Below, in pieces: positions 1 to 64,000 of a stretch of 64,000 nucleotides of DNA. The position numbers and the translations under genes are program-made. Position 1 is the stretch's first letter, and every line of letters begins with the position of its first letter. The notes under the pieces were generated by a model. That model saw only the letters and a list, made by a program, of their open reading frames with translations, did not search any database and was not told where the DNA came from. The DNA comes from Basidiobolus meristosporus CBS 931.73 (taxonomy: Eukaryota; Basidiobolomycota; Basidiobolomycetes; Basidiobolales; Basidiobolaceae), in NCBI GenBank assembly GCA_002104905.1, contig MCFE01000104.1, positions 107,031 to 171,030 on the forward strand, read 5' to 3'.

Positions 1-951
1 AAGGCGCTGGCCACCAATGACAAATGAGGTGACTACTTTCCCGGGAAGGAACTTTTTGTTTCTGTTTGTGATGATTCCTTTCTCCATAAGAGGAATCAAC
101 CCTTCTTGGAACATCTCGGTGTGAACGCCAAGATTCTTATGGTTGGTTAATGAGGAGAGGACGGCGTTGGGGATGGCACCAATTCCCATCTGCAAAGTGG
201 AGCCGTCATCAATCAAGCCGGCAATAATCCTACCGATGTCACGGTCGGCTTGGGTCATGGCGCCAGTGTGATGTTCAGGCAACTTTTCATCAACATCGGG
301 CACAATGTAATCAAAATGGTTGATATTGATCAAGCCATCTCCATGAGTGCGTGGCATGTTTGGATTGATTTGAGCGATAACAATATCTGCAGTCTCCACG
401 GCAGCAACTGCAGTGCAGACCTCAACTCCCAGAGAAACGTAGCCGTGCTTATTTGGGGGAGAAACATTAAGAAGGGCAACATTTGGACGGGTGATATCCT
501 TACGCATCAAAGCGGGCAGCTCACTTAAGAAGCAGGGGACGTAGCTGGACAAACCCTCGCGAACAGCTGCTCTCTGGTTGGGGCCAACAAAGAAATTGTT
601 TACGAAGAAGGCACTCTTCATTTCTTCAAGAGTTGGAGGAACTGGAAATTGATCAGCCATCTCAGTGGTAGCGGTCAATGGGCACATCGGGTTGGGTGAT
701 TCGATATGAATGTGAATACATTCCACGTTTTTCAATTCCTTGTAGCGTTTTGCAAGGCCGAGGGCTAGTGTACGAGGAAATGCTGCTACACCGTGCAAGT
801 AAACGCGGTCGTTATCTTTAACGACAGAGACGGCTTCCTCCACAGTGACTACTTTGGGAGTTTTTTTGGTAAACAAGGTTCTACGAGAGATCTGAGACAG
901 AGCCTTGCTCAATGGCACAGAACGCAGAGTAGATTTGGGGAGGAAGCTCAT
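1..951 (-). CDS. Acetyl-CoA hydrolase / 4-hydroxybutyrate CoA-transferase family protein, 3' end outside window
   Basis: Open on the minus strand from an ATG at 951-949 to the window edge (317 codons, about the N-terminal 60% of a usual ~500-residue protein). The first ~35 residues are rich in Ser, Arg and Lys and lack acidic residues, which suggests a mitochondrial presequence. Family motifs seen: VYLHGVAAFP near residue 55, LLNVSPPNKHGYVSLG near 165, and the glycine-rich DGSTLQMGIGAIPNAV at about 247-262, typical of the CoA-transferase fold. The family moves CoA between acetyl-CoA and carboxylic acids such as succinate, propionate or 4-hydroxybutyrate, usually in mitochondria. The catalytic glutamate region lies beyond the window, so the exact substrate cannot be called. 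No intron is visible. Confidence 0.85.
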   Translation of the reverse strand, partial: MSFLPKSTLRSVPLSKALSQISRRTLFTKKTPKVVTVEEAVSVVKDNDRVYLHGVAAFPRTLALGLAKRYKELKNVECIHIHIESPNPMCPLTATTEMADQFPVPPTLEEMKSAFFVNNFFVGPNQRAAVREGLSSYVPCFLSELPALMRKDITRPNVALLNVSPPNKHGYVSLGVEVCTAVAAVETADIVIAQINPNMPRTHGDGLININHFDYIVPDVDEKLPEHHTGAMTQADRDIGRIIAGLIDDGSTLQMGIGAIPNAVLSSLTNHKNLGVHTEMFQEGLIPLMEKGIITNRNKKFLPGKVVTSFVIGGQRL

Positions 952-2109
952 GTTTTCCTAGTGAATGCAACTAATATGCTACCCACACCAACGCCCCTCC
1001 AGCCTAATTTATACCTAATCACTATACTGCCACACTTGGTACCACTTCGAACCTCTTGGTAAACGAGCAGAAAGCACACTAGTGATTGGTAGTTGTATGG
1101 GACTGAATTTCTTGTGGAAACATATCGATACTCGATTATCCGATGCTTGAGAATTTAATTCATTTCCTTTCATGACTCACATGTTTCAAAAGCTAACGCT
1201 AGTACATTCACTCAAAATGTTGTTTAAGCAACCTGAATGTCAGTATTAGCCCTCTGGAGCCTAGACTTCTATTGGAATCCACAGCCCACAATATTGACAC
1301 TTGTTCGATGGTGGTGGTACACCAGACTTGTCTCTATCTATGAGATTCTGTCAGCTCTGGCTGATCTTCCGAGGACATTGCTATTGCCTGAGCATCAACA
1401 GTTACTCATGTCTCGGCTATAATCAACTTCTCATGCGCTATACCCTTCGGTTAAAATCGAGTTCTCCAATATGGCAAGAAAACTTATTTGTGGAACCCGA
1501 CGCCGCGTGGTAAGCCTCCTAATTAGCATCACCCCCACATTTTAAGACCATTCTCAGGTCATGAGTGCTCTATGAACAACAGAAATAGACTTGACATATA
1601 ATTCGTATTTTGGATTAAGCACTCTGAGAAAGCCGAAATATGAACTCGCAACATGATAAAGTTTGAAATTGTGGCCAATAAACATGACGGGGTAACTTCG
1701 TATTTTCTGAATTCTTCCTTTTTTCTCACAAATGCTATAGCCAGTTGTCAGTTCCGATGTCAACGTTACCAGCCTTTTATAGAATAAGGTTGTTGCAAAA
1801 CCTAGTCATGACATATCAATTGAATAACCTACATTATATCGATTACTTTTTTGCTTCGATGTCTGCCAAGGTGATGGAACTAGTTTGCATATCGTAGTGC
1901 GGAATCCAATCTTATATCGAAGACAAACTTAAGTTATGAATAACAGGGATATTAGCAAATTTCAAACTCTTTAGCTTACTTACTCGTATGAGCATCAAAT
2001 AAATACAGCTAGTATGTGATATCACAAAAAAGAGAGTATTGAAATTTAGGAACAATTCATTATCAGTTAGTCGATTGTAGTTTAGTTATTGGTAACAAAG
2101 TGAGCGAAA
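952..2109. other. Gene-free AT-rich interval
   Basis: About 1.15 kb upstream of the CoA-transferase gene and reaching to the first U1 block. Only short unsupported reading frames are present. It should hold the CoA-transferase promoter; I see no RNA gene or repeat. Confidence 0.6.
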
Positions 2110-2276
2110 ACTACAGTCATTAAGCTATATATATCCATCATAAGAAATTTGCCAACACACTGCCATCCCGAATTAAAGGACTCCAGTTGTGCAACAGCAA
2201 AAATCAATTGCGCTAGGTATTCATCTTAATATTCTCAATAATTGTATTTGTTTCTTATTGTTGAGGTAAAGAGGAA

Positions 2277-2441
2277 GGCAGGAGGCGGCGCATGGCGCTC
2301 ACCTCCCACAAACAAAAATTTAACAGTCGAGACACCCCGAAGGATGTTCGCGTCAAAGACCCTGAGGCGCTGTGCAATGCTCAAGTTCTAAGACGAACAG
2401 CCTGCCTTCTTGATCACAAGCTGTCCCTGCCAGGTAAGTAT
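2277..2441 (-). ncRNA. U1 snRNA, variant A, copy 1
   Basis: The minus strand starts at 2441 with AUACUUACCUGGCAGGG, the canonical U1 5' end that pairs with 5' splice sites. It is followed by a stem-loop I with GUGAUCAAGAAGG in the loop (U1-70K site), a loop with CAUUGCAC (U1A-type site), an Sm-like site AAAUUUUUGU, and a GC-rich 3' hairpin over 2281-2307. The length of 165 nt matches vertebrate U1 (164 nt). Identical to the copy at 9538-9702. It differs from the adjacent variant B at four positions (2357, 2389, 2401, 2420), which form two compensatory base-pair changes. The 3' end is placed by the hairpin and is uncertain by a few bases. Confidence 0.93.
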
Positions 2442-2851
2442 GCTTTGCCCCCTCCGCTCCTCTCTCCTTTATCCTCATCCTGCTCACTCCTCAACCTGTG
2501 GGATCCCCTTGATTTCATGCCATCCCTAGAGATTTCCTTGCTCACAAATATCTACTCCGCCATTTCTGGCCAGATGATTATCCATCATTTCTACTGAAGT
2601 AATGCTACCCCATTCACACCGAGTATTTTCACCAATGCCACCCATATCACTCACCACCCCACCAGTCCATCTCTTTATCTCCTCTTCCTTTCGCTAGGAG
2701 TTCCCACTAGTGATACTCGTAAACCTCGCAGTTCTATTTCCATGATCACCATACTAATACTTTGTAGTGGGGAACTGGATGAGCACTGTGCTTTTTTGTA
2801 CTTTCAAGTTGATGTTTGCGTAGAGATGGTGGTTTTTGAAATAAAGAGGAA
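2442..2851. other. Spacer between U1 genes A and B
   Basis: C/T-rich on the plus strand. It holds the promoter of U1-A (right of 2441) and the 3' flank of U1-B. Nearly identical to 9703-10113. No protein gene is supported. Confidence 0.6.
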
Positions 2852-3016
2852 GGCAGGAGGCGGCGCATGGCGCTCACCTCCCACAAACAAAAATTTAACA
2901 GTCGAGACACCCCGAAGGATGTTCGCGTCAAGGACCCTGAGGCGCTGTGCAATGCTCAAGTTCCAAGACGAACAGTCTGCCTTCTTGATCACAAACTGTC
3001 CCTGCCAGGTAAGTAT
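2852..3016 (-). ncRNA. U1 snRNA, variant B, copy 1
   Basis: Same architecture and length (165 nt) as variant A, with the 5' end at 3016: AUACUUACCUGGCAGGG, 70K-type loop I, CAUUGCAC loop, Sm site and 3' hairpin. Identical to the copy at 10114-10278. Compared with variant A, stem I carries U-A in place of C-G and stem II carries G-C in place of A-U. Upstream (plus-strand 3040-3055) the minus strand reads CTATTTTATG, a possible TATA-like promoter element about 30 bp before the start. All this indicates a functional gene. Confidence 0.93.
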
Positions 3017-3156
3017 GCCGAACCAGGTTGCCAGAGGTGGCATAAAATAGAGCCGGCAGCCTCGAGTCAATTGTGGGATTCAGGTCGATATATGAATAGC
3101 ATTGGACAAATATGGCATTCAATCTCAAGTAAGGCCTTCACTTGAAGTCACAAATC

Positions 3157-4976
3157 TCGTTACCATAACTGCATTTAATTCACAAGCATGGACGATTCGA
3201 CAAACCTAACTAATAATCACTTTTCTGTCTATCGTAGTTGGCACCTGAGGCATTTCTTAATAATAGGGTCAAGGTCATGAAGATCTGTGGTGGAGATTTC
3301 AATAGCATAACCTACGATATGCTTGACGCCTGACACGTGCACCTGAGTAAATAAAGGTGAGCATATTGACCTCAAATGATAAGGAGGATGTGATTTACAC
3401 TCAATTTAGCTTTGCGCATAACCTAAACTGGGGGTTCACACTAGGACACAAAAACGAACATCACTTGCTGAGTAAGCTCGTTGTTGGAGATAACCATGCT
3501 ACAAAATGGTGATCAAATAAGCGCCAACCCAAAGGCGTTGCTTGAACTCACCCTACCAAAGGTACCCAAAAGCAGCTTGATCAGGCTCTAGCTGTTTAAC
3601 AATTTCTGCAAGACCTCCTTTCCCTAAGCTGACGTTAATAATCGTGCTCAAAGACGCTCGTTATATATGTAGCACCTGTGGAGTTCACTTCAAGTATATC
3701 CCCTCTGTCTTCAGAATACGTCAAGAGTAGCCTAGATGGGTAAGGCCAACCTCGGAAAAATCACGCTGATGTCAAAATGTTCCAGGGTTACCAGTTTGTA
3801 TCAGAATTGTCTTTAACAAGAGCTATATTAGAGTATATCACAGGTGAGATGGGTAGACACAACTGCCTTGGCTAATACACGCACCAGACTGCTTTTGCTC
3901 GAGATTAAATTGGATAAGATCAAAGCACTCGACATATAAAAGCAGTGATTGAACTGAAGCACTCATTCGTAAGACATGCCAACAAAACCCACAAATCCAT
4001 TGGATTGCACTCGAATTTTGAATTGACGATTGACCTAATTATGGCGAAGTGTGGCTAAGCTCATGATGTTCTAGCGGAATATACCCGTATTGAACCTGGT
4101 CAGAGGGGATCACATTATTACAGTTAGGTGGGGATAGACGAAGATAGGCAGAAGGAAAGATTAAACTAAACATGATTGACACCATAATCTAGCAAATCGA
4201 GGAATGGTTTGGTAAATGCCTCAAGAGTAAACAAAGGGATGGGCGTTTTATTCGGTATATAATGACGATTTTGATCACATCCATTAATAACGATAAAAAA
4301 ATCAACTTCCCCATTTAGTGAAAACAAACAGTATTACAATAACAATAAAGACACTTTAGAAAATGACTTTATCTGTAAAGACGAGCTTACTCGACGAAAA
4401 TACAAAAAGGTCAACCCAGGCTCCAGGAGCTTCCTCAGAAAACCCACTTAATAAGGTATTCATACTATTCTTCACAAGGACGACCTTTTCCTCTAAACTC
4501 ATCTTGGTAATAGTCTAATAATCAAGCTTGCTCGAAGGTGTGTTTTGAACATGGTTGCTTCTGGCATTTGCAATGCGTTTCCAGTTGACTTATGACTGAC
4601 CTTACTCTATATGTAGCAGCCGAATATACCTCTAGACAAAAGACCGAACAAATTGGCCTCGCCTTCGAAATTCGTATATGTATGCTCGGTTTTTTGAAGG
4701 GCAATTGGTGATACACAGATTATGCTAAACGATACCTATTCGATCATCTAGAGATCACACATTAGCCCTTTAAGACGTCAACATCCATATCTACCTTCTT
4801 CGAGACTATCTCCACTTACGGCTAAGATGTACAAAAAGATGGAAGCCTGCCGGATTGAAAAGGTGGATATATACATGCGTAACACAGCGCCGTTGAAATG
4901 ATACCAACCATCTTCACTTCAGGAAAACTTCAACCCGCAAACAATAACCAAAAATAAGAGTTCCAAAAAACCGCAG
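3157..4976. other. Gene-free interval
   Basis: 1.8 kb, AT-rich, with no reading frame that resembles a known protein and no recognisable RNA gene. A 64-codon minus-strand frame near 4522-4716 shows no domain or splice context. Confidence 0.5.
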
Positions 4977-5618
4977 ATGGTGGAGGGAAGTCTTTTGAAT
5001 TACTTCAAGCCTGATTCAACGCTGGAAACGCTTTCCAGTGTAACAAAAGATCTTGGAGAGATAAAGGCACTTCTCTTAGAAGTCAAAGAAGGGAATTCCA
5101 CGGCCATACAGGTGAAACGCTTAGATAATGTGATTGATCAACTGGAAACCAAACTGCAAAGCTATCAACCCAAGCAAGGTAGAGCTCAAAAAGCAGTCGG
5201 CTCTGGCAACTCCCTGGAGAAAGTTTCTACACAACATAAGGATAATGACGATATCAAAGAAAAAGCTGCCCGTATCGAAGAGTTGGAGAGAAAGCTCACG
5301 GAATTTGAAGCAAATCACATTCCTAAAGCCGAGTACGATCGTTTGAAACAAGAGCTGGCTGAAAGTCAGGAATTGATAGACGAGTGCAAAGCATGTCTGG
5401 AAGAAATCGACTCCACTAAGCCACAGGACATGTCAGATCTGCAAAAGAAGATCAATGAGCAGTCGCTGCTTATCGAAGGACTGCAGGATCGCCTGGCGGT
5501 CGCAGAGTTCCATAAGGCCAATTATGAAAGGGCGCAAGAAGAAATCGCCGAGCTTCGAGCTGCACTTGAAGACCTCATTAATGAGAACGAAATGGTCTGT
5601 ACCCTCCAACCAATTTGA
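4977..5618 (+). CDS. Coiled-coil protein of unknown function
   Basis: Single open frame of 213 residues from the ATG at 4977. The protein is charged and heptad-rich: residues ~18-60 and especially ~90-205 (for example ARIEELERKLTEFE and AEIRAALEDLINEN-like stretches) predict long coiled coils. No signal peptide or membrane segment. I do not recognise a family. The end near 5590-5618 may be altered by splicing, since a polypyrimidine tract and CTACAG acceptor occur at about 5650-5660, but the donor would be weak. The gene is likely real because an acidic, heptad-patterned frame of this length stands out from the AT-rich surroundings. Confidence 0.6.
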   Translation: MVEGSLLNYFKPDSTLETLSSVTKDLGEIKALLLEVKEGNSTAIQVKRLDNVIDQLETKLQSYQPKQGRAQKAVGSGNSLEKVSTQHKDNDDIKEKAARIEELERKLTEFEANHIPKAEYDRLKQELAESQELIDECKACLEEIDSTKPQDMSDLQKKINEQSLLIEGLQDRLAVAEFHKANYERAQEEIAELRAALEDLINENEMVCTLQPI

Positions 5619-5939
5619 ACCGAGAATTATATACACTAACGTTGTAACGCTTCTACAGCTTCATAACAGTTAGGGTTAGCAGTAGTACAAGTCAAGACAA
5701 ATCCACGCGCAACTCTACCATTGCCACAAGGCACATACAGCCGAGACCCACATTCAAATATCTTCTGTAACTTTTATTTAGAAAGGGGATTCTCAAAAAT
5801 ACGAACTCAGACAAAGGCAATAAAGTAATAAGACTTCCGACAAATGGGAAAGCTGGGTGAATTGAGGATGAGAATTTTTGTGTAAATCAGATAGGTGTAC
5901 GTTTGCAGTTATTTGGATATGATATGAATAACTAAGTAA
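5619..5939. other. Short intergenic region between convergent genes
   Basis: 320 bp between the 3' ends of the coiled-coil gene and eIF4E. It should hold the 3' UTRs and poly(A) sites of both; nothing else is seen. Confidence 0.5.
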
Positions 5940-6808
5940 TTATACAGTAAAGCGATCTTTGTTACAAGATCCACTCTTGGTGGCATCTGCGTGGGCTTGG
6001 AACTCGATGGTTTGATTTGGGTTCATGGAGAGCGAACTCTTCAGATGTTGACTAGATACGACGGATGCGTTATTCAGCAGGTCACAGGTGTTAAGAAGAG
6101 GATGTGAGTAATTACCCAATGCTTTCACAGGCCTCCTTGTCGGTAATACGTGTCCATAGCGAGATACGATAGAATCCCTTACGGATTGACACGACGCCTC
6201 CGCAAATCTCGCTCTCGTATTGGAATCCTTCACCGATACATTCAAGCATCTATCAACAAGGTCCGAAGTTGAGCATTGGCGCCAACCGAAAATTTATGAA
6301 ACACACTCACAGTATACAGCCAGAGGGTGTTGATATGCTCGCCGGTCTTTTTGGGGAACTGTATCACCCACTTGCCACCTTTCGAGTTGGCTGGATCTTC
6401 CCACATGGGCTTGATGCCAGCCTTGAACAAATGGTAGTTGGAGCCAGCCGTCAAGTCACTGGGACGCACGACGTTGTTGTATATTCTGAAGGATGATACG
6501 TGGTCAATATGAGTTACCCGCCAATCGGTGCCACTGACAACTTACCCCCAGAAGTCTTCAACAGTGTCGAAGGTGACGATCTCCTTGAGATTTTGAGACC
6601 AGCTGGCTTGGTTGGCCTTTTTACCTGGGTTGTCATACCACAGGGTCCACTGGCTATGAAGTGGATGCTTCACGTTGAAGTTGACGGGATCCGAAAAGAC
6701 GGTGACCATCTCCTGTTCGCCTTCTAAAATTTCAGGAGTGTCCTGGCTAGCCTCGGCCATAGTAACTTCTTGGGGGGCTACGTCATTTTCTACGTGGTCG
6801 GCGCTCAT
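5940..6808 (-). CDS. eIF4E: Translation initiation factor eIF4E
   Basis: Four exons, joined as 6808-6546, 6485-6311, 6249-6116 and 6051-5940, give 227 residues. All introns are GT-AG and 60-70 bp. The protein binds the mRNA m7G cap as part of eIF4F. Cap-binding features are in place: Trp70 in the ASWSQNLK segment (human Trp56 equivalent), the TVEDFWGIYNN helix, KPMWEDP with the second stacking Trp and its Glu, GGKWVIQF, and the C-terminal HADATKSGS segment ending in RFTV. In the last intron two acceptors are possible; the one after 6052 restores the expected IGQHLKSSLSMNPNQ helix and was chosen. The first ~45 residues form the usual variable acidic tail. Confidence 0.95.
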
Positions 6809-7564
6809 GGTTGCAGTTCAATTAATGATAATCAGTTGGGTGCTGTGAAAAAATCAAGGTTGATCAGAATCCAGCACGCAGATGAGTTGCGAAGTACGAG
6901 GCAGGCAAGAGAGAGAAACGCAAGCACCTCGCGGCAAAATATCAGTGCAGTGGTTTACCTAGGGTAAGAGGGACAAATAACTGGTCTGGCAAGTCTATCC
7001 TGGTCTTTTCTTCGAAGTTTTTGGGAGGAACGAGAGAAAAAAATAAAAACTACAAATAAAACAAGTATATGTAGAAGGAATAAAAAACACTAAAAAAATA
7101 CAGGCTCTCTAAGGGATGTATATGCTTTTAAATTCTTAGTGTTGAGCTAAGAAAAATATTGGTAGCCTTCTGATAGAGAACAATAAGGAGTATGAAGTCG
7201 TTAAGAATGCGTTGTCATAGGTGTTCTAATCTCAAAAAAAAACCCAGCCAATTTTCGAGAAAAAAAAAGAATTCGCCATAAGCAGAGATTCTTTTTCGAT
7301 GATTGATTGCTCAGACTTCAATTCAAATGATTTTCCCAGCGATATCATCGATAACATGGGCCCAGCAGTGTCATGAATTATGCTAAAGAAGGTTTATTAT
7401 TAAGCATTGGCTACTAAACATCAACGGAAAATCGCTGTACATTGGAATATACATGATCAGCATTGATTAGGTCTAATCTAGGTGTACAATACTTGCTAGT
7501 CGAATGTGGGTGATTTCTCACTGGGAGCGTCGTATGAACTGCTAGCTTGAGGAGTGGCCATGCT
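6809..7564. other. eIF4E upstream region
   Basis: About 750 bp with A- and T-runs. Contains the eIF4E promoter and the 3' flank of ALG5. No gene is seen. Confidence 0.5.
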
Positions 7565-8694
7565 CTAGACATGCTTGGATTTCGTGTTGACTCTCCACAG
7601 CCCGAAGATGTAATTCAACCGAATCACCAGTAGGTCAATTGCCATTCGAATGGAGTCCCGAATTAAAGAGATCTTGGATCCATCCACTTCGTGCCAATTG
7701 ACCGATACTTCGGCAATAGGAATCGAAAGATATTCGGCAATCAGCAATACCTCGATATCAAATATCCAGCCTTCAACATGGGTGTTGGGGAAGATTTGTT
7801 GAGCGGCTGCTCTTGTAAAAAGCTTAAAGCCGCATTGGGTATCCGCGATTTTCCGAATGCCAAGTATGTAGAGAACCTTGTGAAACGAGTGCATCAACAA
7901 ATTCCGGATGAATGATCGCTGGGTTGATATTAAGAAGAATGTTGGCATCAGTACTAGGTTTGCTAAGGGCTTCGACCTGCTATTCAATTACCTTGACAAC
8001 AGCTTCAGTTTTAACGAGATGTGCTCTTGATCCGATAGCAACGCCCAGGTCATTGGTTTTGATCTTATTTAACTCAGCTTCAAGAAGCTCCAAATCCGCG
8101 AAACGCGTGGCACCGTCAGCATCAGCAAAGAGGATGTATTTGCCGCGAGCATTGAGTATACCCTTGATGAGTGTTAGTATCAGGATGCGGAGGAATTCGT
8201 CATTGGATGTACCTGAGTTACTGCACCACCCTTGCCTCTATTTTTCTCCAGAGTCAGGACTCGAAGATTCTTCACGTCATTATTCTTCCCAAAGTCCAAG
8301 GCGACCTGGGTTGTATTATCCTTACTACCGTCGTCAACAATCAGAATTTCATAATTGGACTCGGGGTTTTCTGCAGCACGCTTGTTCAAAAAGGCAACAC
8401 ATTCAGCCAGCATGATAGGGAGGCGTGAGGTCTCGTTATATGCAGGTATCACCACTGACAAGGCAACACTAGGCTCATCCGATAAACTTGGGAGCAAGTT
8501 CTTCTCTTTGCTGAAACCATCGCGATAGTAGCGTTCATTCTCTGTTCTCTGACGTGGTTTTGGGCTGGCCACAATCAGAAACACCAAAGCCTGAACACAA
8601 AGGTTGAGTACATGCACTCCGAAGAGAATAACGCGGAACTTACACAAGCGCTTAACAGTAATAAGCTTGATGCTAGAAATACTAGGACAGCCAT
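7565..8694 (-). CDS. ALG5: Dolichyl-phosphate beta-glucosyltransferase ALG5
   Basis: Four exons (8694-8644, 8590-8213, 8162-7992, 7918-7565) give 317 residues; all exon joins are in phase 0. ALG5 transfers glucose from UDP-glucose to dolichyl phosphate on the cytosolic face of the ER, supplying Dol-P-Glc for N-glycan assembly. The start [14 protein letters not shown] is the N-terminal membrane anchor, split by the first intron. The GT-A/GT2 fold is clear: [31 protein letters not shown], the DAD metal site in [12 protein letters not shown], then [11 protein letters not shown] and GWIFDIEVL. An alternative longer open frame beginning at 8761 ignores the first intron and loses the hydrophobic N-terminus, so it was not used. 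Confidence 0.95.
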
Positions 8695-9371
8695 TTTGTA
8701 GGCAAATTGAGGGTTCTTGTAGGTGTAGTTGCCCAAAGTCGAGTTTATCAAGTGTTTGCAAGGTTCAAATCACAGCAGTTTATCAGCCAGTGACTTGCGC
8801 TGTAGGTAAAGGTGAAACTCCGACGGCTTTGGAGGGAGGAGAAAGGCGGTTTGGTAATATAAAGCAATTATCTGCAAACTAACCAACTTCAGCTGTTATC
8901 AAGTAGTGTGCAGACCGTCCCAAGTTGATTGCTCTTACATTACCAAACACTATTGGTCAATTAATATAATAGATGGCAAATTCACTTGTAGTTCTCGGAT
9001 TCGAGGAAATAAACTGAATGCAATACCACTCGGATAAGCCTCCATTTGCCATGAATATGGATTTCCCTAATCTATTCATATAGTCTGAGGTAAATTCGAA
9101 GCAGATTCTATTACACATGGGTAATGCAAACTCTCAAATCACAAGACTCATTCTTGAGAACATACTTGCCATTGGCCAAAGCATCCACAATAACACTATA
9201 ATACGAAAGATACTTGTCAATTTCGATCGGCAATTGTTTCCATTCTACATAATCCAATATATTAAATTTCGTAAATCGACCAACAACCGAAATATAACTA
9301 TTTATACGGCATAGAGCCAACCAGTTAAATTCATAAACATACTTCAATAAAGACTAGTTTGGTGGGCAAAG
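8695..9371. other. Gene-free interval
   Basis: About 680 bp upstream of ALG5, up to the second U1 block. Only short unsupported frames; presumably the ALG5 promoter. Confidence 0.5.
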
Positions 9372-9537
9372 ACTACAGTCATTAAGCTATATATATCCAT
9401 CATAAGAAATTTACTAACACCCTGCTTTTCCAAATTCACAGGACTCCAGCTGTGCAAGAGTAAGATTCAATTGCGCTAGTATTCAACTGTGTATTTTCAA
9501 TAATTATATTTGTTCTTATTGTTGAGGTATAGAGGAA

Positions 9538-9702
9538 GGCAGGAGGCGGCGCATGGCGCTCACCTCCCACAAACAAAAATTTAACAGTCGAGACACCCCG
9601 AAGGATGTTCGCGTCAAAGACCCTGAGGCGCTGTGCAATGCTCAAGTTCTAAGACGAACAGCCTGCCTTCTTGATCACAAGCTGTCCCTGCCAGGTAAGT
9701 AT
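9538..9702 (-). ncRNA. U1 snRNA, variant A, copy 2
   Basis: 165 nt, 5' end at 9702, identical in sequence to the copy at 2277-2441, with all U1 landmarks (5' splice-site pairing region, loop I, loop II, Sm site, 3' hairpin). Confidence 0.93.
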
Positions 9703-10113
9703 GCTTTGCCCCCCTCCGCTCCCCTCTCCTTTATCCTCATCCTGCTCACTCCTCAACCTGTGGGATCCCCTTGATTTCATGCCATCCCTAGAGATTTCCT
9801 TGCTCACAAATATCTACTCCGCCATTTCTGGCCAGATGATTATCCATCATTTCTACTGAAGTAATGCTACCCCATTCACACCGAGTATTTTCACCAATGC
9901 CACCCATATCACTCACCACCCCACCAGTCCATCTCTTTATCTCCTCTTCCTTTCGCTAGGAGTTCCCACTAGTGATACTCGTAAACCTCGCAGTTCTATT
10001 TCCATGATCACCATATTAACTTTTTGTAGTGGGGAACTGGATGAGCACTGTGCTTTTTTGTACTTTCAAGTTGATGTTTGCGTAGAGATGGTGGTTTTTG
10101 AAATAAAGAGGAA
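9703..10113. other. Spacer between U1 genes, copy 2
   Basis: Near-identical to 2442-2851, with a few substitutions and a one-base indel in the C-tract. Promoter of U1-A and 3' flank of U1-B. Confidence 0.6.
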
Positions 10114-10278
10114 GGCAGGAGGCGGCGCATGGCGCTCACCTCCCACAAACAAAAATTTAACAGTCGAGACACCCCGAAGGATGTTCGCGTCAAGGACCCT
10201 GAGGCGCTGTGCAATGCTCAAGTTCCAAGACGAACAGTCTGCCTTCTTGATCACAAACTGTCCCTGCCAGGTAAGTAT
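10114..10278 (-). ncRNA. U1 snRNA, variant B, copy 2
   Basis: 165 nt, 5' end at 10278, identical to 2852-3016, with the same TATA-like element upstream. Confidence 0.93.
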
Positions 10279-10588
10279 GCCGAACCAGGTTGCCAGAGGT
10301 GGCATAAAATAGAGCCGGCAGCCTCGAGTCAATTGTGGGATTCAGGTCGATATATGAATAGCATTGGACAAATATGACATTCAATCAAGCAAGGCCTTGT
10401 CACAAATCACATTATGCTAGTTGAGCTGAGTTCACATGCAAACGTGTCTTACAAACTGAGCTACCAGTCAGTGTTTCCAAGTCTAGCATTAACATTTTAT
10501 TTACACAGTACGGATGTACCCATTTGTATGATTTATGTCAGTTTCACTCGTTTGGTTTGCCGATTTTCGTTGAATTTCGCCTTAAATA

Positions 10589-12262
10589 TCAATGAGTTTG
10601 TGAGGATTTTATAACGTGAGTGGATACACATACCTTCAAGCCCTTCAGTTCGTTTGTAATGCTTTCCGCCTTGATTCGTAATTCAGATGCTACATGACAC
10701 ATGGCCAAGCATGATTAGGACCAAGCAAATAACCTAAAAATGGACCTTATTTACCAGTACTCAGCAACAATAGATCCGTATCCTCTACAGGCCCGTATTG
10801 TAAAATCATCTTCTCAAAGCTCTCCAGCTTTCTTCGCAAGATGATGGTTTCATTCATGATACCTTCAACATCCACACTGCGGCGTTTGTCAAAGGCTTGT
10901 TTGCTAAAGAGATCCGAGTTTTAATGATCATTCGGCTGAAGCTGTTGAGAATTAATGCGCAGTACTGACTTGGCCATGGTTGTTGTCAACCTGTATTGTA
11001 ATCCATCGATTTTCTTGCCGTTTTGATTCTCGCATTCTCTCAACATTTCCTAAAATCCAATTTCGATTTAGCAAAGCTCGTATGATTCAAGCAGGCATTA
11101 GAATCCGTTACTCTTAGTTGCTTGATCTCCACTGCCTGCTTGGCAGTCAGTTCATCACATTCTCTTAGCTTGGCTGCTAACTTTTTAGTCTCTTGACTGG
11201 ACGTTGTTTTCTTATCAAGATTCCTCAGTTGTTCCACCTCGTGGCTAAGCTCGTAATATTGCTCCATCAGTTGTTGCTCTTTCAGCATATACTGCTTTTT
11301 AATCATAACGATGTCTATCAACTCCAATGTAAATAAATGTAGTGTGATGCAGTCATGGCGAATTTACCTTTGGTGTTTTCACGCGTCAGAGCCTTCAAGC
11401 GCTTGTTTTTGTCCAGAAGAACTTCCACTGTCGAGGTGAATCTCTCTCGTATTGTCTTTTCCTCCTGAGCATGTTGATCATTGAGTAGAGCTAACTGCCG
11501 ATTTAGCTGGGTATTGTATTGTTTCTGTAGGGTGATTGAGTCACCATCACATCTATTAACATCTTTCGATAACGAACGTACCTGTTCTTCTAATCGTTGT
11601 TCTAGGTTGAATGTTTTCTCCCGGAGATACATGATCTCATCGTCCTTCGATATACTTATCAAATCCTAAGGGTGCCTCCACTTTGTTAGATGGCTAAAAG
11701 GAAGATTACTCATAGAGTTACATACCTCACTGTGAACGGCCTCGGTATCTTCTTCGTATACGTTTTCTATCTTTTTCCCGTTTACCAGCTCCTGCTGGAA
11801 CAGAGCTAGCAGATGCTGTATCTTTCTATTCTGTCTCATATTTTCAACTAGAGAATAAGAAGATCTTTTGAGTAGCTGTATGACAATGATTGTTAAGGGG
11901 AAAGTAAATACGCTTGAGTTGCTGATTCTCAGCTTTTATTTCTGAACTTTGCACTCTCTCCTGGTTTATTTCAGCTAGGGTTCTATCGTATTTTTCTTGG
12001 AGCAGAGATATCTCTTTCAAGCCGGAAGTCACTTTGCGATTCAATATTAACGTGTCGTTTTCCAGTGGCTTACAAACTTTATCCATTCTATTTACAAGCT
12101 CATTGATTTCCTCGTTGTAAAAACCTTGTATTAAAGTGGTCAGCTCTCGATTTTGAGTCTTGGAAATTCACAGAGCAACCTACCAACGCGTTTTCTATAA
12201 TATTCCAGTAATTCTTTTGATGGGGGTAACTGATCGATTTCATTTTGTACTTCATGGTCCAT
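10589..12262 (-). CDS. CCDC77-like coiled-coil protein
   Basis: About eight exons on the minus strand from the ATG at 12262-12260 to a TGA at 10591-10589. The N-terminus DQLPPSKELLEYYRKRV and the downstream RKIQHLLALFQQEL match the hallmark motifs of CCDC77. The C-terminal part (DKRRSVDVEGIMNE, LRRKLESFEKMI, then SITNELKGLK) matches the conserved tail of that family. Between them lies continuous coiled coil (residues ~60-400). In animals CCDC77 is a centrosomal/ciliary protein; in a fungus it points to a lineage that keeps centriole-related parts. Exon joins were read by eye from GT-AG sites; the last exon may be spliced further at a GTATGT near 10630, so the 3' end is uncertain. No enzymatic domain. 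Confidence 0.72.
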
Positions 12263-12706
12263 ATTATTCAAAACTTGGAAATCAAGAAGGAATTACTCTC
12301 ATTCAAGGAATTGCTCTCTATTTGTGATGGTGTCTCTACTCGCGACGATTATTTGTTTATATTATAAAATGCCGAAAAATAATCGGCTATGGACCGATTC
12401 ATCCAGTCATCACTCTGCAGTTTATTACCGTGTTTCGAGATTTGATGTTTGCCACTTGAAATCTCTTCACCAAGTTTGTGGCTTAGCAAATATAGGATAA
12501 ACTCACTCCACTTTATTCAGTAATAGAGTAGTAGCAGACTTCGATCATGACAGATAGCTCATCTACATCCACATTGTAGCAAGGACCATTAGGCAACGCA
12601 AAAATTAGCAACTCAAACTATAAAATAGTCAGGGTTATGATTATGACTAGGTATGAATGAAAGCGAGGATGTACTCTAAACAACTTGACAAGGCAATCAG
12701 GCCAAG
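12263..12706. other. Intergenic between GGA and CCDC77-like genes
   Basis: 440 bp between two minus-strand genes. Contains the CCDC77-like promoter and the GGA 3' flank. Nothing else is recognised. Confidence 0.5.
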
Positions 12707-14849
12707 TTAAATAAGACTGTCGTCTGAAAAGAGAATGGAGTTTTAGATATGAAGCAATCGAAGGCTTAAGAGATCACCTACCATTTGAGTAATAACTATT
12801 ACCATTATTGTTTTGCAAGGGAGACCTACTAGGAGTTTGTATTGTCTGGGATGTGGGTGTAGGTGTTTGCGGACTACGGGACTATTGTGAGGTGTGTTGA
12901 GTTCCGGTAGTTAAACAAAATCAACAACTCACGATGAACACATACCTCAAATGAGATTCCGAGCAAGTCATCTAAAGGATTACCTACTCAACAAAACGAG
13001 TAAGTATTATACGGAGGAAAACCCTCAAAGAGAGAAGCACCAACCGCTCGAGGCTTGCTTGCCGGTCTCACTTGCTGGGGGTGTTGTTGCCAATGAAAGC
13101 CTGTCCATATCATCAAAATCAATCAAGGATATCTCATTCTCTTTTTGACCGTTGGGGCTGTTCGCGTTGGAATGGACACCAGGTAAACTACGCAGTAATT
13201 CTGGTTAGTTGCCATTAAAAAGATATTGCTGAGTGTTATTAGCACCTTTCATCGGAGTAAATTCCCTTTTGTATATTATTGTACCGTTCAATGGCTTGGA
13301 TCATTCGGTCGTTCAAAGTGAGAAGTCGGTCTAGGTTACAAGAAATGCTTAGTAGGGTAGTTTGCAGTTGTATGTTTGAGATATGAAAATACCCAAATCC
13401 TCCTCCTCCTCATTCTCGTGAATCAAACGCTGCACCTTTGGAAGGGTTGCTTTACATTTCTCATGAAACTCCTATATGGCTGATGTGAGTGATTGGTCAA
13501 CTCAAGGGAACTCAAGCTCTAGAGTACGTGAACTGTTTCGGAGGCTTTTTCATGTGGGCGCAAGTTGTTGAGCATATCTATATATAGCTGAACATCCTCT
13601 TCGATTTTTTCCAATTCTTTGTTGACTTCTTCTCGATAGTCGGGTTTTGAGCTGGTATCCTAAACACATAACGTGGCATGAATATGACCATCAACTAGAT
13701 TATATGTGAACATAAAGCACATACATATCCAGACATAATCTTCATCAGTTCGTTAGCTTCCTCCAAATCTTCTGGTCTGCCTCTCCGAATTAACTCTTGC
13801 AATTTCTACACAAACAATGTATGTATACTTTAGATATACCGAAAGATGCTGCCTGGTTGCGATTCATTTGTTACCGCGGACTGAGCTAATCTGTCTTCCT
13901 CTTCTAACTCGTCAGCTGATTTGAGAACCTGGATATTTGAATTGCGTTGTAGTGAATATCTGTACAATCGCTGATGTTGATGTCCGCAGCTTACATTAGC
14001 AGGGTTCATGACAGCAGTCACGTCTTTCTTCAGCCTTGGGAATCTGTAGCCTGATAAATGAATTATAGGATGTGTCAGAGGCAGAATCATGAAGCAGTTA
14101 TGATAACTATAAAGTACCCTTGGAGCGTAAAAGGCTAAACATATTCACGATGTTGACAAGGTCTTCTTTGTGTCGAGAATAAACACATATCGTTTTCTTC
14201 CATTCCTTTATCAGCTCGAGGATCTTCATTTGTACTGGGCTTGGGTTGCTCTGAAAACCCAAACGAACCGGAATACCATATTAAATCTCAAATAGGAATG
14301 CGAGCGCTCCGCTCGAAAGTGACGGCACTTACACTTTGTTGCTTAGGGAAATACTTCACCAAATCATTGAGGAATTCTTTGGTAGCGATTTGTAAATGAA
14401 ATGGATGACCACAATTTTTAACGCAATTATCCAAGAGCTAGTCATGATGAATTAGCGAGTAGACAATACGCCCTGCATCCAATATATATTACCTCAAGCC
14501 CCAATAACCCAACGTGACTGTTCCGTGCGTTAATATAGTCAAGAATTGTAAACGCGGCTAATCTAGGGCTTTGTGTGACATTCAGGGAATCAGTAGATCT
14601 ATGGGCTCCAAGGAATTCAAAGAACTTACTAGTTTTTCTGCTTCTCATTAACTAAATCACATATTTCCAGATTCAAAGCCAGATCTGGATCCATCAAACC
14701 AGGCCTACATGCTCGTTCTTGGCAAGAAAATATGAGTAAAGGCTGCCAAGAGAAAGCACAGAGGACCAGTAAAAGCAGTGGTCACTACCTATCATAGACT
14801 TTAAACGCTCTTCAGTTTCATTAAACGACGGTAACGAAAACATATCCAT
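12707..14849 (-). CDS. GGA-type VHS-GAT clathrin adaptor, apparently without GAE domain
   Basis: Many short exons from the ATG at 14849 (MDMFSLPSFNETEERL) to TAA at 12709-12707. The VHS domain is very close to fungal Gga proteins: RACRPGLMDPDLALNLEICD, LLDNCVKNCGHPFHLQIAT and KEFLNDLVKYFPKQQ, then KGYRFPRL. A GAT domain follows (ADELEEEDRLAQSA, LQELIRRGRPEDLEEANELM, then three helices to about residue 330), which binds Arf-GTP and ubiquitin. The hinge carries ISLIDFDDMD and NPLDDLLGISFE, candidate clathrin/adaptor-binding boxes, and a Pro/Thr/Asn-rich stretch. GGA proteins sort cargo at the trans-Golgi. The reading ends shortly after the hinge with no gamma-adaptin ear, so the protein is shorter than yeast Gga1/2. 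Missed 3' exons to about 12510 remain possible. Confidence 0.8.
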
Positions 14850-15229
14850 ATTAACACAAAGGGGGACGTTAAGAGTATTCAAAGAGTTGCTGAATGATAT
14901 ATAGGCTTCTTGCAACTGAAGTAGACACAACTTCGTAACTCAGCGCTTACACTTGATTCCGTGGCGCTACTCGGTATGCTTGATAAGATCTTGGAAATTC
15001 TAACCAAATTCCACCGAATATATTTATTATCCGATATCGGTGAAATTGGATCTGAAATAGGAAGAAATCTATCCAAACAACATCACAAAAATACAAGGCA
15101 ACCGCAGAGGCTCGCTAAGAATTCAAGTAGTTTTATTCACTCAAGAACAGACCGAACAATTCAACTGACAGTATCACTCATGGGTCGTCTAGTGAATACA
15201 TCTCTGCGTATCAGCTCCGAGGTGACAAT
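14850..15229. other. GGA 5' flank and eS30 3' flank
   Basis: 380 bp. Minus-strand sequence around 14960-15076 could be transcribed 5' UTR of the GGA gene, since a GTAAGC...TTCAG pair lies just before the ATG exon. No separate gene. Confidence 0.45.
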
Positions 15230-15528
15230 TTATTTGTCAGAAGTAGGAGCAGGGTTCATTCTGCGCTTACCACCGATGAGGTTGGTAACGTTAACGAAGC
15301 GACGGTTGTATTGGATTCTCTTCTTGGCACGACCAGTCTTCTTCTTTTTCTTTTCTTGTTTCTCTACCTTAGGGCATTGAGACTTGACCTTACCGGCACG
15401 AGCGAGGGAACCGTGTACTTTACCCTACAGTAGATAAGTTAATAATCTATACACTACACGACTGCTGTCTAACAGATGGATGGCTATGTGAATAGGATGC
15501 ACGAGCTACGAATATGATAACGTACCAT
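15230..15528 (-). CDS. RPS30: 40S ribosomal protein eS30
   Basis: Two exons: the first is only the start codon (15528-15526), the second runs 15424-15230, encoding 65 residues: [20 protein letters not shown], the Lys-rich middle, then [17 protein letters not shown] 101-bp intron (GTACGT...CTGTAG) directly follows the ATG. The same split after the initiator codon is known from yeast RPS30 genes. eS30 sits near the decoding centre of the small subunit. Unlike animal FAU there is no ubiquitin-like domain in front. Confidence 0.95.
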
Positions 15529-15767
15529 GTTGAGCTGACAACAATAGATGAATTGGGAAGAGGGTTCAGTAGACCTCCGCAACTAGCCTATATCACTTCT
15601 ACCACCTGGCCCATGATTGGTCGAGCAATTTTAACTAATCTATGTATCCCGAGGCACAAAAATTCTTTTGTCAGTACAGATCCAATGTGCATTTACTGAC
15701 AGAATCTCTATTTTATTATTTTTATCTATGGAAACAAGCAAGCAACAATCTCGGAACATGCAAACTA

Positions 15768-16551
15768 TCATGATTGGAAACCAAGTCCACCACGACCTTT
15801 GAATTGTTGTTTGCGAAGCCTGAGCCCATTTTCATACTGTTTCTCAAGTGCTACATTCATTTTTTTGGCATACTCCGAATCGATAGCCGTTTGACCGGTT
15901 GATTGGGTACTTAACGAGCCAAACAAGCCTTTCTTTTTGCCCCCGTCTTCACCACCTTTCTTGGCGCCCAATAGTCGCAAAAACTTGTCTTTTCGTTCTT
16001 CGTTATCAAAACTAGCTGCTGACCAGTTGTTCCAACCACCACTGCTAGTAGTTTCGCTAGGTTTCTAAAAGAAAGGTCGAATTAGGAATGACACAAGTAC
16101 AATAGCAAATAAAAGGGTTTACCGTTTCTTTTTCCTGGGCTGATTCATTTTCGGAGGAGCTAGAATCTGAGGTGTCGGATTTTGACTTCTTGGAGGACTT
16201 GGATTTACTTTTTTCCTCGTGCTTCCGCTTCTTACTTTTCTTCTCCTTTTTCGAGTCTTTGTCCTTTTCCTCCTTTTTGCTCTTTTTCTCCTTCTCCTTG
16301 CTCTCCTTTTTACTCTTCTTCTTCTCCTCCTTCTCCTTGCTCTCCTTTGTACTCTTCTTCTCCTCCTTCTCCTTGCTCTCCTTTGTACTCTTCTTCTCCT
16401 CCTTCTCCTTGCTCTTCACTTTTTTGTCGTTTTTGTCAGACTTTTTGGATTTCTCCTTCTTTGATTTGTCGCGACTCTCCTTTTTTGAGAGATTCTCCAC
16501 CTCCTTCTCCTCCACGTGCTTTCTCTTCTTTGTGGTACGCTCTTCTCCCAT
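15768..16551 (-). CDS. Lysine-rich nucleolar (KNOP1/SMAP-type) protein
   Basis: Two exons, 16551-16123 and 16064-15768, give 241 residues. The first ~140 residues are nearly all Lys, Glu and Ser, with tandem 12-residue repeats of the type KSTKESKEKEEK (36-bp DNA repeats around 16320-16410), looking like a disordered, highly charged nuclear tail. The C-terminal ~90 residues carry the small-acidic-protein-like domain: GGWNNWSAASFDNEERKDKF, LRLLGAKKGG, ALEKQYENGLRLRKQQF and the end GRGGLGF. In KNOP1-type proteins this domain accompanies nucleolar location. The ATG at 16551 was preferred to an upstream one at 16710 because the extra residues have a quite different, non-charged composition. Confidence 0.8.
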
Positions 16552-17831
16552 TTGTGAAAGTGACAAGATCGATCTCCAAGCAAGCGTGAGGTATAGACGT
16601 GAAATAATATGTGAGGTTTTTTTGATCAGCCAGGAAATCTTTTTGTTTCTCATCAGAAAATTCCAGGATTTTTCATAAATCTGAGCCATGCAAATATCTA
16701 AATCACTCACTCTACTAACTCACCCAAGTATGATGAAGTGTCTGACCTTCCTCTCCTACATTGAGAATATCAGCAGAGTTGAATTGGTTGAATCTGCAAA
16801 TCAATATTGCCTTGGGGTGCGGATAGCGAAGAAGTTGAAAAGCCTAGCGTTCGTATAGATAGCAAGGAAACTGAATGCATACGATCCTCATAGCAGATGT
16901 CTATATTCGGAAAGCAGGGTTGAAATGGTATTCAACATCGACTTTGACACATGTTCCAATCACGGAAGCAAAGGCAAGCGTACAGAGCAAATAGCAGGAA
17001 TATGGCTCGCGTATATTCCCATTGGCCTATTGATGTGGCCAGCGATTTCGTCGATATGTCAACTGACTAATAAGCCTATCGACATTCACCATCACTAAGC
17101 TTCTGTTTATTGACTTGAGCCATGGTGATTGGAATACTAATGGCGCGGGAACCACATTCGCACCCAAGCTGATGGGATAATTAACAGTCCAAATCCACCA
17201 TTTTGGATTTTATCACATATCGTTGACGAAGTCGCACCAAGCTTGCAATTCAGCTGAAAGCGTCGACTGCCTCATTCCGAATAAAATATACTCGATTAAT
17301 GATGTATCACCAAATAAATGATCCTTGCGAAATTAGGTTTACCTTAAATGCCTTATTTTAGGAGCCATTGAATTAATTAATACAGTGGTGATTTCTTAAG
17401 ACGAAATAAGTTTGATGAGTATTACAAAATTATCTCATCGGGCACTCTCTGATTTATGATGCAACTATGGGGTAGCCTGCCATATCGAGATGATGGTCAT
17501 TACCCATTGCTTTTTTACCTTGTCTATATATGGTGATACCCTTTCTCCATCATTGGCTGGCTCAAGTGTAGAAATTTCCCCACGGATCCATCTGATGGAT
17601 CAAATTCATTCCTTTGATCAACTTAAAAGCCCCAGACCCCATTAATCTCCTCAACTATATCTTGCCAACTGGAAGTTCATCACTTAGCTGCTCCATTCTT
17701 GGCGATTTCACCGCTTGCCTTTTTGTCACAAATTGGTCACACCTTGTCAAACCAGCACAAGCCGTTAATTGTCTTCCTCACCTCTTGTGGTTTACAAGTT
17801 CACTCCCTTCCTGCTTTTCTGCTAGCATCTC
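16552..17831. other. Intergenic between divergent genes
   Basis: 1.28 kb between the KNOP1-like gene and the Ndt80 factor. A minus-strand ATG near 17122 (MAQVNKQKLSDG) could splice to a hydrophobic segment (TRAIFLLFALYACLCF), a possible tiny membrane protein, but the rest does not assemble into a family I know. Otherwise promoter sequence. Confidence 0.3.
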
Positions 17832-19896
17832 ATGACCGTTATGATGCAAGAAAACAAATGGCCTGTGCAAACACAGCACTTACAACCTATGTCTCTTCCT
17901 CATCAGTCCATTCAACATAACTTAACACCAATGCATTCGCAAAACGAAAGCTTTGTTGATAGTTACCAGTATTCCGAACAAGCTCACTTGCCCTCCAACA
18001 ATATGTATGTTACTAGTTGATACGATGTGTAATAATGTCAGAGCCTGAACGTTTCTGCTTTTCTTAGGCCTTCCCAGCAGCCTGACCAATCTGCACCCCC
18101 AATGTTCTTGGCTCCTTTGCCTCAGAAACCAGATATCGATCCCGTGAGGTCAGCATATCAAAGGTTGGTGTGATTGTTGGTAGACGCGCAGCTGTACACG
18201 TTGCTAACGAAGACATGTCTATTATCTAGTGCTAGCTACATGTCAAACATGCCCATGCATTCGTCAATTCCTCGACCCATGGATATGGCTAAACCACGTT
18301 TGACGGTTCCTCCACACTTTGACAGGAAATATTCATTGGATAGCTCGTTGGCAAACATGTCTTATGGCGCACCTTCATTCCACCCTACTCTACGCAAACG
18401 TAGATCCGATTCCCTTGGTTTCCCTAACGAGGCTGGCCCTTACTTCACACAAACCAAGCAGCATTACAACTTATACAGTATGGATAAAACCAATAGGTAA
18501 GTGGAGCCGCAGCGCATCAATTCAAGCCTCATCGTCGTAGCATTCTAATTAATCAATCAAATCTTGATATTATAATAGTTACTCTATTCGTGTCGACTCC
18601 AAATTTGATCGTGGCTTCTTTTTGGCTGATAACGATTGGACTTGTTACCGCCGTAATTATTTCCAAGTTAGCACCGCTTTCTCGCTTATTGGATCCAACC
18701 ATCCACCATCAGACCCGGAGTGTCCATGCATCGTTGATGTGGATGGCGTCCAGCATACTGTGGTTCAATTTTCCTTGGGCGTGACCGCTCGAGTGTCCAA
18801 CAGTGACAAGAAAATCGATCTGATACAACACACTCCAAAGAGAGACAAAGGCCCACAAACCACACCAGCCGCTAGACCAATTCGTGCTGGCGGAAACGTG
18901 AACCTGAGCTCTGTTGGATCGAATCAAACGATAGTCACTTTTGAGCGTATCCAATTCAAGACTGCCACAGCAAACAATGGCAAAAGACGTGCCGCTCAGC
19001 AGTACTACGTTCTCGTAGTTGAGCTGTTGGCGGAATGCGACAATGGCGAGCAATACAAGGTGGCCTCTACACAATCAGCACCGCTGGTTGTCCGTGGCCG
19101 TAGTCCCGGCCATTATGCCGATAGTCATGAGCGCTTCAATCCCATGGTGAACGGGCCTTCCTCTGACAGCAGATATTTCTCTCCACATAGAATGTCTGCT
19201 GATATGGGCTCGCCATACACAAACTTTGCTCCCTATGCACCTTTTCCTGCTCAATCGCCATCACAAATGATGATGACCCCACCTACACCAAATACTGGCA
19301 ATACCTTTCAAAACCCATCACCATACATGATGTCGGGCATGTCAGAAAGCAGCAATGCTACACCAGAAATCTTCTCCAATGGAATGAACTCTGCGATGAA
19401 TTCTGGCCTGAATTCACCGAATCCAAACGAGGTAGGATCTCAGGGTCAACTACCCCAGGGTGCCTTACCAAGAATGAATCAACTCCCTGTGGGACTCAAC
19501 ATTCACAATGTGCAACCTGAAGGAGACGATGTATGGTCGCGTTCGCGTAATAACTCTGCCGCAAGTGTTGGGGCATATCAACCTGGAAACGGGTATAGCG
19601 CCGAGGACAACAATGGATACCATCATCCGGTATCGATGTCCAATTCTGCCTTCAGCAATTATGATAACGAAAGCAAATCGCAGATCAGCAACATGAACCC
19701 TGATCGCTTCAATGGATCAGACAGCTTGAATAATCAAGGAATGGGTGGCCCCTACAACACACAAGACTATTCAAACAATCTTCAATGGCAAGGACACCAC
19801 TCAAACGGGTACAGCCATGAGACCGAGCGCCAAATGACCTCTCATCCCATGCAACATCATCAATACTCTTACAACGCACCACACCAGGCCAAGTAA
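17832..19896 (+). CDS. Ndt80/PhoG-type transcription factor
   Basis: Four exons (17832-18004, 18068-18163, 18230-18496, 18579-19896) give 617 residues. The DNA-binding domain of the Ndt80/PhoG p53-like fold spans about residues 120-370: YSIRVDSKFDRGFFLADNDW, TCYRRNYFQVSTAFSLIG, FERIQFKTATANNGKRRAAQ and YYVLVVELLAE. N- and C-terminal parts are Gln/Asn/Ser/Pro/Met-rich and low-complexity, as in activation domains. In yeast and filamentous fungi this family controls meiosis, nutrient stress and acid phosphatase genes; the target here is unknown. ATG 17832 gives MTVMMQENK; a second ATG lies 9 bp away at 17841 region and could equally serve. The long C/T-rich upstream stretch (17500-17830) is probably a long 5' leader. 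Confidence 0.9.
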
Positions 19897-22800
19897 ATGT
19901 AATCGATAATCTTGGTAGACACTTGCCCGTCTATTATTCTTTTTGGAATACTTTGTACATGATCAACTGCATTACTTTTATTACTTTACAGAGCACTTGT
20001 TATTTTTCCACCGCACCATTTCTCTCTCTCCCTCTCTTGGTAGATCAACATTGCTTGCACTAAATGATCTACGACTTGCCATCTTTTCAGAGACATTATG
20101 TACACTCTTCACTTGGGTCCACATCCAGTCGTCAACATGGAATTCCTATACTTTTAATGTAATGAAATTGACCACTTGATTTGGCCCAGAAGAAATCCGG
20201 CACATCACTCATTAAAAATAAAACACGATTTTGTATAAAATATTCATGGGACTCTCGGCATCCAGATGATTTCCTCAATGGCAACTAGGGAGCTTTAATT
20301 GGTGGCAGGTACGGGATAACCTTGTGTTCGCCGACCCAACTTTGGCGTACTCTGGGGTAACCAACCTCCAGTAACCTAAGAGTACGCAGGTGTTCGGGTA
20401 TTCGAAGTATTATTACTGATTTGCGCTATAATACAGGTACTTATTAAAATACACTGATCGAGCTAGTATCTTGGGTCGCTCAGTATAGAGTCTATCTCAT
20501 CAGATTCTATCGAGGAGCTCAATTGCTCTAGACGACACCAAATCACTCGTCATTTAGGTTGGTTTCATATTTGACTAAATGCTCTATATTCATTCGACAC
20601 GTTTCTGGATAACAAATAAGATTCGAAGTTACGATGTTGAGAATATATTTCCTGAGATCTAGGCCAATCAAGCAGATTCAAATGCGAGTCCATGACCCTC
20701 GTTGAAATTCATTGGTCGAGCGTGATTGGAGCAGCAGAGGAATATATATGATTTGAAGTCTCATCATTTCCGGAAAAACTCCTGGACATTATTCAATCCA
20801 ACTCGGGCGCGTGTCGATTGGCTCCTGAAGCTTCCAAAACGAGATTTCGCTGGTAAAGAACATGGGAAGATTTCTTTGCCCAATTTTGGCAATATGGGCC
20901 TCGCATTGGATAAATTGTACATTAATATATCGACCGCTACCGATGGCTTGCCATTTATGGTCCCCTCAATTGGTGAATTCTTACCTACACACATTACTTT
21001 GTATTGGAGGCTTCGGTCAATTAATCCAGAATCCATTGGAATAAGATACGCTTCCGACCATAACCCAGATGAGACATTCATTAGCAGTGTTTACAATTCT
21101 GTCACGACCCATTGGCAAGCTCAGCTGGAGGAGCAAGCATATATACCTTTATTGGCTGCTTGTTCTCAAACACCCACCATGGTTGTAGATCTACGTGGAC
21201 AATGACCACATGTATGCGAACTGACAATTTCCAGATAACCTCTTCGTATCATGCTGACCCTTTTCATCCTTATTGCGAGACATGGTGTTACCTCAACTAG
21301 GCAAAGCATCATTCATGGGATTCGGTATTGACCATTGAGATCTCTATCGATGGGGGTAATTTACCTGATCACATGGATCTGCTTAAAAAGAAAAGCTTAA
21401 TTCAACTTGGTGTGGTGGCAAATATACTGTTGCTAAAATGATTCTAGATTGATATCGGATGCCCAATAAATGGCGAAAGCAATTATCAATAATTAACGGA
21501 ATATTGGGGCTGGTTAGGCAGGTTATTTTTAGTAGAGGTCCAATATGGAGTGGAGGGAGAAGTATATTGGGATAAATCTCATCAACCAAGAGCCCTTGAG
21601 GGCGCAACAGCGATTCACTTGGGCACTGATTGGCTCCGGTGTCCATGTGCCTCAGCGATGAACCCCAATTCCTGACACGCACACCAGAGCTAAATCAGGA
21701 TATAGTGCAATTAATGTCTAAATTCGTTTTAGCATCTACGAATGCTGCCTTCAGTCCGCATCTTGATTATAATACTCTAACTCTCGATCTGCGATTTGGT
21801 ACTAGCAAGGTAGATTCATCTAAATCACGATTACGCCATACCTTGCTGATGTCCTATATCTGCTTGTTCCTTTCCCGAAAGTCCCGATAAGCCCATGCTT
21901 GGCCATCAGCCACGACAAAGCCGCTCAATGGACGCTGAGGGCTTGCGATAGGAAGCCCATGTGATTAGGTGTGCCATTCCCTTGAATCCACACTCTGGGG
22001 ACTTTGTTGCCTAGGCTTGATGTGTGTTGATCAAAATGTGCATTGGCGAAGCATAGGACACGGTAACGCATAATTTTCTAAAACCTGCCAAATGGCTGTG
22101 CAACCAGTTAATTGACCTTGGAGTCAAGGTAAACCTTGGGGTAGACACTGACTACCCATGTGCTTGATCTGATCTCGCGGTGAGATCCTGTTCTCTACAC
22201 CTCATCAACCCCGAATAGCCAAAAGGAACAGTCGCACCAATTACACAAAGCAATCTGGTACCATTGGCTGGGTTTTACTTGGTTCCCAATCGCGCTGCAC
22301 CGACGGGTCTTCGTGTAGTGGAATTGCTTCGAATTTAGGATTTTCTGAGAAACGGTGTACATAGCATATATCCTTTTGATATTAGCGCACAAGATTAACA
22401 GGCCAAGTTTGCTGTAAATTCGTCTTAATGATGCTCCTTTCGAGGTGGGCGCCTTTGGGGATCCGGAAACATCCTGTTGCGCTTAAACCAGACACGATGC
22501 ACTTCGAATTCTGGACCCTTTTGGTGGTTTATTGGATGGGTGGATGATTCGGCAATGTAACACCTCCTTCCTAATGGGCCGATGGAAGTCACGCTTGGTG
22601 GTGTATCTATAAGATCGACATTTCGAATGTGTGATACAGATGTTGATATTTTCAGAGTGGAGGTTACTGAATGATACCCATGAGTAAGCACACATTGATT
22701 GCGTAGTGACCCAATGCGTCAGTGGATATGACTCGACCTACATGGTAAGATTTATCTTGGCAATGGAAACCAGATGGTTGCATGATTGCTCGCTATCACG

Positions 22801-23847
22801 ATTGTTGTTGGGTTGGCACAAGATTTTGCGCAACTTGACCGAAAGGGTTAACAACTTCAGTGTGCAGATGTGAGCTACAAGGTTGGTGTATCTGAAATTC
22901 CCTGTGATGAGGAAAAACCGGCTCCTTTCTCATGTGCATTCCATCGAAGGAATCGCTCTGCTTGCCCGGTTAAATTCTCGCTTCAATCACTGATTAAGGA
23001 TACTATGGGCCAATCACATGGTCACTATGTAGGCTCCATGCTACGTGATTGATATGGTCGGATCCCATATCGGCAGTTTGGGTTTAACCGCGGTGGCAAA
23101 ATTAGCGGTGAGTCATACGTAGATTAGTTGAAGATTGAATGCGATAATCCGATTCTCAAATAAGTTTCATTTGATACGCAACAGGCAATAATACCATGAG
23201 TGTGCCAAACACAAACTCTAGAGAAATGTCGAGCTGGCAGGTTATCTCAATGGCCGGCCGTTCGGTCATGTCGTTGCCGGATTTCCCACCAGCTGTGCGT
23301 ATGACTCCGGTCCTCGTGCAATGCTCAACAAATAGTACACAGTAGGTGGATTTTTGGGTATAAGGAAATCGCTTGGCAACAACAACACTATGTTTGTGCT
23401 ATGCTAAATATTAAATGTACACTGGGTGCTTGTACTTGTTGGGCCCAAGCTATGTATCTAAGAATCGGGTTGGGGCAGAACAAGTTCCTTATCACTGGAT
23501 GGTCTGGTGATAATATCCTCTGTTTACACATACTAACTAATAATACCTGGTAGTACTGTATTACTGAACTAAGGACAAGGAATTTTGAAATGAAATCGAT
23601 GTTCTACTCGCATCACCTGCAAATCAAAAACTCACGTCCTTTATTCCTCGGTCAAATACGCTTTTGCGAGCTATATATCTTAATCTGGATAGTGTGGAGA
23701 TACCCATTGTAACCTTGACGTTTAAAGAGGGTGGATTCCCCAAGGGGATAAGCTCAATAGATTGACTCCAATAGCACAAAGTGCTCAATACAGAACTCCA
23801 GTGGGTTTGAATAACTTTTGGTATTTTATTGAGTGTTACCGGTAAAT
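19897..23847. other. 3.9-kb gene desert
   Basis: After the Ndt80 3' UTR no recognisable gene appears until peroxiredoxin. Several medium frames occur (a 159-codon one at 20726-21205 is the longest), but none shows a domain and they change frame often. A perfect 9-bp inverted repeat (GCGTACTCT at 20345-20353 and its complement at 20379-20387) lies near the left edge. The sequence is not simple repeat; it may be decayed coding or mobile DNA. Confidence 0.45.
20345..20387. repeat. 9-bp inverted repeat (hairpin)
   Basis: Perfect 9-bp arms with a 25-base loop that itself contains GGTAAC/GTAACC-like segments. Function unknown; could be an end of a decayed element. Confidence 0.45.
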
Positions 23848-24432
23848 CTATTGCTTGGAGAAGAACTCTTTGGAATCCTTGAGACCTGGCTTGATGGTGT
23901 CCTGACCCTTTTGCCAGTTGGCTGGGCAAACCTCACCGTGAATATCAGTGAATTGCAATGCCTCCAATAGTCTAAGCGTTTCATCTACTGATCTACCAAC
24001 TGGCAAATCATTCACTTGCATGATTCTCACATTCTGCAATGGATCAATGATAAACAATCCTCTGAGAGCTACGCCACTCTCTTCCAAATACACTCCGTAG
24101 TCCTTGGAAACCTGGTGAGTGACATCTGACAAAATAGGAATGTTCATTTGGCCTAGGCCACCTTGGGAACGTGGTGTGTTGGTCCATGCGAAATGGGCAA
24201 ACTCCGAGTCGGTTGAGCAGGCAACGAGAGCACAGTTAAGCTTGGCGAATTCTTCGGCTCTATCGCTGAAGGCGATGATTTCGGTGGGGCAAACGAAAGA
24301 GAAGTCCAATGGATAGAAGAAAAAGACGAGGTATTGACCTTTGTAGTCGGAGAGGGAGATCTCTTTGAATTCCCCATCCACAACGGCTTTACCACGGAAT
24401 TCGGGAGCAGCCTTTTGAATTTGAGCGACCAT
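23848..24432 (-). CDS. Typical 2-Cys peroxiredoxin
   Basis: Single exon of 194 residues. Reduces H2O2 and alkyl peroxides with thioredoxin; cytosolic (no presequence). The peroxidatic Cys48 lies in DFSFVCPTE and the resolving Cys169 in HGEVCPANW. The active-site pattern PLDFSFVC has Ser where Thr is common, which is tolerated. The protein carries the GGLG motif (SQGGLGQMN, about residue 90) that marks over-oxidation-sensitive eukaryotic enzymes, but the partner C-terminal YF motif reads EFFSKQ, so Tyr is replaced by Phe. It stands alone between the gene desert and eL24. Identification is secure. Confidence 0.96.
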
Positions 24433-25216
24433 TATTGAGTATGTTTTACTTGAGTATGTTTATACAGCAATCAGGTTTTCAGAAGATCTTTATATACTTG
24501 ACAGCTGTTCTTCTTGCTTGTTGCAACCAGATGGTACCTCCTCTATTACTAATCTCGATAATGACACATATACACAAGCTCCAATGAAATGCTTGGGCAG
24601 AATTAAGAAATTGCCATTAGTCATCAATCCAAGTAGAGATATGCTAACACTAGACAGTATGAACCTTATTAGTTCCTAATTCTCGAAAGGTTGATCTATA
24701 GTGGTGGCAGTAGAGATATCTTAGGCAAGCTCTGGTGTAGTGGTAGGGAGTATCCAAATTTGTCCATTACTAATGTCAATTGCTCAAAAAGTCGAGTTTC
24801 GACTATTGATGTTTCTAACCAATTGCAAGCCTGCCCTACATGGCTAGATCGCCATTGATTGATAATTCGTCCACTTTTGTTTACTTACGCAGCTTTGATT
24901 TGATTCTTCGATAAATGATAGTTAGTTCATCCTGGCTACTTTATGTGAAATTTTTGTTTACTTGAGCAGCTTTGATTTGATTCTTCGATAAATGATGATT
25001 AGTTCATCCTGGCTACTTTATGTGAAATTTTCATACATCCACTTGAATGTCCAATGAGTGGTAGCGATCATAGGCGTGCTGAATTTGGGGGTAGTCCCTT
25101 GATTCATCGCACCCCCTCCTCGAGGAATCCGATTGAGGATCCGTTAAAAGCTATTCGATATTGAAAATGAATCGGCCTTTTACTCAAATCTTGCGTAGCG
25201 GCTAACAGAGCACAAC
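24433..25216. other. Shared upstream region of peroxiredoxin and eL24
   Basis: 780 bp between two divergently transcribed genes; includes a 77-bp tandem duplication (24875-25028). No gene is seen. Confidence 0.55.
24875..25028. repeat. 77-bp tandem duplication
   Basis: Two copies, 24875-24951 and 24952-25028, differing at a few bases (ACTTACGCAGC versus ACTTGAGCAGC). Lies in the shared upstream region. Confidence 0.85.
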
Positions 25217-25899
25217 ATGAAGTATGTACATTGATTTATAGTTCGTATCTGTTGCAAAGTTGTGAACATCCATCTACAACAATGACTCGATGACTTTGTA
25301 GCGATGATAGGAGGGTTTTTCGAGGAATAACTGAACCATATATGCTAAACATGTTCCTTTACTTAGAATTGAAATCTGCTCCTTCTCCGGATACAAGATC
25401 TACCCTGGTCATGGTAGACTTTTCGTCCGCTCCGACAGCAAAGTACATATTCGTTTTTAGTAATTAGTTTGGAGTGTTTCGAGTAAAGAGCGTAGGGCCT
25501 AATGGTTGTATCCATCACGTTCAATAGGTCTTCCGTTTCGTTGACTCCAAGACCGAATCTCTCTTCCAACAACGTATGAACCCCCGTAAGATCAGTTGGA
25601 CTGTTGTCTACCGTCGTATGCACAAGAAGGGTATCACCGAGGAAGTTGCCAAGAAGAGAACCCGCCGTACTGTCAAGCACCAACGTGCTGTTGTCGGTGC
25701 CTCCTGGGAAGCCATCCGTGCCAAGCGTAACCAAAAGCCCGAAGTTCGTGCTGCCGCTCGCCAAGCCGCTATCCGTGATGCTAAGGATAAGAAGAAGGCC
25801 GAACAAACCAAGAAGAAGGAAGTTCGTGCTTCTCAGCCCAAGATCTCCAAGCAACAAGCCAAGGGAGCTCGCCCAGCTGTTGCTGCCAACAGCCGTTAA
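25217..25899 (+). CDS. RPL24: 60S ribosomal protein eL24
   Basis: Three exons: 25217-25221, 25367-25442 and 25528-25899, total 150 residues. The N-terminus after splicing reads [27 protein letters not shown], then [20 protein letters not shown], and the body [33 protein letters not shown] is diagnostic. The C-terminus is Lys/Ala/Gln-rich. eL24 binds the large subunit near the bridge with 40S. The first exon holds only ATGAA, another very early intron as is common for ribosomal protein genes. Confidence 0.95.
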
Positions 25900-26021
25900 G
25901 AGGAATCTTGAATATCATCAGCAGGAGAAATAAACTCTTTGTGCATTCATTCTAAATACAATCAGTACTAGCTATGCATTATACAAGGACATTGATTTCG
26001 GGCGAGCATCATTCGCTTCAA

Positions 26022-26430
26022 TCATTTCGGATCAATATCAACACTGAGGCAGCCCACGCTCACGTAATACTGACCATTTCCAGGCTCTTCAACAATAGCT
26101 TGGCTTTGTTTGTAATATCCTATTAAAGCAGCATTTATAGGAAACATTGCATCATCTTTGCTAGCTCTCCCAATTACAAATCCTGCGTTGTCTATACAAC
26201 AAACCAACACTGATCAATTCGGGTGTTTGTAAAAACCGCCAAATCAGATCTAGTAAACACCAATCCCAAACCGTGCTTGTATGTGGGATATTTTCGGCCA
26301 GATTTGAGGGATTTTTTTTCGGAAATGGCTCCGCTGGCGTACACCAATTATCGACTTCAGGAATGTTCCTCAGCTTGGTCAGCCTTTTAATTTGCCAGTT
26401 ATTGGAAGTTCGATAATTCAGCAAGGCTTG
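26022..26430 (-). CDS. Possible small gene, unassigned
   Basis: Two minus-strand open segments in different frames can be joined: one reading LTKLRNIPEVDNWCTPAEPF and PKKNPSNLAENIPH (26424 down to ~26300), the other GFVIGRASKDDAMFPINAAL then GYYKQSQAIVEEPGNGQYYV, ending at 26022. Both look like real protein sequence, but I recognise no family and cannot fix the start or splice sites. Confidence 0.3.
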
Positions 26431-26856
26431 TCGCTGATTGTATTAAGCAACGATTTTAGCGCGTTTGTGTTCTCGATCGTAAAAGAGGAGTTTGTTTGAC
26501 TTATCAAATAAGAGTATAATACATTTTTTAATAAATTAAGCAATACTCATCTGCTCATTGAGGGTGGGCGGATTTGAAGATCCTATTTGGTTTCATGATT
26601 TTCCATCACCTGGGGAAACCCATTGTTAATTATATTTGTGTCCGACCACCTTTGTTGGTCTGGTGTTGAATACTTTAAGGTAAGAATAAACGTTTGTTTG
26701 CCAAAGTTATTCAAAGTCCCTTGGTGGAGGATTGCATTCGGTTTCGTTTCCTCTCTGCACTTCGCTTATCCTAATTTTAATCTAGTCTTTTCCACGAGGG
26801 TTGAAGACTATTATCCGCTTTACTCTTGCGTGTTATCTCTAGTATTTTGATTTAGC

Positions 26857-28473
26857 ATGGACAGTTATTTTGAAGAAGAAAACAGTGCTGTCTTCACCAG
26901 AAAGCAACCTACTACCGCTCGGTACGCCGAAACCGAAACCCGTTCGGTAGATGGGCATTCCCAGTCATCTGGCGAAGGGACATCCGGAGTATCCAGACCT
27001 TCTTCGATTAAGGAATCTCCAACCTACCCACCAACTCGCCAATCCACACAAAGCAGCATCAGCTCCTCCTCATATCCCTCGCATGGCTCTGATCCTAGAC
27101 CAGACTATGGGGTTCAAAGTAATGCATATCCACCTCAGGCCGGACAAAGCTTTGGCGCCCAGAATTACCCACCGCAAAAGCCAAACAATTTTGGCGTACA
27201 AAACTATTCACATGGTTCTCCTTCCCCCTCTCTCAATGTTAACAAGTCTACACCCGAGCTGCCACACAACCTCTCTAATTATAGAGCAACTCGTTCCACC
27301 AGCAGCACCAACAACATAAGCACACTGGGCTCTCCTACTGCTTCAGTGGCTCATCTTCCACAAGGAAATACTCTCGAGCAATATCGAATCAATGCCAAGA
27401 AGAGCAATGACCCCAGTATACAATTTGACTTTGCCAAGTACTTGATCGAGACCGCTACTAATCTCGATGCTAGCGACAAGACCACTGAAAAGACCAAGAA
27501 GGCTCTTATGGCCGAGGCCCTGAAATGGATCAAGCGACTTGCCACTCAAGGAATGGGAATTGGCCGTCCTGCTTATCCTGAGGCACAGTTCTACTTGGCC
27601 AACTGCTACGGAACTGCTACCATGGGGCTTGCGGTTGATCACGAGAAGGCCTTCAATTTGTACGTACAAGCATCCAAGCAAAATCATCCAGCTGCCACTT
27701 ATCGTGCCGCCGTTTGTTACGAAGTTGGCGCCGGCACCAAGAGGGATTACAGTCGTGCAGTACAGTTCTTCCGTAAAGCGGCCATCCTTGGGGAGACCGC
27801 GGCCATGTACAAGTTGGGAATGACTTTGCTGAAGGGGCTCTTGAATCAAAACCAGAATCCCCGCGAGGCCATCACTTGGTTGAAACGTGCCGCTTCCAAC
27901 GCCGACACCGAGAATCCCCACGCTCTGCACGAGCTGGCTTTATGCTACGAGAAGGAAGGAATTCCTTCAATTATTCCTGACGAGTCTTACTCTCGAGAAT
28001 TATACACACAGGCTGCCCAGCTGGGCTACGCTCCTTCTCAATTCAAACTTGGCTCATGCTATGAATATGGTACATGCACGTGTCCTGTTGATCCCAGACG
28101 TTCTATTGCTTGGTACACTCGTGCCGCTGAGCAGGGCGATCCTGAGGCAGAGCTTGCGTTGTCCGGATGGTATCTCACTGGAGCTGATGGGATTCTAAAA
28201 CAAAGCGACACAGAAGCATATCTCTGGGCCAGAAAAGCCGCCGACAAGGGGCTTGCCAAGGCCGAGTATGCAGTGGGTTATTACTCTGAGGTTGGAATTG
28301 GAGTAAGACAAGATCTGAATGAGGCCAAGAAGTGGTATATGCGCGCAGCTGCCCAAGGGAACAAGCGAGCCATGCAGCGTCTATCCGAACTCAAGAAGTT
28401 TGGTGCCTCCGGAGGGCAAAAGCAAAAGATCTCGAGAGACAAGCAGGGCTCGGATGGCTGCGTGATTTGCTAA
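26857..28473 (+). CDS. Sel1-repeat protein, Skt5/Chs4-like chitin synthase activator
   Basis: Single exon of 538 residues. The first ~170 residues are Ser/Pro/Gln-rich and disordered. From about 190 to 515 run Sel1 repeats, with motifs such as PEAQFYLANCYGTATMG, AVDHEKAFNLYVQAS, AAVCYEVGAGTKRDYSRAV and AEYAVGYYSEVGIGVRQD. The protein ends in CVIC, a CaaX box suggesting farnesylation and membrane attachment, exactly as in yeast Skt5/Chs4. In yeast that protein recruits and activates chitin synthase III at the bud neck; a role in cell-wall chitin is inferred. A C/T-rich leader precedes the ATG, and a ~300-bp 3' UTR with an AT microsatellite follows. Confidence 0.88.
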   Translation: MDSYFEEENSAVFTRKQPTTARYAETETRSVDGHSQSSGEGTSGVSRPSSIKESPTYPPTRQSTQSSISSSSYPSHGSDPRPDYGVQSNAYPPQAGQSFGAQNYPPQKPNNFGVQNYSHGSPSPSLNVNKSTPELPHNLSNYRATRSTSSTNNISTLGSPTASVAHLPQGNTLEQYRINAKKSNDPSIQFDFAKYLIETATNLDASDKTTEKTKKALMAEALKWIKRLATQGMGIGRPAYPEAQFYLANCYGTATMGLAVDHEKAFNLYVQASKQNHPAATYRAAVCYEVGAGTKRDYSRAVQFFRKAAILGETAAMYKLGMTLLKGLLNQNQNPREAITWLKRAASNADTENPHALHELALCYEKEGIPSIIPDESYSRELYTQAAQLGYAPSQFKLGSCYEYGTCTCPVDPRRSIAWYTRAAEQGDPEAELALSGWYLTGADGILKQSDTEAYLWARKAADKGLAKAEYAVGYYSEVGIGVRQDLNEAKKWYMRAAAQGNKRAMQRLSELKKFGASGGQKQKISRDKQGSDGCVIC

Positions 28474-29232
28474 ACTGTGAAGATGGGATCTTTTCGACTT
28501 CAACCCCCTCCCAATGTCATATTTTGGTCTTGACCAACCAACCGAAGGTACTAAGCTTTTCAGTGCAGTGCGTTCAAGTCAATTCTAATCCACATCCATT
28601 CGAGTTGTAATTATGGAATTCTCCACCTTGATTTTGGTAACCTCCCCTCTCAATTCTGTTGCTTCTTATCGCCACCACATTTTCATTATACAACCTCTTG
28701 AAAGCTTTCTTATTAGATTTCACCACTCTTTCGTTTCTAAATTTCCTTTCATATATATATATATATATGTTATATATATAATTGTCGAGTTTCCGTTACA
28801 TTCCTTGATTTCGACTTCAAAGAAATGTTGCCTGTCTCCCGCCATGTCCAATCCTCTTCCCTGTGTCATAGTGATTATAGCTTCACCCATTAATATTTCC
28901 CATAAATGACCTTGGCATGAATAGCGTCGTTTGGGAGCATTTTGCTGTGTAGGATGTTACATTTCGCCAAGTGGTTACGGTTACAATAAACGGAATATCA
29001 ACAACTATCCTCAGTGATTAGTGGATGTGAGCGAATACGTTCATGTCTAGCTCTGGTGGTTTGGATGGCTCGAGGATCTCTAGCAAGTAAAAAACAAGGA
29101 CTAGACGATTTTTGAGTGATTTATTATCATGAATAGGATGAGCGAGGATGACAGATGGCGGTGGGGAATTCTTTGTAAAGTTTCTGTCAGTAAAAAGTAA
29201 GGTGACTCTCAGGAAAGTGCAGAAGAATGTGC
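28474..29232. other. Convergent intergenic region
   Basis: 760 bp between the 3' ends of the Sel1 gene and profilin, with an (AT)n microsatellite around 28752-28782. No gene is seen. Confidence 0.55.
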
Positions 29233-29811
29233 TCACTAAATGTAACAAGGTCCGGTTAGTACTCGACAATGCGATTGAGGTGAATTGAAACAGCACTTAC
29301 ATAACCAACGGAAATAAGGTAATCAGCAAGGGCCTCAACAACCTTGGTGGCCTCTCCAGGGGCTGTGCCGTCACCGTAGGTACCGATGAGAATAGCTTGT
29401 CCAGTCTTGACGCAAACAACACCGCCGGCACCCTAGAAAAGGAAAGAGATAGACGGGTCAAACCTGGATTCGCAATATGGTTATCAAGAGACCAGCTTAC
29501 CTGTTTACCATAAATACTGCGTGGGTCAGCCCTCAAAGTAAAATATTTGGTACCACCGAGGTAAAGGCCGTTAGCACGAATGCCGGAAGGATCTTGGAAA
29601 GCTTGAGCAAGATCTTGGAACTCGTTTCCTTGAAGCTAAATACAATTGAACCTTGTTATTCGGAAAATTCCATCAAGCAGAGCCTGAACATAAAACTTAC
29701 AGCAAAGCCGGAGGAGGCGGCCCAAACACCACCTTGTACACCGTAGATGGCAGCCTGGGCGATGGAGCCAGTGCCAACTAAATTGCTATCGACGTAAGTC
29801 TGCCAAGACAT
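29233..29811 (-). CDS. Profilin
   Basis: Four exons: 29811-29701, 29635-29501, 29432-29301, and a last exon (29235-29233) that contributes only the TGA stop. The product is 126 residues, the normal profilin size: [73 protein letters not shown], and the end [11 protein letters not shown]. Profilin binds actin monomers and poly-proline proteins (formins). The N- and C-terminal aromatic residues (Trp3, Tyr6, Trp30, Tyr126) that form the poly-proline site are present. Read-through of the third exon without the last intron would add a non-homologous tail, so the intron-before-stop model is favoured. Confidence 0.95.
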
Positions 29812-30559
29812 TTTGAAGTAAGAATATCCAAGGGAAAAGTTAAGAAATAACTAAGAGTTTCAAGCGAACGCTGGATTTCTCTTTATAAAAGTTGCCCAGC
29901 ACCAATTCAGTGATGGGGCTTGGCCCATATAGAAACGCTTCGAACTCGGGGATGACGAATGGCTTTCACCTGAATAATATCCAATTCATGAAAACAACCC
30001 CGATCCATTGGCTGATAATGGCGCATGAAAACTGATGCCATAATGTTAGCCTACGTAAGAATTTCAAATTCAGATCTCTAGCCAGACCTGCCAACAAACC
30101 TGGATTTCAAGAAGGCCATGGCTTTGTAGGCACTCAGCGAATCCCATGAGTCATCGTATTGTAGGCAAAATAGCCTGTATTACAAGAAATTGAGGTACTT
30201 CGATAGTCTGCTTGTCAATATAACTGTGGCACATTTGCTTCTATCTTGGTCCTTCTAGTCGTATTTAATCTCATCAGGAAGGGAGTGATTCGAGGACAGA
30301 CGTCATCACCGATTTGGTAGCATAATCTATGCAAGAGTTTAGGCAGAGAATATGCATATTTAGTCAGGAATGGCACTCCCCATCCTAAATTTGATGCTGA
30401 TTGTATCGTGAACAAATGGCTGCTTCATTAAAATAAACTCCACTGGACAGTAAGTTCAAGGGGACACTGCTTTCTACTTCCAGATACTCTCAAGTTTCTG
30501 CTTTCATTGATTGTGTATCGTGGGTGCCAAGCCTATTCGCCGATTCCTGACCACCGACC
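29812..30559. other. Divergent promoter region of profilin and Mo25
   Basis: 750 bp between two divergent genes. A TATA-like TTTATAAAAG occurs at about 29880-29890, upstream of profilin on the minus strand. No gene is seen. Confidence 0.5.
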
Positions 30560-32122
30560 ATGAATATCTTTTTCAAGTCAAAAACCAAGAGTCCCCACGA
30601 GGTCGTTCGCACGCTGAAGGATGCTCTACAAAGGCTCGACACAGCAGACTGGAAAAGGGTCAGTGTGCAGGAGGATGCCATATACTTTGTACCTTGCAAT
30701 GTTCTAAGAGCGGATGAAAATGTCTAGGCTACTGAGGATGTCTCCAAGAATCTTCTCATCATGAAAAACATCCTATACGGAGAAGGAGGTACACGCACGC
30801 CCCTTTAATTTGTCTGTGTCCTCATTGCCTAAAGTATACAATACGTTGCGTTGAACTAGATCACGACCCAAGTGCCGAGCTTATTGCCCAGTTATCACAG
30901 GAGGTGTATTCCAACGACATCTTGTATCTGCTGATTTTGAAAATCTCAAAACTCGAGTTTGAGGTAATTCCAGCACTTTCTTGAGCATTTCGCTGAAGCG
31001 GACCAAGAGACCAACCAAACTTTGTTTCCCCACCCTCTCTTAGGCCAAGAAAGACGTCGCTCAGGTATTCAACAATCTTCTGCGACGCCAGATTGGCTCA
31101 CGACAGCCCACCATCGAGCACCTGTGTCAGAAAGAGAAAATCATTTTCATGCTCTTTGAGGGGTATTGCTACTAGAAGCTAGTTCTTGGCGCTCGTCGTT
31201 TACTTACTCCCTTTGCAACAGTTACGAGAACCATGACATCGCACTGAACTGTGGCATGATCCTGCGCGAATGTATCAAGTACGAGCCATTGGCGAAGATC
31301 TTGTTACTATCACCCCAATTCTTCAAATTCTTTGACTACGTGGAGATTGGTACCTTTGACGTAGCTAGCGACGCCTTCGCCACATTTAAGGTTTTGAGGG
31401 GTATTTTGGGAGTTGGACGAATAACGTGTACTTACTCTTACTTCAGGAGCTTCTCACTCGTCACAAACAACTGGTCGCCCCATTTTTAGAGAGTAATTAC
31501 GACACGGTAATGGCGAGGTATAATATCTGGAGTGAACCGATTTCTAATCCATCGATCCACGTAGTTCTTTGACAACTACACCAGACTTCTCAACTCCGAC
31601 AACTACATTACGCAGAGACAATCCCTCAAAGTATGCATGATACATACACTTACTCATGGCTTGGGCTGACCCTGGTGTTGCTTTTACTAGTTGTTGAGTG
31701 AGATTCTGTTAGATCGATCCAACTTCAACGTGATGACCAAGTACATCAGCTTCCCAGAGAATCTCAAACTAATGATGAATCTGTTGCGCAACCCAAGCAA
31801 GAACATTCAGTTTGAGGCCTTCCATGTGTTCAAGGTACCCATCATCGAGGAATCCATTGATACCCAAACCACTCTAAAGCGCCCTCTCCATAGGTGTTTG
31901 TGGCCAATCCCAACAAGACCGAGCCCATCGCGGAGATCCTGAAAAAGAACCGGGACAAATTGGTCATATTTTTGACGAATTTCCAGAATCAACGCCAAGG
32001 TGAGCTGAGTTACCGGATGGTCGGATTGGCCGAGACTAACATCGCTGTTCCATGTAGATGACGAGCAATTCAACGACGAGAAAACCTTTTTGTTGAAGCA
32101 AATCCAAGACTTACGAATCTGA
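30560..32122 (+). CDS. Mo25/Hym1 family scaffold protein
   Basis: Ten exons (30560-30658, 30728-30788, 30860-30963, 31044-31162, 31222-31390, 31447-31506, 31565-31630, 31691-31834, 31894-31999, 32058-32122) sum to 330 residues, the usual size. [20 protein letters not shown] opens the protein; [59 protein letters not shown] and [20 protein letters not shown] are diagnostic armadillo-like helices. Mo25 (CAB39) holds STRAD/LKB1 or, in fungi, Ste20-like kinases of the RAM/MOR network that controls polarity. Introns are all 56-75 bp with GT-AG ends. Confidence 0.96.
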
Positions 32123-32717
32123 CGAGCTCGGCTCGATGACCTCCCCAAATGGTTTCCCGCTGCGATTCTCCTACTATATCCCTTGATTAAATCATTATTT
32201 GACTACTTCGTTCGACTATTCTTCCATTTTTTGCTCTCTTACACTCGTTCATCTTTCATTCGTTCTTGGGGCTTTCTAATCACCACAAATAAAGCCCGCA
32301 TTTCGTCCAGGCAGTCAGTTGTTTGATCCACTCGCCAGAAGTACAGCCAGCCTACTGTACTTCTCACACTAAGCCTACTCTTTTGATCGCGCTGATTGTC
32401 ATGCCAGGAGAAATATTTCGCCAAGCTAAATTAGTAAGCATTCTAATGCTGCTGATCTGGACTGTATCTCATCCAAACAATCAACATCTCGACAAGGTTT
32501 CCGTTAATCCAGAAATTGCCTAATCGGCTCGGAGAACTTTCCAGCGGTATTGGGAGATGAAGAGGGATGTGAAGGGATGATATCAGCACCATATATGGGA
32601 ATTCTGTCATGGATTGCTCTGTGTGGCCCCAGCAAGAATCTTATTCGAAGAGGGTTTATTCCTGGTATTGGTTGGGTGGATTGAATTATACATTGGAATC
32701 TATAAATTACATGCTCA
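32123..32717. other. Convergent intergenic region
   Basis: 600 bp between the 3' ends of Mo25 and the permease; short unsupported frames only. Confidence 0.5.
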
Positions 32718-34247
32718 TTAAATATTCAGTCTAGAAAAATCGCATTCCTTGAGAGGAACCAATTTGGTTTTGTGGACAATCTTGTAGCCGAAAAACAGTA
32801 TGAAGAAGCCAACCACCCCGATGTAATTGGCAACCAGATTCGTCCACTTGAATGGCTTTTGGATGACGATGAAGTAAGCTTGGCCGAAAATGACTAGGAC
32901 ACAGAAAACGCATGCTAGGATAGGTCCAAATGGATAAAGCTTGGCTCGATATGGGAGTTCGCTGAGACTCTTCCCTTGGGCAAGGAATGCGCGGCGGAAT
33001 CTCCAATGATTGAAAGCGATGCCGAACCAGGCAACGAAACCGGCCACTCCGGATGACGAGAGGAGCCAGTTGTACACAACTTTGTCTCCGAACAGGGAGG
33101 AGAGGAAGGTGAGGGAGGAGAACAGGCAGGTGAAGAGAAGCGCGTTGATGGGGATTCCGTTCTTGGTGACCTTGCGTAGGAACCTGGGCGCCTTCTTCTC
33201 GTTAGCCAAAACCCACAGCGTTCTCGAGGCTGCGTAGACACCGGAGTTGCCTGCGGAGAGAATAGTCGTCAAAATGACGGCGTTCATGATGTCCGGGGCC
33301 GGTCCCAAGCCAGCCAACTTGAAGCACAAGGTGAATGGACTCTGGGCAACAGCATTGGGGTCGTTTTCACTGGCCTCCATCAACGATGGGTCGTTGTAGG
33401 GGATGAGCAGACCGATCACGAAGATGGCCAAGATGTAGAAAAGAAGGATTCTCCAGAAGATTTGCCTTACAGCCTTGGGGATGTTCTTCTCAGGGTTACT
33501 GCTCTCGCCAGCAGTGACACCAACCATCTCAGATCCTTGGAATGAGAACCCGGCGACCAAAAATACGCTGATCACCCCGCCGAACCCGTCAACAAACGGA
33601 GCAGCGCCAACGGTGAAGTTGCTGAAGCCGTACTTGTGACCACCCAGTACACCGCCGGCAACCAAGCAACCAATGATCACAAAGATAATCACGGTGACGA
33701 CCTTGATCATAGAGAACCAGTATTCAGATTCGCCGTATCCCTTGACTGATATGCAATTCAAGCCCATGATGATGACCAGGATGATCAAACTCCAGATGAA
33801 CGAAGGGACATGTGGTAGCCAGTAACTGACGATGACTGACGAGGCGGAAAGCTCTACTGCGATTGTGGTGGTCCAGACGTACCAGTAATTCCATCCTAAT
33901 GCGAACCCAAAGGCTGGGTCGACGAAGCGACTGCCGTACGTATTGAACGAACCTGATACCGGCATGTACGTGGCCATCTCGCCAAGACTTGTCATTAGGA
34001 AGTAAACCATGACTCCAACCAACCCATATGATACCAAGGCTCCACCGGGGCCTGCTTGTGCAATGGAGTTACCACTAGCCAGGAACAACCCAGTGCCAAT
34101 GGTTCCACCGATGGTGATCATGGACAAATGGCGAGCCTTTAGGTGTCTTGGCAAGGCTTCTTCTTTCACTTCGGTCATTGACCCTTTCTCTATCTCGTGT
34201 GTGACCTCATTGTCCACCTTGGGTAGAGGTCGAAGTTCGTGATCCAT
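32718..34247 (-). CDS. Amino-acid permease (APC superfamily, YAT type)
   Basis: Single exon, 509 residues, with twelve hydrophobic segments. Plasma-membrane proton-coupled uptake of amino acids is the family role. The entry region reads RHLSMITIGGTIGTGLFLAS followed by GNSIAQAGPGGALVSYGLVG, the APC substrate-binding TM1, then SLGEMATYMPVSGSFNTYGS and FALGWNYWYVWTTTIAVEL, matching fungal YAT permeases (lysine/arginine/general types). The soluble N-terminus (~35 residues, Glu/Lys-rich) and short tail are typical. Substrate cannot be fixed from sequence; the absence of introns contrasts with its neighbours. Confidence 0.93.
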   Translation of the reverse strand: MDHELRPLPKVDNEVTHEIEKGSMTEVKEEALPRHLKARHLSMITIGGTIGTGLFLASGNSIAQAGPGGALVSYGLVGVMVYFLMTSLGEMATYMPVSGSFNTYGSRFVDPAFGFALGWNYWYVWTTTIAVELSASSVIVSYWLPHVPSFIWSLIILVIIMGLNCISVKGYGESEYWFSMIKVVTVIIFVIIGCLVAGGVLGGHKYGFSNFTVGAAPFVDGFGGVISVFLVAGFSFQGSEMVGVTAGESSNPEKNIPKAVRQIFWRILLFYILAIFVIGLLIPYNDPSLMEASENDPNAVAQSPFTLCFKLAGLGPAPDIMNAVILTTILSAGNSGVYAASRTLWVLANEKKAPRFLRKVTKNGIPINALLFTCLFSSLTFLSSLFGDKVVYNWLLSSSGVAGFVAWFGIAFNHWRFRRAFLAQGKSLSELPYRAKLYPFGPILACVFCVLVIFGQAYFIVIQKPFKWTNLVANYIGVVGFFILFFGYKIVHKTKLVPLKECDFSRLNI

Positions 34248-35330
34248 GGTTTATATGAAATGTACAGTTAGGTATGCTGGGTGCGTGGCGAAAGGTTGTG
34301 AGGAAAGTAATCGCAAAGTAGGATAGATCTACCCGAGCAATGAGTCGTGGACTATGGGAGCAATAAACGATGGTGTATGTTGAAGTGCAGACTTCTGCGC
34401 AATCGGCCGGCTTATATAGGGATTTCTTGCGGGTTATCGCCATTCAATCGAATCAATATATTTGTCCATTAATTTGAAATAAGCTACAACGAGGGCCAAT
34501 GAGCATAATAGCAACGCTTACCTGGGTATATCTAGCCTCCTGGGTACGAAAACGGTTTCCATTTGCTCGATGGATTGCCATCGAGTAATCCACCTGAAAA
34601 ACCATGGAATTCCTAACTGATTACGGGCTCCAGAGCATGACTCGCTCTTCTGTGCGGGCCAAAGGGCGTGCGAAGGGTCGTAGAGAAGTGAGCCACGCCT
34701 GCGTTTTTCCCAAACCTCTCTTTGCTAGCAGTTAAGGTTTAGCACTAAAAGTTGGAACGAATTTACGATGGTTGTCACACAAAGCTAATTGGTGTCATGG
34801 ATTCAGAAAAATTCCACCGACCATATCAAGCGTCTTATCTCGCCCCTTGATTCGCTTCCGCCGATGAACTCCAAGATACTCGGTACCCATTGGTCATCCC
34901 GAATGGATTTTCTGCACACAAATTGCCGAACTTGGTAAATTTCCTAGTGACTCATGCTCACTAACCAACGGTTCTGAGCCAGAAGATCGTTGCTTTCCAA
35001 TCTGCGAAATTTGTACACAGACACGGGGGAAGTTTGTCGATCGTGGAAAAATGCGGCACTTGTATCCCATCACATGGCGGAATCAGGAGTGGCAGCCAAC
35101 TTTTTTGTCGGTAAAGTGGTGTGTTCCAAGTGGGCGCCAAAAACATCGAATAAAGTTTACCAATTCGCAGTGCCAATTTTGGAAGGGCCTGAAGTTATTA
35201 TGCAAGATGGTTGTTTTAATGGGGTGAGTTGGGTTGGAATGCCTTATTGTATCTATCGTACATATTATGGAATATTTACATTGGAAGATGGTGCAAGTGA
35301 CGTACGGGAAGATGAGTTACTAGGTTATTG
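34248..35330. other. Permease upstream region
   Basis: 1.08 kb between the permease 5' end and the 3' end of a PPR gene. A 125-codon plus-strand frame at 34990-35367 overlaps the PPR 3' end, shows no domain and is not accepted. Confidence 0.5.
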
Positions 35331-36731
35331 CTACGTTGGCGTGAGAAAAGGTGATATCGCGATGTAAGTGCCTACTTTGGGTTGGATCTTGCTCAAGAGC
35401 ATTTCTTCGTACAGTTGCCTCCCTTCAGGCCCATGCCCCATCCTTACATAGCCTTGGATGAGGATGTCATAGGCCACTCTATCTGGCTTGATGCCACGTA
35501 CCTTCATCAGCTCGAATAGTTCCCGGGCTTCGCGGAGGTTTCCGGCTTTTGCAAGGGCATCAATTAGCACAGAGTAGGTGACCACCGACGGTTCAAGATG
35601 CTCTTTTTGCATTTCATCCAGGATAGCACGTGATGCTCGAATGTCGGAAGAAGCACATATCAAGGCATGAATCAGTACGGTGTATGCACGGAGGTCGAAG
35701 GGTACTTTGTTTCGGCGCATTGTTTGGTAGATTTCTAGTAGCTTTTCGGCGTCTGAGCGGTCACCGTAGAACTTCATAAGCGCTGTTAACAAGATCGTAT
35801 CTGGCTTGAGGTTTCGAGCCAATATTTCGTGATAAAGTTGATTGACGCTCAGTGGATCCCCTGACTTGATGAATCCCTTGATCAAGCTCGAGTAGGTAAT
35901 GATGTTGGGTTGGATATCCTTACTAATCATCTCACTCAGGGTTTTCTTGGCCAGTACGGTATCACCTATGTTGGCATAGGCATTGACGAGTATGTTGTAG
36001 TATTTCAAGGTCGGCGTCAACCCAGTATTCAGAAATTCGTGATGTAAGGAGGTGATAATAGATGTATCCTGAAGCTTCCCTTGTTTCATCAGAGCGATAA
36101 AGGTGTCGACATCGGGCACAAATGAAATCTCGCGAGCTTTGTTGAATACTTTCAGAGCGTAGTCACACTCCTGGCTAGCCAGTAAGCTTAGCGCGCTATT
36201 GAAAATCATTATAGCGGGAAGCATTCTTTTACGTAACATCTCATTCATAATAGACTTCACCCTCGTTGCATCCTTCAAGCTGCTGAAGATTCGCAATAAG
36301 CAAGAATATTTCTGAGTCGAGGCCAAGCTAGGAACGCAGGAGCCTAGTATATTGTGTAATAAATCCAGCCGGGCGTTTCTCTCGAGTGCGGAAGCCGATT
36401 TCCAGGTAAACAAGCGGGCAATCTGCTCAAAATCCTTGACAGCGACAAGCTCGCCGCTTCGTGTTTCCATCAAATTCGAAATGGATTTCGACAAGACGGA
36501 TAAGTCCTTTGTTTTCAAACCGCATTGTAGCTCATTCAGCTCAAACGCTTCTACCAACCAGCGATGGTTTTGGGCGGCATTTCGGTTGTCGGGCAGCACG
36601 GGAGCTCTAGAAGTATTGCGGGCGGTTGTGTTTGGAGTCGCGGAGCGAAGACGAGTGTGAATCCGCCTGAACAGGTGCGGGGTGGAAAGAATACGTCTGA
36701 AAGCCGGCACATAGGTAGGCCGAAAAATCAT
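35331..36731 (-). CDS. Mitochondrial PPR protein
   Basis: Single exon, 466 residues. The N-terminus is Arg-rich without acidic residues (FRPTYVPAFRRILSTPHLFR), a likely mitochondrial presequence. From about residue 150 there are ~8-9 P-type pentatricopeptide repeats of 35 residues, for example YYNILVNAYANIGDTVLAKK, IITYSSLIKGFIKSGDPLSV and VVTYSVLIDALAKAGNLREA. P-type PPR proteins bind organellar RNA for stability, processing or translation. It is divergent to a larger PPR gene 435 bp away. The target RNA is unknown. Confidence 0.9.
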   Translation of the reverse strand: MIFRPTYVPAFRRILSTPHLFRRIHTRLRSATPNTTARNTSRAPVLPDNRNAAQNHRWLVEAFELNELQCGLKTKDLSVLSKSISNLMETRSGELVAVKDFEQIARLFTWKSASALERNARLDLLHNILGSCVPSLASTQKYSCLLRIFSSLKDATRVKSIMNEMLRKRMLPAIMIFNSALSLLASQECDYALKVFNKAREISFVPDVDTFIALMKQGKLQDTSIITSLHHEFLNTGLTPTLKYYNILVNAYANIGDTVLAKKTLSEMISKDIQPNIITYSSLIKGFIKSGDPLSVNQLYHEILARNLKPDTILLTALMKFYGDRSDAEKLLEIYQTMRRNKVPFDLRAYTVLIHALICASSDIRASRAILDEMQKEHLEPSVVTYSVLIDALAKAGNLREARELFELMKVRGIKPDRVAYDILIQGYVRMGHGPEGRQLYEEMLLSKIQPKVGTYIAISPFLTPT

Positions 36732-37166
36732 ACTCGTGGGTCTGAAAGTGGATTTCTGCCATTAACCACACTTGTCTTTAATCATAGTATTTCAATCCCC
36801 ACAACAATTTTTGAAAAATTATTGCGTGATTCTATTGCAGTACCCTCACCATTCATGATTTCGTACGATGCATTACAAAATTCAACACTGAGGGGGCCCC
36901 AATCAACCATGCAATAAGCCTCCAGAATTACCATGATTTCGAAATTTTCAAGATCCCCAAAAAATTTCCTACTACCATGTAGAGAATTTTTGCTGCGTTG
37001 ATGTTACTCCTTGCGTAAATCCGACAGTTTAGAAGGTAGATATTATTGCGAGCCGAGTTATTCTAGACTTGAGATATTTCTAGAATACTTCGTAGAATAA
37101 AAGCCTCCACCTATTTCACGACAACGGACAGTGTTTCAAACGAACAAGACATTTTACTTATGTAAA
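36732..37166. other. Divergent promoter between two PPR genes
   Basis: 435 bp shared upstream region. No other gene is seen. Confidence 0.5.
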
Positions 37167-39695
37167 ATGTCAGCGAGGCAGTTGACTCGAAAGGTCGACC
37201 CACTGGCTATATCAAATGCAATCTTCTTCCTATGGCTTCGTTTACCAAGTACAAGACCATTCGCGACCTCACCTTGTGTGGAGCTCACGCAGAGCCGGCG
37301 AAGCACACCCTTGTCAAACGTCAAAAGTAGGCGTATGGGTGCACGAAGAACAATTTCCTTTGAGAATGGCCGCACGTTTCATTCGGCCGCTAGAACCTGT
37401 ATAGCAAGTAATACCAATGATGTGAGTTCCGATTTATCTTGCTATACGACCAGCCTGGATTCTTACAATGGTACGTCGCACTCGACGCATGACAAGCCAG
37501 CGTGGCTCAACCGGGTTGTTAAGGATATCCGAACCGACAATTCACTTGTGGCAAGACAAAAGGAGCATCTTATTGGAAGGTTGGCCCTATATGCGGAACA
37601 TCGAAAGCCAGAATACCTTGACTCACTAGTACAGAGCATTGTCGAGACAAATCCCAAGCGAGCCTTAGACATGTGGGTGAGGTTAGCGATGTCTCACGAT
37701 ACTGCCGGTCGGAGTGTATTTGATGGATTGATGTTACAGCAATCAGATAAGGAAGCACCACCACTAGTCTTGGATCTAGATAAACTGAAAAAACGCTATG
37801 GACCTGATATCTATTCTAAACTTGTCAAATCTTACGACAGTCTCCTGACAACACTCCTGCGAAGTGGCAGATCTGAACAGGCCATCAGTTTATACAAGAA
37901 GATGTCCAAGAGGCAGCTGGTTCCATCTTCCAGCGTGTTCGATGCCCTGGTTCGAGAATACTCTTCGCTACAGCGGTGGAATCTAGTTGAGCAGTTTCAG
38001 CGTGACACGCTCAAGCATAGCCTGGTGCCAGACATCAAGGGATATACTTTGATGATGAAAGTACTTTTGGAAAACTCGGACGCTTCGCGAGCGGCGCAGC
38101 TGTTCAATGATATGGAGACCAAAGGCATTCGGCCAGATAGTAGGGCTTACCGAACCCTGATCCACGGCCTGGCAAGGATCACGCACGTGTCATTAGCCAG
38201 GAAGTATCTCGACAAGATGATCAAAGACAACATCCGTCCCGATGCTATTGATTGTACAGTGCTAATAAATGGCTTTGGGAGAAATGGCGATCTGGAGAAT
38301 GCGAGACGAGTCTTTGATCTGATGGCTGAGCTTGGAGTAACGCCGAGCCTAACGACCTGCGGTGCTTTGATGCGAGCGTGTTTGGACAGCCGTCGAGTGG
38401 ATGAGGCTTTCCGGGTCTTTGACTCACTTGCCAGTTACGATCTACAACCAAATGTTGTGACCTACGGCATCTTGATCAATGGGCTGGTGAAGATCTCCCA
38501 CACAGCAGAGGCCTTCGATGTGCTTGATCAAATGAGCAAAGCGGGAATCAACCCCGATCAGCACATTTACACCTGTTTGATGAATGTGTGTGTTGGCCAT
38601 TCCCGTATGGACAAGGCCATGTCTCTGTTTAAGCGGATGGTCGCCCAGAAGATATTTCCAAACGTGGTCGCCTACTCCACACTTATCCACGGGTACTCTC
38701 GAACGGGTGATATGGATCAGGCGGAGAAGGTCTTTCAAGAAATGCTAAAATGCCAGGTCGCTCCAAACGATATTGTCTTCACAACACTGATCAATGGCTG
38801 CGTTAAATCTGGCGATATGGACGCCGCTATGCGCTATTTCTCTCAGATGCACGAGTTCAGTGTTGTTCCCAATCAAATAACCTACAGCACGTTGATCGAG
38901 GGTTACGCGAATGAAGGCGACATGGAGAGTGCAATCAAGCTTTTCGACGAGATGTTGGTGAAGAGCATTCGTCCAAATGCATACACCTTCAGTTCTTTGA
39001 TCCGAGGCTTTGTCAAGGCCCACAACCTGAAAAGTGCCATCGATACCTTCCGTCGCATGTCTGATCATCGAGTCAAGCCGAACGCAGTCATATACAGTAT
39101 TCTTATTGAAGTGCGCACAAAACAGCATCGGATGAAGGAAGCTATGCAGCTGTTCGAAGAAATGAACCTCCGAGGTATTGCACCAGACGTATTCACTTAC
39201 ACTTCGCTCATCGACGGCTGGATCAAGCGCAAGAATATGGGTAGAGCGGAGCGACTATTCGAGCAAATGGTGTCCAAAGGAATTGTTCCAAACAACGTCA
39301 CTTATTCTGCCCTAATAGATGGCTATCTTAAAGGCCGCGATTTCACCAGAGGCATGGAGATGCTCGCAGAAATGCTTCACAGAAAGCTCGCCCCGAACGT
39401 AGTCACCTACACCTCTATTATCGAAGCAACCATTAGAACCGGAAATGTTCAACAAGCTTTGTCAGTGATGAATCTCATGGTTTCTGAGAACATCTCACCC
39501 AACAACGCCACCTTCACCACCCTCATTACCGGATGTATCCGAAAAATGGAGCTTGAGACCGCGTCGAAGTTGTATCAAGCAATGCTTGATTCGGGGCTAA
39601 AACCTGACTCAACGATGTATGATACAGTTATCCCCCATCTCTTTAAAAAGTTGGATAAAGCTCGACGCATGTCCAGGCCACCCGTTCGTCGCTAG
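37167..39695 (+). CDS. Large mitochondrial PPR protein
   Basis: Single exon; the first ATG in frame at 37167 gives 842 residues, beginning MSARQLTRKVDPLAISNAIF, a likely mitochondrial targeting sequence. From about residue 230 to 815 there are ~16 tandem P-type PPR motifs, for example VVTYGILINGLVKISHTAEA, VVAYSTLIHGYSRTGDMDQA, QITYSTLIEGYANEGDMESA and NVTYSALIDGYLKGRDFTRG. The repeats are unusually regular for a fungal PPR protein and recall plant-like P-class arrays. An organellar RNA-binding role is inferred from the family. Confidence 0.92.
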   Translation: MSARQLTRKVDPLAISNAIFFLWLRLPSTRPFATSPCVELTQSRRSTPLSNVKSRRMGARRTISFENGRTFHSAARTCIASNTNDVSSDLSCYTTSLDSYNGTSHSTHDKPAWLNRVVKDIRTDNSLVARQKEHLIGRLALYAEHRKPEYLDSLVQSIVETNPKRALDMWVRLAMSHDTAGRSVFDGLMLQQSDKEAPPLVLDLDKLKKRYGPDIYSKLVKSYDSLLTTLLRSGRSEQAISLYKKMSKRQLVPSSSVFDALVREYSSLQRWNLVEQFQRDTLKHSLVPDIKGYTLMMKVLLENSDASRAAQLFNDMETKGIRPDSRAYRTLIHGLARITHVSLARKYLDKMIKDNIRPDAIDCTVLINGFGRNGDLENARRVFDLMAELGVTPSLTTCGALMRACLDSRRVDEAFRVFDSLASYDLQPNVVTYGILINGLVKISHTAEAFDVLDQMSKAGINPDQHIYTCLMNVCVGHSRMDKAMSLFKRMVAQKIFPNVVAYSTLIHGYSRTGDMDQAEKVFQEMLKCQVAPNDIVFTTLINGCVKSGDMDAAMRYFSQMHEFSVVPNQITYSTLIEGYANEGDMESAIKLFDEMLVKSIRPNAYTFSSLIRGFVKAHNLKSAIDTFRRMSDHRVKPNAVIYSILIEVRTKQHRMKEAMQLFEEMNLRGIAPDVFTYTSLIDGWIKRKNMGRAERLFEQMVSKGIVPNNVTYSALIDGYLKGRDFTRGMEMLAEMLHRKLAPNVVTYTSIIEATIRTGNVQQALSVMNLMVSENISPNNATFTTLITGCIRKMELETASKLYQAMLDSGLKPDSTMYDTVIPHLFKKLDKARRMSRPPVRR

Positions 39696-39996
39696 TCCAT
39701 TGCATCATTCATTCACAGCACGCATCATTTAGAATCATTGTCACATGGCCCATTTCTACACCATCCCTACTCATTGTCGTTCATTTACTTTATTTCACAC
39801 TTTTCATTTCAAGGGTTTTCTTCGGAGTTCAATGTATCATAGATAATGTTTTATATCCACTTGCATTCAACGCGGTGAAGCAGCGCCTAATAAATCTTGA
39901 TCTCACTCGAAAATTTCCTGATCCTGGATTTACCCATAAAACTCATCCCTATGGATATGAGCCTTCGCCATATCCCACCAACCAACCAACTTTACC
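39696..39996. other. Intergenic
   Basis: 300 bp; 3' UTR of the PPR gene and promoter of the Spn1/Iws1 gene. Confidence 0.5.
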
Positions 39997-41951
39997 ATGT
40001 CGAACAATGAAAAGGTAGAGTCACGCCATGCAGTTTTGTTTACCTTCCCACAAACTTCTCTCACTTTCAACTGGGAACGACCACTAAAACCTTTAATGTA
40101 GCGTACGCTGGAGTCCGAAATCTTCGGTAACAGTGATGAGGAAGATCTCTCAGATCTTGATAGATTAGACAAATTAAGTGACGAAGGTAGTTGAAAGCCC
40201 GTTTATCCACTACTCTTAAATACTCTTCTTGTTTTCTTCTTGGTCGCAACTCTTATCGATTGAAACCAACGTTCACCCCTTTCTGGCAAGAAGCACGATA
40301 CCCGTTGAAATTTACTAAGCCTTTTTACGTATTCTCACTTATTTCAGACGAACCGTCCCCCGCTAAATCACGGGTGCGCGAAGAAGAACCAAGGGAGGCA
40401 CCCTCAGCGCTCGATTCCTTACCATCTTTCCGTCGCAAACGGGAAGATTCGTCTGAGCCACGCGCCGAAAGACCTAGGTTGATTTCGTTGTCTCCAGTAC
40501 ATATGAATCCCAACGAGTCTCTCACACGAGCTATTTCATTTCTTTTGTAGGATTGAAAGACAGGAGAAACCTCGCAGAAGAGAAAGAGATGACCGAGAGG
40601 AGGAAAGAGAGTACAAAAGAAGAGGGAGGGAGGAGGAGGAGGAAGAACATAGTGTTAAAGATCCGAAGCAAGGTCTGTGGATGCAGAGCGTTTTCTTGCT
40701 GATAGCAAAGATATTTATCTACATCTAATAGCACTCCTTGATGAGGTTCGTCGTGATTTTGATGCAGCACTGGCTAGTATGAACGGGCGCAAGAAGAAGA
40801 GTAAAAAAGATGAGGAGGTAGATCACTTCACAGCCAGTGATACGGAATCCATGAGTGGCATCTAATTTCCGTTGCTCACCTAAGGATTTGGATGAGAGAA
40901 ACGATGATATGATCGTCGACCTACGTGAGCGAATGAAGCAGGCAGCGTATAATGATATTGAGGCAAATAACGAAAGAAAGCCAGCCATTGCCAAGATTCG
41001 GATTCTGCCCCAAGTCATGATTCAACTGAGAAAGTAAGCCAAGTGGCACCCGTAATTGTCAGATCAGCCGTATTGAGCCACCTTTCGAACAGGTCGAATC
41101 TTCACGAAGCCTTCGTGGAGAACCATATCTTGGAACCGATTAAAATGTGGCTCGAGCCGTTGCCAGATGGTGCACTACCAAGTTTAGATATTCAAACGGA
41201 GCTGCTTCAAATTCTAGATAAAGTGGGTGGCTTCGCTGAATCGGGCCGAAGACTGTCGCTAAACTTTTGATTGCTTAGCTTCCGATCCGTACCGAAAACT
41301 TGCGTGAATCCGGCGTCGGAAGAATTGTCATGTTTTTCACGAAAACTGATCGAGTCACTCAGAGAATAAGGCGTCTCGCCGAAGCGCTGGTTGGTTCGTA
41401 TGCTCTTGTAGTGATCTCCTTTAGGCGGTGCGTGATCTGACTATCAGTTGCTACTAGACAAATGGAGTCGACCCATCCTTAGGAGAAGTCAAAACTATAG
41501 AGACAGACTGGTTCGTGAAGCGGTGTACGACCAAGAGGAGTACGTATTAAATGGAATATTGGGACCATGGATGCATCTATTGACGATGGTAACCTCTTTA
41601 GGTCATATTCCTCACCAAGCACATCCCGTGGCGGTAACTTTGGTGGCGATCCAAGGTTTGTCTTCATCACATTCATCTGTTGGTAGTGCGCAAGCTGAAC
41701 GGGCGGTGCAATCTAGACAATCCGCGGACCTTCATCCAGGAGACGTAGGATACTCTGTGTCAGCACGAATTCCTCAATCCATCCGACCAGCGTACGATGT
41801 TCTTCCCAAATCCAACATTCGTGTAGACGCGAGGAACAAAGGCAACGACAAATACAGGAAACTCAAGAACCATATGTCCAGATTCAAGGGTGGACCCAAG
41901 AAAAATCCTGGTCCCAAGGTCAGCATTGAAGGGAAGAACATTGCTTACTAA
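39997..41951 (+). CDS. Transcription elongation factor Spn1/Iws1
   Basis: About eleven exons with 55-110 bp introns. The protein starts MSNNEKRTLESEIFGNSDEE, continues with a charged disordered region (DEPSPAKSRVREEEPRE), then ALLDEVRRDFDAALASMNGR and the conserved core DLDERNDDMIVDLRERMKQA, ILPQVMIQLRK, VENHILEPIKMWLEPLPDGA and RTENLRESGVGRIVMFF, the TFIIS N-terminal-like domain of Iws1. The end (SARIPQSIRPAYDVLPKSN and PKVSIEGKNIAY) is also family-typical. Iws1 binds Spt6 and travels with RNA polymerase II. One intron near 40674-40733 is needed to join DPKQ to ALLDEV; without it the frame stops early. Confidence 0.92.
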
Positions 41952-42435
41952 GCTTTCTCCACACCCTCTTCGTTCTCCGCCCGCTAGATTTTCAATTCAC
42001 CGGCAAGCCCCAGTTTATTACCATTTGTCGTTTGTCCCGGGGATTTCATTCTTAAATATTATCCGGCGGTCTTGTATAGAGCCATAGCGTTTTGAATCAA
42101 ACCCGCAATAAATTACGCCCCTTTAATCATTCCATCCAAGAATAATGCTATCTTCCTGACTAAGATAAATATGATGATTCTGGAGGTTGGAGAAGCACTC
42201 ACTTCCAATGTCGACGTAATCAGACGAAAATCGTAATCACTGAATTTTTTGGTGAGCCTATTGATTAGTTGTGCTCTAAGGTAGCGGTATTTTGTTGGTT
42301 TCTAAGGTACAGTTACTACTATCAACTTCTATCAAGTTCCTTTATTACTCTTAATACTGGTGGCACTCACAAAAGCGACGATACTCCCCAATTCACATCA
42401 CAGATAAGATTCCCTGCTCTTGAATACTTAGAAAT
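41952..42435. other. Intergenic
   Basis: 480 bp between two plus-strand genes; promoter of the proteasome gene. No gene is seen. Confidence 0.5.
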
Positions 42436-43448
42436 ATGGCTAGAAGATACGATTCAAGAACCACTATTTTCTCTCCCGAAGGTGATTCCATCTCTGGCAT
42501 GCAGCTTGTCTATGCACCCGTATATTGACTTGTGGTTCAACTTTCTAGGTCGTTTGTACCAGGTTGAGTACGCTATGGAGGCTATCTCCATGGCTGGCAC
42601 CGTCATCGGTATTACTGGTACTGATGGGATTGTCATCGCTGCTGAACGTAAAGTCACCTCAAAGCTCCTGGAGCAAAGCTCTTCAACCGAAAAAGTCTAT
42701 GTCCTTGATGAGTATGTTTTCTACTGTCCCCTTGCTCCCTCTGCTATCACCGCCATTTACTAAATACGATCAATTCTAGCAACACCATTTGCGGAGTCGC
42801 AGGTATTACTTCCGACGCCAACATTCTCATAAACTTCTTGCGTCAACGCGCCCAGCAATATCTGTTTACTTACGGAGAAGAGATCCCCACTGAACAACTT
42901 GTGCAAAAGCTGTGTGACTTGAAGCAAGGCTACACTCAATACGGAGGTAAATTGGAATTTCTCAGTCAAGCCGTTTGTTGGCCGTGTGCTCAAAATATCC
43001 GCCCAATGTATCTTAGGTATGCGTCCATTCGGTGTATCCCTAATCTATGCCGGCTACGACAAGAACTACGGGTTGCAGCTATATCACTCCGATCCTTCCG
43101 GCAATTACAGTGGCTGGAAGGCTACGTGCATTGGTGCCAACAACGCTGGTGCACAATCTATCCTCAAGCAAGATTACAAAGAAGATATGACCCTTCAAGA
43201 TGCCATTGGCCTTACAGTGAAGATCCTCAGCAAAACTCTTGATAACGCCAATTTAACTGGCGAGAAACGTAAGTTCGATCATTTGTCACCACCATGACGA
43301 GGTTGACTAATTCTCATTTGTACTCGCAGTTGAGTTTGCCACCATTCGGGTAGTCAACGACAAAGTGGTTCAAAAGATCTACACAGTAAGCGAGATTGAC
43401 GAGCTAATGAAGGAGTTCAAAGATGCACAAGAGGCAGAATCCAAATAA
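42436..43448 (+). CDS. 20S proteasome subunit alpha-3 (PSMA4 type)
   Basis: Five exons starting 42436-42481 and 42549-42711, ending with TAA at 43446-43448, about 250 residues. The N-terminal alpha-subunit signature [20 protein letters not shown] is intact, followed by [60 protein letters not shown] and [20 protein letters not shown]. Alpha subunits form the outer rings and gate of the core particle and are not catalytic. Exon joins are GT-AG; the short exon 1 is supported by the conserved signature spanning the junction. Confidence 0.95.
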
Positions 43449-43685
43449 TTCCGTCTCGGTCGTCTTAGGGCGCAAGCCATTCTATATAATTGGGAAATAA
43501 AATCAACTCTATTGTTAAATTCCACAGCATGGCGAATCTGATCTTGTATGTATGCTTGGGAAATCGTTGGGAATTCACGGCTTTTTTTTCTTTTAAATAA
43601 AAATTGATTTGAGTTGGGATACTATTCATTGGAGTATATCTTGTTGGCAGGTCTTCCATACCACCCAACTCAACGCGTACCCAAC

Positions 43686-44920
43686 ATGCAGATCGACAAC
43701 GAACCTACCGGCTTCACTTTTTCTGGTGACACATTTCGAAAAATCCACCCTGCCGAGTACTATCGTAAATTCCTGTCACAAAACATTCGCCCAGATGGAC
43801 GTAGCTTATCAGGCTATAGACAAACCAAAGTGACACCGGGTAAGGAGTTTTCTTGTTTTCTGGGCAAATGGAGAAGGGAGACTGTGTTTTGCACAAGCCT
43901 GTTCCACCAGGCCTAGCGATACCCTCTATTAATCCCGATTTCTGGATTTGTCAATGCAGGTGCTATCAGTACAGCCGACGGCTCCGCTCTTGTGCGTATT
44001 GGTGATACGTCGGTCCTATGTGGGATTAAGGCAGAAGTTGCGGAACCCAAAATTGCCACACCAAACGAAGGATTCGTAGGTCAGTAATGACACCAGCACA
44101 AGTAGAGTCAATATGGATCTCAGTTTTCTAACCTTTCGTATGCAATACTGCCTATGTTAGTCCCCAACGTCGAGTTGCCTCCTTTATGCTCCTCTCAGTT
44201 CAAACCTGGGCCACCAAGCGAGAAAGCTCAGGTATTGAGTGAAAATATCAACAACCTCTTGCATAGGTAAAATCAACGATGTATTCTGTTGCTACCACTG
44301 AGTATCGTACTGAACCACACCCAAGTTGCAAAATTATGTCACTCGACCAGTTGTGCATCGAGGAAGGAAAGGCGGTCTGGGTCCTCTATGTCGACATTGT
44401 ATGTCTCAACTACGATGGAAACATCTTTGACGCTGCATTGATAGCATTCATCGCTGCATTGAAGAATGGTTAGTTCAGCTGATACTGTTTTGTGATATAG
44501 TATGGATTATTGACCCGAAATCCGATTCTTTAGTCAAACTTCCCAAGGTCGCTTACTCCAGTGATGAGGGTATGGTCACAGCAACACGAGAGGAAGAAAC
44601 TCAACTGAAGTTGGATCATATTCTGTACCCGGCTACGTTCGGCCTCTTTGATGGGTTAGTGGATAGGTTCATTTTTCCGTATTCAATGCAATGCTTACAA
44701 TCCACTTTCACTCGGTAGTGAGCGGGTTATTGCCGATCCTAACCACACGGAAGAAAGTCTGGTAGATACGCTGGTAACCATCACTTTGGACGAAAGCAAC
44801 AAGTTGTCTGCTATTTGGAAAGATGGCGGAGTACCATGCAGCAAAGAGCAGATGCAAGAGTTTATTGAGGCAGCCAAAGTTCGGGCTCAAAAAGTTCAAG
44901 AAATCTTAGATCAACAATGA
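43686..44920 (+). CDS. Exosome core subunit Rrp43 (EXOSC8 type)
   Basis: About seven exons. Starts MQIDNEPTGFTFSGDTFRKI, then FLSQNIRPDGRSLSGYRQTK, AISTADGSALVRIGDTSVLC and IKAEVAEPKIATPNEGF, VPNVELPPLCSSQFKPGPPS, LCIEEGKAVWVLYVDIVCLN and YDGNIFDAALIAFIAALKN. These match the RNase PH fold of Rrp43/EXOSC8. In the eukaryotic exosome this ring subunit has lost catalysis and contributes to the RNA channel, with 3'-5' decay done by Rrp44/Rrp6. The C-terminus ends EILDQQ. The gene sits 240 bp after the proteasome gene on the same strand. Confidence 0.93.
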
Positions 44921-45024
44921 TTTATATATAGTTAGTGTCCGCGGTGTAATTTTATTTGATACAAAGCCCAAATAAATCGAGAAAATGCTTATTTTTGGTG
45001 GTAATCGATGCTGGATGTATACAC

Positions 45025-46917
45025 TCAATACTCTGAGCCTTCTATCTCCTCGACCAGTAGATTGGCACTAGGCCACAGGCGAGAGTTATCCCGGATTGTC
45101 TGATCTTGGCATTCCAACTTGATGACGGCTCTGGGCGGTGGTGAGACGAGATGGAATGTGTATCGGTGCTTGTACTCTGGAACTGGGTTGTCAGTCTCGA
45201 TTCCATCAACTGCAACGCCCAATGTATCGATGAAGGCATAGACATCCTTTAAACCATGAGACGAGTGAGTTCAATCATCGGAGGATGGCGCTTGCGACTT
45301 ACCTCTACTTTCTCATCTCCTCGGAATCTACGGATGACCTTTGCTCCATTTGCCATTTTGAAACTCAACCGTGCGGTGTTGGGTTCGTCAGATGATGGCT
45401 CTTTAGGTATAGTAGTAGCTAAGTATTGTCTATATCGTAATCGATCCGCTTCGAATTTACTTCGTGCTTTTTCGCTTTCCTCGGCCTCCACTCTCTCTCG
45501 CTCCCTTTGTCTCCGCTTCTCTTCAGCTTGCCGCTCCTGTACAGAAGTCAGTTAGTGGATCCATATAAATGTAACACTAATCATAGATACCTTTTCTTGA
45601 TCCGCTAATAGGCTAAGTCTGTAGGCTTCATCCTGCTGTTCTCTGATAATTCTGCTAGCTTCTCGTTCTTGGTATTCTCTTTGGACGAATTGAAGCTCGG
45701 TGGATGTACGATGAAGTTGGTCAGTCAGCATATGTAATATCATCTCCGGAGTGACTGGTCCTGGTTATCTGAGGGTCTTAATATGTGTGAAAGAAAAAAA
45801 TTCAAGGCTGTTTACCTTGCAACTTGTCAATTAAAGACAGGCTAGGCGAGTTATCGGACACAAACTGGAAACCAAGCAGGCCAACAAATGGAAAGGCGGT
45901 AGCCTGTAATGTCTTGCTGACTTGGTATGCTTCAGATTCACTAGTATTTCCACCCCATACAATGATCCTGTGCTCGCGAAGAAATTCAACCAACTTAACC
46001 GAGGCCAGAGTGTTCCTGATTTATGTGTCAGCTCAAGAGAGGTCACCTTCAATTAGGACTTCACTCACCGACAAAATGTACGGTTTACTTCTGGTCCATC
46101 GGTTAAAAGGACCACAAGTAAGTATTTTGCCTCTTGTTTGGCACGAGACAGTGCCTTGATTGCACAATGAATAAGCCGCATGAATATTACCAGCTAGTCG
46201 TCCTAAGCTTACCTCTGAGTATCCACCCACGAAGAACTCGGGTCTTGCTCCACCATAATTCTCCTCAAATTCTTGAATAAACTCCAATGCCACTATACGT
46301 GAGTTTCCTATCTCATCTTGCGTAGACGTTTCATCGAGAGGCACAAGTGAGGAGTCTATATTGAATAGTCTCTGTAAATTTCTAGACTACTATTTACCAC
46401 GTTATTGCTGGTAAATAACTTACAAAGGAGGGTCATTAGGCCACCTAGAACACCCCAAACCAACGTTACCGGAAACGTTACAACTGTTGTGATAGAGGAG
46501 CTAAGCGACTTTGGGAGTGGTGAGTTTTGTTCGCTGATAGAGCCCTTTACAGGCGTTTACAAAAGTTAACCATACTTCGGTAATATCCGACCTATTGCGT
46601 GACGAGGACGTTTCATAATAAGAGTTGTTACGGTGCTCTTCACCATCGAGAAATTCACTGATCGCTTTCTGCAAAAATGAGGTTCAGATGGTTGAGGACA
46701 GAATCTAGCCGAGCGTAGTTTTGGAATTTACTTCAATCTCCCAATTATTTTGACTTAGCAGCGCCACAGCATTCTCACAGTCATCGTTGCTTGTGACAGC
46801 CTAAAATAGCCCAATAACAATTTAGACTTGTAAAAATTCACTTTCGAGGTAAATACATACCCGGAATTGTAGTAAAATCTGCTCCTGTGCAGTGGACAAA
46901 GCTTGTGAATTACTCAT
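45025..46917 (-). CDS. UBX protein of the FAF2/UBXD8/Ubx2 type
   Basis: About eight exons from ATG 46917 (MSNSQALSTAQEQILLQFR) to TGA 45027-45025. Domains in order: UBA-like N-terminus (ENAVALLSQNNWEIEKAISE), a hydrophobic hairpin (TTVVTFPVTLVWGVLGGLM, encoded around 46440-46500) that could insert into ER or lipid-droplet membrane, a UAS thioredoxin-like domain (VKLVEFLREHRIIVWGGNT, FPFVGLLGFQ), a long coiled coil (RTSTELQFVQREYQEREASR) and a C-terminal UBX domain (RLSFKMANGAKVIRRFRGDE, YRQYLATTIP upstream). UBX recruits p97/Cdc48. FAF2/Ubx2 proteins act in ER-associated degradation and lipid-droplet turnover. Context gives no further clue. Confidence 0.9.
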
Positions 46918-47153
46918 GAACGAAAGCCAAGTTGGGGATTTCTCTATACGTGAGTTATATAGTAGCAATCCCAAGCTAGATATGGCTGAGACAGTCTCAT
47001 GGATTTGGTGATTATCGTGTGTAAAAGATTTCCTGATCTTGGTCGAATCGGTGACTACGATTTCCAAGGTAAAATTAAGCTTCGGAAAATTTGGGGATGG
47101 ATCAAATATTACATTGGAATTTTAGCAATTTTATTATATAATCTTACACCGAC

Positions 47154-47681
47154 TTAGCTATAATCGCCGGGTATAACAGTCTGACATCCTTCAGTGCTAA
47201 GCCCCATATTGCAATCGTCTTTCTCATTGCAGCAGCGAATGCAGTAATCTCCAACATCAGGTTCGATGAGACTGACGAAGTACGTGTAGCCGTCGCATCC
47301 GGACTCTGGTGGGGCTCCTCTATTATCAAATTGACCGCCACCATCACTGCGGGACATGTTATATGCTTCAGGATTCATCTTACCAGTCACTTGAACAAAG
47401 GTACTTGTTTGGTTGAAATGCGCCGTTTGAACGAATCCCTCTGGGAGTGCAAGTGCTTTGGGTGCTACTGGGTTCGGTTTCGTGCAAAATACCACCGCAT
47501 CATGTTCATGCTCACCAATGATCATTGCTGGCTCAGGAGGTAAGAAAAGGCAGAAATCGGTAGCATTGTTCACGACAGTGAGGTGGTTGATGCTAGGATC
47601 GCCGACTGTGATGGGTTTACCAACAACCGAGGATGCAGATAGTAGTACGCTAACTAACGAGGCCAAGCTTTTGATGTACAT
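47154..47681 (-). CDS. Secreted eight-cysteine protein, paralog 1
   Basis: 175 residues, single exon, opposite in orientation to the two other paralogs. MYIKSLASLVSVLLSASSVV is a signal peptide with likely cleavage before KPITVGD. Mature protein: DFCLFLPPEP, IGEHEHDAVVFCTKP, FVQVTGKMNPEAYNM, GGGQFDNRGAPPESGCDGYT, YFVSLIEPDVGDYCIRCCNE, KDDCNMGLSTEGCQTVIPGD. Eight cysteines suggest four disulfides. A TATAAATA motif at 47734-47741 (minus strand) lies ~55 bp before the ATG. The family occurs in many fungi as secreted proteins of unknown role. Subtelomeric clustering fits a variable, surface-exposed or secreted family. Confidence 0.88.
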   Translation of the reverse strand: MYIKSLASLVSVLLSASSVVGKPITVGDPSINHLTVVNNATDFCLFLPPEPAMIIGEHEHDAVVFCTKPNPVAPKALALPEGFVQTAHFNQTSTFVQVTGKMNPEAYNMSRSDGGGQFDNRGAPPESGCDGYTYFVSLIEPDVGDYCIRCCNEKDDCNMGLSTEGCQTVIPGDYS

Positions 47682-47733
47682 CTCGAGTGGAGTTACTTGA
47701 ATGTGGAATGCCTTTACCTTGGACGTCGGTTGG

Positions 47734-47741
47734 TATTTATA
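47734..47741 (-). promoter_or_regulatory. TATA box of secreted paralog 1
   Basis: TATAAATA on the minus strand, 53-60 bp upstream of the ATG at 47681. Confidence 0.6.
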
Positions 47742-48528
47742 AAAAGTCTCCACCAATGAAAGCGTGGAGCCTTTGAGAACATGTCTAAATTGTCTAGTCC
47801 GAATACAGTAGACCACATGCATAGTCCGAATACATCTTTTGTGACGCGTACGATCAGGAGATAACTGTGAAAACGAATTTCGGCTCAGACTAGCTGACCA
47901 ACACTCCGATTGCTTAAGTGGCAGCTGTAGTCCCGATTCAGCTGTGAATGCATATATAGTAATGTCTCGATATACACATCAGACAACCAGGTCCAAAATG
48001 ACTCCAACACCGCTTTCTTGGCAAAAGTGCGAGTTTCCTAAAAGGGTTTCCATTAAATTCCATAGTTTCTGCGTTTCGATATACTGTGGGAATATCTCCT
48101 GCTCATGATGTAGGATAAAGAGGTTGCCAGAATTGGTTGCCAGGATTGGATAGTGCATTCAAACTTGGAGTCATGTCTTGGTTTCCGGAGAAACTTCGTC
48201 ATCTGCCGAATTTGCCGTAATTGATTCAAACAGTCAATACGTTCATATGCACAGTCGATCGCAGCTGGATTTTGAATGAAAATCATGTCGAACCTTGGAT
48301 TACGCCATGAGTGATACATTGACAGATTCGGGTTGACGCCAAAGTGTCACACATATCGAGCTACTGAGGGTGCTCATAGATACACTCCCATCAGTGGTCA
48401 CGTAACGATGATGACTGTTTAGGTGATATGGGCGCTTTAGCGTGGTTGATTATGTACCAAACCATTATCCATAATTGGTAAAAACGAGAGATGTCTTTAT
48501 CTGCTGTTGTTCAATAGGATGTGTGCCT

Positions 48529-48726
48529 TAGCAATATGAGGCGGTTCTATCAATACACAGCCCGTTAATAATACTTACAAATACCAAAATGTCGTAGGAA
48601 TGGAACCAAAATATCATTCACACCAGCTAGCAATATGAGGCAGTTCTATCAATACACAGCCCGTTAATAATACTTACAAATACCAAAATGTCGTAGGAAT
48701 GGAACCAAAGTGTCATTCCCACCAGC
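48529..48726. repeat. 99-bp tandem duplication
   Basis: Two adjacent copies, 48529-48627 and 48628-48726, with about four differences (for example GAGGCGGTTC versus GAGGCAGTTC). Confidence 0.9.
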
Positions 48727-49025
48727 TGTTTTGGAAATAAAAGCATGCTGTGGCTTCATAATCGAACAGTAATTGCCACCCATTGGTGGCTAAAAATGGA
48801 TTAGCTCAGCCCTGGAATAGATGAGCATCATAATTGCCTAACAACTGCCGTCGATAATGCCAACATGTTATTATATGTGCATTAGAGATCAAATCATAAA
48901 CATGACATCAGTGTTCAACTAATCCATTAAAGGTTGCTAGAAGTTATTAATAGCATTTTCACAAACTAAGCTTAACACTGTAGAACAGACACTCGTCGTT
49001 ACATCCATCGATAAGCTCTGCAGAG

Positions 49026-49033
49026 TATAAAAA
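49026..49033 (+). promoter_or_regulatory. TATA box of secreted paralog 2
   Basis: TATAAAAA, 53-60 bp upstream of the ATG at 49086. Confidence 0.65.
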
Positions 49034-49085
49034 CCACCGTCCGCGGCCTCCATGAGTATCGATTCAAGCACTCACAACCACCAAA

Positions 49086-49613
49086 ATGTTCAGTAAAAGA
49101 CTCGCCTCCGTTGTTGTCGCTCTGTCCGCCATCTGTTCTGTTACCAGCAAGCCAATTTCTGTCGGGGATCCAAGTATCAACCATCTTACAGTTGTGAACA
49201 GCGCAACGGATTTCTGTCTTTTTCTGCCCCCAAAGCCCGGTATGGTCATTGGTGAGCATGAACACGACGCTGTTGTGTTCTGCCTAAAGCCCAATGCCAA
49301 GGCTCCCAAGGCCCAAATGTTCCCCAAGGGATTTATCAAGAGCGCTCACGCCAAGAAGACCAGTTCCTACGTTCAAGTTACTGGACAAATGAATCCTAGT
49401 GCTTATAAGCTCTCACGAAAGGATGGGGGAGGGCAGTTTGATAACCGTGGAGCACCTCCCAAGTCAGGCTGCAATGGCTACACTTATTTCGTAAGCTTGA
49501 TCGAGCCAGACAATGGCAACTACTGTATCCGTTGCTGCAACGAGAAAAATGACTGTAATATGGGCCTTAGCACCGAAGGCTGCGAGACAGTCATTCCTGG
49601 TGATTATAGCTAG
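49086..49613 (+). CDS. Secreted eight-cysteine protein, paralog 2
   Basis: 175 residues, single exon. Signal peptide MFSKRLASVVVALSAICSVT, cleaved before KPISVGD. The same eight-cysteine pattern as paralog 1 (FCLFLPP, VVFCLKP, KSGCNGYTYFVSLIEPD, YCIRCCNEKNDCNMG, EGCETVIPGDYS). Compared with its sisters it is much more Lys-rich in the middle (PNAKAPKAQMFPKGFIKSAH), so the mature protein is more basic. Strong TATA upstream. Function unknown. Confidence 0.9.
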   Translation: MFSKRLASVVVALSAICSVTSKPISVGDPSINHLTVVNSATDFCLFLPPKPGMVIGEHEHDAVVFCLKPNAKAPKAQMFPKGFIKSAHAKKTSSYVQVTGQMNPSAYKLSRKDGGGQFDNRGAPPKSGCNGYTYFVSLIEPDNGNYCIRCCNEKNDCNMGLSTEGCETVIPGDYS

Positions 49614-49958
49614 ATGGCTATTACCAGATGTAGGATTTTGAAATGATTTTGTTCGTATTTTTGTAAGAAGCAATAAAACCTCCCACCCCTGTAAAACAAT
49701 ACAACCTCACTCCATCAATAATATTCCAGAGCCATTCTTACCTAATATTAATAATCGGTCCACCCAATGATCCATGCCCATTAGCGCCTGGATATCCCGT
49801 CAATTCATTTAAAATTAATGTACTCGTTGAGAACTGATTCGCTTGGCTCTGATCGGGCGGAACTTGGTAAAATAAGGTTTCCATACCATGGTTTCCCATA
49901 CCACTGGTTCTCCACTATAAAACCTCGGTCAAGGATGCTGCTCAACACGAAATTCATC
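49614..49958. other. Intergenic between paralogs 2 and 3
   Basis: 345 bp with the paralog 2 3' UTR (AATAAA at about 49670) and the paralog 3 promoter. Confidence 0.5.
49916..49922 (+). promoter_or_regulatory. TATA box of secreted paralog 3
   Basis: TATAAAA, 37-43 bp before the ATG at 49959. This spacing argues against using the earlier ATG at 49935, which lies only 13 bp after the box. Confidence 0.6.
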
Positions 49959-50477
49959 ATGCGTTGGCAATCAGTCACCACCATCCTCGCTAATCTATAT
50001 TTAGTGGTTGGGAAACCAATTTCAGTCGGAGATTATAAGGTTAATCGCCTTACTGCCATAGACAACGCTGACAGTTTCTGCCTATTCCTTCCACCAGAGC
50101 CTGGCCTAACAATAGGCGAGCATGAAGATGACGCAGTAGTCTTTTGCACCAAATCGAATGCCGCTGCACCAAAGGCCAACCTTCTTCCCCAGGGATTCAT
50201 TCGGAGTGCTCATTTTAGTCAAACCAATTCGTACGTGCAAGTGACGGGGAAAATGAACCCCAGTGCGTATCAGCTATCCACTGGTGATGGTGGAGGTCAG
50301 TTTGATAACAGAGGTGCTCCTCCAAACTCTGGGTGCAACAACTATACCTACTTTGTCAGTTTAATCGAGCCAGACATAGGTACATATTGCATTCGCTGCT
50401 GTAACGAGAAAGATGACTGCAATATGGGACTTAGTACAGCGGGATGTGCTGCAGTGATTCCCGGAGATTATTCCTGA
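49959..50477 (+). CDS. Secreted eight-cysteine protein, paralog 3
   Basis: 172 residues from the ATG at 49959 (MRWQSVTTILANLYLVVGKP), a short signal peptide ending before KPISVGD; an upstream in-frame ATG at 49935 would sit too close to the TATA box. Same fold markers: SFCLFLPPEPGLTIGEHEDD, AVVFCTKSN, GGGQFDNRGAPPNSGCNNYT, YCIRCCNEKDDCNMGLSTAG. It is closer to paralog 1 than to paralog 2 in the acidic central part. The pair 2 and 3 is in direct tandem. Confidence 0.88.
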   Translation: MRWQSVTTILANLYLVVGKPISVGDYKVNRLTAIDNADSFCLFLPPEPGLTIGEHEDDAVVFCTKSNAAAPKANLLPQGFIRSAHFSQTNSYVQVTGKMNPSAYQLSTGDGGGQFDNRGAPPNSGCNNYTYFVSLIEPDIGTYCIRCCNEKDDCNMGLSTAGCAAVIPGDYS

Positions 50478-51246
50478 GATTGCTTACAATAGTGTGAAAC
50501 ACTGCAATTAATTCAACACCACTATATTCAATAAATCTATGCTATTTTATACACTGGAAACGATGTTATTATGTCCTAAAGAAATACGTTGAGTTGATAG
50601 ACCAACCATCGATAACGCTTTAACAATATTCCAAGCATTCAAAGGGCGTAAGTTTTCATCTTCAAGCGTTGTGTCATCACACGGGGGCATTATCCGCCAG
50701 ATTGTGAGCATGTTGGAAGTGAGTCAACAACCACGAACGTGACAAAAAATGGCTAAGCTGCGCTCAAGGTGTAATATAAATATGATCGCCGAAATACTTT
50801 TTACTACACTACGATACAATGTGGAGGGCAAAGATCAGTTTGATGTTCAAGAATGGAATTGTGCATTGTTGTATATTGATTGATAATATCAAGGAATAGT
50901 ATTTATTGATATAGTAATAGGAGGTGTGGAAAACATGGGCTTCTGAATGACTAGGAAAGCCTCTTGACTGAGAAAATTCCATACAAAACTCATCAATGAT
51001 GATTTATAAATACTCAGACTGACTATCGTGAAAAGAAATAGGGTAATGTGAGGTGAGCTCGTTTGCCATCTCATGAATCTCGACCCAATATAGGATTTAT
51101 ACTGTTGAAATCTACATAGCAATTCTAGATATTCCCAATTGACCATAAAAAAGCTATACAAGTAAGCTACGAAGTCGAGCTTGATTTTTTTTAGGTATAT
51201 ACAAAGCATGAAGTCCGTAACACGGTCAATATATTCCAAGGAAATA

Positions 51247-51312
51247 CCTATAATGTGCCTATAATGTGCCTATAATCTGCCTATAATGTGCCTATAATGT
51301 GCCTATAATGTG
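51247..51312. repeat. 11-bp tandem repeat
   Basis: Six copies of CCTATAATGTG, one with a single change. Confidence 0.9.
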
Positions 51313-52475
51313 AGGAAAGAGGATAGATAATTAATTTGGAAACATTTACATCATACCACATTCTTTGCATTAAATTAACAAGGTGCAACAATAATAAAGG
51401 AGAATGTGAAGAATGAGCCATCAGATTCAAACCTTTTACAATTTGGCTGGTGGAAGCACTGCTCAACCTTTGGCAGCCCTACCTGTCTGAGTAGATAAAT
51501 GCGTTACTGCAATCAGTTCATACTGAGCAAAAGCCCAACATCACAAAAATGATAAATAGGCGTGAATATTCATATACGTAATCCTATTCTTGGGATCAAT
51601 GGGTTTATATTGATGTAGTATAGTTCGAAATTGGAAATTTGATTATTGTTCTCAGATCAGCAAACGACTCGACCCGGGTTGCAATCCGGGTGAGCCTGGG
51701 TTGATTTAATCATTAGTGAGTAATGACTCCCATTTACATCATAAAGAAAACTAAATGTTATTTATAAAATAACAGGTAAAAGTTTCCTACTGAGAATTAA
51801 TGTTTTGGACGCCGATCTGACTGTAATTAAATTTGCCAGCTCTCTCTTCGGTATTATGGGATGGTAGTACTGAGCTATTTTGAGAACTCTTCTTTTGCGT
51901 CTGTTGATATTGTTGAATCTGATGAATAGCTTACAATATTCAAATACTCATGAGGTGAATATAGAATTACGGGTTATATATGCCTCGAACTATACTCTAT
52001 GAAATCTACTAATCCAGAGTATGAGGGAGAAGATACCTTATTTGTATATGAGTCTCTCTTGGTAGTACTATTCCCAAAGTCCTCTATACTATATGCTTGA
52101 CCAAGTGTTTAGTGATTGGTTGCTGAATAATACACAAGTATCTTGCAAGATCGACAATCATTCAAGATATTGTTTAATGTTTCTCCAATGTGAATTATAG
52201 GCACAAGATACCAGGATACCCTTTATCCTGAGGGCCTATTTAACTCTGTAACAGCTTGTCGTACAACAATCGAGAAACAGTGATCGATTCTTGAGGTAAG
52301 GGAGAAAGAAAGAGCTGCAAAATATATGAAGTACTTTGCTAATTTATACTGTCAACTACATTTTCGAGAGGTGCAGGTCTTGATGTCATTTGCCTAATTC
52401 GTGAAAGATCGACGAACGGTTCAAGATGGGTCTCTAACAGTCATGGTTTTATGATGGAGATCATCTGAACACAGA

Positions 52476-52479
52476 CAAC
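52476..52479. repeat. Target-site duplication, left (CAAC)
   Basis: Four bases matching 57321-57324 on the other side of the LTR element. Confidence 0.8.
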
Positions 52480-52789
52480 TGTTATGAATCGAGGGCAAGC
52501 GGAGGAGGACCGGAGGATGTCCAATACGAATCAGAGAGGTTATCTGAATAGTTGATGAACCGGTAAAAGGTTGATGCTTTATTGATAGTGTTCAAAGGAG
52601 TTTATATAGAGATAGCCTCGGAGGGAGAGCTTCCGATAACGTAGGGCAAGCTTCCAAAAGGAGGGTTCAAGATGTATTAAATAACGTGTGTATCACTGAG
52701 TGCGATTGATCGTCTGTGTGGAATTCCAGGTGTTCGATCAGTAGTGTTCAAGTGATCGGTAGTGACTAGTTAGGATTTAAATCATAACA
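52480..52789 (-). repeat. LTR (3' LTR of the element)
   Basis: 310 bp, begins TGTTATGA and ends TCATAACA (8-bp inverted ends). Base-for-base identical to the other LTR, with about 13 CpG sites. Confidence 0.97.
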
Positions 52790-52800
52790 TACTCCCACAC

Positions 52801-55800
52801 TTAAAGAGGTTCTTCTCCTGAAGAGTCCTGTCTATCGGACTTGTAATACCAGTATTTGGTTGGTGGTGTCATTGGGTTTTTTAGCTGTGCTTCCTTTAGT
52901 CGGTCTCTATGCACTAGGTCCTCCTTTACTTTACCTGACATGTCTGCGAGTTGAAATGTATTGAAGGGCATTTCTCTTGTGATAATAAAGGGTCCAACCC
53001 AATGTGGTTCTAGTTTTAGCCTACTTTCATTTCGGACTAATACAAGTTTTCCCAAAGTTAAGGGTTTTGTTACCACTGTTTTGTTGTACTGTTCTTTCAT
53101 CTTCTCTGCTTGTCGTTTTAAATTCTTGATGGCATCATGTCTTGCATGTCCTAATTCTTCCAGTTCCCTTGTTCTGAATTCTGCCAAGTCTTTTTGGTTC
53201 TTTAAGTCCCAGATGTATGGTGGTAAGGTATCACCTGGGATTCTTGGATGTGTACCATACACTAGGTAGAAGGGGGACTTTTGTGTTGCTGAATGGACTC
53301 TAATACGACAGGCAAAGAGTGCTTGATGTACAAATTCATCCCACTTATGTTTGGCTCCTTTGACATAAGTAGTCAGCATCTTCCCAAAGAGTCCATTGAA
53401 CCTCTCTGTGACCCCATTTGTTCTAGGGTGGTATGCTGATGTCTTCAAATGTCTAACCCCCATTATCTGAAGGTATTCTTTCAAGGTTTGTTCCAAAAAG
53501 TTTGCTCCTCTGTCAGACAGAATTTCACCTGGGCATCCAAACTGCATAAAGATTTCCAGGTAAAGGAATTTTGCAACATTTTTTGCAGTAGCTGCTGGCA
53601 TGGCTTTTGCTATACACCACTTAGTGGTATGGTCAATTGCAGTTATGATCCACTTGTTCCCTCTTGAAGTTTCAGGCAATATTCCAATGAAGTCAATTCC
53701 CCATCTGTAGAATGCTGGAACTGGAGTCAGTGGTTCTAATGGGGCATGTTCCTTGTTGTATGGTCTAGCCAGCTGGCACTCAGGGCAGGTCTTGAGGGTC
53801 TCAGCTATAAATTGTTTGAGTTTAGGCCACCAGGCTCTCCTTTTAGTTATTTCATAAGTTCCTTGGATGCCCAGATGTCCAAAGGCTTTATGATTCTTGA
53901 TTATCATGTCACCTCTGTATACAAATGGAATATATGGTACAGGCCCTATTTCTTCCATGTGTCTGTAAAGTACCTCGTCTTCACCATATGAGAAATTCTC
54001 TGCTTCTTTCTTAATCTTGACCCTTACTTCCTGTGATAAATCTTCTGGCATTGTCTGACTTGCCAAGTACTCTGGCATGTATTCTGGCCAGTCCAACTCA
54101 TGATCTACCATTGATATATGTTGCCTTGAGAGTGCATCAGCAACTGTATTCTTTGGCCCAGGGAGGTAGTGGATTTTAAAATCAAATTGTTGTAGTTCTT
54201 TATCTGAGATTATGTGACCAAGGTATTCAACTGATCTGGTGAGGAATTCACACTTAGGAAGTTGTGCATATAGCTTGTGCTTTTTTAGTATAGCCAGTAC
54301 TGTCTTCAAGTGCTTCATGTGGTCATCCATGCTGGTACTATAGATCAGAATGTCATCTAAGTAGACCAGGACAAATTTCTCTAAATATGGTTCCAGGATG
54401 CTATTCATGAGTGTCTGAAATGTTGCTGGGGCATTAGTCAGGCCAAAGCTCATCACAACAAACTCATAATGACCATATCTTGTGTTGAATGCTGTCTTAG
54501 AGGTGTCTTCAGGCTTAATTCTGATTTGGTGATATCCAGATGCCAGGTCTATTTTAGAGAATATCTTTGCCTTCCCCAGTTGGTCAAAGAGGGCATCAAT
54601 TCTTGGTAATGGGTAGGAATTTCTGACAGTGATTGCATTTAGGGCCCTGTAGTCCACACAGAACCGTAGCTTCCCATCCTTCTTTGGAGCAAAGAGTACT
54701 GGAGCTCCCCATGGTGATTTACTGGGTTTTATCCAGCCTTTAGCCAGGTAGTCCTTCAATGTTTCCTTCAAAGTCTCCATTTCCTTTGGGGAGAACTTAT
54801 ATGGGGCTCTGTTTCTTGGTTTATCATCTGTTACTTCTATGGCATGGTCAATCTCTCTGCTTGGGGGTAGTGCAGGGATTTCCTTGGGAAAAACCTCTTG
54901 AAACTCTGCTAACAAGGTCTTGAGCCTGTCATTTGTCACTTCTGTGGTCTCTTGGATTTTGGCAAAGGCTATCATGTGCAACAGTTTGGGATTCTGTCTG
55001 ATAGAGTGGGCAAACTGTTTCTTTGATATGGTGTGTTCTGGTGCATTGCCTTTGTCCAGGGTTGGTTTGGGTGACAGATGATATTTTGCATCATCCTTGT
55101 TGATTACAACTTCCTGAGTCTGCCAGTTTATGTCAGGATTGTGCTTTCTTAGCCAAGTTTGTCCCACATTGATTTCAAAGTTGGCTTGGGGTATGATAAT
55201 TGGGGAAATGGTGTCTTGGAAGTCCCTGATTTGTAAAGTCAAGGGTTCAGTCCTGCTGTTCACTATAATTGATTCCTTGGTGGCACAGAGGATGTGAATT
55301 GGGGGGCAAGGGATTGTTTGTAGCTTCATCTGATCAGCTACATCTTTTGAAATGTAGACATCAGTTGCTCCACTGTCAATGAGTACAGAGACACATTGGT
55401 TGTTGTTGAGAATCCCTGGGAGTTTCAGCATCTTTGGGGTAGTATATAAGCTCTGAGTCCTCTGATACTCCTTAACAAGGCTGATTGTGTGCTCCTCCTC
55501 CTTAGTGGAGAGTTGGAATACTCTTTGTAATGGCCTCTTTGGGCATTCATTGACTTTATGACCCTGTTCCTTGCAGTAAAAGCATAGTCCAAGCTTGAAG
55601 CATTCCTCTTTAGAAGGTCTTGGTGTGCTCTGCATAACATCTAGGTCCATAGGCTCCAGTGTGTGGGGGTAGTGTGCACCTTGTTCAGTGATTGGTTGAC
55701 TACCAATAGGTATGTGGTTATTGGCTTTGAGGCCTGTAGTAGTTCTTGAGTGACCAATTCTGTGGTTGACAGCCCTTCTGAAGTGTATGGCATCATATCT

Positions 55801-56613
55801 TTCTGCCAGTTCCATAGCCTCTACTAGGGTTTTGGGGTCTTTGTATTCAATTTCCCATCTAGTGTTGGATTTCAGGCCTCTTAGGTATTGCTCAAGTAGT
55901 TCAGTATCAGGCATGTTTTGAATTTCCATACTAAGCAAGTTAAACTGCTCATTGTACTCTTGAACAGACTTGGCTTGAAAGAGTTTGGACAGTTTTTCTC
56001 TTGCCATTCTATCAGCATTGATAGGTGTAAACCTCTTTCTCAATGCTTTAACAAAGTCAGCCCAGGAGGCTATGGGTGGAAAGATGCCCCTATTCATTCC
56101 TTGAATGTGAAGTTTCCACCACATGGTTGCTTCCTTTCTGAAAAGTGAACAGGCATAATGTACTTTGACTTCTTCAGAGTCATCTGAGAAGTATAGGTAC
56201 TGCTCTACTTCAAATATCCAAGTCTCTAGAGTGGCAGTGTGTCTTTTGCCTTCAAAGATGTTGGGTTTCTGAAGTTTCAGATTTGTTGCTCTATATTGTT
56301 TTGTGAAGTCCAGAGAGCCTTGCCCATCTTCTCCAAGATTCAAGGAATTGGGAGGCACCGCAGGTCTTACAGATGAGGCTTCACCCTCTCTCTGTATACC
56401 TTGACCAGTAAACCATGATCTCTGGGTGTTCACAAAATGTAAAGAGTCCAAGTCTGTCTGCCTACCCATTCTTGGGTCCAGACTAGGGAGGGCCGCAGGC
56501 TCAGTTGTGTGGGACTGTCCTTGACCGGCTAACTCAGCAACTTGTTGTTCAAGACTCTCAATATAGGCCAACATTTCTTCTGAAGAGCTAAATTTTGGCT
56601 TTTCTTCACTCAT
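52801..56613 (-). CDS. Gag-Pol polyprotein lacking RNase H
   Basis: 1270 codons in one frame. Gag with a retrotransposon gag domain (residues ~120-270) and a zinc knuckle [14 protein letters not shown] (~341-354). Protease with [13 protein letters not shown] (~409). RT with [20 protein letters not shown] and the YLDD catalytic box at ~749. At ~803 the conserved [10 protein letters not shown] jumps straight to [16 protein letters not shown], the very end of a normal RNase H; roughly 200 residues are missing, in frame. Integrase follows: HKAFGH...CPEC zinc site (~908-945), then D of WGIDFIG (~972), D of SDRGANF (~1036) and E of NGVTERFNG (~1071). No chromodomain at the end. As it lacks RNase H it is predicted unable to finish reverse transcription alone. 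Confidence 0.95.
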
Positions 56614-56760
56614 TTTGTTTTTGGGTATTGTTTGATTTGCGGTAGGCGGGTGTGTTTACCAAGGGGGCTGGTTCTCTGGCAGAATTGACTGGGTACTGTT
56701 TTTTTTCTTTTTTTGAGTGAAACGGAGGGTTTCTCTGGGAGGTTGGGAGGGTCTCGGGCA

Positions 56761-56960
56761 GGTACGGAGGGTATCTCTGGACAATTGGAAGAATATCTGG
56801 GAGATCGGAAGAGTTTCTGGGAGATCGGAAGAGTTTCTGGGAGATCGGAAGAGTTTCTGAGAGATTGGAAAAGTTTCTGGGAGATCGGAAGAGTTTCTGA
56901 GAGATTGGAAAAGTTTCTGGGAGATCGGAAGAGTTTCTGAGAGATTGGAAAAGTTTCTGG
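56761..56960. repeat. 20-bp tandem repeats in the element leader
   Basis: Eight clear units of the type GAGATCGGAAGAGTTTCTGG (56801-56960), alternating with GAGATTGGAAAAGTTTCTGG, plus two degenerate units to the left. Lies between the primer binding site and the gag start. Confidence 0.95.
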
Positions 56961-56994
56961 GAGGTACGGAGGTTTTTGTTTTTTGGAGATCGGA

Positions 56995-57009
56995 GGTTCG
57001 CTGCTACCA
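56995..57009 (-). other. Primer binding site (tRNA-iMet type)
   Basis: Minus strand TGGTAGCAGCGAACC, one base from the LTR, complementary to a tRNA 3' end GGTTCGCTGCTACCA, fitting initiator tRNA-Met. Confidence 0.8.
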
Positions 57010-57010
57010 A

Positions 57011-57320
57011 TGTTATGAATCGAGGGCAAGCGGAGGAGGACCGGAGGATGTCCAATACGAATCAGAGAGGTTATCTGAATAGTTGATGAACCGGTAAAAG
57101 GTTGATGCTTTATTGATAGTGTTCAAAGGAGTTTATATAGAGATAGCCTCGGAGGGAGAGCTTCCGATAACGTAGGGCAAGCTTCCAAAAGGAGGGTTCA
57201 AGATGTATTAAATAACGTGTGTATCACTGAGTGCGATTGATCGTCTGTGTGGAATTCCAGGTGTTCGATCAGTAGTGTTCAAGTGATCGGTAGTGACTAG
57301 TTAGGATTTAAATCATAACA
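57011..57320 (-). repeat. LTR (5' LTR of the element)
   Basis: 310 bp, identical to 52480-52789. Confidence 0.97.
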
Positions 57321-57324
57321 CAAC
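57321..57324. repeat. Target-site duplication, right (CAAC)
   Basis: Matches 52476-52479. Nine to twelve bases before the mature tRNA 5' end. Confidence 0.8.
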
Positions 57325-57332
57325 TAAGAAAG

Positions 57333-57404
57333 GCCTGCTTAGCGCAGTGGTAGCGCGTCAGTCTCGTAAACTGAAGGTCGCCAGTTCAATCCTGGCAGTA
57401 GGCA
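57333..57404 (+). tRNA. tRNA-Thr (anticodon CGU)
   Basis: 72-nt cloverleaf: acceptor GCCTGCT/AGTAGGC (one G-U pair), D arm GCGCAGTGGTAGCGC, anticodon stem-loop TCAGT-CTCGTAA-ACTGA with anticodon CGT, T arm with GTTCAAT loop, discriminator A. No intron. The A and B boxes are intact. Reads ACG codons. Confidence 0.96.
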
Positions 57405-57407
57405 TAA

Positions 57408-57411
57408 TTTT
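57408..57411 (+). terminator. Pol III terminator of tRNA-Thr
   Basis: TTTT four bases after the tRNA. Confidence 0.75.
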
Positions 57412-57487
57412 AAATCCGGTAATGATCAATTTGCTTTCAACAAATATACAGATTTCCCATAATTCTCTTTGCTTATGCATTTACACG

Positions 57488-57494
57488 TTATAAG
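57488..57494 (+). promoter_or_regulatory. TATA-like element of U6
   Basis: TTATAAG about 29 bp before the predicted U6 5' end, the usual place for a Pol III type 3 or yeast-type U6 TATA. Confidence 0.6.
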
Positions 57495-57522
57495 TGGTAA
57501 TTGGGGCCTTCTCGTATGTCAA

Positions 57523-57548
57523 GTCTTTCGGGACCTCTGACACTTGAA

Positions 57549-57579
<31 letters not shown>

Positions 57580-57641
57580 GGCCCCTGCACAAGGATGACA
57601 CGTAAATCTTGAGTGGACGCCTCTTCGGAGGTCATTTTTTT
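57523..57641 (+). ncRNA. U6 spliceosomal snRNA
   Basis: Contains the invariant core AATTGGAACGATACAGAGAA followed by GATTAGCATGGCCCCTGCAC and AAGGATGACACG: the ACAGAG box, the AGC triad region and the internal stem-loop. A 5' hairpin GTCTTTCGGGAC precedes it, and a T8 run (57634 on) ends transcription. The 3' part is ~15-20 nt longer than human U6 and carries an extra stable hairpin, CCTCTTCGGAGG, just before the terminator. The exact 5' end is estimated from the hairpin and the TATA spacing. Confidence 0.95.
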
Positions 57642-57642
57642 T
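57634..57642 (+). terminator. Pol III terminator of U6
   Basis: Run of eight T directly after the 3' hairpin. Confidence 0.85.
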
Positions 57643-58078
57643 GGACTCTATCGTTCGAGTAACCTGTGACAATGCGCAAAATCCGTTGGGTCGAATATAT
57701 CTTATTGAGGTATGCACTACTCATTTTATATAGCAGGATACGACACCAAAGAATATTTCTTGATTTTTTCATTGAATTTGGGCTACAGTTGAAAAAGTAG
57801 TACATACACGCTTTATTGGATAATTTAATATATCTAATCCTTTGCATATTATCCTTTTTCTAGACCATTTTTAAATTCTCATTTGAGAGTTTTGGTCATT
57901 CTATGTTCATCCAATGGACCGGGTTCAAAATGTATTATAATAATAAAAATTTATGGATTAAGCAATCGAAAAGTCAGTTTATTTCACAGGCTCAGGGAGC
58001 AAGTTGTTCAGCATTTGTTGACAGAAGTTATCTTTCAGATACAATTAGGGCTTGGCTAGACCTTACTTTAAGTTGTAC
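57643..58078. other. Unique DNA proximal to the LINE array
   Basis: 430 bp, AT-rich. No gene. Contains single TTAGGG-like words near 58045 that may be degenerate telomeric sequence. Confidence 0.5.
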
Positions 58079-58094
58079 TTAGGGTACTTAGGGG
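58079..58094. repeat. Degenerate telomeric tract at the 3' end of LINE copy C
   Basis: TTAGGGTACTTAGGGG: two telomere-like words directly next to the LINE 3' end. Confidence 0.7.
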
Positions 58095-59253
58095 AGTGAA
58101 AGTCACCAAGGTAGGTGAAATCTTTATTTGATTTCAAACAAGTCTAACTACAAATAAAGAAGCCAGCCGGGAATAGAAGATTCTCAAAGTAAACACTAAG
58201 TTGAATACAAATAAATCTAAGTTAAAGTTAAGGCAGTATCTCAGAGTACACTGGAGTTCAGGTTCATGGGGGAGTGAAGTAGATAAGCTTGAGAGATATA
58301 ATAATCTTTTAAGAAGTGGGTAACAGCAGATGAAGGGGAGTTTTTGATAAGCAAAGTAAATCTTGGGAGCAGAGATTCCTCTAATGAGAAGGTCTTGTAT
58401 GTTGTAAAAATTCGTATTTCCACCTAAATATTCACCTAACTTAGTCACTTAGATCATCACCTTCAAATCCTAGAGAATACTGACCAAATTCCTTGTCGGG
58501 ATTTACTTGAAATATTTTCACCAAAATACCAGGTGCCCAGAACATGAAAATTCTCAAAGTTGTCCAAACAGCCCCAAACTTTGCACACATGTTCTTGGGA
58601 CCTTCCTTAACCCATTCTACGTGTTTGTAATGCCAAGACCAGGTAAAAGTATAAATACTACTTTTACATTCAATAAATCATTAAGTGAAAACCACATAAT
58701 CTACTTGTTCTCCAAATCACTTCCAATATCTCCAAGACTTTTACAACATTGTAAACTGGAGAGTCAGGAAATTATTTAAAGGTATGGTCAGTAGGTTCCC
58801 AGAAAAACTGGTCAGAGACATTTTGAGAGAATTGTCTAGCAATACTTTTGTCAAGTCCTACCTCCAGAGTGTGATGGTTGATAAATCTCATGTTAACTAT
58901 CTTAGATAAACTGTAACCTTGTTGCTTGAGACACATTCTATGCTCAAATATTGGAATAAGCTCCACATTGGCAGAGTAGCAGACAGCCCAGTCAGTAGCA
59001 GGAGGCAAATCATAGGTGGCAGGAAATTTTCTTTTAGTCTTAGGAGGAGCAGCAGGACGTCTTGAGGAAGCAGGAACAGGCTTTTTGACAGCTTCAGAGT
59101 TGGAAGAGTGAGCAGGAGCATATGATTCTTGGGAAGTCTTGTTGACAGAAAGAGTTGGCACAGGGACAATAGATTCTTGCAGATCAGAGAAGGCAGAAAA
59201 CAGCTTTTGAACTTGTTTCTTGAGTAAAGCATTTTCAGCTTCAGTAAGTGCAA
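58095..59253 (-). mobile_element. LINE copy C: 5'-truncated, ORF1-only, decayed
   Basis: Same orientation as the outer copies. Encodes an ORF1 fragment (from LTEAENALLKKQVQKL in a heptad-rich segment, through TYDLPPATDWAVCYSANVEL to QFFWEPTDHTF), then after an inserted solo LTR (58400-58748) the rest of ORF1 in shifted frames, and a 3' UTR with the shared hairpin at 58103-58118. No RT coding follows ORF1: the 3' UTR comes directly. The 5' end is cut inside ORF1 and is joined to a telomeric tract. Confidence 0.85.
58400..58748. mobile_element. Solo LTR nested in LINE copy C
   Basis: 349 bp beginning TGTTGTAAAA and ending TTTTACAACA (perfect 10-bp inverted ends), flanked by TTGTA direct repeats at 58395-58399 and 58749-58753. 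The sister LINE copy B is uninterrupted here. Contains TATAAATA and AATAAA on the plus strand. Different family from the 310-bp LTRs. Confidence 0.85.
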
Positions 59254-59254
59254 G

Positions 59255-59275
59255 CCTTAGGGTAAGGGTTAGGGG
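59255..59275. repeat. Telomeric tract between LINE copies C and B
   Basis: About three imperfect TTAGGG words with one inserted-base variation. Confidence 0.85.
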
Positions 59276-59826
59276 AGGGAAAGTCACCAAGGTAGGTGAA
59301 ATCTTTATTTGATTGCAGACAAGTCTGACTACAAATAAAGAAGCCAGCTGGGAATAGAAGATTCCCAAAGTAAAAACTAAGTTGAATATGAATAAATCTA
59401 AGCTAAAGTTAAGGCAGTATCCCAGAGTACACTGGAGTTCAGGTTCATGGGGGAGTGAAGTAGATAAGCTTGAGAGATATAATAATCTTTGAGGAAGTGG
59501 GTAACAGCAGGTGAAGGGGAGTTTTTGATAAGTGAAGTGAATCTTGAGAGCAGAGATTCCTCTAATGAGAAGGTCTTATAAACTGGAGAATCAGGAAACT
59601 CTTTAAAGGCATGGTCAGTAGGTTCCCAGTAAAACTGGTCAGAGACATTTTGAGAGAACTCTTTAGCAATACTTTTGTCAAGTACCACCTCCAGAGTGTG
59701 ATTGTTGATAAATCTCATGTTAACAATCTTGGATAAATTGTAACCTTGCTGCTTGAGATACATCCTATGCTCAGATATAGGAATAAACTCCACATTGGCA
59801 AAGTAGCAGACAGCTCAGTCAGTAGC
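59276..59826 (-). mobile_element. LINE copy B: 5'-truncated, ORF1-only
   Basis: 550 bp, minus strand. Carries the C-terminal half of ORF1 in one open frame (FIPISEHRMYLKQQGYNLSK, IVNMRFINNHTLEVVLDKSI, SQAYLLHSPMNLNSSVLWDT) ending at TAG (59398-59400), then a 3' UTR with the hairpin at 59284-59299. No RT. Homologous to the C-terminal half of ORF1 in copy A, but from a different subfamily; the 3' UTR is similar to that of copy A only in its last ~60 bp. Confidence 0.87.
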
Positions 59827-59827
59827 A

Positions 59828-59839
59828 GGGTTAGGGGGG
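59828..59839. repeat. Telomeric tract between LINE copies B and A
   Basis: AGGGTTAGGGGG, directly abutting the 3' end of copy A. Confidence 0.85.
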
Positions 59840-59893
59840 AGACAGTCACCAACTGGTGAAATCTTTATTTCAGTTGAAACAAAGAAGCCAGCG

Positions 59894-62662
59894 CTACTGT
59901 TGTAGCTTTGATACAAGAGTGTGTAGCTGAGGGGAATTTGTAGGTAAGTTAATAAGAAGTGATGATAGTTCTTCAGTGCTCAAGACACTGTTCAGTGGGA
60001 AGGGGGGTAGCAAGAGAGGTAAGAATGACTTGTGAACAACATTAATGAGGGGAATGTGATAAGGATTGATATTCATCATAAAGGGAGTGTGCTGCTGCAG
60101 ATATTGCTGCCAAAGGTCTGTCAAGTACTTCAGGTAGGCCAGCTTGGGTTTTTCTGACTGCAGAATATATTGAGCAAACTTCTTGACTTCAGGATCTCCA
60201 AGTATAGTTCTCCAGCAGGAGCCAAGTGTTGTGTGGTGTGTTCTCTTCCAGGCCTTAATCAGTGGGTTGTTGCAGTTGTGAAGTCTGAGGTGTAATCTGG
60301 TTCTAAGGTAGAGAAGTCTGATCTTATAGGGCATAAACCCAAAAGCACCAAGAATAGCATGTCTGTAGGGGCATTCAGGCAAATGAGGCACCAAGGAGGT
60401 AATGCACCATACTGCAAACTTGTCAAGCTTAGTGCAGTCTCTAGAAGTAAGAGAGAGAAGTGGTAAGCCAAATTCCAGGACAGGGAAGACAAACTGCTTG
60501 AGTAGAAGGAGGCAGCTGGAAGCTGAAGTTGTAGGAGGAGTAACAGCCAGTAGCTTGTGGAGTGCCTGTCTTGCCAGGATAATTCTCTGCTTCAGGTGTG
60601 CTCCAGAGTCTAGTCCAGTAGGAAGGAAAGGAAAGCCAAGATATGTAGCAGAAACCTGAGCAGGTAGAGTGGAGTTCTCCAAGCTGATGGGAGAGCCCAA
60701 AGGTACTGTCTTTGCAATGGAAAGCTGGAGATTATTCTTCTGCAGATACTGGTTGATGGTCTGGGAGTCTTGTTGCACATTGGAGGAGGATATTCTGATG
60801 TCATCAGCAAAGAGAGTAACCAGGCAGTCAGCTGAGAGTCTTGGGAAATCATTCAGGAAGATGGCAAACAGTATAGGACCAAGCACAGAGCCTTGAACCA
60901 CTCCATTAGGAACTGAGAACACAGCTGATTGCTCACTTGGGTAGAGAATTCTTGCTTGTGGATCCAGAAACAGAGACCTGACAAGGAGGGTGAGAGAGGT
61001 ACTGGAGAAGCATTGCAACTTGGACCAAAGCAGATTTCTGTCAACTGAATCAAAGGCCTTAGTAATATCAAACAGAACTGAGGGATACTTGCACTGGAGA
61101 GAGTGATCTTGGCTAAGTATGACTGCATATTCCAAGGAGAGGCCAGGAACAAAGCCAAACTGTGCAGGATGAAACTTGAGGGAGTCAGAGTAGAGCTCCT
61201 GAGCAAGCAGAAGCTCAAACACCTTTCTGCAGGTGGGCAGCAGAGATATTGGCCTATAGGAGCTAGGATCCAGGTGCTTTCCTTTACCCTTGTACAGTGG
61301 CAGAACATTTGCAAAGGACCATTCCTCAGGAGTAGAAAGCTGGGCTGAGCATTGCTGAAACAGTGGAAGCAGAAGTGCAGACATGGCCTTGGTACTAGTC
61401 TTCAGAAGCTCATAGGAGATTGTGTCCACACCTGGAGCAGTAGAGTTGGGAAGCCTCTTGAGCACATTATGGATTCTCCCTTGATCAAGTGCAAGTGGGA
61501 TGGGCAGAGTCTTGAAGTCAGGATGAAAGCCAGGAGTTGAGTACTGCTTTGTAGAGAAGAAGATGTTAGCCAGCTGTTCTGTTGAAGGTAACTTCCTGGA
61601 AGAGGGCCTCATTGCCCTGTAGAGTCTTGATACTGTTCTTGTTATAGAGTTGGAAGATTGCAGAGGCAAAGAACTCATAATATGATCCCAGAGCTGAGTA
61701 TGCAGAGTGTGGTGAATTGCCTTGGAGTGGTGTATTGCTGTCAGGAGGAGTTTCTCTGTTTTTGGGTTAGGGAAACTCAGGTAGCTTTGTTGCAGGGCTG
61801 AAACAATGGATTCCCAATTTCTTGAGGTAACAGCAGTAGTCTTGCATGGCAGTGAGAGGGAGGCAGACACCAGAATCAGATGCTTCACAAAGAGCCAGGC
61901 ATAGTTGAGATCATCAGGCAGAGAAAGTAGCAAACTGGCAAGCTTCAAGTAGTTCCCAAAGTCTTTCTTCTGATTCTTGGTAGCTTTGTGGGTGAGCACA
62001 GTAAGTTTTGGCAGCTTCTTCTTCACAACTGGTTGCATAGAAAGCAACCAGGCTGGGTGGTCAGAGGCTCTCAAGGATCCTAGCTCAGCTCCAGAGAATT
62101 GCTTAACTTCGTTCACAAAGTAGAGGGCAGCAGCAGAAGGGCAGATCCAGTCAACACATCTTTTCTCAGATTGAGCACCTAGTGCTAGCAGATGGCTTTC
62201 TCTCAGGAAGTTCAGTAGGAATGTAGATCTTGGCTTCATTCTTGCAGTCAGAGTAGTCTTGTTCTCAGGATGGGGAATGTTGAGATCTCCAAGCAAGATA
62301 ATAGGTGTTGATATAGATTGCTGGTATTGCTGAACTTTCTGGCATATAACTTGCACTTCCTGAAGGGCAAGACTTGGAGGCAGATAGCAGAGCACCAGAC
62401 TGATAGTTGGCAACTGGAGAGCAGCACAGTAAGGGGAGTAAAGAGGAACACAGAGCTGAGGAGTATTGATGGTAGAAGAGATGAAGCAGATAGAGGAGGT
62501 ATTCTTTGTTCTAGGTGTAGAAAAGCAATATAGATTAGTCAAAAGTATAGAGGGTAGCTGGACATCAATCAAACACAGGAGGGAAAATCTTGAAAGAAGT
62601 CTCTCTAGAGTTGGTCTTGATGGCAGTATGCTGTTGCAGTTAAGCAACAGAACTTCAGGTAG
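59894..62662 (-). CDS. LINE ORF2: APE endonuclease and reverse transcriptase
   Basis: 922 codons after the ORF1 TGA. The endonuclease begins within a few residues (VLLLNCNS), with IILLGDLNIPHP (~120-130), CVDWICPS and the catalytic SDH in RASDHPAWLL (~200). The usual glutamate of LCLQET-type motifs aligns to Asp in LCLIDVQLPS, a conservative change. The RT has SSYRPISLLPTCRKVFELLL, QFGFVPGLSLEYAV, VLFDITKAFDSVDR, GVVQGSVLGPILFAIFLNDF and the catalytic FADD (~617). No RNase H or C-terminal zinc knuckle is seen. There is no ATG before the endonuclease: the first Met is after the GDLN motif. Synthesis by readthrough from ORF1 is therefore the likeliest route. Confidence 0.93.
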   Translation of the reverse strand, partial: LPEVLLLNCNSILPSRPTLERLLSRFSLLCLIDVQLPSILLTNLYCFSTPRTKNTSSICFISSTINTPQLCVPLYSPYCAALQLPTISLVLCYLPPSLALQEVQVICQKVQQYQQSISTPIILLGDLNIPHPENKTTLTARMKPRSTFLLNFLRESHLLALGAQSEKRCVDWICPSAAALYFVNEVKQFSGAELGSLRASDHPAWLLSMQPVVKKKLPKLTVLTHKATKNQKKDFGNYLKLASLLLSLPDDLNYAWLFVKHLILVSASLSLPCKTTAVTSRNWESIVSALQQSYLSFPNPKTEKLLLTAIHHSKAIHHTLHTQLWDHIMSSLPLQSSNSITRTVSRLYRAMRPSSRKLPSTEQLANIFFSTKQYSTPGFHPDFKTLPIPLALDQGRIHNVLKRLPNSTAPGVDTISYELLKTSTKAMSALLLPLFQQCSAQLSTPEEWSFANVLPLYKGKGKHLDPSSYRPISLLPTCRKVFELLLAQELYSDSLKFHPAQFGFVPGLSLEYAVILSQDHSLQCKYPSVLFDITKAFDSVDRNLLWSKLQCFSSTSLTLLVRSLFLDPQARILYPSEQSAVFSVPNGVVQGSVLGPILFAIFLNDFPRLSADCLVTLFADDIRISSSNVQQDSQTINQYLQKNNLQLSIAKTVPLGSPISLENSTLPAQVSATYLGFPFLPTGLDSGAHLKQRIILARQALHKLLAVTPPTTSASSCLLLLKQFVFPVLEFGLPLLSLTSRDCTKLDKFAVWCITSLVPHLPECPYRHAILGAFGFMPYKIRLLYLRTRLHLRLHNCNNPLIKAWKRTHHTTLGSCWRTILGDPEVKKFAQYILQSEKPKLAYLKYLTDLWQQYLQQHTPFMMNINPYHIPLINVVHKSFLPLLLPPFPLNSVLSTEELSSLLINLPTNSPQLHTLVSKLQQ

Positions 62663-63766
62663 TCAGGCAGTGGTTGTAGCTTCTTCAGAGGCAGCATTGA
62701 CAATGTGACCTGCAGAGTCCCAGAGCTCTTCAAATGGTGCATCACTTAAGTCAGCAAGGAGGGAAATGGCATGGTTCTTGAGGAAGTATGCCACATCATA
62801 GGAGGGGGCTTGTCTCTTGATGGCAGCAAAGAAAGACAGAATGGCAACATGGGCTGGAGGCTTGTTGAACAGTAGAGAGTCAGAGGATTCAGATTCTTCA
62901 GGCACTATCTTGAAGTCAGTTTTCAGCCAGTTAAGGTTCTTCTCCACAAAGGCAACAAATGGGTCAGCAATGTTTTGGTCTAGGATAACCTCCAGAATCT
63001 TCCCTTTTCTCCAGGCCAGGTTGACAATTCTTGAGAGCTGAATATTGCATGCCTTGAGTGCTTTCATGATGTTGGAAATGGGAGTCCAGGGAACTTGCTT
63101 CAAGTACACCACAGTCCAGGTAGAAGCTGGTGGTAGGTTTGCTGGGGGCTTGTAAGTCCTTCTGTGTGGCAATGGAGCTGCAGTAGTCAGATTGGAGTCC
63201 ACATTCTCAGTAGAGGGTTTTCTTGATGTGTCTTGCTGAATGGTACTGGAGCTGGATGTGCTGATAATTCTTGCTAGAACCTTGCCTGCATAAGTCTGAG
63301 GTATAGCTGAGGTAACTGTAGAGGTGGTGGCAGCTGGTGCAGGTGGAGAGGCAGAAACTGAAGCTGGAACTGAGGTCACCTGGGAGAAGGCAGTAGAAGC
63401 AGGTTTTCTGGGAGGAACAGAGTTCACTATCCAGTTCTTCTGTAAAACACTGGAGTAGCTTTTCTGTGGAACAGGATCTTGCTCTTGAACAGGAACAGAA
63501 GCAGGAGGCTGGGGCTGAGCAGTAGTGGTAAGGCAGTGGCACTCCAAGGAAGCTTTTTGCAAGGCATCTCTGGCAGTTTTCAGGGCAGTATTGGCTTCAT
63601 TCTTGAGCTTCTTGCATTGGGTATCCAGTCTCTTGTTTTCAAGAGCCAGGGCAGTATTGGCAGCCTCTAAATCAGCAATTCTCTTCTCAATTGCAAGGAA
63701 TCTCTGAAGAAATGCATCAGTAGAAGTGCTGGCATCTGGGAGAGCAGTGGCAGGAATAGAGTCCAT
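62663..63766 (-). CDS. LINE ORF1: nucleic-acid-binding structural protein
   Basis: 367 residues from the first ATG (63766; MDSIPATALPDASTSTDAF), stop TGA at 62665-62663. Order: coiled coil (~15-75; RIADLEAANTALALENKRLD), Pro/Ser/Thr-rich linker (~85-190), then a folded region (~200-300; PPASTWTVVYLKQVPWTPIS, IVNLAWRKGKILEVILDQNI) resembling an RRM-like ORF1 domain, and a C-terminal helical part. Coiled coil plus RNA-binding region is the common LINE ORF1 plan. No CCHC knuckle. The stop codon is followed by CTA, a leaky context. Confidence 0.85.
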   Translation of the reverse strand: MDSIPATALPDASTSTDAFLQRFLAIEKRIADLEAANTALALENKRLDTQCKKLKNEANTALKTARDALQKASLECHCLTTTAQPQPPASVPVQEQDPVPQKSYSSVLQKNWIVNSVPPRKPASTAFSQVTSVPASVSASPPAPAATTSTVTSAIPQTYAGKVLARIISTSSSSTIQQDTSRKPSTENVDSNLTTAAPLPHRRTYKPPANLPPASTWTVVYLKQVPWTPISNIMKALKACNIQLSRIVNLAWRKGKILEVILDQNIADPFVAFVEKNLNWLKTDFKIVPEESESSDSLLFNKPPAHVAILSFFAAIKRQAPSYDVAYFLKNHAISLLADLSDAPFEELWDSAGHIVNAASEEATTTA

Positions 63767-63808
63767 TGACAGTGGGCTTCTTGGAGGCAAGGAAAGTGGA
63801 CTGGCAGA

Positions 63809-64000
63809 TTAGGGTTAGGGTTAGGGTTAGGGTTAGGGTTAGGGTTAGGGTTAGGGTTAGGGTTAGGGTTAGGGTTAGGGTTAGGGTTAGGGTTAGGGTT
63901 AGGGTTAGGGTTAGGGTTAGGGTTAGGGTTAGGGTTAGGGTTAGGGTTAGGGTTAGGGTTAGGGTTAGGGTTAGGGTTAGGGTTAGGGTTAGGGTTAGGT
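63809..64000. repeat. Telomere, (TTAGGG)n
   Basis: 32 units in G-strand orientation toward the right end; 31 perfect, and the last reads TTAGGT at the very end of the sequence. Marks the physical chromosome end. Confidence 0.99.

Follow-up and report, generated by a model that had tools for sequence, protein, structure and literature searches.

Retroelement copies stacked in one orientation against a chromosome end raise the question of how they came to lie there, whether by insertion directed at the telomere, by rearrangement of the end or by chance. The window, i.e., the whole stretch of 64,000 nucleotides analysed here, stems from the assembly of Basidiobolus meristosporus CBS 931.73 (89.0 Mb in 1,311 contigs) and ends in a terminal telomere (63809-63999, plus strand) of 31.8 TTAGGG units with a 100% match. 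It is highly probable, in our view, that a chromosome ends here and that it houses a system of APE-type non-LTR retrotransposons targeted to the telomere.

An Array of Truncated Elements at the Telomere

Three element copies, all on the minus strand with their 3' ends inwards, lie between host DNA and the telomere and are delimited by short telomeric tracts on the plus strand, as the first-pass annotation had described. The innermost tract, TTAGGGTACTTAGGGG (58079-58094), marks where host DNA gives way to the first element, and is followed by CCTTAGGGTAAGGGTTAGGGG at 59255-59275 and GGGTTAGGGGGG at 59828-59839. The outermost copy (59836-63810, placed by sequence comparison) is a LINE, element A, and runs straight into the terminal array, its last two nucleotides (TT) overlapping the telomere start. 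It comprises positions 614-4588 of 4588 and is not full length but 5'-truncated inside ORF1, since 16 other compared copies continue where it switches to TTAGGG. Of the three LINE copies originally proposed, only this one, which possesses an ORF2, can be upheld, whereas the inner two match a different, non-autonomous element B that encodes an ORF1-like protein only. The first B copy (58092-59258, by blastn) is 5'-truncated (element positions 80-892 of 892), 92-94% identical in blastn to the full B of locus L060, and its protein matches the B ORF at 84% over 164 residues. The second (59273-59829; positions 336-892 of 892), also 5'-truncated, is 97.8% identical to the same B. Sequence inspection and blastn reveal that a solo LTR of 349 bp (TG...CA; 58400-58748) interrupts the first copy; it is flanked by a TTGTA duplication (58395-58399 and 58749-58753) and matches other loci compared at 79-97%. 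An LTR-type gag-pol element, named by eye, is situated at 52801-56613, 1.5 kb from the array.

Element A Encodes an APE-Type Endonuclease and a Reverse Transcriptase

In the single full copy assembled, on contig C1279, element A is 4.6 kb (4588 nt) long and encodes an ORF1 protein of 502 amino acids, the 5' part of which is missing in the window (62663-63808, minus strand). The ORF2 frame (59894-62662, minus strand) spans 922 amino acids counted from the codon after UGA and contains a reverse transcriptase domain with the FADD motif (60629-61267; RVT_1, E 2.2e-25). A PDB search matches this part to LINE-1 ORF2 chains (E 3e-13). The endonuclease core (62054-62401) displays the N, GDLN, D and SDH motifs of the APE type, together with DWIC, all read by eye in the alignment, and its match to Exo_endo_phos_2 is weak (E 3e-4; 21.1 bits against a Pfam cut-off of 27.4). 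A PDB search with the endonuclease part alone found nothing. L1-type endonucleases employ a Glu as metal-binding residue; at this position an Asp is seen by eye, as it is in the homologs that extend this far, two of five. With this endonuclease, a reverse transcriptase in the same ORF, no LTR and 5' truncation, element A is an APE-type LINE, and the ORF2 with APE-type endonuclease and SDH motif of the earlier annotation holds. When ORF2 was scanned against Pfam with a threshold of E 1, RVT_1, weak Exo_endo_phos matches and a chance-level Mga match came up, and no domain of the restriction-like (REL) type. Of the 38 rows of the reverse transcriptase tree, 7 form the clade that contains element A, with a support of 100/100; no named LINE clades such as R1 are among the rows. 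A second protein search, in which, as in the first, the roughly 8,000 candidates with most words in common were scored, brought up no nearer relatives.

ORF2 is under purifying selection, with dN/dS ratios of 0.16 for the endonuclease and 0.17 for the reverse transcriptase (351 pairs, 27 copies), and because the endonuclease region is so constrained, cutting seems to matter. For ORF1 of element A the ratio is 0.33 (136 pairs, gap-free matches); an earlier value of about 0.9 was discarded as the product of an ungapped fixed-length comparison of indel-bearing copies. Both ORFs are in the same frame and are separated by a UGA stop (62663-62665) followed by CUA C, an arrangement present in 29 of 29 copies, and in none of these is there an ORF2 AUG before codon 142. 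UGA-CUA is a leaky stop context. As in readthrough genes, the stop is kept in the copies, the downstream domain has no AUG upstream of it and the downstream frame is selected. The in-frame UGA-CUA and the absence of an early AUG make it likely that ORF1 and ORF2 are linked by stop-codon readthrough.

Elements B, C, and D Share the 3' End of Element A

Element B (892 nt) has an ORF of 242 amino acids which is 34% identical to ORF1 of element A over 167 residues (E 8e-21). It has at least 154 matches in the genome, 150 of 552 candidates having been scored, and at least 66 of them, counted by hand, are full length without a stop. Its dN/dS is 0.35 (15 pairs, leaving out 3 of 9 gap-free ORFs that each hold a stop). 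Other arrays contain a non-coding element C of about 522 nt and a second LINE lineage, element D. In all four families the 3' end consists of a hairpin (TCACC-loop-GGTGA; 59846-59859, minus strand, in the window) and a C-rich tail running into TTAGGG. Element C looks like a SINE, judging from this LINE-like 3' end, an exact B-box (GGTTCAAATCC) and a near A-box, both read by eye against the consensus. It is not confirmed as a tRNA-derived SINE, as ARAGORN detected no tRNA and Rfam gave no match up to E 1. In some arrays (contigs C96 and C45), C-type 3' boxes occur in runs about 530 bp apart. The best reading of B and C is that they are HeT-A-like and SINE-like dependants of A, respectively.

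Genome-Wide Location and Orientation

The pattern GGTTAGGG-N(0-12)-GGGGGGAGACAGTCACC has 94 matches in the genome, corresponding by hand count to 80 distinct 3' ends because some ends match twice, versus none for the reversed control; locus C646, one of those whose junctions are counted below, was chosen from the list of this TTAGGG-requiring pattern, in which C543 also appears. With up to two mismatches, 1,305 3' boxes of the A/C type and 258 of the B type exist. On contigs longer than 40 kb, 169 of 170 listed places are at most 20 kb away from the contig end faced by their 5' side, against a random expectation of 19%, many contig sizes being interpolated and the place lists overlapping. These comprise all 37 A/C-type boxes (100 listed of 1,305), all 90 B-type boxes (100 listed of 258) and 42 of 43 ORF2 places (50 scored of 1,383 candidates). 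On contigs of all sizes the listed counts are 100/100, 100/100 and 49/50, respectively; since a limit of 20 kb tells nothing on contigs below that size, the counts for contigs above 40 kb are the ones to be considered. The same element in the same orientation is thus encountered at other contig ends, and interior copies are not the rule. A search for interior copies in random orientation, lacking TTAGGG, yielded by position and orientation a single ORF2 copy among 50 (contig C726), which is interior and faces inwards; it retains CCCTAA at its 3' end. Among contigs C1-C36, all 7 with (TTAGGG)12 fall among the 13 with a listed 3' box (p = 2e-4). At 12 further contig right ends, neither a telomere nor an element was found; as the contigs had been chosen for lacking a listed A/C-type box, it is the telomere count of 0 of 12 that is informative.

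Junctions, Tips, and Telomerase

The numbers of junctions given here differ by filter: 128 were scored for TAGGG, 120 for tracts (two unparsed) and 129 for contexts (127 parsed). Of 128 3' ends, 125 have TAGGG at a distance of up to 30 nt, compared with 4.4% of control windows, and 118 of 120 junctions parse as a telomeric tract ending in a G-run that matches the C-run at the RNA end. No poly(A) or poly(T) tail was seen by eye at the junctions. All 129 junction contexts of 180 nt are distinct, which implies that the arrays were extended through independent attachments. The junctions, together with the genome-wide location and orientation, support the proposal made from the window that elements attached repeatedly to chromosome ends. 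Internal tracts have a median of 13 nt and a maximum of 49 (n = 118), and terminal arrays are 136-243 nt long, about 200, with one of 49 (n = 26). Of these terminal arrays, 22 adjoin A, B, or C and 4 adjoin something else. The truncated tips give no more than a hint of microhomology: 19 of 26 tips were scored, and 4 of 14 have at least 3 nt in common with the telomere, where chance would give 6%, 6 of the 14 values being negative. Telomerase is present as judged from a TERT RNA-binding domain on contig C880, with two matches above the cut-off, one of which reads across a stop, as would be expected of an intron.

A Proposed Mechanism and Its Alternatives

We infer a cycle in which element A would provide ORF1p and, probably via UGA-CUA readthrough, the endonuclease-reverse transcriptase ORF2p, which may also mobilise B and C in trans, the RNAs of A, B, and C ending in the same hairpin and C-run/CCCUAA tail. 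The reverse transcriptase would lay the C-run of the RNA on the ...AGGG-3' end of the telomeric G-strand, be it at a nick or at the natural 3' overhang, and copy the RNA towards the chromosome tip, so that the element ends up with its 3' end inwards and its 5' end, which is often truncated, facing the tip. Telomerase might then add TTAGGG to the newly formed tip, to which a further element would attach after telomere shortening or near the telomere base. Short internal tracts could also reflect later breakage instead of attachment to short ends.

How far insertion rather than exchange between ends built the arrays can be judged from the junctions. If a few original insertions had been multiplied into arrays chiefly through recombination or break-induced replication among chromosome ends, this would find a parallel in Magnaporthe, where passages of PMC7367193 report that MoTeR arrays also grow through break-induced events, and the regular spacing of C-type boxes in C96 and C45 would suit such a process. 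However, not only are all junction contexts distinct, but 107 of 127 upstream 25-mers are unique, the other 20 stemming from the recurrent 5' end of C (14) or the 5' repeat unit of A (6), and hardly any truncation point is shared between copies, as separate insertions predict. Recombination is rejected on the distinct junctions as the main source of the arrays, and we regard it as improbable. An ordinary LINE inserting at random, with interior copies selected against, could draw on the tolerance of subtelomeres for transposable elements, but it predicts neither the single orientation nor the telomeric sequence at 3' junctions; moreover, the gag-pol element persists 1.5 kb from the array in the window, where no TTAGGG dimer and no 3' box were found inside the array's inner edge. 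This explanation has hardly any probability left.

With telomere-directed attachment as the preferred reading, the source of the priming end has to be considered. TRAS and SART are thought to insert in the middle of the telomeric repeat array, and purifying selection on the endonuclease (dN/dS 0.16) would be in keeping with nicking anywhere within the telomere and insertion mid-array, rather than at or near the end. A random cut in an array of about 200 nt should leave proximal tracts of about 100 nt on average, in contrast to the observed median of 13 and maximum of 49 among 118, and we consider this route rather unlikely. According to the part of PMC7367193 dealing with MoTeR, internal tracts of more than three repeats are prone to breakage, so that later shortening could hide mid-array insertion. 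For HeT-A, endonuclease-independent priming on the chromosome end has been proposed. A telomerase-like or HeT-A-like use of the natural 3' overhang as the main route is consistent with the G-runs at the 118 parsed junctions, the short tracts and the Glu-to-Asp change seen by eye in the endonuclease, but selection on the endonuclease equals that on the reverse transcriptase, and we doubt that priming without cutting predominates. On a wider and tentative reading, which we hold to be possible rather than probable, the elements would form a telomere-specialised parasite community, in which at least two LINE lineages, ORF1-only and SINE-like elements converge on one 3' end (hairpin and C-run/CCCUAA) that makes the G-strand 3' end the primer, and by attaching to nearly exhausted telomeres would constitute a second, telomerase-like end-lengthening system beside telomerase.

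Relation to Other Telomeric Retroelements

The closest known systems in fungi are the telomeric non-LTR elements MoTeR1/MoTeR2 of Magnaporthe oryzae and FoTeR of Fusarium oxysporum. The Basidiobolus arrays have the layout that passages of PMC7367193 describe for MoTeR, i.e., head-to-tail copies with 5' ends towards the chromosome end and TTAGGG tracts in between, and in both systems a partner element has its ends in common with the element coding for the reverse transcriptase. As portrayed there, MoTeR2 carries an unrelated sequence of 786 bp in place of the reverse transcriptase region, whereas B retains an ORF1-like gene. MoTeR tracts vary from half a repeat to more than 20 repeats, and those of Basidiobolus reach at most 49 nt in 118. 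Excerpts of PMC12857005 report telomeric repeats at both ends and upstream VNTRs for FoTeR and group MoTeR1 and FoTeR with REL-type CRE-like elements. In contrast to both, the Basidiobolus LINE has an APE-like endonuclease and an ORF1 separate from ORF2, and compared with MoTeR a SINE-like element C is present in addition. The absence of REL-type domains from ORF2 in the Pfam scan and the fully supported clade of its reverse transcriptase among the sequences compared fit the independent fungal case first proposed, and a telomere-targeted APE-type LINE system independent of REL-type MoTeR/FoTeR is the best reading. It appears that, in an early-diverging fungus in which telomerase is retained, an APE-type lineage has independently arrived at the life style of HeT-A and MoTeR.

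Title searches, with most subscription journals and Repbase outside their scope, found no report of telomeric elements in Basidiobolus, and a literature search with most subscription journals outside its scope found no paper on a telomeric SINE. If the present reading is true, A would be the first APE-type telomeric LINE of fungi and C the first telomere-targeted SINE known to us. In passages of PMC10234402, Basidiobolus is named once, for fatty-acid synthase. Telomere-targeted LINEs bear on the relation between telomerase and LINEs and on the taming of transposons by their hosts, and the more than 1,500 3' boxes in one assembly offer statistics on priming rules, on short-telomere attachment and on parasitism among telomeric elements.

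Zepp of Chlorella, GilM/GilT of Giardia, Tx1_ACar of the anole and the Athena Penelope-like elements (PLEs) of rotifers are telomere-associated retroelements as well, and are grouped together in a section of PMC10088271; no match bearing one of these names occurred in the protein searches. In Drosophila, HeT-A, TART, and TAHRE likewise attach to chromosome ends, with the 3' end inwards. HeT-A, an abundant partner with an ORF1/Gag-like protein only that must borrow a reverse transcriptase (PMC4700185 and PMC5009743, as far as their relevant passages go), finds its counterpart in the ORF1-only element B. Whereas Drosophila is without telomerase according to the same passages of PMC5009743 and the elements there constitute the telomere, Basidiobolus possesses TERT and terminal TTAGGG arrays, and TTAGGG separates its copies. 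SART and TRAS are of the APE type and belong to the R1 clade. Like the Basidiobolus elements, these LINEs of Bombyx and other insects reside in telomeric repeats alongside telomerase (PMC10088271, in the section on these elements). SART1, as outlined in parts of PMC7265360, is joined by its poly(A) tail and requires three or more TTAGG repeats, whereas the Basidiobolus elements appear by eye to be devoid of poly(A), and it is a C-rich tail that meets AGGG.

A Telomere-Anchored Array of One LINE and Two Shorter Elements

At the chromosome tip the terminal telomere, (TTAGGG)x31.8 (63809-63999), is preceded by three elements lying in one orientation with their 3' ends inwards: a LINE (element A, 59836-63810) is outermost, and shorter elements occupy the middle (59273-59829) and innermost (58092-59258) positions. 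Telomere-like sequence is present at the junctions where the first-pass annotation had located it. That annotation had taken all three copies for LINEs, which holds only for the outermost; its ORF1 is open but lacks its 5' end, and its ORF2 of 922 codons matches RVT_1 and, weakly, an APE-type endonuclease in Pfam. Both inner elements instead match B, an element without ORF2, and a 198-aa frame of the innermost shares 84% identity over 164 aa with the ORF of full-length B. The anchored array itself is borne out and extends beyond the first description, to a telomere-specific retroelement community.

A solo LTR of 349 bp with a TTGTA duplication (58400-58748) splits the innermost B copy, an interruption that greater age of inner copies would predict. 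It has matches of 79-97% in other array loci that were fetched, so LTR elements land in arrays. Just inwards of the array are genes for tRNA-Thr (57333-57404) and U6 (57518-57641).

Four Families Carry One 3' End

Chromosome ends fetched from the assembly (89,006,234 bases, 1,311 contigs) were read for element families, and four of them, A to D, carry one 3' end, which in RNA sense consists of TCACC-loop-GGTGA followed by a C-rich tail into CCCTAA, the loop varying from family to family. A full copy of A (4,588 nt, contig C1279) has repeat units at its 5' end, then a 502-aa ORF1 that contains a Cys-rich motif, the UGA and a 922-aa ORF2. At the tip of contig C370 (locus L057), the 5' end of A shows, by eye, tandem repeats of about 100 bp, reminiscent of the VNTRs described upstream in FoTeRs (PMC12857005). 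B has 892 nt and a single ORF of 242 aa related to the C-terminal part of A ORF1 (34% over 167 aa, E 8e-21). Scoring the best 150 of 552 candidates gave at least 154 genome matches to B, and at least 66 are full length without a stop by hand count among the matches listed. Its dN/dS is 0.35, from 15 pairs among six copies free of stops; the other three of the nine contain stops and were excluded. The SINE-like C has 522 nt, a longest sense-strand open frame of 70 codons, and, by eye, an exact B-box and a near A-box; ARAGORN called no tRNA in it, and an Rfam search to E 1 gave no match. D is a second LINE lineage, with an ORF2 fragment beside a D-type 3' end at locus L035. At locus L022, a further ORF1-like frame on the reverse strand (SPDTPPTANWAVCYF...), distinct from B, lies within the array there.

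Elements Face Chromosome Ends

Allowing up to two mismatches, the A/C type of 3' box is found at 1,195 + 110 places in the assembly and the B type at 227 + 31, with 0 in the control for each. On contigs above 40 kb, 37/37 A/C boxes and 90/90 B boxes among the 100 listed for each type, as well as 42 of 43 ORF2 places among the best 50, lie less than 20 kb from the contig end faced by their 5' side, the random expectation being 19%; on contigs below 40 kb this test says little. For 58 contigs the size was known; the others were interpolated by a rank order that was monotonic in the 56 first known, with true values put in for C424 and C757. Each end of contigs C370, C591, and C424 bears elements; their directions are opposite, with the 3' end inwards at either end. 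The sole exception to the end-facing rule is on C726 (69,561 bases), and may be due to fusion, inversion or misassembly. Its array (L074, C726:59200-61500, and L073) faces the contig interior, about 56 kb from the end faced; A is joined to C through a telomeric scrap, and copia-like sequence was seen by eye on the 5' side.

(TTAGGG)12 has 4,521 forward matches versus 50 in reverse (reversed-pattern control, 0 and 5); telomeres written nearly always at the right ends of contigs probably reflect how the assembly was written out. At 6-29 matches per telomere, the range in the six contigs whose matches were listed in full, this total would correspond very roughly to 200-300 telomeric ends in 89 Mb. 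Of contigs C1-C36, 13 have a 3' box among those listed; (TTAGGG)12 occurs on seven of the 36, all of them in this group of 13 (p 2e-4).

Junctions and Array Growth

TAGGG lies within 30 nt of the 3' junction in 125 of 128 cases (TTAGGG in 117), and the remaining three carry AGGG; in control windows from the same loci, outside arrays of at least four repeats, TAGGG occurs in 4.4%. Junction tracts, parsed in 118 of 120, have a median of 13 nt, a mean of 14.7 and a maximum of 49; 75 are perfect TTAGGG and 43 deviate. The 26 terminal arrays measure 136-243 nt (median about 200) except for one of 49, sizes that contig ends may have cut short. All 129 junction contexts differ, and 107 of 127 parsed upstream 25-mers are single; of the two that recur, one is the 5' end of C (14 times) and the other that of A (6 times). 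The terminal array adjoins A at 12 of the 26 tips, C at eight, B at two, and other sequence at four. At tips, element position 1 is the start of five of the eight C copies; no two of the 12 A copies share a start. Distinct junctions and tip starts argue that ends grew by separate additions, each then capped by a new telomere. TERT is present in the assembly.

ORF2: Expression, Selection and Relationships

In the window LINE, UGA-CUA-C alone (UGA at 62663-62665, minus strand) separates the in-frame ORF1 and ORF2, and it is kept in 29/29 copies; a set of 32 matched copies, mostly drawn from these loci, has the same UGA site. The ORF2 frame is intact in 27 of the 29, and in all 29 it has no AUG ahead of codon 142. 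A UGA-CUA context favours readthrough. As an AUG start would lose part of the endonuclease, ORF2 is likely made by stop-codon readthrough or from a non-AUG start. In-frame readthrough in gammaretroviruses and frameshifting in HeT-A gag are described in part of PMC5009743; a literature search by title found no readthrough case in a LINE. The ORF2 relative P0001 starts with M near the UGA point, so the clade as a whole may not rely on readthrough. Among 351 non-independent pairs of 27 copies, dN/dS is 0.16 for the endonuclease part (EN) and 0.17 for the reverse transcriptase part (RT). EN has Asp in place of the L1-type catalytic Glu in an alignment read by eye.

In each of two protein searches the best ~8,000 candidates were scored; five relatives stand close to ORF2 (48-80% identity), and other matches reach at most 38%, covering 15-81% of the query. 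An RT tree was built from 38 rows: A, D, these five and 31 hand-picked other matches, with no named LINE clades among them. It unites the ORF2s of A and D with the five relatives in a single clade (100/100), set on a long stem, and D groups with P0005 (96/75).

Proposed Priming at Telomeric Repeats

Given the orientation of the elements, first-strand cDNA continues the G-strand outwards. The junction G-run is mostly 6-7 in A, 4 in B and 5-6 in C; since it varies by family, the RNA's own end contributes some of the C-run, which meets this G-run. On the simplest reading of these sequences, junction G-runs would be accounted for by annealing of the RNA's C-run to ...AGGG-3' of the telomere. Attachment would occur near the telomere base or onto worn ends, for which the tracts speak, being far shorter than the terminal array, unless they shrink afterwards; later shrinkage of internal telomeric tracts is reported for MoTeR in a section of PMC7367193. 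The 3' end that primes may be the natural overhang of the telomere, whereas selection on EN speaks for priming at a nick cut by this enzyme.

Other Features of the Window

Two U1 snRNA gene pairs of nearly equal spacing (2279-3016 and 9540-10278), about 7.26 kb apart, look like a tandem segmental duplication. At 47154-50477 lie three paralogues whose product is small and apparently secreted; related proteins occur in Basidiobolus and in numerous Mucoromycota.
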